In this document: positions 1-64,000 of the stretch, in pieces
How the letters are laid out: each line of letters opens with the position of its first letter
How positions within the stretch are numbered: the first letter of the stretch is position 1
NCBI GenBank assembly: GCA_035236585.1
Contig: CP141138.1
Location: 31,507,437-31,571,436 of the forward strand
Length of the DNA stretch: 64,000 bases
Reading direction: 5' to 3'
Source: Warburgia ugandensis
Lineage: Eukaryota > Streptophyta > Magnoliopsida > Canellales > Canellaceae
Notes under the pieces: generated by a model
Database searches by the model: none
What the model saw: only the letters and a program-made list of their open reading frames with translations
Told to the model about the DNA's origin: nothing
Position numbers and translations under genes: made by a program

Positions 1-450
<450 letters not shown>

Positions 451-654
451 ACCTTGGTTAGTGATTTTCCTTCTTTGAAGATCTGTGCATTGGAGACAGT
501 CAGAGATTGTCGAAGAAGATCAACAGAGCAGAAATGCTACAGATATGTCCAATCAGAGATGATCCATTTCTGCCTTCTACAACTAGAGTGAGATAGAGAA
601 AAGTTTGACAGGGGAAAGGGGAGGGTAGCCCGTGTTTGGTATTTTGGTAGCTAG

Positions 655-692
<38 letters not shown>
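655..692. repeat. Poly-A tract followed by GAAA-rich DNA
   Basis: Thirty-eight consecutive A residues, followed by ggaaagaaagaaag-type DNA. It could be the tail of a retroposed copy, but no source sequence or flanking target duplication is visible. Confidence 0.85.
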
Positions 693-694
<2 letters not shown>

Positions 695-894
695 AAAGAA
701 AGAAAGAAAAGAAAAGAAAAGAAAAAAGCTTACCCTGATTGCCTTTTCGATATACGATTTTGGGAGAAATCTACTTATTTTGAGGTATGTTTTCTCTAGA
801 ATAAGAAGCTTAATTATTTCTCCCACCGTCTAGCTTATCAAGAGTTTTTTACTTATTTTATAATAGAACTCAAATAAGTAGTTTCCCAGCATAG

Positions 895-1403
895 TGTCAC
901 AGACATGTGGTGCAAGGTCCGTGACCAAGGCTTGCAAGCTCTAAGGAAGGCTTACTTAGAGCATGGATATGGCCTAAGGGACTTAGGTCCATTGTTGAAG
1001 ATCCATGGAAGAAGGTCTGCTTCTAGAAGGCCCGGTTTCTAGAAGATTCCTTGTAAATATCTAGAAAGATGGAAGATTAAAGATTTATGTAGAAAGTTTT
1101 AGAGTGATCCTCAACCATTAGATGGTTGACATATGTAATGATCTCAACCATCCATTGAGGAGGTGGATGGGAGAGAGCAAGTATAAATAGGTGTAAGCTC
1201 CTCATTTGTAATCATCTTAGTTTTGTGAAACTTAATATAGTTGGAATGTTTCATTTCTAAGTTCCTCTCATTGAACGAGTGGGTGAGTGAGTGTAGCCCT
1301 AGCAAGTGAGAGTTGGGAGTTGAAGGCTGACTTGTGTCAAGAAAGGGAGTTATGCACAAATGCCGCACGGGTTTAGCAAAAGCGAAACTGCAATCCCATG
1401 ACA
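895..1403 (+). repeat. Left LTR of the short LTR element
   Basis: Direct repeat of 2335-2844. It contains tataaatagg near 1181, a plausible LTR promoter TATA box, matched by tataaatacg near 2620 in the other copy. Confidence 0.85.
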
Positions 1404-2334
1404 GTTGGTATCAGAGCAAGTCGACGTGGGAGTTGCTTAGCAAGTATTGGGGAAGGCTTGTGGCAACATCATGGCAAGTGAGTCAGGAGAGACCATCATG
1501 CCAGTGGAGGTTTGATTGAAGTTAAGGTGGGAGAAGTCTAGAGACCCATCATGGAAGTTGGCTTTGGACGCTCCGCTTTCTACTTTGGATGGGAGAATCA
1601 GTAAGTTTGAACAAACTTTGTCTGATTGTTTAAACAAATCGAGTAAATTCGTGGATGCCTTGAAAAGCCTCAAGGACAACATGCAAAGCACGGTCAAGGT
1701 GTCTAAGGTGATGGACGTTGAGATTGTGAATGAAGGAGAGTGCATGTCTAATTGCTTTGAGACTGTGGAAGGCACAATGACTAGTTCACATGAGGAAGTG
1801 GCTGGGTGGGTCAGAGGATATGGAGATAGCAAAGGAATCCACAATGAGTGTGGATGCAGCACAGCTAGGCTTAGGTGATGTAAGTTTGCTTGGGCCTGAT
1901 AAGTCCCAGAAGGAAGCGGTGATCAACATGGGTGTTGACACAATTCATAGCACAAAGGAGAGTGTGCCACAAGAAGAAGACTCCAGGAGGGGCGAATCTA
2001 ATCTAAGTCGTGTAGGGAGCACAATGATGAGTAGCTGCCACACTGATGTGCAGGAGGTACAACAGCATAGTGCAGCAATGGAAGGACGCAAGAGGAGCAA
2101 CTACCTACAGTTATACAGTGGTGCACAAGTGCACAGGGATGCTCGCACCATGGAGAAGACAAAGATGCTCCCCAAAAGGCACAAGCATGGCAAGATGCGA
2201 ATGTGCAAGGGGAGGAGCAAGGCATGACGTTTTAAAAGGATTACAAGGCAACATGGGTCACGCCATAGGTCGAAGCTCGCAACATTGAAGAAGATGGGTT
2301 GACGAGGGCATCTACATTATCAGGTGGGGAAGAA

Positions 2335-2844
2335 TGTCAAAGACATACGCTGCAAGGTCCGTGACCAAAGCTTGTAGGCTCTAAGGAAGGCTTACTTAGA
2401 ACGTGAATATGGCTAAGGGACTTAGGCCCACTGTTAAAGATCCATGGAAGAAGGCCTGCTTCTAGAAGGCCCAGTTTCTGAAAGATTCCTTGTAAATATC
2501 TAGAAAGAGGGAATATTAGATATTTATGTAGAAAGTTCTACAGTGATCCACAACCATTAGATGGTTAACATATGTAACAATCTTAGACATCCATTGAGGA
2601 GGTGAATGGGAGATAGCAAATATAAATACGTGTAAGCTCCTCATTTGTAATCATCTCAGTTTTGTGAAACTTAATATGTTGGAGTGTTTCATTTTTGAGT
2701 TCCTCTCATTACAGGAGTGGGTGAGTGAGTGTAGCCCTAGCAAGTGAGAGTTGGGAATTGAAGGTTGACTTGTACACAATTGCCAAGAGAGTTGTGTACA
2801 AGTGCCGCATGGGTTTAGCAAAGGTAAAACTGCCACCCGTGACA
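2335..2844 (+). repeat. Right LTR of the short LTR element
   Basis: Direct repeat of 895-1403 with scattered substitutions and a few small length differences. It is preceded by a purine-rich tract and ends TGACA. Confidence 0.85.
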
Positions 2845-2848
2845 ATAG

Positions 2849-3696
2849 GCTAAGAAAAGAATGGAAAAAAAGGTGTGCCTCAACGAGAGGCAACAACCTA
2901 CCATGTCTTTAAAGAAAGTCTACGGCATTCATCTTGTTCACCCTTCTTTAGATAGGCTACTGCTAAAAGACGACTTTAATTGGATCATTATAACTATTTT
3001 TCTTTGAATGAAAGTAAAAAACCTTTGATTTAAAACTAAGGTAAAGAGAAGAGTTTAAATGATTTGATTAGCAATGATTCTTCGCGTGTATACTATACAA
3101 ATTCAAGACGGACAATTGGATGAACGACATGGATCTTCATGAACATGCCTAGATATTCGTTAGTTGTTGCCTCACATTGGAGCATGCCTTTGTTTATCAT
3201 GCTTCTTTTTAATGCTTGCCCTTCTAAACTGCATTAGGAATTCCACTCGTAGCAATAGCATTTCTCATTTATCAACTAGGATAGACCAATGCTCGTGCAC
3301 CGTTGAATTTTCTTTGCCTTTTCTAAAGACCACAAATCGGTGACATACAATGTTCAAGATGGTACGAATTTCGGTGCGTGGAACGTCCCGAGAAGGATCT
3401 ATCAGACAGACGGTTTGGATCACCGATAATGGGATCCACATGACTCATCCACCGTTTAAGATCTCATCCAGCTTTATCCACTACCTAGAACTTTGAAAAA
3501 CATTTATTAAAAACCATGCTGCATATGCGAACATGTTACCAATCAACTTATAAAACGTGTCAACGAATACTTGGGAAGAAGGGTTTGCTTGATTTATCTG
3601 AAAGTCTGCGAGACAAAAGCCACGAGATACATGCATGGGGCTGATAGATGACTAGAAAATATGTATATGGGCAGCGACATTTGTCCGTCCTCCAGC
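2849..3696. other. Upstream region of the acidic-protein gene
   Basis: Unique-looking DNA with no protein-like frame. The last few hundred bases are the likely promoter of the gene whose TATA box lies at 3697. Confidence 0.4.
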
Positions 3697-3704
3697 TATA
3701 TAAA
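3697..3704 (+). promoter_or_regulatory. TATA box of the acidic-protein gene
   Basis: The sequence tatataaa lies 112 bp upstream of the ATG at 3809. A start site about 30 bp downstream (near 3728) would give a leader of about 80 nt. Confidence 0.6.
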
Positions 3705-3778
3705 CTGGAGAGTTGCAAGGCCCATATTGTTTCATAGACTCTGGTGCGGTTTGGTAGCTGCGTGTCTGAGGGTAGATA

Positions 3779-3808
3779 ATGTAGAAGCAAAGAGAGAGAT
3801 GAACAAAG

Positions 3809-3816
<8 letters not shown>
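3779..3816 (+). promoter_or_regulatory. Two upstream ORFs in the predicted 5' leader
   Basis: An ATG followed directly by TAG lies at 3779-3784, a minimal start-stop uORF. A second uORF of five codons starts at 3799 and stops with TGA at 3814-3816, overlapping the main ATG at 3809 in another frame. If transcription starts near 3728, both are in the mRNA and should reduce initiation at the main start. Confidence 0.45.
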
Positions 3817-4941
<1,125 letters not shown>

Positions 4942-6128
4942 GAGTATCTTAAGTGTAATTAATTGCACTTTAGAGATTAGCATAACTACTCAAAGACCAT
5001 GATTACAGACTTATTTTACCTCTCCTTTCGGATTTCGACCAAGTTCATCGCCAAAGAGGACTCGTCACATTTGAACTGCATAGAGTAAAGCAGAAATGTA
5101 TTTGTTAAATAGCTCAAAGGTCACGCAGTTCAAATTTGTTTCTTTCTTTGTAATTTACAGGTAATTTTGATAAATTAAGAGAGAGTCTGGGAATCCTGTT
5201 TCTAGTGTCTCTCATATCAGAGTGTAAAAGAGAAATGAGAATTGCTTCTTAATCTCTGCTTCTAAGCTCTGGAAACGAGAAAACAATTGCCAAAAGCACC
5301 TAATCTAGTAGAATGAGGATCAAAGAACTACTTTCAGCGTGGGACAGTGTTTGGAATCTTAGATGAATAAATACTATGTCAGCACATATAGCTTACACTT
5401 TCCTTTTTTCCGTCAATAACAAAGATTAACTTCAGTAGGAAATCTTCCGTGAGGAATGCTGGGCTAAAAGCCCGAAATAGACCTTAGTCAGAAGCGCCCT
5501 GCATTTGACTTTGGATAATCTGGCCCATTAATCTCATTATCCTGGCTTTGGATGACTGGTAGTCCAAACATCGAGAGGATTGGATTTAATAATTCTAACA
5601 TCTGGAAACTTTTCTATCACAAGAAATGGACCATTAGAAACTCTGGTCTGTAACAATGAGATAAAGATCTAACCTTACATGGGCCCCTTTCATGGCAAAT
5701 GTAGGACCTTCTGTGTAAGGTACATTTGGGGCTTTCCACGGTTATCTGATTTCTCTAGAAAAATGGAGAAATTTTGAGTCGACGGAATTTAGGTGATTTT
5801 TTTTTTTATGAGCTTTTAGTAAGAGAAAGTTCCATCTCAAAATAGTGAGTCTTGGAGAGAGAGACCTTGGTGAAAAAACCCCGTTTTAATTTTACTTACC
5901 TGACCCCAGTCATCTATGCACCAATATATAATTTTATACATGTTGAGGTTGTAAATAGTAGGGGAAAAACCTGTCTTGGACCTGCAAAATAGGATAATGC
6001 TGCATCATTAACATGCTTTAATGACAAATTTTGCGCTGATAAGACTGAAAAATGGTTACCACGCTGTCAATCAGATGTTTATAGTATCAAAATTTGGAAA
6101 CAATGTATTTACACATATGATCATTGCA

Positions 6129-6131
<3 letters not shown>
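4942..6131 (+). other. 3' UTR and downstream intergenic DNA
   Basis: No further coding signal is visible after the TAG at 4939. A canonical aataaa at 5366-5371 is a possible poly(A) signal, giving a 3' UTR of about 430-450 nt. Confidence 0.4.

Positions 6132-6171
<40 letters not shown>
6132..6171. repeat. (GA)n microsatellite
   Basis: About 20 GA units. They directly abut the SINE fragment that follows, in the place where the SINE 5' half should be. Confidence 0.95.
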
Positions 6172-6173
<2 letters not shown>

Positions 6174-6252
6174 CTTCGTGTGTACTATTGATCCTTGTGG
6201 TCCGCCCTTTTCTCAACCCTGCATATGCAAAAACTTCATGTACCGAGTTGCA
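6172..6252 (+). mobile_element. 5'-truncated Au-type SINE
   Basis: The run ggcttcgtgtgtactattg, followed by ccttgtggtccgcccttttc and then gcatatgcaaaaacttcatg and taccg, follows the 3' half of the plant Au SINE as I recall it (GGCTGCGTAC, CCTTGTGGTCCGGCCCTTCC, CGCATAGCGGGAGCTTAGTG, CACCGGGCTGCCC). The tRNA-derived half with the pol III boxes is absent. No target duplication was found. Confidence 0.65.
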
Positions 6253-8483
6253 TCTTAGGTCATATGAGCCATTCTTCTTTGCGCCTTACACCTGTTAAAT
6301 TTTCTAGGTAGGACGGCGAGGCCTTGCATGAACTTGGGTTTTTACGAATTAGACTTACTAAAACGTTGGACTTGTGATTTTACGAAATAGACTAGTCAGG
6401 GATAGAAGCAAGACTGGTTTCAGAGTAGGCCCCGGCCCCCTCAAATTTGGAAAGAGATTTGTCCATTGGACATAATGGATAGCCAACGTTATGCCTAGGC
6501 CCTGCCCTCATCCCTTTGGCACATTTTTAACATATAAATAAAAAAATTTGAACAATATTTCTCTCTCATTTCCCTCCTCTCTCCCTTGCTTTCCATGGAA
6601 AGGCCTCCTTCCCTGGTTATTGAACCTAAAATCTTTCATGTAGAACAGAAAAAAACGGCTGATTTTAGATATCTATCGTCTCTCTGACATTGATTCTCGG
6701 TCTTTCTGGCAACTCTACCAAGTTCAAAGGTAGAGTTCGTGCAACTGATCAAGAGATTTGATGCTTATAACATCGTCAAGATGTCCAATGTCTTTAATAA
6801 CGAGGTCTTCTTTTGAGGAACGCTAGAATTCTGTGCCGGAAACATGTTATGGTGTTGCAGCCCACTTTACCATTGTGGGACTCCGTTGGTGGCATATTTT
6901 TATGCGGGTCTTACCAAAAATTGTGTTATTGGGTAAATATATTCAACCAACTCCAATCCTTTTACCAATTACCATCTTAGAAGATTTTACACACATTTGG
7001 TTGATCAGTTCCGTCTTCATCTGATTTCTGTAACTCTAAATATATTATGTACTAAACAACATCACGATTCGGATTTTGAAGCCCCAAAAATGTGCTTTCA
7101 ACATGTCGATTTTGGACCGTTCAGTTAGTGGTGTTTCTAACCATAAAGGCTGTGAATTGAAGATTTTTCTTGGATTCTCATTTTGATTTCAGGCCGAGGC
7201 CAGAATCTTAGCTTTTATGCAAAATGTCGTAAATTTTATTTATTTTCTTTCACAGAAAATGTTAATATTAGTGACTTAGAGTAATTTGTATGTTATATGA
7301 TATTTTCAATTCCTAATTATGAAAAATTTCACCATGTTACTTCCAGTCCCCTTTAGAGTCATAGCTCTGTCATTGATTGGGTTTCAGTGAAAAGCTCAAA
7401 CCTATCTTTTAATCCAAGGAGATTTGGCTCAAAATAAGCCATTGTCTTAGATGGGGCATGCAACCTTCATTTGATGATCTTAATTTTTATTCTCCTAATC
7501 AGTAAGATTACTTCTAGCGAAAGTCGATTATTTTACTTTTCTTCAAAAATATACGTAGTTCTCTGAATGTGTAATAAGACTCTCGCACTGAGACGAAGCT
7601 TCCTTCTCCGACATCTCTCAAACCATGGGACGAGATTCTACCTTGGCTTGTTCTAGAGACCAGTGACCTCACTTTAATTGCCAGTTGGTTTTTGAGCATT
7701 TTGGGCTTTTGATGGATTTGGGTTTGAATTTTATTTTTATTTTTATTTTTTAATCTCTGGATAGCTAGATCCCTGCCGAAACTCGAGTTCTGTTGTCTCA
7801 AACAAATGAAAAAAGAGGAAAAAATAGGATAGACTGATTTGTGGATAAAGAGAAATGAGACTCTTCAGGTTTCACCTATGATTCCACGACCGACGTCGAA
7901 GAAAGAGAATTTGAAGGTGATGAAAGGAATATTGAAGAAGAATATGCATTTGCCTAGTCAAAATGATATGAGCAACAGCAACATGGACAGGCGATTCAAA
8001 GGCAAAGTGTATTAGAGGTGGGAAAAGAAGATGGGGAGTTGGTTGTAGTTTGAAGTGGTTTTCTTGGTATCCAACTGTACAGATTTTATTTGTTTATGAT
8101 GCAGGTCATGTTAAGTTTTCTTGCTTTCGTGTTATTAGTTCCTGTAATATAGGACTAGTGGGGACCTATTATGTAGGAGGTGGTTATTATTTTTCATTCC
8201 CTAAATTGTAAGCTGGAAACGAGATTATAGAAAAAAGGTGAAAATTATCTCAAAACTATTTTCATGAGATCGTTGGGTTCTCTCTATTGAGCCCATTCTT
8301 TCACTTACAAAAATAGGTCATCAAGGAAGAAAATCTAATAAACACTCTAACTTCTCTGACTTTGTTGTTAATTGCCCTGTAACTTGATCACAAGTATGGG
8401 ACCGTAACACAAAGTTTACCAAAAGAGTGAAGAAAATATTGGAAACTAGAAAAAGTAGAAGGGGGGAAGATTTGCTATGCAGT
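6253..8483. other. Intergenic, no gene seen
   Basis: AT-rich DNA. Open frames here (for example a minus-strand frame at 7514-7801 rich in Lys and Asn) lack recognisable motifs, splice context or conservation clues, so no gene is called. Confidence 0.35.
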
Positions 8484-8641
8484 TCTTGCAGATTTCAAAT
8501 TAAAGGGCAGCCCTGGTACACGAAGCTTTTGCCTATGCAGGGTCCGAGGAAGGGACAGACCACAAGGGCCTAAAGTACACAGCCTTACCTTGCATTTTGC
8601 AAGAAGCTGTTTCCACACCTTATCTTGCAGATTTCAAATTA
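8484..8641 (-). mobile_element. Au-type SINE, 5'-truncated, with 19-bp target duplication
   Basis: The body (8503-8622), read on the minus strand, gives ggaaacagcttcttgcaaaa, then aaggtaaggctgtgtac, cccttgtggtctgtcccttc and accagggctgcccttt, the order of an Au SINE 3' region. It is flanked by identical 19-bp direct repeats tcttgcagatttcaaatta at 8484-8502 and 8623-8641. The A and B boxes are missing, so this copy was 5'-truncated on insertion and cannot be transcribed by pol III itself. The intact target duplication suggests a fairly recent insertion. Confidence 0.85.
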
Positions 8642-10169
8642 TAGAATCAAAATATAGTGTAAAACTATAACAAAGGGGGAGTAAGCTTGAGCGGAGCACA
8701 GTTATCCGATCAAAAAGAGTGCTAAGAAGGAAGAATCTTCATCAAAATCATGGATTGAGGAATGAATACAGGTGTCTACAGCCAGAATATAAGCAAAACA
8801 GGAAGAATTGCTTGGTGTTTCTATTCAAAACTCGCCTAAATCCTACTAGGAAGCCTTGCAAGGGTCAAACTCTCAAAACTAGGTTTTGGCATCTTAATCA
8901 GTACTCCAAATTAGCTGATCAGATAGTTCAACAGAAAAGAGAGATATTGGCTAGATCATTGGTTGGAACAATCAGATGTCCAAATTTATCCAGTGGTGCA
9001 TTATTTGACGAATTGGAGATGAATGAGGTGATGCAAAATAAGAGGAATAATAGAAGGCAAAATAACAAAATAAAAAGCAAAACATTAAGCACACTTCTAT
9101 TAATTGATAAAAGTCTATAAATAGGCATTACAAGAGTAGTAAAACAACAAACTAGTCTTACCCACTAACTTCTATAAAACAACCATTAACTTTTACCACT
9201 AACTCCCATAAAACTACCACTAACTTTTACCACTAAAATCAATAAAACTACCACTAACCAACTTTCAAAGCTACTCAAACAACTATCTTTCAAATAACTA
9301 AATCTTAACATGAGGAAATCTTCACGAGACAAATTGGGAATAAGGGGTAGGTCATCATTTTTCCATCAATTCAATTTGTTGATAGATTGATTGCAAAGAA
9401 TTGGTCCACCCAAGTTGGATCATTTCTATCTAAAGAGATGGGCTCCGGCATGGCCAAGGGATTACACTAGATCATGGTTAAAGATATGCCATTTGATGCT
9501 TGGGAGTTATCCATTTTGAAAATTACTGTAGATTTATTTTAGAGTTTCTAAGGACTTGACGACTCCTCTTTAACAAAGACAATACTGGGACAGTAAAAAT
9601 GCTTGGTAAGACAGTAGGAAAACCTCCGAATTGACTGAAAGTACAAATTTTAAACTGCACAGACATTGGGTTGGTCTGCCAAAACAGGAAATTAGAAATC
9701 CAATTTTTAAACTGAAGATAAATGACATTCTTACAAGTCGGTGGAGATTAGAAAGTGAAAGAGTGCCAACAAAGATGTTGGCTCGATAAGAGGTTGGGCC
9801 AAAAGACAAGCAATTGTGATTCCAACAATCTTCTTCTCTATAATATGAAGAAAACATAGAGCATTGAGTAGAGAACATCTATTACTCATTCTTCTCATAG
9901 GATTGAGAATGTTTTGATGTGATGGGTGAATCTTAACCCCATTCAAAGAGCCCAAAAGGACAACCCACAAAAAATGCACAAAATAATGAGCAGGAGAAAA
10001 TCCAAAAATAAACATGTACAACTATGAAAAAATTGAGAAGGTATGCTCATAGTTAGGCCTTTCTACTGAAGGGAAAGAAGAGGAAGCAACGGGATATTTT
10101 AAGACTTTATAGCTAACCCTTCAAGAAATCCCATGTCGCAGAGATAGGGCTAGTTCTACGAAAGGCCAA
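8642..10169. other. Intergenic, with a short AC-rich tandem array
   Basis: The open frame at 8719-9120 has low-complexity Lys/Asn/Arg composition and no family motif. A tandem array follows at 9158-9262. Part of 9300-10169 may be the decayed 5' region of the L1-type LINE that follows, but I could not match it to a domain. Confidence 0.35.
9158..9262. repeat. Short tandem array, unit about 35 bp
   Basis: About three units built on accactaacttttaccact plus aactcccataaaact, with small differences between units. Confidence 0.75.
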
Positions 10170-11340
10170 TGTGAACAATGATGTTGAACTCGTGGAATCT
10201 GAGAATGATTAATTGCCTTAAGAGAAGGTCTCTATCAAGAAGTTTTTGCTAAATCTACAACAAACTATGCTTTGTTTCAGGATACTAAATTAAGATCATA
10301 TGAACTTTATACTATGAGATCATTGAGATTTAATATATCATTCCAATGGCCTCAAATGGATGCACTAGTTCTTCTTGTGAGATTTTGGATGTCTGGAATG
10401 AGAAGCTTTTGTGGACAAAAAAATAAACTCTGAGCTTGTGGTAGCTACGTTGAAGTGGAATTTCAAATAGTTTGAAACGATGGTCTTGTCAATTTATGGA
10501 TTTTAAGATGACAATAATAGGGATCGGATGATTGGTTATCTAATTCAAAGGTTTTGCAATTGAATTTACCTATCTGCATGCTTGAGGACTTCAATACAAT
10601 TTGATGCCTACATGAGAGATCAACTGCTAATAGGATTATGAGACAGATGAGAGAGTTCTCACAATTCATCTTCAATGCAAACTTAATTCATTTGCTTAAT
10701 TTAGGTGGTCTCTTTTCATAGTCCAATCAACAATCCTTGCCAATTTTAAGCATAATTGACTGATCTCTTATATTTGGATGTTACTGACCAAATTTCCTTT
10801 CATTCCAATCCCTACTACGCAGCCCATTTCAAATTATTGAGTGTTTGTTGGGAGTTGAATCCATCTTCTTGAGGGCCAAATGATTTAGATTTGGTAATGG
10901 ATGTCTACATGAGAAACAATTCTTCCAGAAGGTACTAGATTGGTGGAATATTGTTCCCAAGGAGAGAGAAATGGAAAGTATCTTCCCTACCAAATTGGCT
11001 TTGTGAAACAAACACTCATAGGGGCAATGAACTCAAAAAGGAAAAAGGTGGAAGGAGAGAGAAGCTACTTAAGTTGACTATGGATATCAACTTGTTGAAG
11101 AAAGAAGATCTTCTTTCTACATAAGAAAAACTTTGAGGGCACTAGCGAAGGAAGAACTTTTACATGAGGAATTCTTTTATGAAATTTCAATGAAAATAAA
11201 AATGAAGAACAAAGTACCTTATAGAAGGGATCAGAACTCAATGTTTTTTCATCAAATCATTGGCTTCAAACTAAAGCAAATCTTATCACAAGCCTGATTA
11301 TTGATGAATAGGTTTTTGAAGATCTAGAGCATTTAAGCAC
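10170..11340 (+). mobile_element. Decayed L1-type LINE fragment (endonuclease to RT linker)
   Basis: Across several shifted frames the translation follows plant L1-type LINE ORF2. A WN(V)RGLN-like start lies near 10190, then CFQDTKL (10270-10290), GDFN-like DFNTI (about 10585-10600), MRQMREFSQFI (about 10640) and GGLFS (about 10705). Further on come a DWWN-like stretch (about 10940) and an EGDxNSxFFH-like stretch (about 11230-11260). Many stops and frameshifts are present. The RT domain is not recognisable after about 11340, so the copy is truncated or too diverged. This is a different LINE lineage from the RTE copies in the window. Confidence 0.65.
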
Positions 11341-11984
11341 TCAATTTTAACACACTTTGATCATAGTAATCCAAAACATTATTCTTTGATGATGATATAT
11401 AGTTGCCCATAGAGCATCTCATTTATGTAGAATTTGCCACATGACCCATATCTTACAAACTCATCATCTGTACATATCTCCCTTTTGGAATAAGTTTGCA
11501 TGACCGTGGGAGTGATCATTCGACCATACAAACCATGAGTCAAGTACATGTGCATCCTTCTAAAAGATCATAGAAGCATCCAATCGGTGATGTGTAATAC
11601 ATATAGAAATATTACATATATACCTTTATATTTAGAGGGTTTAATCCCAAAACTTTTCATAAATAACACTAACTGGGGTTAATTTTATATTTTGTAGGTC
11701 TATGATACAAATGAGAAAAAATGCACAAATTTGGCAACTTTGACCCTAAAAGAGCAAGTTTACAATCTGAGCAAAGTTATGGGCATGTCTACCAAATTTG
11801 TGAAGTCTAGAAGTCCACAATGCTAAGAGGGTGTCATTATCATTTTTAACAAGTTAAAAATCCTAAAAGCATCACTGACCTTATTCGTACAAAAGAGGAT
11901 GCAAATATGAAAACATAGGGTGTGAAAACTTCCATGCATCCATGTGGTTCACCACATTTAGGGAGCTTCTATGTAAAGCTTAAG

Positions 11985-12240
11985 AGCTACAAAAGCCAAA
12001 GGAAGCACACATGTGAAGTACACTCAAGCTGGGGCCCACAAGAGACTTAAAACCCTAACTTTATCTCTCTCTTTATTGCAGAATGAGGACCACCTACATT
12101 TGTTCCATAATTTTTCCATGCAAAGATGGTGCATACCACTTAATTTCACATTAAATACATGTATGAATGAGTGTGATTTGTGGAGAAAAATAAGGAGGGA
12201 GGAGTGTAATAATTGTAATTTTAAAAAGTTTATTTTATGT
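11985..12240 (+). repeat. Dispersed repeat X, copy 1
   Basis: This segment (aaaggaagcacacatgtgaa, then ccaccta, then a-rich DNA with aaggagggaggag) is clearly related to 17156-17374. The identity of the repeat is unknown. Confidence 0.6.
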
Positions 12241-12653
12241 AGTTTTTAATTTGAAAAAAAGGAAAATAAAATAGAAATTTATAGATGATCTTTTTTATAA
12301 AAGTCAAATAAGGTATTGAAACCTTAATAATTATATTGTACTCGAAAAAACAAATCCAATACATTAAGAATGCTAGAAACGAAATCCAGATGTGGTTACA
12401 AGATTTTTAACATTAGGGGCATTTTAATAATTTTTCAAATGGGCCCATTTATATGTTTTTTTTTTAAATTAAAAATTGATGAAACATGAGGGGTCAGTTT
12501 TGATAATGACACCCCTTGTAACACCCTTTCCACCCATTGCTGCCCACACCCGTGTTTTCCTCCTTTCCCATCAGTGACGCAGGTAACGGTGGCATAACAG
12601 AATCCACCACTGTCACGCATCTGCCAATGGAGATGCCTAAGCAATCGGCAATA

Positions 12654-12656
<3 letters not shown>

Positions 12657-12731
<75 letters not shown>
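12657..12731. repeat. (CT)n microsatellite
   Basis: About 37 CT units. Frames reading through it (Leu-Ser or Glu-Arg repeats) are not genes. Confidence 0.97.
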
Positions 12732-12733
<2 letters not shown>

Positions 12734-13416
12734 ATTGGTAAGCCCAAAAATGTTTGAACCCACAAAATGGCTTAAGTAAGCACATTCTTCCCCCTCCCCC
12801 TCATTTTTCCATTCTTTTTTTGGTCTTGTCCTCCCAAATCTCTGGCAAATCTGTTTCCACTAGATGGTAGTCTACAAGTGAAAACAAATCCATTAGATCT
12901 ATATGGGAACCACCTCAATGACATATTTGATAGAGGATCTGAGCTGTCCAATGAGTTTGTGGGACCCCAAAACCCTATAAACCCAAAAATAGTAAACTTT
13001 TGAATGATCCTGGACGTTGATTAGGGACTAGAATGAATAGACGATCCAGATCAGATTGTCTCATCCCAGTCAACCTAATCAGTGACTAGAATGCACCTAG
13101 CAAAGTGTGATGGAGATGCAGTAGCTCAAAGCGTCCCCGAGCTTGCGCACGCATGTGGGGGTAGTCACAGACTGCCCAAAACACTAATTGTGATGCACCA
13201 CAGTTATGTTTCGGGAATCAGGATGCACCGAGACATATCAGAGCTTGTGTTTCACTCAAGTGCATCCTAGTGATAACTCTTTTAACTGTTTTAAGTTCAA
13301 ATTTTTAACCACAACTATTAAAATGATTCCCAAATTGTGATCAGAAAGGTCCATTGAACTCATATTGATGACATGGACCTAATTATACAAAAAAATTAGA
13401 ATCAAAGAGCATTTTT
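12732..13416. other. Intergenic, no gene seen
   Basis: No feature beyond short uninformative frames. It ends at a 22-bp tandem duplication at 13417-13460. Confidence 0.35.
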
Positions 13417-13460
13417 AATATGTGAGGTAGTAGCTTTTAATATGCGAGGTAGTAGCTTTT
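13417..13460. repeat. 22-bp tandem duplication
   Basis: aatatgtgaggtagtagctttt is followed at once by the same unit with one change (aatatgcgagg...). It sits at the edge of gypsy element A's leader region. Confidence 0.9.
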
Positions 13461-16400
13461 AACCTAAAGCTAGATAGCACCTCCTTTAATCCAAACTTGA
13501 TTATTGTTTACCAATTAGGTCATGCCCAAGGTGGTCAATAGAATTCTCATTGAATGAGGCATTTAGGCCTCAACAAATGTTAACAAAATGCATGGAAAAA
13601 TTACTTGAATTTTGAATACCCACTATAACCACAAAGTTCAAGAACCATGGGAGCGACAATAGATCACCTCTTTTAAAAAGGGTCCTATGAGCCCAAAACC
13701 CTAGGTCTCTTACTACTTGATTTTAAATCAAGATTAACGACTGGGATCGCAAGCATACAAGGAATTGAATTGATACCTAGGTGGGTCAAGGATCTAGTGA
13801 TGAAATTCAATCCTTATTTTATGAGGGTTCCTGTGGCCCTTACATTATGTTCCATCCACCATAAAGCAGTAGATGTGTAATGCAAGTACAAAAAAGCAAA
13901 CTAATGCAAGTTATATGCCATCCAACCAAGGGTTACATAAGTGCAATCCAATGCAACAATCCTAAATAAGATGTAACAAATAAGATAAATGACCCTAAAC
14001 TATATACTATACCAAATAAGATGCAAATTATATTCAATTCAACTACACTAAGAAATAAAAGAGAGTGAAGAAGGCTTATAGTGAGGCTTCTAATAAAGAT
14101 CAAGTGTGGGCCTGCATACCACATACTTGCCCTGTATTAATACAACTCATTTAAAATTAAATAAAGAAATTAAAAGTTGCAATGGGGCCTCACTACAAGT
14201 TCACTCAAAGGAAAAACCCTAATCTAAGAAAGCAATAAAATTTGATGAAGCTTTGGTCTACAAGATCATTGTTGCTTCTTTGCCAAATTTTCATCGCACA
14301 AAACATGATGGATCAATTTATGAGGAACTAGCAGGATATTCAAATGCAATGCAAAAATCCTAATGTAATGCAATCTAAGACTATGATCTACCACAAATCA
14401 ATTGTGATTCTCCGCCAATAGCAGTAAAAACTTGGTACAGCTTTAAAATTATTTCAAGCACATGAATCAAAGTTGTATGCTCACACAAATAAGGTTGATC
14501 CCATAAGGAATCTCACATATTTGTAATGGATTGGATTCTATTTGGATCAATTATCTTCAGCCAATGAGAAAGAGTTGTGATCAAAGTAGGAATTTAAAGT
14601 AACATGAAATGAAACCATGCATGGAATTAGAAACTAAACTTAAAAGAAATTTATTAAAATCCAAGACTAAGTAATGAAAATAAAAACTTGGTGAACTAAC
14701 ATGCATGCAAATTTTGAAGCTACAACAAATTAGAATGAATCAAACTAGGCAATTAAACTTAAGGAAATAACCTAAATTGTAAACTTTCCTATTTTAACAC
14801 TTTCCTAAACTAAAACATACTAAAAGTGAATTTTTCTAAAATTTAAAAAGGAAACTTTCTAAACCTAAATTAAGATGCAAACAACTAATTTACAATTACC
14901 AAAGTAATATTATGCAACTAAACTAAGAAAAATTAAAGAGGAACATGGCCTAGTACCATGTGCATGATCCATGGATTGTGCACATGGTTCTAGGGTGAGA
15001 AAATGGCCAGAATTGATGGATCTAAAGTTCATTATCATGAAAAATAATTAATGGATCTAATAAAAAACATACAAAGATGAATGGGTCCAAGGATTCAATA
15101 AAAAACAATGCTTAGATGGCTGAAAACAAAGCACAAAGTTAAGGGGGGAAATTCCATATTTCAACTACTTAAGAATATCAAACAATTCAAGTTTAAGAAA
15201 GTAATTGAAACTACAACTTTTATACAAGGAAACAACATATATCTAAATTATGTTGATGAAAGAAACATTCCATGACAAGAAACCTCAAAGAACCTTAATT
15301 AAATCAACATCAAATTACACCCAAAACTGTGCTCATAACACATGGTCAAAATCAAGAAATTGTGCACAATTTCTAAGCAAAAAATCCTATCTAAACTATA
15401 CCAAAAATGCAATATAATGATAAATTTTTGAATTATGATGACATGAAAAGAGAACCTAGGAAGTATTTCAAGAGAAAAGAAGGTTAAATGGGTGAACTAA
15501 CTATGGAAAGTGGACCTAAAACTAAGGGCAACTAGAAGAAGACAACTTGGATTTCAAGAGGAAAAATCAAGGTTCTAAGCTAGCTCTCTCTTGCTTGTTA
15601 TTACCAAAGAAGAGTTAACTCAAATCTTGAGTGAATAACAAGGAAAAGCTAGTGTAATTGAGGTAAAGAAGAAAGATAAATCTAGGTGGAAAGAAGAGTG
15701 TAAACTAGAAAGCAAAACAATGGAAAACTAAGTTTATGAGACTAAAACAACGGAAGAAACTACTAAACTGAATTAGAAATCAAATAACAACAAGAATAAA
15801 TAGAAATCCAAAGGGAGAATAGCACCAAAGAAAACCAAAGTCCAACTTCAAGGAGAACCAAGAAAAGAGTGTAATGTTTCAATGTTGTTTCACCCAACCT
15901 TTACTTGGAAAAAAGGAAGTTGAAAGCCTTGGGGTATTTATAGATGTTTTAGCTTCCAATTCAATGAATATTTAATCTATGAAAGAGGGGGAGATCCATA
16001 TCTAGGCCAAGATGAATAATAAGGGAGGAAAGTTAGGTGGGAAGCGAGGTAAGTAAGATGTTGTAAGAGAGAGAGATGGGCTGTCTGGTTGGTTTCCTAA
16101 TTTGTAAGGGGGGAGGCATCTTTTTCCTTAGATGGTAATTAAATCTTCCTCCCTTCTAATTGGATGGTGATTGGCTGGTGGAAAAAAAGGGGAAAAAAGA
16201 AGAAAAAATATAAGAAAGGATGGATAAAAACCTAGGTTTTTATATGCTTTGGAGGGACTCCTAATTAGGTTTTTCTAGTTAGGAAACCACTTGGATTTTG
16301 CCAACTAAGCAAAGGGGGGCATCCTTTTCTAAGAAGGTCGCTCTCTCCTTGAGTTAAAAACATGGAACCCTAAAGGGAATGGTGGATTAGGGTTAGGATA

Positions 16401-17155
16401 TGGACTAGGAAGGTGGAGTTTTCTATCTTGATGGGTCCCTTAATGCATGATCATCTTACCTTTTACATTAATCTCTCAAAATCACACTTTTAACATAGGA
16501 AGTTACTTGAATTGATGCTCTAATCATGTGGCTCCATGTTGCACTCCTCCATGGCTTTGTGACGCACTTTGATGGTTCATTCCTTGGTGTCTTAAGTGGA
16601 TTTAATGTTTGACTTCAAGGCTTGAGTAGCTTATATGGCTTATCACCCTTTTTCATAGCTTTGATGGTTAAAGTGGCTTGAATTGCTCCTATGCAAAGGT
16701 GGTGGAAATGCATGGCTTTGGATTAGGTCCATTTCTAGTCATCTTTTACTTCTTTACTTGCTTCTATAATTGCTTCTTTACTTGCCTTAAGATAGTCTTG
16801 AACTTTCATCACACCTTAGATTGATGACATTTAGGCTTTTGCTTGCTTAGGTTTCTTAGTTAGATTAAGAAACCTCATGAATGACTTCAATCTTATCTCG
16901 CTCAAGCTTGACCTTTGGATTACCTTCTCATTACCTACAAAAGATGAAAAAAACTAATTAATTTCTAGAAAATTATGATCATTCACATACTTACTTCGGA
17001 TTAGCTTCTGAATTAGTAAAATATCAAACTTTTGAATTATTATGTCAGAAATGCCTATGTTATAAATTTCTAGAAAAATCCTAAAATTATGCTTATCTTT
17101 TATAACACATGGAAAATTAGTTGGGAACTTTTTATACAAAATTGAATACTTACCA
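13430..17155 (-). mobile_element. Athila/Tat-like gypsy element A, partial (LTR plus leader)
   Basis: An LTR of about 2.7 kb (about 14437-17155) and about 1 kb of leader (13430-14436) survive. Both are related to the same parts of element B. The primer-binding region lies just left of the LTR (about 14410-14430) and is the diverged homologue of B's tRNA-Asp-type site. On the minus strand the LTR carries ctataaatacccc near 15940, a likely LTR TATA box. The coding region and second LTR are absent, so the element is broken. It is clearly older and more diverged than a recent insertion. Lineage is inferred from B. Confidence 0.7.
14437..17155 (-). repeat. LTR of gypsy element A
   Basis: Its first part aligns with the start of B's LTRs (aaaatt...caagcacatgaatcaa...). 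Its last part aligns with B's LTR ends (…atacaaaattgaatacttacca against …gcaaaattaaacacttatca). The middle 1.2 kb or so has no counterpart in B. Confidence 0.65.
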
Positions 17156-17374
17156 ACACACATCAAAGGAAGCATGCATGTAAAGTACATTCAAATAAGG
17201 GCTAGCTGAAGACTAAAAACCCTTACTTTCTCTCTCTAGATTTCAAAATGGTAACCACCTACATATGTACCACAAACTTTTCATGTAAAGGTGCCGCACC
17301 CCACTTAAATTCATGTGGAATATATGAAGGGATAAGTATGATTAGGGCAAAAAAAAAAAGGAGCAGTAGGGTAA
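17156..17374 (+). repeat. Dispersed repeat X, copy 2
   Basis: Related to 11985-12240. It begins where element A's LTR ends and stops where element B's left LTR begins, so it is a short strip of older DNA between two gypsy insertions. Confidence 0.6.
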
Positions 17375-18860
17375 TGATTTTAAAGTTAACTCACAAGCAC
17401 ATGAATCAATTATAGTATTCTCACACGACGACATCAATCTCACAAGAAATTGAATGTTTGTGATGCTAGTGGTCCCCACTTTAAATTATCTAACCTAGCC
17501 AAAATTCAGGAGCTTTTTAACCTAAACTAAGAATGGAAATTAACACATGGAATTGGAAATTATGCAAAAATTAAAAACATGCTAAAATTAAAAACATTCC
17601 TAAAACACACTTTCCAGAAATAAAACTTTCATAAATGAAACTTTCTAAATCTATGAATTTTCTAAACTAAGAACTTTTGTAAAGTGAAACTTTTATAAAA
17701 TGCAATTTTAACAACTATCCTAAATTAACTTTCCTACGCATGAACTAAGCAACTAATCTAGGAAAACATGCATTAAACTACTTTCCAACTTCTAAATAAA
17801 GAAATTAAACTTATGGAATGGAACTTTAACAACTAATAAGAATTCAAAAACATACTAACAAACTAATGAAGATCAAAAAACAACCACTAACTAGGTAACT
17901 TTCCCTATCTGAATGAATTCAACAACTTAGATCTCATAAATCACTCAAAACCATGCTTAATTGAATGAGCAATGAAACCAATGAACTATGAAGTAACAAA
18001 CAAGTTGAAAAAATCATTCAAGCTTCAACCTTTAAAGCTTTCAAAACCATGCATTCCAATTTTGGATGGGATGCACGATTTCATAAGTCTTTCAATTGGC
18101 TTGATTGGAAAGTTGCAACAACATTCTTATGTTAACCATCAAACCATAGAAGTAACAAGTAAATAAAACAACCTTGCTAGCATTCATCAATTAAAAGTAT
18201 TCAATTAATCATAAAAAAGGTTGCATACAGTTGCTTACATGAAGGATACGTTCCATTTTTTATGAGTATGCCCCACACTTTCTCCCAACTTGAATTCAAA
18301 GTCAAATCCTAGCAATGACTCCTCTCATAAGCTTGAGATTCAAGGTAACCTCCCTTGGCTTGAATGGCTTGAATTCCTTAGCTTGTCACCTTTCTCATGG
18401 CTTATATGGCTACGGTGGCTTGAATGGTTTCCAAGCAAAGGTGGTGGAAATGCATGGTTTGCTTCATGGATGCACATTAGCTACCTTTGGCTCCTCTAAT
18501 TGCATCTATTATTTTTCTTAAAGATAATCTTGACCTTTGATTTTATACTGGATTGATAATTCCTAGATTTGACAAAATCTTTTGATCTTGATCTTCATTT
18601 TCATCTCCATCAATCTCAGCCATCAGATCACGATCTCACTTCCTCCAAAAAGTAAAAAATTATTATTTAAATCCTATAAAAATATGACTAATCACATGCT
18701 TACCTCAAATTAGTCACTGGACCTACAAAATATTAGAATTTTGAGTCATTAGGTCAAAATCCATGTGTACGAATTTTAGTTTAAAACCTAATTTAGCCCA
18801 ATAAATTGTACACATGGCGAACTAAATGGGTTACTTTTATGCAAAATTAAACACTTATCA
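17375..18860 (-). repeat. Left LTR of gypsy element B
   Basis: Direct repeat of 23777-25399. It is about 137 bp shorter, and the extra stretch in the other copy is bounded by short gattcaagg direct repeats. Confidence 0.85.
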
Positions 18861-21800
18861 CACTCCCAAACCATTATTTTTCTAATCCTAAGCAAAATAT
18901 GTATAAAAAAAAAAAAATAGTTTACAAAAATAATTACAAAGTGCCACTTTTGTAAGTACTCACGATTGCATTTAGCACATGCTGCCTTAACCTCTAAGTT
19001 ATCCCTAGTGGATGAGTTAGGCCTCATGAAGATTTACAGTAAAAAAGTACCTACAAAATTCCCTAAGATTAAGTTCTCTATTTTATCTAAGAGAATCCTC
19101 ATTCATTAGCACTCTATTAGATTTTTACAACTTAATGGAGAGGACTGACAATTTTACAAATTATACACATACTAAAGACATTTTATTCTAGTTATTTCTT
19201 GGAGTACATGTGTGTCTACAACTACATAAGTCCTTACTTCTAACTAGATATGCTCAAATTCCATTAGATATATGTTTTGACCTTAAGTCTTCTCATGTAT
19301 ACTCTCATAAATGAAGCTCTCATATGAGGGGTTGAATAGATTTCTCTCATTATGCGACCGAATCCAACTAGCTAATAGTTCACATAAATTTTAAAATGTT
19401 AATGAGATAAAGGAAAGTGATCCTTAAAAGTGGATGTTATTACTAAGCATAGTAGAGATCTTTTACCTTAATTCCTTCTTTTTATATCCTCTTTAAGGCT
19501 ATGTTCCACTCAAGATCCATAGGTCTTTAACTAAGATGAAATGTAGGATTGGGTAAGGTTCTGAAAAGAAGGGTATAAGGATTTCAAAGGTTCAAAATTG
19601 AGTAGAGGTATTCTTTTTTATTGTTGGACAATTCTTTAATTGAAGTGAATATATTTTGTATTCTTGTCTTGTTCTTTCAATTTTTCTTGTCTTTTTCTTG
19701 TCTTTTTCTGATATCTCTTTCTTTTGGATTTTCTTTTTCTTTCTTTTGATTGCTTTGAAAGAAAGACTTCTAGTATTTTTCACTTATTTAACCTTTTTTC
19801 TTTTTTGAACTTTTTCTGCTAACACTATTCATTTTCAAAGTGGGTAATGTTTTTTATTTTTCTAGTTTATTATGGGTTAAGTAATTGGGATTAAGGAAGA
19901 AAATGCTTAATAATAGGCACAAGGGGTTAACTAGCGTTATATTGTATTGGGTGGGTTTTGTCTCTGGCTTGAACAAAGATGGCCTATATCATTCCCTATG
20001 TTTCCTAAAGCCTATAGGATTCAATAAACTTGCTGGAAAGAAAAATATTACTCTTGTTTATTCTTGATAGTTAACCAAAACAAGGATAACAGGATCACAT
20101 TAAGTTATGTATGCTAAAGAAACTGTAGAATTACTTATAACTTTCTTAAAAGAAAATAGTCTCTAAGGCTCACTGAGTTATAAGTCCTCATTGATTTTCC
20201 TCAAGGTCTCTAAGTCATACCTCTTTATTAGTCTTGTACATGTACTGTGTGTAAATATTTTTTGGGAATTAACTTTCATAAAATGCTTCAACATATGAGT
20301 AATATGCAAAACTAATCATATATACTCCCATTAAGAGGTAAAAATAGTCAACTTATTAAGTCTGAAAATCCAATTCTCATTGCAATAAAGGAACTCCACC
20401 TCAGAAATCTTTTTTTTTAATAAGCAGAAAAAAAAACTAAACATCCCATGCATGTTTGTACCCCCAACTTGAACTAAACATTGGACCAAATGTTTTAAAA
20501 TATAGGACATCTATATGATGAATGAGTAGTGTAGACCAATGAGATTTTTGAAATATAGGACATCTATATGATAAATGAGTGGGGTAGAGCAATGTGACTC
20601 TAAAACCTTGGATTGTCTCCTAGTAAGCACTAAGTTTAACATCTTTAGCCAAACATTAAAAAATAAATTTATATTGTATAAGACAAGCCTCTAGTGGATC
20701 AAAGGTAGACAATGGTGAAAGTAACTTCTAACATGTTGCAGGAGTCTTTAAGATATAATTGTTAATGATTGGCATTGAAAACATTAAGCTTAACTTTCAT
20801 ATTGTCAAAAAATAATTACAATATACCATTTTAACAATTTATGATTACATTGGGCATTGCCAAAAATAGACATGCAAGAATTACTGGGATCTAATACAAG
20901 CTGGGTATCTAGGACAATGAAATCAACAGGGAAATAGAACTAGTCCACCTATATTAATACATCATCAACCATACCATGGGGAATCTTAATTGATCTACCA
21001 GCTAACTACAATGAGTTGTTGGTTGGTTTAAGATCACCAAGCCTTAGTTGGTCATAGACAGAATATCGCAACAAATTAACACTAGCCCCTAAGTCCAATA
21101 GTGCCCTATCTAAGACATGCTATCCATTTACACACGAAATGATAGGACACCCCTAGGTATCTAAACCTAGGTGGGGTCTTGTGTTGTATTAAAGATCTCA
21201 CCAACTTGGTGAGGAAGGCTTTCTTTTGCACATTAAGCTTTCTCTTTGTAGTGTAGAGCTCTCTAAGAAATTTGGCATAAGTAGGAATATACTTTATAGC
21301 ATTGACTAATGGAATGTTTATTAGTGTATGCTTAAACACTTTCATTATCTCATTGAAATTTGTTCCTTTCTTAACCTTGTTGAGTAATTGAGCGAATGGG
21401 GCCTTGGGCACATGAGTGCCTCTACTATAGGCTCAGAAGGAGTAGGAGGTTTTTGTCTAATTTCTTTCTCCTGTGTTTTGGCCTTTTCATTCTCCTCTTC
21501 CTTTTTCTCAGTTTATCCTACTTTGTTATTAACCTGATGGCCACTCCTAAGGATTGTGATAGACTTAGCTTGCACATGGGGTCTCTGTGAACTAGACCTT
21601 GTTTCTAATTGGCCCTTAGGGTTAGGGATGAGATAACTAAGAAACATTCCTTTTTCTCTTTCACTTAAAGAAGCATGCAACTAACCCATTTCCCTCTCTA
21701 ACCTAGTGATATTTTATCAACTCTCATTTTGGGTTTGATATAAGGCTTTAGTATTTTCATCAAGCTTTTTCATGATATATTGCATATTATCCTCCATTGA

Positions 21801-23747
21801 TAGTTTCTATGTCTGTTGGGGTAGTTCAAAACCTAGTGGTTTTTATCGACTCTCATTTAGGGGCTGGTTTTTTCTCTCTCTTTTATTTGAATAATGCCAT
21901 TGCTGAGAATTATCTATCAATGTCCAAAAGAACTCCCATGCCTCTCTCTCATCTTTTAACATGAGGGCCCCTTCACTCGCTACATCTACCATTTGTCTAT
22001 TCTGAGGCGTCAATGCCTCATATAAGTATTGAATCTACTACCATTTCTCAAATATATGATGAGGGCATTTCTGTAGTAATTCATTCCACTATTCCCAACA
22101 TTCGTAATATTATTCATCATCCCTTTGTTGAAAATTGAAAATTTCAAGATGAAGGACATTTGTTTTGTGAACAAGGAAGAATTTGTTCAGAAACTTCCTA
22201 GACAATTGATCCCATGTATTAATGGAACCTACCTCCAAGGAATTAAGTCATGAATTGGGTTTATCCTTGAGTGAGAATGGGAATAGCCAAAGCCTAATAG
22301 CATCATCTAAAAAAAATTGGAACCTAAATGTGGCACAAATATCAAGGAACTCATTGATATGTAGGTAAGGGTCTTCTTAGTCTTGACCATAAAAGGTGGA
22401 GAGTAATTAGATAACTCCGAACTTTAACTCTATTGGTCTACATTTGTAGGAGATAAAGCTATGCAAGATGGGGTGTTGAATTATAGTGGCACATAAAAAT
22501 CTCTAACAGTTGTACACTTGACTTCTATTGGTGGTTTGGCCATAGGAACAAGAACTTTGTTTCTTTCTCCGTGTCTAAGGCTGCATTGAATCTTTGGGTC
22601 GAAAGGTGCTAGTTTTAAGTTTTCATATTAACGCCCTTGCATAGACTATCCTAATCTAAATGTCCTAACTATACGCTGACTCTACCTCTAAGTGATCATA
22701 ATTAAATCCTAGTAATCATTAATAAAGCAGTGTCTTGATTATCTTTTCTTAGTGCATAGGTGGTAGCTTCTTAGACCTAGATTTAGACAGCTCCTCCTTT
22801 TTATCCAGATTAGACTACTGCTTACTAGTTAGGTTCAACGTGGTTAATAGAATTCTCGTGTCAAGAGGCATTTAGACCTAAACTAACATCAACGGAAGGT
22901 GTAAAAAAATTACTTGGATTTTAAGACACCTTCTATAGCCACAATGCTCAGAAGTAATTGGAGTAATAATAAATCATGTCCTTCTAAAAGGGTCCTATGA
23001 GTCAATACCCTAAGTCTCTTTTTACTTGATTTTAATTAACATACAAGGGCCCTTATTAGCATTAATTTCATTCCACCATAAAACAATAAATATGCAATGC
23101 TCAATAAAAGCAAACTAATGCCTACCTATATGCTACTTAATAAAGGGTTAAGCACCTTAACAGATGGGACATTATAAGTATGCAGCCTATGCTTTGGTTA
23201 TACCCGAGCTCAATTTAGCCTTTGTTAAATAAGTGCACAACTAATGCAACAACCCTAAGTATTATGCAACAATTATCAATGCATGATCCTAATCTATATG
23301 AATTATACCACCAACCAAATGCAAAATTATACTAAATGCAATTTATATTATGAAATTAAAATTTGGGTGAGGATTGCTCACAGTGAGGGCTCCAATGATG
23401 ATCAAGTGTGAGCCATAATACCCCACACTTGCCCTATATTATTATAACCCATTTAATAATTAAATAGTAAAGAAATCAAAATTACAAATGGGCCTCACTA
23501 CAATTTCACTCAAATTCTAATCTAGGAAAGCAATGAACCCTAATCTATGTTAATGAAACCATGACCTAAAGGATTGCCACAGCTCCTTTGTCAATTTTCC
23601 ACACACAGAAATCAAAGAAATATGATCAATATGAAAAAAATAGCAATAAATACAAAAATATGATGCAAAACCGTAAACTAATGCACCCTAAACCTAGACT
23701 AGAGGAAAATAATCTAAAGTATGATCCACTATACAAACCGTTGCGAC

Positions 23748-23765
23748 TCCTCGGTAATGACACCA
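23748..23765 (-). promoter_or_regulatory. tRNA-primer-binding site of gypsy element B
   Basis: On the minus strand, tggtgtcattaccgagga. It differs from the usual TGGCGCCGTTGCCGGGGA mainly by transitions, as expected from decay of methylated cytosines. Confidence 0.75.
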
Positions 23766-23776
23766 AAAACTTGTTG

Positions 23777-25399
23777 TGATTTTAAAGTTACCTCACAAGC
23801 ATACGAATCAATTGTAGTATTCTCACAAGAGGCCGTCGATCCCACGAGGAATCAAATGATTGTGATGCTAGTGGTCCCTACTTCAAACTATCTAACTTAG
23901 CCAAAGTTCAAGAGATTTTTAACTTAAACTAAGAGCAGAAATCAACACATGGGATTGGAAATTTTACAAAAATTAGAAACATGTTAAAATTAAAATCTTT
24001 CCTAAAACACACTTTCCAAAAGTAAAACTTTCCTAAATGAAACTTCTTAAACCTATGACTTTCCTAAACTAAGAACTTTCTATAGTGAAACTTTCCTAAA
24101 ATGCTATTTTAATGATTGTCCTAAATTAACTTTCTTAAGCATGAAATTGAGTAGCTAACTTGGGAAAACATGCATTAAACAACTACTTTCCTAATCGTGC
24201 AATTTCTAAATGGAGTAATTAAACTTGGAATGGAAATTTTAACAACTAACAAGAACTTAACAACATGCCTACAAACTAATAAAGATCAATAAACAACCAC
24301 TAACTAGATAACTTTCCCCATCATGAATGAATTCAAGAACTTAGATCTCAACAATCACTCGAAACCATGCTTAAATTAATGAACAATGAAACAAATGAAC
24401 TATGAAGGAATAATCAAGTTGACAAAAATCATTCAAGCTTCAACCTTTAAAGCTTTCAAAACCATGCATTCCACTTATGGATGGGATGCATGGTTTCATA
24501 AGTCTTTTGATTGGCTTGATTAGAAAGTTGGAACAACATTCTTATGTTAACCATCAAACCATAGAAGTAGCAAGCTAACAAAACAACTGTGTTAGCATTC
24601 ATCAATTAAAAGTGTTCCATCAATCATAAAACAAATGTTGCATATGATTGATTACATGAAGGATGTGTTCCACTTTTGATGAGTATGCACCACTCTTTCT
24701 CCCAACTTAAATTCAAAATCAAATCCTAACAATGGTTCCTCCTCTAACAAGCTTGAGATTCAAGGGAAAATCTTATGGAATATAATGGCAACACTCAAGG
24801 AAAACTAAGGAAAACAATGATGGAATTCAAGGAAACTAAAAGAGAACTAGAAGGCAATGAAAAGCAAAGTGAAAGACTAGATTCAAGGTGACCTCCCTCA
24901 ACTTAAGTGGCTTGAATTCCCTAGCTTATCACCTTCTCTCATGGCTTATATGGCTAAGGTGGCTTGAATGGTTCCCATGCAAAGGTAGTGAAAATGTATG
25001 GTTTGCTTCATTGGTCCACTTTGGCTACATTTGGCTCCTTTGATTGCATCCATTGTTTGTCTTAAGGATGATCTTGACCTTTGGTTTTATGTTGGACTGA
25101 TGATTCCTAGATTTGACTAAATATTTTGATCTTGAACTTCAATTTTCATCTTGATCTATCTCGGCCATTAGATCACCATCTCAATTCTTAGAAAAAGTAA
25201 AACCCTCTAATTAAATCATAGAGAAATATGACTAATCAGATACTTACCTTAGATTAGTCTGTGGACCTACAAAATATTAGAATTTTTGAGTCATTATATC
25301 AAAAATACTTGTGTTATGAATTTTAGTAAAAAAAACCCCAATTTATGCCCAAAAGTTGTAACAAATGGGTGGCTTTTATGCAGAATTAGGCACTTATCA
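23777..25399 (-). repeat. Right LTR of gypsy element B (its 5' LTR)
   Basis: Direct repeat of 17375-18860. It lies next to the primer-binding site, so the element reads on the minus strand. Confidence 0.85.
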
Positions 25400-28300
25400 A
25401 GGAGAGAGACAAAAAATGAGAAATCTACAATTAGTTTTCATCTTGGAATTTCAAAAAAGAGTGGTTAAAATCATTCCACATTTAAGACCATTCTAAAGCA
25501 ACTAATGAGAAGCTATTTGATTTAGGATTGACTAATAGGAAGAAGCCATGCATGAAACAGAAGACTAAGCCATGATTGGAGGAAAAAATTTGGGTAGGTT
25601 CCACACCATTTTTCAAGGATGAGAAAACATATTCTTCTTAGGTGTAAAACATATTTTCATTTAAATATCATTAGTTGGAGATAGAAATGGTGGGTGGAGG
25701 AGAAAATAAAGAAATAGAATTAGTTTAGATAAGAAAATCTCAATGGAATCCTAGTCGTTCACCTTAAGGTATTGCCAATCTGACTGAAAAGAAGAAAAGA
25801 AGCATTAAACTACATCCTATTTGCGGGAGACTTCAAAAGATCTCTATCATTCATCCTATTTATGAATCATGATCCAATGGAAGAGATAAAGAGCATGTAT
25901 ATAAATATGAAATGCTAGCCACCTTGCCCTTATTGAAAAGTTGAATCAAAACCCTAAGTAAGAACGATCGCCACCACTCATTTCAATCTAATAGCTTGCA
26001 CTCATTTCATATTTTTTGAACTCCAAACAACAAAAAAGTCATTTCACACTTCCCCCTCTCTTTATAATCTCTTTTGCTTGCTTAAATTCTCACCAACCAT
26101 CCTTCCTTCAACTCATATGATTTTCACTGTCCATTCCTTAGGGCTTTCCAAAAATCTAAATATGGGGGATTATTCATTCCATTCTGGACTTCTCCATTCA
26201 CCTGTTCTAAAGCTTAGAAGAGAGGAAGAAAGAGGGAAAAACCAAGATGAGCTTCCAACCCTAGAGGACCACATGAAGTGATCAAACACCAAGGGAGATC
26301 ATCCTAGGGGGAGGAACATCCAAGGAGAAGAGAAAAGGTAAGAAAGGCTCATTTCATTCTTTCATCGTACCTCAAACCATTCCATCTTTTTATTATATTT
26401 TTTTACACATCATCTCACCTTCAAAGTCATGCCCCTATCCCTCCATCGTATCTTCTATCACTCAGCAAAAGATCTATTTAAAACTTATTCTTTAACACAT
26501 TCATTCATTATGTAATAAGCCCAAAATTTTATGAATTTCTTTGCACTATTAAATGTAAATCAAAAACATAGAAAATAGAACTAGGATATGAAATTCCAAG
26601 AAAGCTATATTTTTATGAAACTAAATTCAGGAATTTAAACATAAATATTCAAATTTTACTCAAAAAATGGAATCCAAAAACACAAAGAACACTTAAAACG
26701 AAGTTCGGATGAGAAAGTTATGAGAGTTTGAAGTATATAGGTATTTTTAGTAACTAAAAGACATAAATAAATAAATAAAAATCAAAAAACATATTGGGTC
26801 ATTTGGATAACGATGCCCCCCTTCTCTACATCTGCACTGTGTTTGTAGTAGGCACTCTGCCACCCACCTTTGGTCACCATTTGCGGCGCTGGGAAAATTT
26901 TCGATCACGATGTTGCCACAATGACGGCCACCACCCTATAAAGCTCCCTCTCCCCTCTTCTCCCATTGCACCCCAGATTTCCTTCTCCCTTTTTCTTCTC
27001 CTCTCCCTCGTGCCACCAATTTCTCCATTTTTTTTAGTGATGGTGAACACAAGCAGGGTCTAGATCTTGACAACAATCACCCAAATGGCAATGGATCGAA
27101 GATCAAACACCACCATTGGATTCCTTGTGAAGAGAGTATCAAAAGCCCTTAGAAATTTTCTAAACCAAAGCTAGTTTCATTACAGATTGGGTTGAAGTTT
27201 CAATTCCTATGACAGAGTTTTTCAATGAACCTCCGATGAGAAAATCTTATTTTCTAGAATCAAATGAATGCGGAATAACTCCAAACTTGATAAGAGTGAA
27301 GGTAAGAACCTGATCTACAAATCCTTTTCACTAGGAGTCAATCTGACTTAAAAATCATCACCGACAACAATTGCACTAGTCACCATCTCCGGCAATAGCC
27401 AGTCACACCAGTGACCTCATTTTTTTTGCATCCTGGATCCAGAATTTCAATCTGGACCGTTAAACACACCTGAAACACAAATTTCTACTTCTCAGAGCTA
27501 TACAACTCTTATTTACAATTGAGAAGGTCCATTGGATTCGTCTCAACGACGCAATCCTAATTATATAATAAAATTTAGCATCAGAAACCAATTTAGATTG
27601 ATCAAATGGTAGAAACTATGCAAATTGCATAGATCTATAAGATCAAGATGATCAGACACTAAGAAATGATCAATTAGACAATTTAGTATAACATTAAAAG
27701 TAATTGCAGGATTTGATCACATAAACATGGTAGAATTTGTGATCTAAGACATTGATTTAGATAGAAATTGTGGATCTAACAAATTAAAGTTAGATCTGAC
27801 CATTAGATTGTTACATAAACTATAGATGAGTAATCAAATCATGTGAGGTAATGAAATTTAGTCTAATTAAGTATTATTAATTTATAAATTGAACAATTAA
27901 ATAGTTAGATCAACCTTAAACACTAAGATAGATTAGAATTGACAGAGATGGTGGTTAGAAACCCTAAATTTGACTAGATGGAAGCTAATCTAACCATCAA
28001 ATTAATAAATCAAGCGTATGTAAAAGACTGATTAATGAAGTATAACAGATAACAATTGATCGAGACTCATCAATAGTGAGAACCAAATAATCAAAAAACC
28101 ATAAAGAACTATAATTCTGATCAAGAAGGATCAGACGCGACAACATCGAAGGTGATTATCAATAATATAATAAATCAAAAGTATTATTAAATGATAGGAA
28201 ATAACCATTTATTGTGTATGAAATTTGACAGATGTGCCCTATTACACTAACAGTAAGGACATCTTGAAGAGATTGAGTCTCATCACAAGGTAGGTGGAAT

Positions 28301-30229
28301 TTTAAGAATGCATTTTCTAAATTTCAAAATGTGTCTTCTAAACATAATCTTGCTTGATAATGTGATCTTGATTGAGTTAAAATTGTTCATGATATAGATT
28401 AAGTGGCAAATTAATATGCTTTCTATGTTTATAATGTGCAATGATATTAATTTGAATGATGTATTGATCTTATACTTGAAATTGTGCAAATATTAGTTGA
28501 ATAGTATAATTTGAATTTATATTATTATTTGTATTTTCGTGAAAGTATCTTTTGGTACATGCGTACCAAAGTCACTATATGTCGATTTGTGAAATTTGTT
28601 TGATTAATTATATCCTTGGTGTACGATCACCCATTAAGTGAGGATGTTGATATTGTTATGAAATTTCTTATTTATTAAACAGGCAAATTGCCTATTATTA
28701 TTATTCTTATTTTACATCCGGTTATGGAGACCCAAGAGTTTTGTTTTCAGTAGGAATAGGCCTGGAGATGCTATGTTAGGAGGGTAAGAGGATTGGCCAT
28801 TCGCCCTTTGAAATTGTTGTGATATGGATACCATGCTCATAGCAAGGCAAAATGTCAAGTGGGGCAATTATGGGAAGGCCACCACTGTGACGGTCTATCT
28901 CCCCATATAGACATGATGCAAAGGATTTTCTATTGTGGTATCAGCAAAGTATAATACAATTATCTAGGTGCGTTGTTATGGATTGAGACTACAATGCATA
29001 GTAGTCCTTATATTTTATGCACTATGGTGCTAACGTGATGATATGATGATATGCCTTATGAGACAGCATGATGATATGCCTGGTATGAGCTCATTACTGA
29101 TATGTGATATGATGTTATTGTATTACTAGCGGAGGCTAGTTGATTATGGACCCCATATAGTGAGGGGTATGAATATTATATGTTGATATACCAACAAAGG
29201 TTGGAGGATTATGGACCCCATAAGATGAGGGGTATGGATATTGGACCCAGTATAGTCTGGGAATGGACATTATGATATTATTATTGATGACATTCACAAT
29301 TTTGTATGACTTTTAACAATTTTAGCATGTATGGTATAATTATATATGTATATAAATTATTAAGGGAGTACTTTTATAAAAGTTTTCTCATGGGTAAAGT
29401 ACAGGGTAGATTTACCATGCAGAGTATGGTTCATGGTAATTGGATGATTTCATGAAAAATGATAGTTATGGACATGTTAATTAACAACTAATTATTGAAT
29501 TATAAATCATCTTTTTAGTTTCATGTATATCTTAATTCCCCTACCAAGTATAGTTTGCTAAGATATTGTAAATATTTTATGTTTACAATATCTCAGATAC
29601 AGATAGACAAGAGAAGTTGGACACAATAAAGGGATACCAGCAACTATACTTTTGTACTCAGGTGTACACTTTATTAAAGTTTTTGTATTATGTAGTTAGC
29701 TATTTGGGTTGTGGACTTTGGACATTTAATATATACTTTAGGGGTTGCATAAGTGAATCACTGGATGGGTAATGTTTTCAATAAATGAAGTTCTATTTTA
29801 TAAACAACCTATATATAGATTTATGTATAGTATGAGAGTAAAGTGACATCCAGGCCTTTGAAAATGAATTTCAAAGAAAATGTTTTTCATTGTTTTATAT
29901 TTTTAAAATTTTAGTGGACCATCTTTTGAACATAAATGCGAAAAAGTGTTTGAGGTGTTAAACATTCATCCTTTTCATTCCTTATTTTCAATCATTTTTA
30001 CTCGATTTTCTGACCTTTCTCCACTATTTTATTTTTACATTTTTATACTTATTATTTCACACTAAAAATTCATGGATTAAGCTCTTAATCCCATAATTGA
30101 CATCTCCACAAAATTTTATAATAAAATAAATCCATCTCTAACCCCTTCTTTAATTCATGCCTTTTTACACCAAATTTTAGTTCATTATCACACCTTAATT
30201 TTTTTCCATCTTATTTTACTTTCCTGAAA
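25400..30229 (+). other. AT-rich region, probably LTR-derived, no gene called
   Basis: No convincing reading frame is present. Several stretches have the character of a long chromovirus LTR: a TATA box (tatataaata, 25898), T-rich terminator-like runs near 29900, and gtgacatccaggcc near 29849. No second LTR, primer-binding site or coding part is visible, so a solo LTR is only a suggestion. The segment at 29125-29255 holds two units of a 65-bp tandem repeat. The short frame at 26794-27063 has no recognisable domain. Confidence 0.3.
29125..29255. repeat. 65-bp tandem duplication
   Basis: gattatggaccccat...gaggggtatg recurs at 29142 and 29207 with a few differences. Confidence 0.75.
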
Positions 30230-30291
30230 AACTCCGCCAATGCCGATCCCAAGCCTAGATAAAAAAGGAGGAGGGTCTTGCGTCAGGTGCC

Positions 30292-30650
30292 AGCCGGCAA
30301 GGGGGAAGTTGAAGATGATTCTATTATTTCTTTCTTACAAATGAATATGCATTTGTATATTAGTTTGTGAGGAAGAAATGAAAATCATCTCTAGCTTCTT
30401 AAAAGATGGCAACCCTTGTGTCAGGTAGCCAGCCGGCAAGGGGGAAGTTGAAGATGATTCTATTATTTCTTTCTTACAAATAAATATGCATTTGTATATT
30501 AGTTTGTGAGGAAGAAATAAAAACCATCTTTAGCTTCTTAAAATATGGCCACCCTTGCGTTAGGTAGCCAGCCGGCAAGGGCGAAGCTGAAGATGATTTT
30601 AATAATTTTAATGAAAATCATTTTCATCTTTTTAAAAACTATGGCAACCC
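30292..30650 (+). repeat. 139-bp monomer array at the 5' end of LINE R1
   Basis: agccggcaag recurs at 30292, 30431 and 30570, giving two full 139-bp monomers and a shortened third. Each monomer is an imperfect palindrome. Its left half (agatgattctattatttct onward) mirrors its right half (…gaagaaatgaaaatcatct) around atgcat. Confidence 0.9.
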
Positions 30651-30689
30651 AAACATGACATGAATCGGAAAATGACATTTGCTCAAGCT

Positions 30690-30890
30690 AGGGCGTTCCC
30701 CATAAGCGACGCACTGCATCAGATCCTGAATGCGGTGAAAAATAGGCAAGGGTTGCTAGGGCGTTCTCCCAGAAGCGACATGCTACATCAGATCCCGAGT
30801 GAAGTGAAAAATGGCAAGGGCTGCTAAAGCGTCCCCTCGGAAGCGACGCGCTGCATCAAAACCCAGGTGTAGTGAAAAGTGGACAGGGGT
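30690..30890 (+). repeat. Array of about 70-bp GC-richer units, LINE R1
   Basis: Three units each carry aagcgacg(c)...tgcatcaga(t)cc...gtgaaaaatgg...caaggg. The same three-unit block occurs in R2, R3 and R4. It sits directly before the endonuclease frame and may be leader or the start of the protein. Confidence 0.85.
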
Positions 30891-31798
30891 TCATACCATG
30901 GAGGTTGAGAAAGGCGATAGTAAATAGGGTATCTCCAAAACATAAGATTCGCATAGCTACATGGAATATAGGGACACTAACAGGTAAGAGTTTGGAGTTA
31001 GTAGACACGATAAAACGTAGGAAAGTCAACATTGCTTGTATCCAAGAAACCAAGTGGAAAGGGGCTAAAGCTAGAGAAATAGATGGGTATAAATTATGGT
31101 ATGTAGGAAAGGAAAATAATAGAAATAACATAAGAATAATAATGGATAAGGAATTAAAGGATAAAGTTGTGGATGTTAAAAGACTCAGTGATAGAATTAT
31201 AATAACAAAAATGATTCTAGGAGAGCTTATTATAAATATTATAAGTGCATATGCACCACAAGTAGGGTTACAAGATATAATTAAGAGACAGTTTTGGAAA
31301 TATATGGAGGGAGCCATGCAAGGAATTCCCAACACTGAGGGGATATTTATAGGAGCAGACTTGAATGGCCATGTAGGAAAAGCTAAGGAAGGATATGATA
31401 GCATACACGGAGGGTATGGTATAGGTGAATGAAACGAGATGGGGGAGAATATCCTCAATTTTGCTTTGTCATATAACCTATCCATTGCAAATACACTCTT
31501 TAAGAAGAGGGATGAACACTTAATAACCTTTAAAAGTGGACTTCATAAAAGCCAAATAGACTTTTTTCTACTTAGGAATAATGAACGATCTATATGTAAG
31601 GATTGTAAGGTGATACCCGGTGAGAGTTTAACCTCACAATATAGGTTAATGGTTATGGATATTCATATCAAAAGATGGAGTAAAAGAACTGAACTTAATA
31701 CACATCCAAAAACTAAGTGGTGGAACTTAAAAGGAGAGAAAATAACCTCATTCAAAAATAAGTTGATGGTAGAAGGAAATTGGAACTATGAAACATAA
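30872..31798 (+). pseudogene. LINE R1 endonuclease domain (broken)
   Basis: The frame carries the endonuclease/exonuclease/phosphatase motifs in order: [15 protein letters not shown] near 30950, CIQETKW near 31035, ISAYAPQVG near 31245 and [11 protein letters not shown] near 31355. A TGA at 31430-31432 replaces the CGA (Arg) present in R4. A TAA at 31796-31798 replaces GAA in R3. The endonuclease nicks target DNA to prime reverse transcription. The catalytic residues visible (Asn, Glu, Asp-Asn pairs) are intact, but the protein is cut off from RT. Confidence 0.85.
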
Positions 31799-32233
31799 GT
31801 AAATACCATGTGGACTTATATGACTGAGTCCATTAAGAAAGTGGCAAAAGATGTCTTAGGAGTATCTAAAGGTAAAAGGCTATTAACAAAGGAAACATGG
31901 TGGTGGAATGAAACAGTGCAAAAAGCTATTAAAGAAAAATGAAGGCCTTTTAAAACATAGCAGAAGATTAGAAATAATGAAAACTATGAACAATATAAGA
32001 ATGCTAAAAACGTTGCTAAGAGAATAGTAAGTGAGGCTAAACTTAAAGCATATGATGAGCTCTATAATAGACTAGGAATAAGAGAAGGTGAGAAAGATGT
32101 GTTTAAACTTGCAAAAGTAAGAGAACAGAAGGGTAAGGACTTAGAGCATGTTAGGTGCATTAGAAGCGATGATCAAAGGGTATTAGTCAAAGATGATGAG
32201 ATCAAACAAAGGTGGGAAATATACTTTTAAAAA

Positions 32234-33784
32234 TTGTTAAATGACAATGGCCTTGAGAATATAGGGATTGAAAATACTATAAATCTAAATAACACTGGAT
32301 ATTATAGATATGAACATAGGATTAGAATACTTGAAGTAAAAGAGGCCTTGAGAAAGATGAAATCAGGAAAGGCCATGGGGCCTGATGGTATACCAATAGA
32401 GTTTTGGAAGCATATGGGAGATATTGGGGTAGTTTGGTTGACCAAGTTATTCAACAAGATCATAAAATCAAAGAAAATGCTTGATGAGTGGAGGAAAAGC
32501 ACTATTGTACCAATCTATAAGAATAAAGAAGACATTCAAAGCTGCACTAATTATTGAGGGATCAAACTTATGAGCCACACCATGAAACTTTTTGAAAGAG
32601 TGATTGAGAAGAGGTTACGACATGAAACAAGTGTATCGGAGAATCAGTTTGGTTTCATGCTTGGGAGGTCTACCATGGAAGCTATTTTCTTACTAAGACA
32701 ATTAGTAGAGAAATATAGGGAGAGGAGAAAAGACCTGCACATGGTCTTTATTGACTTAGAGAAAGCTTATGATAGAGTCCCTAGAGAGTTAATATGGAGG
32801 GTGTTGGGTGGTAAAGGGGTTTCTCATGGGTATATAGATATAATTAAAGATATGTATGAGGGAGCAGTAACAAATGTTAAGACTACTAGTGGCGTAACTG
32901 GTGATTTTCCTGTCACTGTCGGATTGCACCAAGGATCGGCATTAAGTCCATACCTTTTCACATTAGTTATGGATGAGTTAACAAAACATCTGCATGAGGA
33001 GATTCCCTGGTGCATGCTATTTGCAGATGATATGGTCCTACTTGATGAGACAAGGGAGGGTGTAAACATAAAGATAGAGTTATGGAGAGAAGCATTAGAA
33101 TCAAAAGGATTTAAAATTAGCCAAACTAAGACAGAATATATGGAATGTAATTTTAGCAAGGAGAGTAGGAGTGGAACACCAGTCAAGATTGATAACCAAG
33201 AGGTCCCCATGAGAGACCACTTTCGATACTTAGGATCATTGATCCATGAGAGTGGAGAGATTGAGAGGGAGGTTACCCAGAGAATCTAAGCAAGTTGGAA
33301 CAAATGGAGATGTGCATCGAGTGTTTTATGTGATTGGCGGGTGCCACTCAAACTAAAGGAAAATTTCTATATGATGGCTATAGGGCCAGCCATGCTATAT
33401 GGATCAGAGTGTTAGGCTGTTAAGGAACATCATGCTCATAGGATGAGTGTCGCAGAAATGAGGATGTTAAGATGGATGAGTGGTAAGACAAGAAAGGATA
33501 GAATTAGAAATGAAAATATTAGAGGAAATTTAGGAATAGCACCAATAGGTAACAAGATGAAGGAGATTAGACTTAGATGGTTTGGACATGTTCAAAGGAG
33601 ACCAACAATGGCACCAGTTAGGAGTGAGGCAATACAAGTTGAAGGTTCTAAAAGGGCAAGGGGAAGGCCCAAAAGAACGTGGATAGAAGTGGTGAGGAAA
33701 GACTTAAAAACTTTGGGACTAAATGAAGCCATAGTATTTAATAGAGTGGAATGGAGGAATAAGATTCATGTGGCCGACCCCTAA
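32234..33784 (+). pseudogene. LINE R1 reverse transcriptase and C-terminal domain (broken)
   Basis: RT motifs are clear: [15 protein letters not shown] (about 32750), [12 protein letters not shown] (about 32925), the catalytic LFADDMVLL (about 33018), KTEYMECNF (about 33130) and RYLGSLI (about 33228). The C-terminal part with [10 protein letters not shown] follows from 33443. Stops include TGA for CGA at 32555, TAA for CAA near 33287 and TAG for TGG at 33413. They split it into at least three frames. The RT active site itself is intact. Confidence 0.88.
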
Positions 33785-33807
33785 TTGGGATAAGGTCTTG
33801 ATGATGA

Positions 33808-37076
<3,269 letters not shown>

Positions 37077-40000
37077 AGTTGTAGGATAACTCCGCTAATG
37101 CTGGTCCCAACCTTTGATGAAAAAGGAAGAGGGTCTTGCGTCAGGTGCTAGCTAGCAACGAAGAAGTTGAAGATGATTTTGTTATTTCTTTCATACTTGC
37201 AAATGAATATGCATTTGTATATCAATTTGTAAGTAAGAAATGAAAATCATCTCCAACTTCTTAAAAGCATGGCAACCCTAACATGATAGACATTCCCTCA
37301 AGCTAGGGTGTTCCTCATAAGCGACATGCTGCATCCAATCCCAGGTGCGGTGAAAAATGGGCAAGGGTTGTTAGGCATTCCATTAGAAGCGATGAGCTAC
37401 ATCAGATACTGGGTGTAGTAGAATATGGGCAAGGGCTACTAGGGTATCCCATCGGAAGCGATGTATTACATTAGAACCTAGGTGAAATGCAAAGTGAACA
37501 TGGGTTCATGCCATGGAGGTCGAGAAGTGTGTGGATAAATAAGATATCTCAAGAGCATAAAATTCATATCGCCATATGGAATATAGGAACATTAACAGGT
37601 AAGAGTTTGGAGTTAGTAGATATGATGAAACATAGGAGAGTTAATATCGCTTGTATCTAAGAAACCAAGTGGAAAGGGCTAAAACTGGAGAAATGGATGG
37701 GTGTAAACTCTGATACATATGAAAGGATAATAACAAAAATGGCAGAGGAATAATAGTGGATAAAGAATTAAAGGATGAATTTGTGGATGTTAAAAGAATT
37801 AGTGACAGAATTATAATAATAAGACTTATTCTAGAAGAGCAAACCATAAATATTACAAGTGCCTACACACCACAAGTAGGGTTCGAAGATATAATCAAGA
37901 GATAGTTTTGGGAAAATATAGAGGGAGTCATGCAAGAAATTCTTGACACTGAGGGGATATTTATAGGAGCAGACTTAAATGTTCATGTAGGAAAAGAAAA
38001 GGAATGATATGTTAGGATACATAGAGGGTATGGTATGGGAGAACAAAATGAGATGGGAGAAACTATCATCGGTTTTGCTTTGTCATATAACCTGGCCATT
38101 ACAATATATGTTCTTTAAGAAGAGGGATAAACACTTAATAACCTTTAAAAGTGGACTTCATGAAAGCTAATAGACTTTTTCCTACTTAGGAATATTGAAA
38201 GATCAATGTGTTAGGATTGTAAGGTGATACCTGGTGAGAGTTTAACCTCACAACATAGGTGAATGGTTATGAATACCTATATTAAAAGATAGAAGAAAGG
38301 AAATGAACTTAGTAGGTATCCAAAAACTAAGTGGTGAAACTTCAAAGGAGAGAAATATAACCTCATTCACAAACAAGTTGATGGTAAAAGGAAACTGGAA
38401 CTATGAAATAGAAGTAAACACCACATGAATTAATATGGTCTAGTCCATTAAGAAAGTGTCAAAAGATGTTTTAGGAGTATCTAAAGGTAAAAGAAAATTA
38501 GTAAATGAAACATGGTGGTGGAGTGAAATAGTACAAAAAGTTATTAAAGAAAAATATATGTGTTTTAAAGCATGGTAGAAAACTAGAAATAATGAAAACT
38601 ATGAGCAATATAAGAATGTCAAAAAGTTTGCTAAGAGAATAGTAAGTGAGGCTAAACTTAAGGTTTGTGATGACCTTAAAAATAGACTAGGAATAAGAGA
38701 AGGTGAGAAAGATGCGTTTAAACTTGCAAAAATAAGAGACCATAAAGGTAAGGACTTAGATCATATTAGGTGCATTAGAAGTGAGGATCAAAGGGTTATT
38801 AGTCAAAGATGACGAGATCAAACAAAGGTGAAAAACTTACTTTCAAAAATTGCTAAATGATAATGGCTCTGAGAATATAGGAATTGAAAATACTATAAAC
38901 TTAAATAACATTGGACATTATAGATGTGAACATAGGATTAGAATACCTAAAGTGAAAGAGGCCTTGAAAAAGATGAAATCAGGAAAGGTCATAAGGCCTG
39001 ATGGTATACCAATAGAGGTTTGGAAGCATATGAGAGATACTTGGGTAGTTTGGTTGATCAAGTTGTTTAACAAGATTATAAAATCAAAGAACATGCTTGA
39101 TGAATGGAGGAAAAGCTCTATTGCACCAATTTGTAACAATAAAGGAGACACACAGAGCTGCACTAATTATTGAGGGATCAAATTTATGAGTCACACTATG
39201 AAACTTTTTGAAAGAGTGATTGAGAAGAGGCTACGACATGAGACAAGTGTATCAGAGAACGAGTTTCGTTTCATGCCTGGGAGGTCTACCATGGAAGCTA
39301 TTTTCTTACTAAGACAATCGATAGAGAAATATAGGAAGAGGAGGAAAGACCTCCACATGGTCTTTATCAACTTATATAAAGCTTATGATAGAGTCTCTAG
39401 AGAGTTAATATGGAGGGTGTTGGGCGAGAAAGGGGTTTTGTAGGAGTATATAGACATAATTAAAGATATGTATGAGTGAGCGGTAACTAATGTTAAGACC
39501 ATTGGTGGCGAGATCGGTGATTTTCCTATCTCTGTAGGATTGCATTAAGGATCACCATTGAGCTCATACCTTTTCACGTTGGTTATGGATGAGTTAATAA
39601 AACATCTATACAAGGAGATTCCATGGGGCATGTTGTTTGCAAATGATATAGTCTTACTTGATGAGATAAAGGAAGGCGTAAACACAAAGCTAGAGTTATA
39701 GAGAGAAGCATTATAATCTAAAGGATTTAAAATCAACTGAACTAAGATAGAATATATATAATGCGATTTTAACAAGGAAAGAGGTAGGAGTGGAACACCA
39801 GTTAAGATTGTTAACCAAGAAGTCCCCGTAAAAAGATGACGTTGGGTACTTAGGACTAATGATTTATTAGACGGAGGTTACCTAGAGAATCTTAGAGGGT
39901 TGGAACAAACAAAGATGTGCATTTGGAGTTTTGTGTGATCGGTGGGTGCCACTCAAACTAAAAGGAAAATTCTATAGGATAGCCGTAAGACTATCTATGC

Positions 40001-40434
40001 TTTATGAATCAGAGTATTGGGTAGTTAAGGAATATCATGTTCATAGGATGAGGGTCGCAAAAATGAGAATGTTGAGATAAATGAGTTGCAAGATAAGAAA
40101 GGATAAAATTAGGAATAAAAATATTAGAGAAAACTTAGGGGTAGTACCAATAGGTAACAAGATGAGGGAAATTACACTTAGATGGTTTGAGCATGTCCAA
40201 AGGAGACTAAAAATAGCGTAAGTTAAAAAGAGTGAGGTAATGAAAATAGAAGGTTTTAGAAGGGCAACGGGAAGACCCAAAAGAAGTTGGATAGAAGTGG
40301 TGGGAAAAGATCTAAAAACTTTGAGACAAAATGAAGCCATTGTACTTAATAGAGAGGAATGAAGGAATAAGATTCATGTAGCTAACCCTTAATTGGGATA
40401 AGTTCTTGATGATGATGAGATTGAGTTGTAGGAT
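37077..40434 (+). mobile_element. RTE-type LINE, copy R2, old full-length copy with 11-bp target duplication
   Basis: The body at 37088-40423 starts aactccgctaatg and ends …cttgatgatgatgagattg. It is flanked by identical 11-bp repeats agttgtaggat at 37077-37087 and 40424-40434. It holds one monomer region (about 37130-37280), the block of about 70-bp units (37300-37500), endonuclease, linker (38850-39173), RT and the C-terminal domain, all with many stops and shifts. Its RT centre carries LFANDIVLL-like coding at about 39637, so the FADD catalytic motif is lost. It is the oldest of the four RTE copies. It ends 380 bp upstream of the reductase ATG, inside what should be that gene's promoter. 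Confidence 0.92.
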
Positions 40435-40813
40435 CTCCATCACTAGAAAATTTTTAGTAGTAGTAGTAGGAAGAGTGATGATCATGAAAAGAAGAAGAAA
40501 AAGGGATGAAGTGCTTGTAATTATTGTTTTATGTAGAAAATAATAAAAATTACAAGAAAATAATAAACTATTACTTGTGAGTCTCAATCGTTGGTTCATA
40601 AAATTAAAAGAAGGCCTAAGCTACAACCCAAACAAGAGTGTTCTTCATTTCGTAATTATTAATTTATTATTTACGAAAATAAATCCAATCTTTCGTTGCC
40701 AAGTGCTACCTGCAAACGACTCCCTTGAAAATGTAGTGTATAAGGTTGGTTTGATACAGAGTGACAGAGTGGAGAAAAGGGTGCATACAGTGACACTGGT
40801 TAAGTGGGAGGAG
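40435..40813 (+). promoter_or_regulatory. Proximal promoter and 5' leader of the reductase gene
   Basis: Only about 380 bp separate LINE R2 from the ATG. No strong TATA box is obvious; aataaa/ttatttacg-type AT-rich DNA near 40660 is the best candidate. An (AGT)n run lies at about 40451-40467. The reading frame is open upstream of the ATG to 40577, but the family start MSKVVCVTG supports 40814. Confidence 0.45.
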
Positions 40814-43800
40814 ATGTCGAAGGTGGTATGCGTGACAGGCGCTAGCGGATTCATCGGGTCTTGGGTGGTTCGCCTCCTCCTAGAACGGGGATACACTGTC
40901 CATGCTACAGTCCAAGATCTCAGTAAGTTCCTTTTCCATTTTAACACCCCCCTCTCCCTCCTACTGTTTGCGGCTGTTATTTCATCCCCCGTTTCATCTC
41001 TTCTGTTTGCACTGTTGTTCCCCTACATTATTTGAAATGACGATCTACACCGTCAAGAATGTGAAATTGACATCATGTCCAGTTGACTGCACTGATTGAC
41101 CCGTTTCAAGTCTTCCCCAGGCGAATTGAGGTGGTATTCTCTGGAGCTATTTGCATTGTGATAACAATTCTTGAAATTAGGTATAGCTGGTGAATGGTGA
41201 CTTACATAGCCCTTGGTTTTGGGGCTATTTATCTATATTTGAAAAATCTGATCCGTTTTTCTGGGAACGTTAAAAGCAAGGAAAAATATCCCTTCCATGG
41301 ATAATTTATCCATGGCTTGTTGAACCTGTGCTAAACATCCTTTTTATGTTTATATTTGGCAGTCAAAAACATTGATCGGATTATCTAAGAATATACCGTT
41401 CAACTGGCTGTTTTAGTAATGTTATCTGTGTTTTAAGAATGCTAATAGCAAGGGATTCGATATCCTTGGTGGGTTGCTTCTATACCAAAGAGCCCGTGTT
41501 AAGATTTCAAAAAATTGCAGAGGCAATATTTTGCAGCTTAAAACATTGGTAGAAATATCTAAAAACAAATGGCCCAATGTTTCAGGACTATTTTATCTAC
41601 AGTTGATATTTTATGTCTTTTAGAAATGCTAATAGCAATGGAAAAGATCACTATCCGTGAGAACTTTATCCTTGGCATTTTATTTCTATACCAGACAGCC
41701 CCTCTGTGTTTAGGTTTCAGAAAATTACCAAGGCAATGATTTTGCAGCTTAAAACATTGATAGAAATATCTAAGAACAAATGCCCAGCACTTCTGGACTG
41801 TTTTATCTACAGTTGAAATTTTATGGATTTTAGGAATGCTAATAGCAATGGATAAGATCACTATCCATGGGCAACTTTATCCGTGGTGTGTTATTTCTAT
41901 ACTAAACAGCCCCTCTGCGTTTAGATTTCAAAAAATTGCTGAGGCAATGATTTTGCAGCTTAAAACATTGATAGAAGTATCTAAGAACAAATGGTCCAAC
42001 ATTTCAGGACTGTTTTATCCACAGTTGAAATATTATGTGTTTTAGGACTGCTAATAGCAACAGATAGGATCACTACCCCTGGGCCACTTTATCCATGGTT
42101 TATTATTTCTGTACCAACAGCTCATTTTAGCTTTCAAAATCCACCAGCAATGATAGGGAAATAATGTTGGCATTCTCTACTTCTAATAGTAGTTACATTC
42201 CCTTTCTTAAATGCTTTCCTGACTAACTGTTGCCATGGTTGCACTACATTGATTTAATCCCACCTTATCTATTGTAAAAGAAAATTATTACAAAGTATAG
42301 AACAGGATGTTGTATAACATTGTTACCTGGAAACTTGGTTCTAGTTGTCTGTTCTAAGAACCTATTTCCTAAATATACTACCGAACTGTATAATTAGATA
42401 TCAGAAATCAAATTTCAAAGTCCATTGCTTTGATCTAGGGAATATTCTTTCTAATATTTGAAGCCAAGTAAAAACTTAATGTTAAACAAAACTAATAACT
42501 TGCATTAGCCTAATCTAAAGCTTACAGCCCTAAAATTCAGAATGTGGAATGTAGAACTGATTCTATGAAATATATGATAGAAAAAGAGTCTTCACTTCAT
42601 CCTTTTACTAGGTAGTAGCTTCTTAAACCTAGATGTAGACAGCTTCTCTCTCTTTTTTTTTTTTTTTTTTTTCCAGATTTGACTATTGCTTATCAGTTAA
42701 GTTCTGCTCTAAAGTGGTTAGCATAGGCTAAGTTACATATATTGAAGTTGCATACCGATCTCCTCACTTTCTCTTGTTATGACCTAGACCATATTGAACT
42801 GAAAATACATATTCTCCTCTTAAAAAAAAAAAGACTAACAAATTGAGAAAGCAAAAGAAATTGTATAGTGTACTTTGATTACATACTCATAATAGATGAA
42901 AGAATGCGCAAAGATTTGCCAATAAAATCTGGCCAGATTAGGAGCAAGTCTTGGTGCTTGTCAAGGAAGTTGCTCAGGATGCAAGAAAGTTTGCTACCAA
43001 AATAATTCCCTGATAGAGGTGGGGACACCTACCATTGGGGAAGGTGTAAAAAATATGATGTGCAATACTTCTGTTATCTTCTTTACTTCCCATGAGATCT
43101 GTTGAAGCTGATTAATTTGAAGAACAAACTAGAAGCAGTGATTACCTATAAGTAGGCAATGTGAAGCTACGGAGTAGATTAATATCCCAATATGATTCTA
43201 GCCATAGTGCAAGACTCATTGTTTAACGGTGTAGATCTATTCTTTGGTGAAGGTGTATGTGGGACTAGAATGGTGTAGGGTTTCTGATCTCTCAGAGTGG
43301 GCAGGTCTTGTGCTGCTTAGTAGTTAACAATTGGCAAGTTTTTTGGTGCTCGGATGATAGGTGATGTGATTCTTTGCTAGATAATGGCATACCATATGGT
43401 AATTAAATACAAAGTTATCCCTTTCTTTCTTGATAAACCAAATCGGAGCAAAAAATGTTCAACATTAGTATATGAAGTCTGCCTTTGGAGGTGGAGGGGC
43501 CACTGGTGAGAAGCACAAATATTGGGCAGAATCAAGGTTCTAGATTTGATGTTGTGTGGAGGGGCCACTTCTGAATAGCACAAATTTTGGGAAGAATAAA
43601 GGTTCTAGATTTGATGTGGGACGATGTCACATTTTTTTTATTCATTCCCATCTACTAAAATTATTTCTTTTTACTTTTTGTTTTATTGGATGGTTTGATT
43701 TCATACTCATTAATCCATTCTTACTTTCTTTTTTTTATTGATATTGGTCTTAGTATCCATAATTGCCCAGCTCTCAAATTTGATATATTTTCTTCTTGTT

Positions 43801-45781
43801 TGTTCTATCGCAACAAGACGAACTTTACCTAGAATGGGAATAGACCAACTATTAAATCTTGGATGAAAATTTCTTTTATGTATTTCTTTGGGTGATCTAT
43901 TCTTGACAACTTCTTCCCAACTCCTTTTATTATAACAATATACAAGACTTTAAGTGCATAACTTTTCTTAAGCTAGAGAAAGAAACATTAAATTCTGAAC
44001 CAGCTAAGCAAAGGGCTACTGCTACTGCTGATAGGGCAGGGCACTTTCTAATGTGAGGAGAACTGGAGCAATAGTGTCTACTTCATTTCTGGCCAAAGTC
44101 AGCTCTTATGCCTGTTACACTCATTATGCAGGATAGTACCTTCAAGCACTATATTAGTTTAATAAAGTAGTTAAGTGGACAGTTGACTTGTTTTTCCCTT
44201 TCTGTGACACCTTGTGTTTTCTAAACCTTTTCCCAATTACATATAATAATAATAATTTGTTTTATAAAATAGGCGGGATCCTTGAAAATAAAATCTCATA
44301 ATTAACATACATAATGCAGCGTTCAAGAGAAGTGTCCAAAAGAAAACCCCGAGGGTCATCCAAGATCCAAAACCACAGCAATAAACAAAAATCAAGTCGT
44401 CGATACGTTGAGCATGTTCAATCTAAAACCACGACAAATCAACATAGTCGTGAAAAGACAGTAATAATAACATGTCCAAAATCCCCCTAGTTCCATCCAT
44501 GTTCACCACATCGTACACACATCACTAAGTAAAGGTACACTATACGAATAGTGTGGGTCCAATTTATGCAAAATATCAACATCCATGTACAGCCCAAAAA
44601 GTCTATCCACAAGTCGAAGAGACATACACTAATTGGTCCTTGAAGCACAAAAAGGCAGATGGTCCTCGAAGTCCTCGTTCAATCAACGCTGCTCCACCTA
44701 CTTTCCCTTAGCACTATCGCGCTCCAAATCCTCTCTTCATAAAAATTTCGTCTTCGAAATTCTTTCTATGTTATTCTTCAACAATTTTAAAAATATCCCC
44801 ATATCATAAGATCTACATATCATTAAAAGATAACGCTATAGGTGAAGAAATTGCACTTCTTCAAATTTTTGAACAGGTTCTGTTCTCTCAAAGTCTAGAG
44901 CACTTGCTGAAGATGACTTAAATGCTCCTCTTGATTTTGTTGTATAGAAGAATATTATCAAAGTAAACAACCACAAATTTTTCACTAAAAGGTCTAAAGA
45001 AATGAATCATCAAACAAAGTGTTGGGAACGTTGGATAAACCAAAAGGCATAACCGGCCAATCGTAAAATCCATCTATAGTTTTAAAAGCCGTCTTCCATT
45101 CATCACTTGCCCTCATTCAAATTTGATGGTACTCACTAAGAAGATCAATCTGTGAAAAAGTAGTAGTTCCATGGAGTTGATCTAGTCGATCATCAAGGCA
45201 AGGGTTAGGGAAACAATAATCGATTGTAATCTTGTTCCTTGCCCTATTGTCAATGCACATTCTTCATGTTCTATCCTTCTTTGGTACAAGAAGGGCAGAT
45301 ACTGCACACGGACTCATGCTTTCTAGAACTAAACCTTTAGCAATCAATTCATTGACATGTCTTTGTGGTTTTCATGCTCTATAGGACTCATTCAATATGC
45401 AGCCTTGTTAGGAATGCCGTATATCTCTTATAGGTGGTAAACCATTAAGAATTTTTTCAGAAAATACATCATCACATTTGGCAAGTAAAGTTTGTACAAT
45501 CAATGGTTTTACCTTTTTTTTTAATCATTATCTATCATATTAATGGAATGTGCAGCATTCAAAACTTCAATAAACAGATCAATCTTATGTTTGCTGCTCA
45601 AGTGAACTACGTCGGATGCTTTAGAAGAAATCTCCAGTTTTAATGGTTTCAAAATAATTTCCTCGCTATTGCAAACAAAAGAGTGAGTATTCTTAAACAT
45701 CATGTTAGACGTTCCTACTATATTGCCAAGGATATCCTAATAGTAACTGATATGCATCCATTGGAATTATATCACACCAAA

Positions 45782-45814
<33 letters not shown>

Positions 45815-48800
45815 CAAGACCTTATCCCAATTAGGGGTCGGCCACATGAATCTTATTCCTTCATTCCACTCTATTAAATACCATGGCTTCATTTAGTCCC
45901 AAAGTTTTTAAGTCTTTCCTCACCACTTCTATCCACTTTCTTTTGGGCCTTCTCCTTGCCCTTTTAGAACCTTCAACTTGTATTGCCTCACTTCTTCTAA
46001 CTGGTGCCATTGTTGGTCTCCTTTGAACATGTCCAAACCATCTAAGTCTAATCTCTCTCATCTTGTTACCTATTGGTGCTATCCCTAAATTTCTTCTAAT
46101 ATTTTTATTTCTAATTCTATCCTTTCTTGTCTTACCACTCATCCATCTCAACATCCTCATTTCTACGACACTCATCCTATGAGCATGATATTCCTTAACT
46201 GCTCAACACTCTGATCCATAGAGCATGGCTGGCCTTATAGCCATCCTATAGAATTTTTCCTTTAGTTTGAGTGGCACCCGCCGATCACATAAAACACCCG
46301 ATGCACATCTCCATTTGTTCTAACCCGCTTGGATTCTTTGGATAACCTCCCTCTCAATCTCTCCACTCTCATGGATCAATGATACTAAGTATCGAAAGTG
46401 GTCTCTCATGGGGATCTCTTGGTTATCAATCTTGATTGGTGTTCCACTCCTACTCTCCTTGCTAAAATTACATTCCATATATTCTGTCTTAGTTCGACTA
46501 ATTTTAAATCCTTTCGATTCTAATGCTTCTCTCCATAACTCTATCTTTATGTTTACACCCTCCCTTGTCTCATCAAGTAGGACTATATCATCTGCAAATA
46601 GCATGCACCAGGGAATCTCCTCATGCAGATGTTTTGTTAACTCATCCATAACTAATATGAAAAGGTATGGACTCAATGCCGATCTTTGGTGGAATCCGAC
46701 AGTGACAGGAAAATCACCAATCACGCCACTAGTGGTTTTAACATTTGTTATTGCTCCCTCATACATATCTTTAATTATGTCTATATACCCCTGAGAAACC
46801 CCTTTATCACCCAACACTCTCCATATTAACTCTCTAAGGACTCTATCATAAGCTTTCTCTAAGTTAATAAAGACCATGTGCAGGTCTTTTCTCCTCTCCA
46901 TATATTTCTCTACTAATTGTCTTAGTAAGAAAATAGCTTCCATGGTAGACCTCCTAAGCATGAAACCAAACTGATTCTTCGATACACTTGTTTCATGTCG
47001 TAACCTCTTCTCAATCACTCTTTCAAAAAGTTTCATGGTGTGGCTCATAAGTTTGATCCCTCGATAATTAGTGCAGCTCTGAATGTCTCCTTTATTCTTA
47101 TAGATTGGTACAATAGTGCTTTTCCTCCACTCATCAGGCATTTTCTTTGATTTTATGATCTTGTTAAACAACTTGGTCAACCAAACTACCCCAATATCTC
47201 CCATATGCTTCCAAACCTCTATTGGTATACCATCAGGCCCCATGGCCTTTCCTGATTTCATCTTTCTCAAGGCCCCTTTTACTTCAAGTATTCTAATCCT
47301 ATGTTCATATCTATAATATCCAGTGTTATTTAGATTTATAGTATTTTCAATTCCTATATTCTCAGGGCTATTGTCATTTAACAATTTTTGAAAGTATATT
47401 TCCCACCTTTGTTTGATCTCATCATCTTTGACTAATACCCTTTGATCATCGCTTCTAATGCACCTAACATGCTCTAAGTCCTTTGCCTTCTGTTCTCTTA
47501 CTTTTGCAAGTTTAAACACATCTTTCTCATCTTCTCTTGTTCCTAGTCTATTATAGAGCTCATCATATGCTTTAAGTTTAGCCTCACTTACTATTCTCTT
47601 AGCAACGTTTTTAGCATTCTTATATTGTTCATAATTTTCATTATTTCTAATCTTCTGCCATGCTTTAAACACATTCGCTTTTCTTTAATAGTTTTTTGCA
47701 TTGTTTCATTCCACCACCATGTTTCCTTTGTTAATAGCCTTTTACCTTTAGATACTCCTAAGACATCTTTTGCCACTTTCTTAATGGAGTTAGCCATATA
47801 AGTCCACATGGTATTTACTTCTGTTTCATAGTTCCAATTTCCTTCTACCATCAACTTATTTTTGAATGAGGTTATTTTCTCTCCTTTTAAGTTCCACCAC
47901 TTAGTTTTTGGATGTGTATTAAGTTCAGTTCTTTTACTCCATCTTTTGATATGAATATCCATAACCATTAACCTGTGTGGTGAGGTTAAACTCTCACCGG
48001 GTATCACCTTACAATCCTTACATATAGATCGTTCATTATTCCTAAGTAGAAAAAAGTCTATTTGGCTTTTATGAAGTCCACTTTTAAAGGTTATTAAGTG
48101 CTCATCCCTCTTCTTAAAGAGTGTATTTGCAATGGATAGGTTATATGACAAAGCTAAATCGAGGATATTCTCCCCCATCTCATTTCGTTCACCTATATCA
48201 TACCCTCCGTGTATGCTCCTATAAATATCGCCTCAGTGTTGGGAATTTCTTATATGACTCCCTCCATATCTTCTCAAAATTGTCTCTTAATTATATCTTG
48301 TAACCTTACTTGTGGTGCATATGCGCACTTATAATATTTATAATCAGCTCTCCTAAAATCATTTTTATTATTATAATTCTATTACTGAGTCTTTTAACGT
48401 CCACAACTTTATCCTTTAATTCCATATCCACTATTATTCCTACGTACCATAATTTATACCTATCTATTTCTCTAGCTTTAACCCCTTTCCACTTTGGTTT
48501 CTTGGATACAAGCGATGTTGACTCTCCTACGTTTCATCGTGTCTACTAACTCCAAACTCTTACCTGTCAGTGTCCCTATATTCCATGTAGCAATGCGAAT
48601 CTTATGTTTTGGAGATACCCTATTTACTATCGCCTTTCTCGACCTCTATGGTATGAACCCCTGTCCACTTTTCATTGCACTTGGGTTCTGATGCAGCGCG
48701 TTGCTTCCGAGGGGACGCTCTAGCAGCCCTTACCCATTTTTCACTACACTTAGGATTCGATGTAGCACGTCGCTTTTGGGAGAACGCCTTAGCAACCCTT

Positions 48801-51800
48801 GCCTATTTTTCACCGCATCCGGGATCCGATGCAGCCCGTCGCTTATGGGGAATGCCCTAGCTTGAGCAAATGTCATTTTTCGATTCATGTCATGTTTGGG
48901 TTGCCATAGTTTTTAAAAAGCTGAAGATGATTTTCATTAAAATCATTAAAATCATCTTCAGCTTCACCCTTGCCGGCTGGCTACCTGACGCAAGGGTGGC
49001 CATATTTTAAGAAGCTGAAGATGATTTTCATTTCTTCCTCACAGACTAATATACAAATGCATATTTATTTGTAAGAAAGAAATAATAGAATCATCTTCAA
49101 CTTCTCCATTGCCGGCTGGCTACCTGACACAAGGGTTGCTATCTTTTAATAAGCTGGAGATAATTTTCATTTCTTCCTCACAAACTAATATACAAATGCA
49201 TATTCATTTGTAAGAAAGAAATAATAGAATCATCTTCAACTTCCCCCTTGCCGGCTGGCACCTGACGCAAGACCCTCCTTTTTTAGCTGGGCTTGGGACC
49301 GGCATTGGCGGAGTTGATGTCCCTTGTCTTGAATTATCTTGATTTGATGTCCCTTGTCTAGCCACTTAAGCTTGTAAGGTTGAGGATGGGGCTTCATTTT
49401 CAACTTCAATTTATTCACCAACTCTGTAGAAGCTACATTCTCATAAGCACCACTATCAATTATAACATCACATACCTTTCTATGGAATGTGCATCTTGTG
49501 TGAACGATGGTGTAGTGTAGTGATAGATCAATTGATAGAAACAACAGTATTATGAGGAATTCCAATTGATAATGTTCAGTTACAGAGATTCATTGAAAAG
49601 TAATGCAAACAAATAGCTACAATACTCTCTGTATTGGATAACAGGGAAATGCTTCTCAAGAAGCAAAAATTAGACCCTAGCTTTCGAGGAGCTAGAACCT
49701 CCTACTTCTTGTCTTTTCCTCTTGCGCCATTGTCTCTTTTATTGACTCTTCCTCTTTTCCCTCCCAATCTCCCGCTCTCACAGATTCTCCTTGATCTTCT
49801 CTAATTGAATTCCATAACCAACTTATTCTCCATGTGCTAGCTGTCCTCATTCTTCCCAAATAACAGAAGCCTTCTGCTGCTTATGTCAATTGCTGCATGA
49901 ATCAGCCCTTATTGAGTAGAACTTCCCAAAATAACCCTGAGATGCAACAGATGTAAACCCCCCCTGCTGGTTTGAGTTGGGGGACATGGAAAGACCGGAT
50001 GGAGTTTGGCATGCTGTATTAGCTCTAGATGATAAGCCACCTGTCCAATCTTCTCAAGTATGGCATAGGGTCCATAATTATGAGGATGTAGTTTCTTATT
50101 GAGCTGTGTTGACAAGGACTTGAGGTGGTAGGAGTGAAGCTTCAAATAGACAATCCCCTAGCTGGAAAGTGAGATTTTGACGGCAAATCAACTTGGTTCT
50201 TCATACAAGTTTGTGCTGCCTCCAAGTTTTGTTAGAACCGAATCACAAGCAACCACCTTTTGATTAACCTCTTCCACAAGGATTCACCCCCAGTGAATGT
50301 CAATAAGGTGGGAGGGTATCATTCTTGCAGAGCTCTGATAAGTAGTGTTATACTAGTATTCTGCCCAACATATCCAAGCAAGCCATGATTTAGGCTTGTT
50401 GCCAATGAAGCAATGTAGATACATTTCCCAATAGTGGTTGACCACCTCAATCTGTCCATCTATTTGGGGATGATAAACTGAGCTCATCTTTAATGAAGTT
50501 CCAACCTGTTTAAAAAGCTTAGACCAGAAATGGCTCATGAATACATGATCATGATTGGAGACAATTGACTGGGGATAATCATGTAGCCTGATAGTTTCCT
50601 TGATAAAGGGTATGTGCCACATCTTTTGCTGTGTAAGGGAGGCTGCAAAGAAGGAAGTGATTGAATTTGGAGAGGCGATCGACAACGACTAACAAAGTCT
50701 CAAATCTGTGGGCTTTAGGCAGACCACTAATGAAGTCCATGGACAAATCATTCCAAAATAGTTCAGGAATAGGAAGGGGTTGAAGTGGCCCAGTCGGCTT
50801 TGTAGGACCTTACTTGTTCCTTTGACATATGTCACATGTAAAGATAAATTTCTGAATATCCTGGCTTATCCCTTCCCAATGGAGCACCCTGGAGATATGC
50901 TTATAGGTGTGTATGAAACCATAATGCCCCTATCCTGGTGTGGAACGGAACCCATGCAAGAATGCTATAATGCGAGGTGAAGATTTTTGAATAAACAATG
51001 ACCAATCTACCATGGAATAGTAGGAGACCTTGTTTGAGGGTGTATCCCGGGTGACTATCTTGATTTACCAAGAGGTCTTGAATAATATTGCTAAGTTAGG
51101 GGTCACTTTGTATCTCATCAGTTAGTGAATCCAAATGAGCACACCGGGCAACCGAGATAGCAACGAGTTGAAGTAGTGGGTCGTGTTCCCCTTTGGGATG
51201 GGAGGAAGGCTGCAGTGGAGCTGTCTTACATGCCTGATCATTATTGGAGTCAGAGGCATGAAACTGTTGGCGCCTAGACCAAGCGTCAGCCACTCTCTTT
51301 TTAGATCCTGGCTTGTTTTGGATTACAAAATCAACCCAATGAGATTTGTTAACCATTTTTGTTGTTCTTCATTAAGTAGCCACTGATCCATTAGAAATCT
51401 AAGTCTTTTTTGATTGGTGTGGATAACAAAATGATGGCCAAAGAGGTAATGTCGCCATTTGTGTATTGCTATGACTATGGTCATAAGTTCCATTTCATAA
51501 ACTAACTTAGACTGAGATCTATGGAGTTGCTAGGCATAAAAAGTCACTGGCCATGTGACTCGGCTTCAAGTAGGTGCAGTGACTTAAGTCGCACTGCGAT
51601 TAGTCACGCGCCTGGATGCGCCTTGCGCTTTGCGCCTAATGTGCCCCCGATTCTAGGTGCAGCGATAGGCACTTAAAACCCTACTTTGGTTTTTTTTTTC
51701 TTTCTTCATTCTTCTTCTTCCCCATTCCACTGCTTCCTTTCTGAACGAGTAATCTTCCATCCTTCCTTTCTGAACGCCTAATCTTCCATCCAAGCAATTG

Positions 51801-54800
51801 AGGTAAGATTATAACTTTTATCTGCTTTCCTTTTTTGTTTTTTTTCTAAAAATATGGTAAAACTAGTATCGTTTTTCCATTTTTTTTGCATAATGCTTCA
51901 TTTTTCTTTGAAAACTCAACATATGTATACTCTAGAGGTAAAAGCAAAAACTCCATTTCATACCATCCGTTTTCATTGATTTAGTGTATTATGCACTATA
52001 TTTTTAGTTTTCTGTATTTTTTTTTCTTGAAAATGTAAAATACATCAGTAATTCGTATTTTTTTCATTTTTTTAAAGCAAATATGCATATTCTCACTATC
52101 ATAATGCTAAAAACAACTAACTCATGAGCTTAATTGACTATTTTTGTTATTGTCCTTTTTTTTCTGCTTTTGTAGCAAATGTGTAAGTGTCATCATAGGA
52201 ATGCTAAAAACAACTTATCAATAGAATCTTTTGATGTTTTTTCTTACTGTTTTATTTTTTTTTTCCCATTAACAACAATAATTTTTTTTTTTTTTTTTGT
52301 TCTATTTGTTTGCAGGTTTCCTCTTCTAAATCTCTGATTGCGTGATTTGTTTCCATTCCACTCTAGTAGTTTCTTGTATTCCTATTTCCTATTGATACTA
52401 CAATATGTCATCATCAAGGGGCTCCACCAATGCTTCTTTTAGAGTAATGCATCCAGTGTAAGAATATGCAGAGGCACGGGATCTAAATGATAAAAATTTG
52501 GTATGGTGCAAGCTTTGTGAGAATAATCCCTCCCTACTAGGCTGCTACTCCTTGTTTGATTGTTTATTGTATTTGTATGTTTCTCAAGTCTCAACTTACT
52601 TCTTTGTATATAACTGTATGATTGATTGATTGTTTGATTTAGCTTTAGGTCCTTAGGTTGTTATCGTTGACAAGTATTTATTTCATCATCATCATCATCA
52701 AGACCTTATCCCAATTAGGGGTCGGCCACATGAATCTTATTCCTCCATTCCACTCTATTAAATACCATGGCTTCATTTAGTCCCAAAGTTTTTAAATCTT
52801 TCCTCACCACTTCTATCCACGTTCTTTTGGGCCTTCCCCTTGCCCTTTTAGAACCTTCAACTTGTATTGCCTCACTCCTTCTAACTGGTGCCGTTGTTGG
52901 CCTCCTTTGAACATGTCCAAACCATCTAAGTCTAATCTCCCTCATCTTGTTACCTATTGGTGCTATCCCTAAATTTCTTCTAATATTTTCATTTCTAATT
53001 CTATCCTTTCTTGTCTTACCACTCATCCATCTCAACATCCTCATTTCTCGCAACACTCACCTATGAGTATGATGTTCCTTAACCGCCCAACACTCGATCC
53101 ATAGAGCATGGCCGGCCTTATAGCCATCCTATAGAATTTTCCCTTTAGTTTGAGTGGCACCCGCCGATCACATAAAACCCCCGATGCACATCTCCATTTG
53201 TTCCAACCCGCTTGGATTCTCTCGGGTGACCTCCCTCTCAATCTCTCCACTCTCATGGATCAATGATCCTAAGTATCTAAGTGGTCTCTCATGGGGACCT
53301 CTTGGTTATCAATCTTGACCGGTGCTCCACTCCTACTCTCCTTGCTAAAATTACATTCCATATATTCTCGTCTTAGTTCTATTAATTTTAAATCCTTTTG
53401 ATTCTACTCGCTTCTCTCCATAGCTCTAGCTTTATGTTGACACCCTCCCTTGTCTCATCAAGTAGGACTATATCGTCTCGCAAATAGCATGCACCAGGGA
53501 ATCTCCTCATGCGTATGTTTTGTTAACTCATCCATAACTAATGTGAAAAGGTATGGACTTAATGCCGATCCTTGGTGCAATCCGACAAAGGACAGAAAAT
53601 CACCGACCACGCCACTAGTGGTCTTAACATTTATTCTTGCTCCCTCATACATATCTTTAATTATGTCTATATACCCCGAGAAACCCCTTTAACACCTAAC
53701 ACCCTCCATATTAACTCTCTGTGGACTCTATCATAAGCCTTCTCTAAGTCAATAAAGACCATGTGTAGGTCTTTTCTCCTCTCCCTATATTTCTCTACTA
53801 ATTGTCTTAGTAAGAAAATAGCTTCCATGGTAGACCTCCTGTGCATGAAACCAAACCGATTCTCCGATACACTTGTTTCATGTCGTAGCCTCTTCTCAAT
53901 GACTCTTTCAAAAAGTTTCATGGTGTGGCTCATAAGTTTGATCCCTCGATAATTAGTGCGACTCTGAATGTCTCCTTTATTCTTATAGATTGGTACAATA
54001 GAGCTTTTCCTCCACTCATCGCATTTTCTTTGATTTTATAATCTTGTTAAACAACTTGGTCAACCAAACTACCCCAATATCTCCCATATGCTTCCAAACC
54101 TCTATTGGTATACCATCGTGCCCCATGGCCTTTCCCGATTTCATCTTTCTCAAGGCCTCTTTTACTTCAAGCATTTTAATCCTACGTTCATATCTATAAT
54201 ATCCAAGTGTTATTTAGATTTATAGTATTTTCAATTCCTCTATTCTCGTGGCCATTGTCATTTAGCAATTTTTGGAAGTAGATTTCCCACCTTTGTTTGA
54301 TCTCGGCGTCTTTGACTAATACCCTTTGATCATCGCTTCTAATGCACCTAACATGCTCTAAGTCCTTACTCTTCGTTCTCTTACCTTTGCAAGTTTAAAC
54401 ACATCTTTCTCACCTTCTCTTGTTCCTACCATTATAGAGCTCATCATATGCTTTAAGTTTAGCCTCACTTACTATTCTCTTAGCAACGTTTTTAGCATTC
54501 TTATATTGTTCATAGTTTTCATTATTTCTAATCTTCTCGCCATGCTTTAAAATGCATTCGTTTTTCTTTAATAGCTTTTTGCACTTGTTTCATTCCACCA
54601 CCATGTTTCCTTTGTTAATAGCCTTTTACCTTTAGATACTCCTAAGACATCTTTTGCCACTTTCTTAATGGACTCACCATATTAGTCCACATGGTATTTA
54701 CTGCTTTCATAATTCCAATTTCCTTCTACCATCAACTTATTTTTGAATGAGGTTATTTTCTCTCCTTTTAAGTTCCACCACTTAGTTTTTGGATGTGTAT

Positions 54801-57800
54801 TAAGTTCGGTTCTTTTACTCCATCTTTTGATATGAATATCCATAACCATTAACCTATGTTGTGAGGTTAAACTCTCACCGGTATCACCTTACAATCCTTA
54901 CATATAGATCGTTCATTATTCCTAAGTAGAAAAAAGTCTATTTGGCTTTTATGAAGTCCACTTTTAAAGGTTATTAAGTGTTCATCCCTCTTCTTAAAGA
55001 GTGTATTTGCAATGGATAGATTATATGACAAAGCAAAATCGAGGATATTCTCCCCCATCTCGTTTCGTTCACCTATACCATACCCTCCGTGTATTCTATC
55101 ATATCCTTCCTTATCTTTTCCTACATGGCCATTTAAGTCTGCTCCTATAAATATTCCCTCAGTGTTGGGAATTTTTGCATGACTCCCTCCATATCTTCCC
55201 AAAACTGTCTCTTAATTATATCTTGTAGCCCTACTTGTGGTGCATATGCACTTATAATATTTATAATCTGCTCTCCTAGAATCATTTTTATTATTATTAT
55301 TCTATCACTGATTCTTTTAACGTCCACAACTTTATTCTTTAATTCCTTATCCACTATTATTCCTACGCCATTTCTATTATTTTCCTTTCCTACGTACCAT
55401 AATTTATACCCATCTATTTCTCTAGCTTTAGCCCCTTTCCACTTGGTTTCTTGGATACAAGCGATGTTGACTCTCCTACGTTTTATCGTGTCTACTAACT
55501 CCAAACTCTTACCTGTCAATGTCCCTATATTCCATGTAGCGATGCGAATCTTATGATTTGGAGATTCCCTATTTACTATCGCCTTTCTCGACCTCCATGG
55601 TATGAACCCATGTCCACTTTTCACTGCACTGGTTCTCGATGCTCCGCGTCGCTTCCGAGGGGACGCTCTAGCAGCCCTTGCCCATTTTTCACTACACCCG
55701 GGATCCGATGTAGCGCGTCGCTTCTGGGAGAACGCCCTAGCAACCCTTGCCTATTTTTCACCGCATCCGGGATCCGATGCAACGCGTCGCTTATGGGGAA
55801 CGCCCTAGCTTGAGCGAATTTCAGATTTCGATTCATGTCATGTTGGGGTTGCCATAGTTTTAAAAGCTGAAGATGATTTTCATTAAAATCATGGAAATCA
55901 TTACAATCATTAAAATCATTAAAATCATTAAAATCATCTTCAGCTTCACCCTTGCCGGCTGGCTACCGTTGACAAGTATTTATTTATATATTTATATTTC
56001 TATGTTTTTCTATTTTTTGGATTTTTTTTGCAATTTTTAGATTTAATCTGAATTTTTTCTTTTTTTAAATATTTAAATTCCTTAATTTTGCACCTTGACA
56101 TCTAGACGCGCCTTGTCCCTTTAGGCACAAGTTGCACCCCTTGCGCTTGTGAATACATAGACTGAGATCAACTTCTTGCATTCTATGTAGTTAAAGGCAC
56201 ACTTAGACGCTAGTCGACAGGTAAGCGCCTGGGAGGGGGCCAGGCACAGAGGAAATGAGGCGCGGTTGCCTAGGTGAGTGCCTGGGTGTGCCTGGGTGCC
56301 CCTTTCAGGCGCGCCCCCTACTCCAGGCGCAGACCACTTAACCCAATAACTTATAAACCTCATTTTTTTATTTTTTTTCACCTTCTAACCCTATTTTCAA
56401 TCTTCCAACCTCCTGAGAAGGTGAAAACGACCATTCCTCTTCGATCTTTCACAAATCTAAGCAAAAAAAGGTATGGATTTATGAATTTTAGCATGTGTAT
56501 ACAGTTTCTATAAAAACGTAAAAACTAGTACCATTTTTTCAAATTTTTTGTTTTTTGTTAACTATTTTCCATAGATCTTGATGGGTTTTAGTTCTATATG
56601 TATAAGAAAACATTCCATTTGAGTTTTATACTTCCTTGCTCTAGATTTGAGTTCGTTTTTAGGTTTTTTACTGTTTTTCCCAAAAAATCATTTATGGAAA
56701 TAAAAAAAGTCGTCGTTTTTTCTTATTTCTTCATTGAAACGTATTTCTATCCACATATATAGCTTTCCCATGCTTGTGTCTTCATGTGTGATAATTTTTT
56801 CATCTTTTTTTTTTTTTTTGTAATTTAGGGTTATTTTTTTAATTTTTCCAAAAAAAAAGTTACGAAAATTAAGAAAAAATTGTTCTTTTTTTATATTTAT
56901 TAGTTAATACCTATTCTTGTCCACATATATAGCTTACTCATGCTTGTATCTTCATGTATGATGTACTTTTCATGCTTTTTTTGTATTGTAGTGTTATTTT
57001 GTTCAATTTTTCTGAAAATAAAACTTACGAAAATTAGAAAAAAATTGTTTTATTTATATTTATTAGTTAATACCTATTCTTATATACATATATAGCTTTC
57101 CCATGCTTGTGTCTTCATGTATGCTGTATTTTTCATGCTTTTTTTGTATTTTAGTGTTATTTTTAGCTAATTTTTAATTATGAAAAATAAAATTTTGCGC
57201 CTCAGGCTCCAAGCGCCGCCTAGTCGTGCCTAGGAGCCCCAGGATCTAGGCGCACCCCTTTGCGCCTCGCGCCTTTAACTACATAGCTTGCATTAGGACA
57301 ACACCAATTCCTTTGTCAGATGTATCAGTTTCCAATACAAAGGTTTTGGAAAAATCAGGTACGGCCAATACAAGAACAGTTGTCATGGCATCTTTCAATG
57401 CATCAGATGCTGTTTGGGCTTCCAATGACCACATGAAGTTGTCCTTCTTGAGTAACTTAGTGGAGTAGGGATGGACCATAATTCCTCATGAACTTTGTAT
57501 AACAACCTGTAAGCTCCAAAAATCCTCGAAGTGCTTTGGTGTCGTTAGGAATGGGCCAGGAAAGCATAAAATCTATCTTGGAGGTATTAGCTACTACTCC
57601 ATATGCAGAAATAACGTGCCCTAAGTATTCCAATGAGGGCTGCGCAAACAAGTACTTCCTTCTATTTGCAATTAGCTGGTGTTTCCCAAGTATTTGTAAG
57701 ACAATTGTGATGTGCTCGAGGTGCAAAGTGAAATTGTAGCTATAAATTAGGATATCATCAAAGAAGATGAGGACGAACTTACGTAGATGGGGTCGGAATA

Positions 57801-60800
57801 TCTCATTTATGAGTTCCTGAAACGTTGCCGAGGCATTGGTTGATCTGAAAGACATAACAACAACTCGTAACACCCATCATGTGTCTTGAAGGCGGTCTTT
57901 GGTATGTCCGCATCGATGCATATTTGATAATAATCAGATTTAAGATCTAACTTGGAGAAAATGGTTGCACCCCCCAATTCATCCAAGAGTTAGTCAATGG
58001 TAGGGATGGAAAAGTTGTCAAGCACAGTCACCTCGTTCATGGTATGATAGTCTACACATAACCTACACCCGTCATCTTTCTTTTTAACCAATAACACCGG
58101 ACTAGAAAAAGAACTCGTACTATGCGAATGATACCTGAAATGAGCATTTCTCAGATGATTTTCTTGATCTTGTTTTTCTAAGAATGCGGGTAGCGGTATG
58201 GCCTGCTGTGCAGAGGTTGTGTTCCCTCCACCAATTAGATGGCGTGATCGTGGGGACGAGCGACTGGTACTCCCAAAGATTGATAAAAAACGTAGGAGAA
58301 TTGCTGTAAGAGAGAAATTGGCATTAGTTGACACTATTCTGGGGGTTGTGATAAGTCATGATCCATACCTTGGAACTCGACCATGTAACTTAAATCAGCC
58401 TTAGGGATAACCTCAGAATAGACTTAAGGGAAGCCAAAGAACCGAAGAGGGTTGGATCTCCCCTGAGTATGACCACACGCCCATCAATTGTGAACTGCAT
58501 TGTAAGATCACGGTAATTGGCTGCAATTTTCCTCAAGGTTTTCAACCAAGCAAACCCGAGGACTACGTTTACTCCCCCAAGATCAAAGGGATGGAAAGCT
58601 TGGGTTACTGTAATGCCCGACAAGGTTATCATGATTCCCCAGCATGCACCTTCACCTCTAGTGTAGTGGCTGTCCCCAACCCGGACTCCAAATCGTCGAG
58701 AACAGTACACGGGTAACTGTAGTTCAGTGATTATATGCTTGGCAAGAAAGTTATGAGAGGCAACATTGTCGATCAGCACGATGACCTCATGGGTTCAGAC
58801 AAACCCCTTCAATTTCATGTTGTTGTTGGCCATGAATCCTAAAATGGAGTTTAGGGATAACTCCAGAGGTTGATTCTCCCATCCTGGTGGTTACTCACTT
58901 CTAACAGAGAGTTATGCCAGCTTTAGAGCCATCTTCCTCCTCGTCAGCAAGTAGCAAAACTTGTAGCTTACGGTTTTTGCAACAATGTTCGGGATGATAC
59001 TTCTCATCACATCGATAGCATAAACCCTAGGTTCATTGCTGCTGTAATTCTGCGTTGGTTAGCAACTTAGCCGTTGGACTTTGTGTGGAAACCCCTCAAC
59101 GATTAGCATTGCATGATGGAATGGAGGGCAAATTACGATTTTGCCCTTGGTACCCCCCTTTCCGTCGATAGGAATTTTGTGTGGAATGAGTTGGGCCCCT
59201 ATACTTGGGGCCCATTTTCAACTTGGTGTGGGCAGCCCTTTATCTGGTCCAACATAGTGTTTTTCTCTTCGATTTTGTGGGCTAGTTCCATGAACCCGGC
59301 TAACATAGCAGACCTAAATATTTTGACCAGCCATAATCCCCTCTTTAAGTCCATTCATGAAAGCTCCCCTCAGCAGATCATTCGAGAGATCTACTAGGGG
59401 ATCGAAAAGAAGCTTGAACGATCGAAAGGGAGTCCTAGATTCTACCCATAGAAACCAGTGGAGAGTGTCTCCTTCTAAGCAGACACCAGTTGCAGCCACC
59501 TTCTCCTCGTAGGTGATTTGATTCACCTAGAAATATTGCTCCGCATGACAAAGCCACCCACATGGTTCCTTGCTGCCGATTACCAGCGGATCCAGCCTCC
59601 AGAAATGAGGTTCTGAACAAGTTTGGTCCATCGACATGAAAGGAATTTGCCTGCTGCCATCAAAAGTCTCGCCGATCTTAGTATATCTTGTGTGTCCATG
59701 CTCCTCTTTTGGCTCCTCTTTCCTTTTGATCCAATCTCTAATTTCCAATAGATATTCTCAAAAAGCCGTAACATTGGTTTGTAATCAACCAATGTTTTCT
59801 TTCATGTCGCCGATCTCTCCTCCAACTCTCTCAATCTCCTTCTCTAGTAGTTCGGTTCTTTCCATCCTAGTTCTAACCATGCCCCATGATTCAACAGCCA
59901 TGATACCAATTGATAGAAACAATAGTATTATGAGGAATTCCAAGTGATAATGTTCAGTTACAAAGATTCAATGACAAGTAATGCAAAAAAATAGCTACAA
60001 CACGCTATATTGGATAACAGGGAAATGCTTCCCAAGAAGAAAAAATAACATTCCCTAGCTTTCGAGGAACTAGAAACTCTCTCTACTTCCTTCCTGTCTT
60101 TTCTCCTACTCCCCTGTTTCTTTTATTACCTCTTCCTCTTTTCCCTCCCAAACTCCCGCTCTCACAAATTGTCCTTGATCTCCTCTACTTGAATTCCATA
60201 ACCAACTTATTCTCCATGTGCCAGCTGTCCTTATTCTTTCCAAATAATAGAAATTTTCTGTTGCTTATGTCAATTGCTGTGTGAATTAGCCCTTCTTGAG
60301 TAGAAGTTCCCAAAATGACCCTAAGATGCAACAGATGTAACACCTGGCCAATCATCATCATCTTTATGGACAATGCTTAAGCTTCTTTGGATCACCAACA
60401 TTTCACCTTGATTAGCATAGATGGCTTCTTTTCTCATTATGACATGATTTAGATTCTTCTTCATCTACAAATTCTGATTTTTCCTCCACCAGGGCAACCA
60501 CTTTGCAGTTTGGATATTCAGAGGCTATGTGTCCAAGACGTTGACATTTGAAGCATCTTCTCGAACTCGAACTTGAGGGATTGGATTGTTTGTTGTCATC
60601 ACCTTTGAATTGAGTTTTCCAAAATCTTGTGCTAGACGGTTGCATAGAAGAAGATTGGAAGAATTTCTTTTCCCAAAAGATCCAAAAATGCTTCTTTTTG
60701 AAACTCTTTTTTGTTTTCTACAATTAAAGGAAGTTTTCTAACATCATTGAAAGACTGGTATTGTTGTAAACATACTGTATCTCCAATTTCTTTCTTTAAA

Positions 60801-63550
60801 GTTTAAACCACCCAAGAAGCATGCTATGGTTTGTTTTTCAGCCTCCACAACATCACTCTTTAACCTAAGGTGTTCAAATTTCAGTATTTCAAGAATCATG
60901 TTTTCTTGCTTTGGATTTTGGATTTTCAAAAACGTATCCATTCTATAGTTTTTAGGTAAAAATCTTCTTTAATCGTTTCCCAACTTTTAATCTTGCTTCT
61001 TCCCTCACGTGATCTTTGTTTCTTTAAATTTTTTCACCAGAAAGAAGCATACTTTTTAAGCTTAAGAGCAACTAACTTTACCTTAGCATCCTTCAGTAAC
61101 TCCTTATATTGGAAAACACTTTCAACAGTATGAAGCTAGTTTAGGAATTCATCAGGTTGTATTTTTCCTTCAAGCTCTGGAGTGTTCACTTTCACTCCTG
61201 AAAAGTGAAAATTAGGCTGCCTTCTAGGAGCTTTGTTTGATGACGATCTCCGATCCGAACCTGGACTTCTTGCAGGAAAAGAAAGAAAATCATCTGAGTC
61301 ATTGTTAGAAGATTCAACATTTGATTTCTCACCTCCTCCATCACCACAATTGTGATGTAGCTCTAGGCCTTCTTAGAGTTGTTTGATTTGTCTCCTTGGG
61401 TCGTCAATCTCTAAATAATTAGCATCTTTGTCGAAAGTAGCCACACTCCTTGCTCAAAATGCAATTGCAACCCTAAGCTTTGATACTAAATTGATACTGT
61501 ATAATAGGATATAATAAAATACAATTGAATAGATTAAAGTAGCTCACCCTTCTATGGATACAGGAGAACCACCAACACAAAGATATGGGGCTAAAGTATA
61601 GACATTGCTCATCACTCTTCAAATACAGAAGAATCACCACCGTAGGGATACATAACTAATGAATATAACTAGCTCACCACTTTAAGAATATAGGAGAATC
61701 ATTGCCCTAGAGATACATAACTAGATATCTCACTACTCTAAGATCACTCCAAGAGATATTGAAGACAAAGGAACGCAAAGAAATCTTTAACTCCTTCAAT
61801 AAAAAAAGAGTCCAAATATTCTATATCTTTGATTCATGCTACTAGGGGGTATAAATGGATTGAAAGAACCCCCTATATAAGAAACTTTTCAGACTAAAAA
61901 CAACTTCCTAAAAATTGTATTAACTTCCAAGTCTTATGCACTTCCCCAACAATGGTTTCCTAAACTTGGGTGTTTCCCAAATTACACTTTCTAAGCAGTG
62001 GGTAGTTTTCTAAACCCATTCAAGCAATTTTCATATACACATTTTACAAATAAGCAAGTTCCTAAATTCCCTAACTTCCCTTACAAGAACTTTCCTTAAT
62101 CTTGGCTGTTTGCAATCTTGATTAGTTAACACAGGTTTCTTGGAAACTTTTTGACCATGTGGAATTAGGAATGTTTTGAGTGGACCATGGGACGTCACCC
62201 ATTGACTAATCTGAAACGTCCATTGTCTTTTGATCCAAGAAGTCCATCATTTTTTGATCCAAGACGTCCATCCATTGTGAATCCTAGACGCCGCTTATTG
62301 TTGATCCAAGTGTCTTTCCTAGATTCAAGATGTTCATTTGTTGAGGACTCAAGATGTCCACTCCTTCAAGACGTATGACGCCCAAAATATGTTGATTCAA
62401 GAGGTTTGATGATGCTCTAGATCGTTCATTGCCTTATCGTTCTTGTCCTCTTTTGATCTACCATCAATCTTTGAAATTAGGCACTCCCATGTCACCAACT
62501 GCGTACATATGGAAAATGAAAATATTCTCATATTTTTATGCTCTTATTTATGTAAAGAATGAATTCTGCACTCCCATTCGGAAAAAAAAGAAGGATGAAT
62601 TATACACCCGCAACATTGTCCTTTATCAGGAACTCCAAAAATAAAGTGGCATAACAAGTGAGGATATCTTGACCAACTTTATACATAAATGTATTTAGAA
62701 ACTTTTATTCTTTCCATATATAGGCTACGCCTTTGTCAGGATATTTTCATCACCTTCATAGACAAAGGTGCATTTTTGTTGTTTTATTATTTAAGTCAAC
62801 TGTCATCAATAATTCCTCTAAGAAACTGAATGTATACTTCTTTTGAGAACTATGCACAGACTTGGTGTTCTTTTATAAAACATGAAGGGTCTTATTTTAC
62901 AAGTATGTCATGTAGGAGGCCTTCTTTGCAGTTCCATAGAATTGAAAATTCTTGAAGACCCTTTCTCTAGTTTCAACTATTCCAAACTCTGTCACATAAT
63001 TGTGCATTTTGCATAGAAACAGGCAGTTAAATAGATGGTTTCTGTTATGAAAAAGAATGGGAAAAGGGAAATGAAATTTTCTTCAATTTTTCACAGAGGA
63101 TGAGAAAGAGATGAAGCATCTGCAAGCACTAGAGGGTGCCGAGTCTCATCTCCACCTCATCCAAATCAATCTTCTTGACTATGAGTCCGTCCTTGCTGCA
63201 ATTGAAGAAACTGTTGGCGTCTTCCACCTCGCATCACCATGCATTGTTGATCGAGTTGAAAATCCTGAGGTTGGTTGAATCAACTACAACTAGAAAATCA
63301 TCTTCATTGCTTGTTGCTTTTCTTTTGCTTTATCATTGATAATGTGTCTGTCTTTTTCCTGCAGAGAGAGCTTCTAGAGCCAGCGGTCAAAGGGACTACA
63401 AATGTGTTGGAGGCAGCAAAAGCAAGTGGAGTTAAGCGAGTGGTGGTTACATCGTCAATATCAGCCATCATCCCGAGCCCAAACTGGCCTGCAGATGTGG
63501 TTAAAGGGGAGGATTGTTGGACAGATCTGGATTACTGCAAGCAAAACAGG
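40814..63550 (+). CDS. Cinnamoyl-CoA-reductase-like extended SDR, exons 1-3, 3' end outside window
   Basis: An NAD(P)H-dependent reductase of the plant CCR/DFR-like extended SDR family. Exons are 40814-40922, 63097-63269 and 63365-63550. Exon 1 encodes [20 protein letters not shown], with the TGxxGxxG dinucleotide-binding motif of the Rossmann fold. Exon 2 encodes the segment ending [17 protein letters not shown]. Exon 3 encodes [19 protein letters not shown], then [10 protein letters not shown] and [13 protein letters not shown], ending DLDYCKQNR. Phases agree: 1 at the exon 1/2 join (A|AG = Lys) and 0 after exon 2. Splice sites are canonical: A|GTAAG donor, TTCACAG, GAG|GTTG, CTGCAG and AGG|GTGAG. 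The catalytic Tyr-xxx-Lys should follow in the next exon, beyond the window. The IVDR and NWPADVV pattern resembles CCR-like proteins of unassigned substrate rather than lignin CCR proper. The gene looks intact so far as seen; about 156 of some 320 residues are covered. Confidence 0.93.
41260..42120 (+). repeat. Tandem array of about 210-bp units in intron 1
   Basis: gctaatagca recurs at 41441, 41628, 41838 and 42050, and a more diverged unit begins near 41260. Each unit runs through ggataagatcactatcc, a TTTAT-rich part, gcagcttaaaacattgatag and aggactgttttatc. Spacing is 187-212 bp. It is not a recognised transposon. Confidence 0.88.
42600..42730 (-). repeat. Fragment of the gypsy A/B leader
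   Basis: ggtagtagcttcttaaacct…gacagcttct…ccaga…gactattgctta matches the leader region of elements B (about 22755) and A (about 13450). A poly-T run (42650-42672) has expanded inside it. Confidence 0.6.
43492..43621. repeat. 65-bp tandem duplication in intron 1
   Basis: tggaggggccact…agcacaaat…aaggttctagatttgatgt occurs twice in a row (43492 and 43557) with about eight differences. Confidence 0.85.
45783..49315 (-). mobile_element. RTE-type LINE, copy R3, inserted in gypsy G1
   Basis: Full length: the 5' end (aactccgccaatg on the minus strand) is at 49315, and the 3' end is a TGATGATCATGATG-type tail at 45783-45820. It has two full monomers and a short palindromic one (48900-49290), the block of about 70-bp units (48660-48870), a broken endonuclease, and the best-preserved linker-RT frame in the window. 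The endonuclease is missing the region that holds GADLNGHVG in R1. It lies within G1's protease region, so it is younger than G1. No matching target duplication was found. Confidence 0.93.
46320..47672 (-). pseudogene. LINE R3 linker and reverse transcriptase, 450-codon frame
   Basis: One open frame spans the linker and the whole RT domain: [58 protein letters not shown] and RYLVSLI. Compared with R1, the Gly of the [10 protein letters not shown] motif is Arg here ([11 protein letters not shown]), which probably harms activity although FADD is kept. It stops with TAG where R1 has TGG (Trp). A separate C-terminal frame (46175-45861) with [10 protein letters not shown] follows. An upstream frame at 48178-47591 holds the end of the endonuclease region. 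Confidence 0.88.
49533..49956 (-). repeat. Left LTR of gypsy G2 (its 3' LTR)
   Basis: Direct repeat of 59911-60342 (tgatagaaacaa…gataacagggaaatgctt…gatgcaacagatgtaa). Confidence 0.85.
52405..52560 (+). pseudogene. hAT transposase N-terminus with BED zinc-finger remnant (in T1)
   Basis: The frame [12 protein letters not shown]…HPV, then a TAA stop, then [20 protein letters not shown], follows the BED finger start of hAT transposases (W-xY…N…W/VxCxxC). The stop lies where the conserved Trp is expected. The His pair of the finger and the RNase H-like DDE domain are absent. A T-rich stretch ending tttgcag lies just upstream (about 52316), as before a coding exon. Confidence 0.65.
52665..55985 (-). 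mobile_element. RTE-type LINE, copy R4, with 19-bp target duplication, inserted in T1
   Basis: The body at 52684-55966 is flanked by perfect 19-bp repeats cgttgacaagtatttattt at 52665-52683 and 55967-55985. It is 5'-truncated inside the monomer region: a single palindromic block remains (about 55855-55950), followed by the block of about 70-bp units (55610-55810). Endonuclease (55624-55145) and parts of RT (53933-53458) and the C-terminus (53256-52715) are readable in separate frames. It is very close to R1 and R3 except at many CAG/CTG positions, where small changes break the frame (see findings). The clean target duplication marks it as the latest insertion in the nest. Confidence 0.94.
55145..55624 (-). 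pseudogene. LINE R4 endonuclease domain
   Basis: The frame has [39 protein letters not shown] and [11 protein letters not shown]. This is the best-kept endonuclease N-terminal half of the four copies: it keeps the NGVGIIV motif that R1 has lost. An overlapping frame (55202-54867) continues with [14 protein letters not shown]. The two are shifted by one small length change. Confidence 0.85.
56175..57294 (+). mobile_element. hAT DNA transposon T2 with perfect 16-bp inverted ends and 8-bp target duplication
   Basis: The element at 56183-57286 has terminal inverted repeats ctatgtagttaaaggc (56183-56198) and its exact complement at 57271-57286. It is flanked by cttgcatt at 56175-56182 and 57287-57294. 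Length is 1104 bp. Both ends are rich in gcgcc motifs. The middle holds about three tandem copies of a 160-170 bp unit and no transposase, so it is non-autonomous. It is in better condition than T1, with intact ends and target duplication. Confidence 0.92.
56720..57180. repeat. Tandem units of about 165 bp inside T2
   Basis: catatatagctttcccatgc plus ttgtgtcttcatgt recurs at about 56753, 56923 and 57086. A poly-A/T stretch and ttacgaaaattaagaaaaaa-type DNA lie between copies. Confidence 0.8.
59911..60342 (-). repeat. Right LTR of gypsy G2 (its 5' LTR)
   Basis: Direct repeat of 49533-49956, beside a met-tRNA-type primer-binding site at about 59900-59910. Confidence 0.85.
61493..62150 (-). repeat. 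Right LTR of gypsy G1 (its 5' LTR), end approximate
   Basis: It starts tgatactgtataatagg beside the primer-binding site. It contains a 65-bp tandem repeat (agctcaccac…ggagaatcaccacc…gggatacataacta) at 61541, 61606 and 61671. The partner LTR was not found, so the outer boundary is a guess. Confidence 0.5.
62190..62420. repeat. Degenerate minisatellite, unit about 25 bp
   Basis: Variants of gatccaagacgtccatcatt recur at least six times with small changes. It lies at or just outside the end of G1's LTR, within reductase intron 1. Confidence 0.6.
62421..63096 (+). other. End of reductase intron 1
   Basis: AT-rich DNA without recognisable elements, ending in a pyrimidine-rich stretch and the acceptor cacag at 63096. 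Confidence 0.5.
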
Positions 63551-64000
63551 GTGAGTCAATGACTCGGTAAATTTTCCTCTCCGCTGACCATGGTTAATAC
63601 AAATTGTCCTTGCTGTAGCTAACATGTGCTTTCGGTGCTACAAAATGATTGTTTTTCACACTTGCATATCATATGCAAACAGTACTGGGTGGATCGGTGC
63701 CTTGGATGCTTTTGTCCTTCCTTTCTGTTGTGTTCCACTTCCCAACTCTTGCTAACATGCCCGGTACCATATGAAGATATGTATCTGTGTGCATATGCAT
63801 ATTGTAGTGAATTGGTATATAGAGTTCCATTTGTGTGGCAATGATACTTGCTATAGCAAAGGTTCTGTGATAGGCTGTTGTAGCATCATGAGAACTATAA
63901 CTTACTAATTTTGAGAAGTAAAACTGAATGAGGAACCACATTGTTGAAATTGCGTTTACTCCCTTTATTTAAACTCATTTGACTAGCTGTTTAGTGCTAG
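63551..64000 (+). other. Start of reductase intron 3, runs off the window
   Basis: It begins gtgagtc after exon 3. No further exon is recognisable before the edge; the expected next exon would begin with an LWYP-like stretch and hold the catalytic Tyr and Lys. Confidence 0.6.

Follow-up and report, generated by a model that had tools for sequence, protein, structure and literature searches.

Results

LINE copies in the window

The analysed window, a 64,000-nucleotide stretch of Warburgia ugandensis contig CP141138.1, contains four copies of one LINE family, designated R1–R4. R4 occupies positions 52684..55966, with its sense strand on the minus strand, and bears the target-site duplication expected of a LINE, a perfect 19-bp repeat, CGTTGACAAGTATTTATTT, whose left copy (52665..52683) equals the right copy (55967..55985) letter for letter. 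Such a duplication was also sought in the flanks of R1 and R3, where the longest shared strings were only 8 and 7 bases, respectively. R4 was aligned with its three sisters. The aligned part of R1 (30570..33818, plus strand) is approximately 94% identical to R4 and carries a 955-codon frame with eight stops; that of the older copy R2 (37239..40428, plus strand) is approximately 84% identical; and that of R3 (45799..49000, minus strand), which has two internal deletions, shows 94% identity in its first 2.4 kb and 89% in the following 0.8 kb.

Profile scans for reverse transcriptase covered R1 and R3, and PF00078 was matched in both (E 1.1e-33 in R1; E 3.7e-28 in R3, 46323-47684). A weak match to the AP-type endonuclease family PF03372 was found at 30803-31429 of R1 (E 0.0041; 17.3 bits, short of the cut-off of 24.5), and a family scan of 30917-31429 gave no match. 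Scans of the window against Rfam at the gathering threshold and for tRNAs were both empty. The one relative found in genome contigs, a LINE (L001) in a record titled Alicyclobacillus fastidiosus plasmid, was used as an outgroup; in viral contigs, neither a relative by a 167-aa protein search nor a match to a 21-base exact pattern was found.

R4 is a young, recent insertion, as judged from its perfect 19-bp duplication and from the near absence of CpG decay: none of the 66 CpG cytosines of R1, and 2 of 91 of R3, read T in R4. Its CpG density is 24.7 per kb, compared with 9.9-15.2 in the other copies, and it has several states in common with R2 against R1 and R3. As deposited, R4 has no intact frame. 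When the R1 frame, which itself contains eight stops, was used as the yardstick, R4 showed 17 frameshifting indels and a single stop in 933 readable codons, compared with 4 indels and 5 stops in R3 and 6 indels and 25 stops in R2.

Excess of changes at CAG and CTG

The preliminary description of this DNA had claimed that R4 departs from its sisters mainly at CAG and CTG and had called for a count of differences by trinucleotide context. This count, made against an R1-R3 consensus built column by column (so that at a few sites, such as 53047 and 53221, the whole triplet occurs in one sister only), revealed a clear excess: 31 of 42 CAG/CTG sites were changed in R4 (CTG 19/27, CAG 12/15) versus 319 of 3014 other trinucleotides, so that differences are concentrated at a methylatable motif, as in methylation-induced long-read consensus errors. 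The corresponding Fisher p of 2.6e-21 overstates the significance, as trinucleotides that overlap lack independence. Under the stricter rule that R1 and R3 agree, R4 was changed at 19/25 CAG/CTG sites versus 221/2658 others, and a test of the same type applied to the sisters gave 1/7 for R1 and 4/10 for R3. The "15-17 sites" estimated earlier thus captured the recurrence of the change and undercounted its extent. The R4 forms of all nine examples quoted in that description were recovered where it had placed them, as were its two unaffected sites (CTG at 52885 and CAG at 53495); each sister form exists in at least one sister, with CTG present in R1 only for 53045 and 53220, and CAG/CTG present in R3 only for 54018 and for the first site of 55630.

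The altered sites are unevenly distributed. Within 53047..54809, 25 of 27 CAG/CTG sites are altered, the CCAGG site at 53495 being left unaltered inside this dense stretch; outside it, the proportion falls to 6/15, with a run of five consecutive unaltered sites at 55139..55515 (permutation P 0.017 for a run of this length).

Some of the 31 changes seem unremarkable. A CpG is present in a sister, too, at 55699 and 55705, and is likely to have been retained there; the R4 letters at 55610 agree with those of R2; and C-to-T type changes account for 53766 and 55780.

Kind of change

The altered-site count alone is a weak argument, because R2, too, differs from R1 at 29 of 40 CAG/CTG sites; the indels and the gain of CpG carry the case. 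The kind of change weighs more than the count since CAG/CTG sites mutate readily in the sisters as well. Among the 40 CAG/CTG sites of R1 compared with R4, 31 were altered, with an adjacent CG in 20 and a gap in 13, whereas the 29 altered in R2, at 84% identity, included 3 beside a CG and 1 with a gap. In R3, 15 of 46 R1 sites were altered; a CG adjoined 3 of these, and none involved a gap (longer stretch: 8/26 altered, no CG, no gap; shorter stretch: 7/20 altered, 3 CG, no gap). Under the R1=R3 rule, TG/CA-to-CG change in R4 affected 8/21 CTG sites, compared with 5/137 for ATG, 0/69 for GTG and 1/86 for TTG.

The indels are the cleanest signal of the CAG/CTG effect. Ten of the 18 indels of R4 touch a CAG/CTG site, where 0.78 would be expected, and none of 5000 random placements reached ten; the corresponding values for the sisters were 0/2 (R1), 1/5 (R3) and 0/10 (R2). 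One-base insertion of C inside CTG was scored four times against R1, three times against R3 and never in pairs lacking R4; in the comparison of R4 with R2, no such insertion was scored.

The outcomes also vary with the neighbouring base and the strand. With categories assigned by hand, changed plus-strand CTG sites read CTCG in 6 of 10 cases with a 5' T and in 0 of 9 without it, and the outcomes at plus-strand CTG and CAG sites were unequal (joint permutation p 0.001, for the same hand-assigned categories), which is not expected from a strand-balanced error. A two-base change to GT recurs in R4. The predominance of C-to-T changes that 5mC decay, RIP or a deaminase would leave was not found in R4: this type made up 4 of 30 changed CAG/CTG sites from R1, versus 10/15 for R3 from R1 and 6/10 for R1 from R3. 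Outside CAG/CTG, R4 shows an excess of transversions, with a transversion:transition ratio of 28:39 compared with 8:52 for R1 and 12:45 for R3.

Outgroup and other repeats

The L001 LINE has CAG/CTG at 8 of 21 mappable R1 sites. Seven of the eight are altered in R4, in every case with a CG; since the R2 letters equal those of R4 at one of them, six sites favour a change in R4. The reverse-transcriptase FADD motif (53472..53485, minus strand) contains one of the seven and provides an example of an insertion at CAG, reading CAG in R1, R3 and the L001 LINE, CAA in R2 and CGAG in R4.

Replacement of cytosine by T between R1 and R3 was about three times as frequent at CAG/CTG (0.139 and 0.086) as at CHH (0.045 and 0.029), a decay footprint that would be expected if the LINE family were CHG-methylated. 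The R4 signature was looked for in R1-R3, where it is absent, and in other repeat pairs of the window, where at most traces were found: the pair 49529-49959/59907-60344 showed no CG gain and one gap, the pair 41478-41910 versus 41684-42121 had 13/21 sites altered with one CG and three gaps, and the pair 895-1403 versus 2335-2844 had 7/9 altered with two CG and no gap. An effect on other methylated sequence was thus not seen within the window; this comparison presumes that R1-R3 are methylated, in which case local polishing would need to account for the difference.

Discussion

Miscalled letters at methylated CAG/CTG, the CHG context, probably passed from long-read base-calling into the consensus of R4 and were left uncorrected in this young copy, and R4 may therefore look more broken than the real copy is. 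The observations behind this reading are the sequence context, the kind of change, the imbalance between frameshifts and stops, the youth of R4 and the CHG decay footprint in its sisters. The long reads, presumably nanopore reads, would have been called by a network that had met 5-methylcytosine mainly in CpG or never; at 5mCAG or 5mCTG, such a network would tend to write a CpG, turning CTG on the plus strand into CTCG, CCG or CG, and CAG into CGT, CGA, CGG or CG. A fault common to reads from many molecules would be kept by a majority consensus. R4 might then have escaped correction, perhaps since near-identical copies elsewhere block the unique mapping of short reads, and the older R1-R3 could have been corrected.

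The methylation artefact proposed in the preliminary description holds as the best account of a real context excess, and its suggestion that several frame breaks of R4 are unreal is supported in aggregate by the indel and stop counts; it does not cover everything. The lack of the signature in R1-R3, members of the same family in the same window, counts against it, as do the mere traces in other repeat pairs, the 8 of 18 indels lying off CAG/CTG, the transversion excess, the five unaltered sites in a row, the unequal plus-strand outcomes of CTG and CAG, the lack of scored C insertions in CTG against R2 and the unaltered CCAGG at 53495.

These same features, namely the indels and transversions outside CAG/CTG, the strand-unequal outcomes, the clean run within R4 and the restriction to one of four LINE copies, would suit a technical cause other than methylation, with R4 being a patch of the assembly that has low coverage, comes from a single strand or was gap-filled, and that carries generic long-read errors. 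We regard this as unlikely: such a patch would not place more than half of its indels on CAG/CTG, would not gain CpG there yet hardly at ATG, GTG and TTG, and would not leave R4 97% identical to R3 over 52685-52984, where the sole CAG/CTG site is unaltered.

It is less probable still that the changes are real. In that case, a CHG-directed process of mutation or editing, with either methylated DNA or the LINE RNA undergoing reverse transcription as its substrate, would have rewritten CAG/CTG to CpG forms and broken R4 at many places at once. The strong context preference and the confinement to R4 would agree with it, and the unequal strand outcomes would suit action on one strand or on RNA. Damage to 5mC yields C to T, the type seen most often when CAG/CTG sites differ among the sisters and a minor one in R4, and the frameshifts accompanied by one stop and hardly any CpG decay leave little time for such a process. 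We are not aware of any enzyme that would convert CTG to CTCG or to CCG depending on the context.

Ordinary divergence, in which R4 would stem from another subfamily that kept CpGs lost in R1-R3 and then decayed normally, accords with the high CpG density of R4, the states shared with R2 and the sister CpGs at 55699 and 55705, but it is the least probable account of all, offering no source for the C insertions in CTG, no explanation of many frameshifts with one stop or of CG gain at CTG over ATG, and no reason why six altered sites at which the R4 letters are absent from every sister should read CAG/CTG in L001. Retained CpG was rejected as a general account of the CCG/CGG changes on the basis of the CTG-specific CG gain and the L001 comparison; it is possible at the one L001-mapped site where R2 shares the letters of R4.

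If the base-calling explanation is correct, long-read plant assemblies can make young methylated transposons seem dead though they are not, can introduce false CpGs into them and can lead to their being misdated or misfiled. The signature consists of loss of CAG/CTG with gain of CpG and of frameshifts unaccompanied by stops; the assembly suffices to recognise it, and it could be used to test assembly quality. If, instead, the changes are real, they would represent a new kind of transposon damage, with a plant killing a transposon in one step.

The family of R1-R4, which is putatively RTE-like, shares with RTE-like plant LINEs the reverse transcriptase, the weak endonuclease match, the target-site duplication and a 3' tail of short repeats (CAT on the plus strand); R4 as deposited differs in having no intact frame. 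A literature search by titles and abstract openings found, among the matches listed, no report of a plant transposon with consensus errors driven by CHG, and the excerpted texts of PMC8188678 and PMC10027222 do not treat them.

Artefacts of the methylation-linked miscall kind are already known. According to excerpts, a caller was not optimised for native plant DNA (PMC7501810), and accuracy in plants was improved by species-specific callers (PMC9749173). The excerpted text of PMC6591954 attributes approximately 70% of consensus errors with default models to Dcm CCWGG sites; these Oxford Nanopore errors at CCAGG/CCTGG resemble those proposed for R4 in that a symmetric 5mC motif is involved, the errors survive a majority consensus, and CCWGG is a CWG context. 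The motif there is bacterial, whereas here it would be CHG, within a single transposon copy where CpG is written and indels are many, in reads of presumed nanopore origin. In Listeria, an untrained modification at GCAGC and GCTGG is described in part of PMC10687267, where CWG-centred motifs are likewise miscalled; in that excerpt the emphasis is on mismatches, whereas R4 has both indels and mismatches, and the Listeria errors disappear when the DNA is amplified before sequencing.

Results

Four copies of one LINE were compared, with aligned parts at 30570-33818 (R1, plus strand), 37239-40428 (R2, plus), 45799-49000 (R3, minus) and 52684-55966 (R4, minus). R4 is 93.8% identical to R1 and 83.6% to R2; its identity to R3 is 94.5% across an initial 2.4 kb and 89.4% in the 0.8 kb that follow. 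The reverse transcriptase domain (PF00078) is clear in R1 (E 1.1e-33) and likewise in R3, and the R1 endonuclease match scored under the curated cut-off. R4 terminates in a CAT repeat and is flanked by a perfect 19-bp target-site duplication (52665-52683 and 55967-55985). None of the 66 R1 CpG cytosines and only 2 of the 91 in R3 read as T in R4, while 35/151 R4 CpG cytosines are T in R1, a count that is inflated if part of the R4 CpGs are false. Judged by this near-absent CpG decay relative to R1 and R3, R4 looks young. The type of LINE, together with the CHG footprint, points to a plant host. Tandem repeats of 139 bp and 68–69 bp lie at the 5′ ends of R1 (30277-30882) and R3 (48690-49271), the 69-bp unit being the only one found in R4.

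Elsewhere in the window, pieces of a PF00078 reverse transcriptase and a PF08284 retroviral-type protease (57460-58794, minus strand) are probably a broken LTR retrotransposon. An open stretch within 40547-42121, the end of which matches the start of the sugar-nucleotide epimerase families PF01370 and PF16363, is followed there by about three copies of a 211-bp tandem repeat.

The preliminary description held that R4 differs from its sisters mainly at CAG/CTG, possibly through miscalling of methylated CHG sites. All of its quoted examples were found in R4, and the excess was borne out by alignment: relative to the R1–R3 column consensus, 31/42 CAG/CTG sites were altered (CTG 19/27, CAG 12/15) against 319/3014 other trinucleotides (Fisher p 2.6e-21, over-optimistic because trinucleotides overlap). 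Under a stricter reference requiring R1 and R3 to agree, the figures were 19/25 and 221/2658; the identical test gave 1/7 with R1 as target and 4/10 with R3. BLAST alignments, independent of the MAFFT alignment, were concordant, R4 altering 31 of 40 R1 sites. Among 32 2-kb bins, only the two of R4 combined CAG/CTG at or below 0.39 of expectation with CpG above 0.4, thresholds set post hoc with the table already seen; the closest other bin, 38001, stood at 0.38 and 0.36.

A related LINE in record L001 (63% identity across 167 reverse transcriptase residues) served as outgroup. Twenty-one R1 CAG/CTG sites could be mapped to it, and eight are CAG or CTG there; R4 is altered at seven of these eight, each time with CG and once within the FADD motif. 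R2 agrees with R4 letter for letter at R1 position 32898, one of these seven, which leaves six sites pointing to change in R4 and not in the sisters. L001:1-8504 is NZ_CP104070.1, titled Alicyclobacillus fastidiosus plasmid unnamed3; judged by eye, apparent cloning-vector sequence lies around 300-730 alongside the LINE, and the record may be a contaminating plant clone.

Discussion

CAG/CTG is generally mutable in this LINE family, since R2 differs from R1 at 29/40 such sites and the C-to-T frequency of R1/R3 cytosines within CAG/CTG is roughly threefold that of cytosines in CHH; the altered-site count alone is therefore little proof. The kind of change does more. At R1's 40 sites, R4 shows an adjoining CG at 20 and a gap at 13, against 3 and 1 for R2; R3 shows neither in its longer stretch (n = 26) and three CG without gaps in its shorter one (n = 20). 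A C is inserted within CTG in R4 four times relative to R1, three relative to R3 and never relative to R2, and no such insertion occurs in pairs lacking R4. Conversion of TG/CA to CG affected CTG at 8/21, ATG at 5/137, GTG at 0/69 and TTG at 1/86, and 10 of 18 R4 indels touch CAG/CTG (expected 0.78). At 53512, 53721, 53841, 54117 and 54247, R4 has GT in place of an AG or AA in R1; CAG is absent from both R1 and R3 at 53721 and 53841.

With R1 as the yardstick, R4 carries 17 frameshifting indels and one stop in 933 codons, R3 four and five (917 codons), and R2 six and 25 (936 codons); R1 itself has eight stops in 944 codons. Decay of the sisters appears as stops; R4 shows frameshifts in their place.

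Against miscalling of CHG methylation, the signature is absent from R1–R3, and other repeat pairs in the window carry traces at most: 13/21 sites altered with three gaps and one CG at 41.5-42.1 kb, 7/9 with two CG for 895-1403 versus 2335-2844, and no CG and one gap for 49529-49959/59907-60344. Outside CAG/CTG, transversions to transitions number 28:39 in R4, 8:52 in R1 and 12:45 in R3, an R4 excess (53047-55966) by which other contexts may be miscalled too, and 8/18 R4 indels lie away from CAG/CTG. Altered sites are concentrated within 53047-54807 (25/27, against 6/15 in the rest of R4), and five successive sites are unaltered. Plus-strand outcomes differ between CTG and CAG (p 0.001, the categories having been set manually), a hint of one-strand reads. 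Two sites escape alteration in the dense stretch, and one of them, 53495, has the sequence CCAGG, which is the Dcm motif of bacteria; a caller whose training covered Dcm-methylated DNA should be able to read such a motif, though this is a single site.

The assembly does contain the R4 pattern, but the organism itself probably does not. Miscalling of CHG methylation is, with good though incomplete confidence, the best account of it. A caller that had met 5mC chiefly in CpG, or had never met it, would miscall it in CHG, the consensus step would retain the miscalls, and R4 would be too repetitive for short reads to correct them; the CpG-training link and failed polishing are the parts of this mechanism that we infer. 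The form it takes here, with a CpG appearing where a single young LINE should have CHG, was not found described in the available portions of the literature matches listed. The artefact class itself is already known, and precedents exist (PMC6591954, PMC10687267, PMC7501810, PMC9749173).
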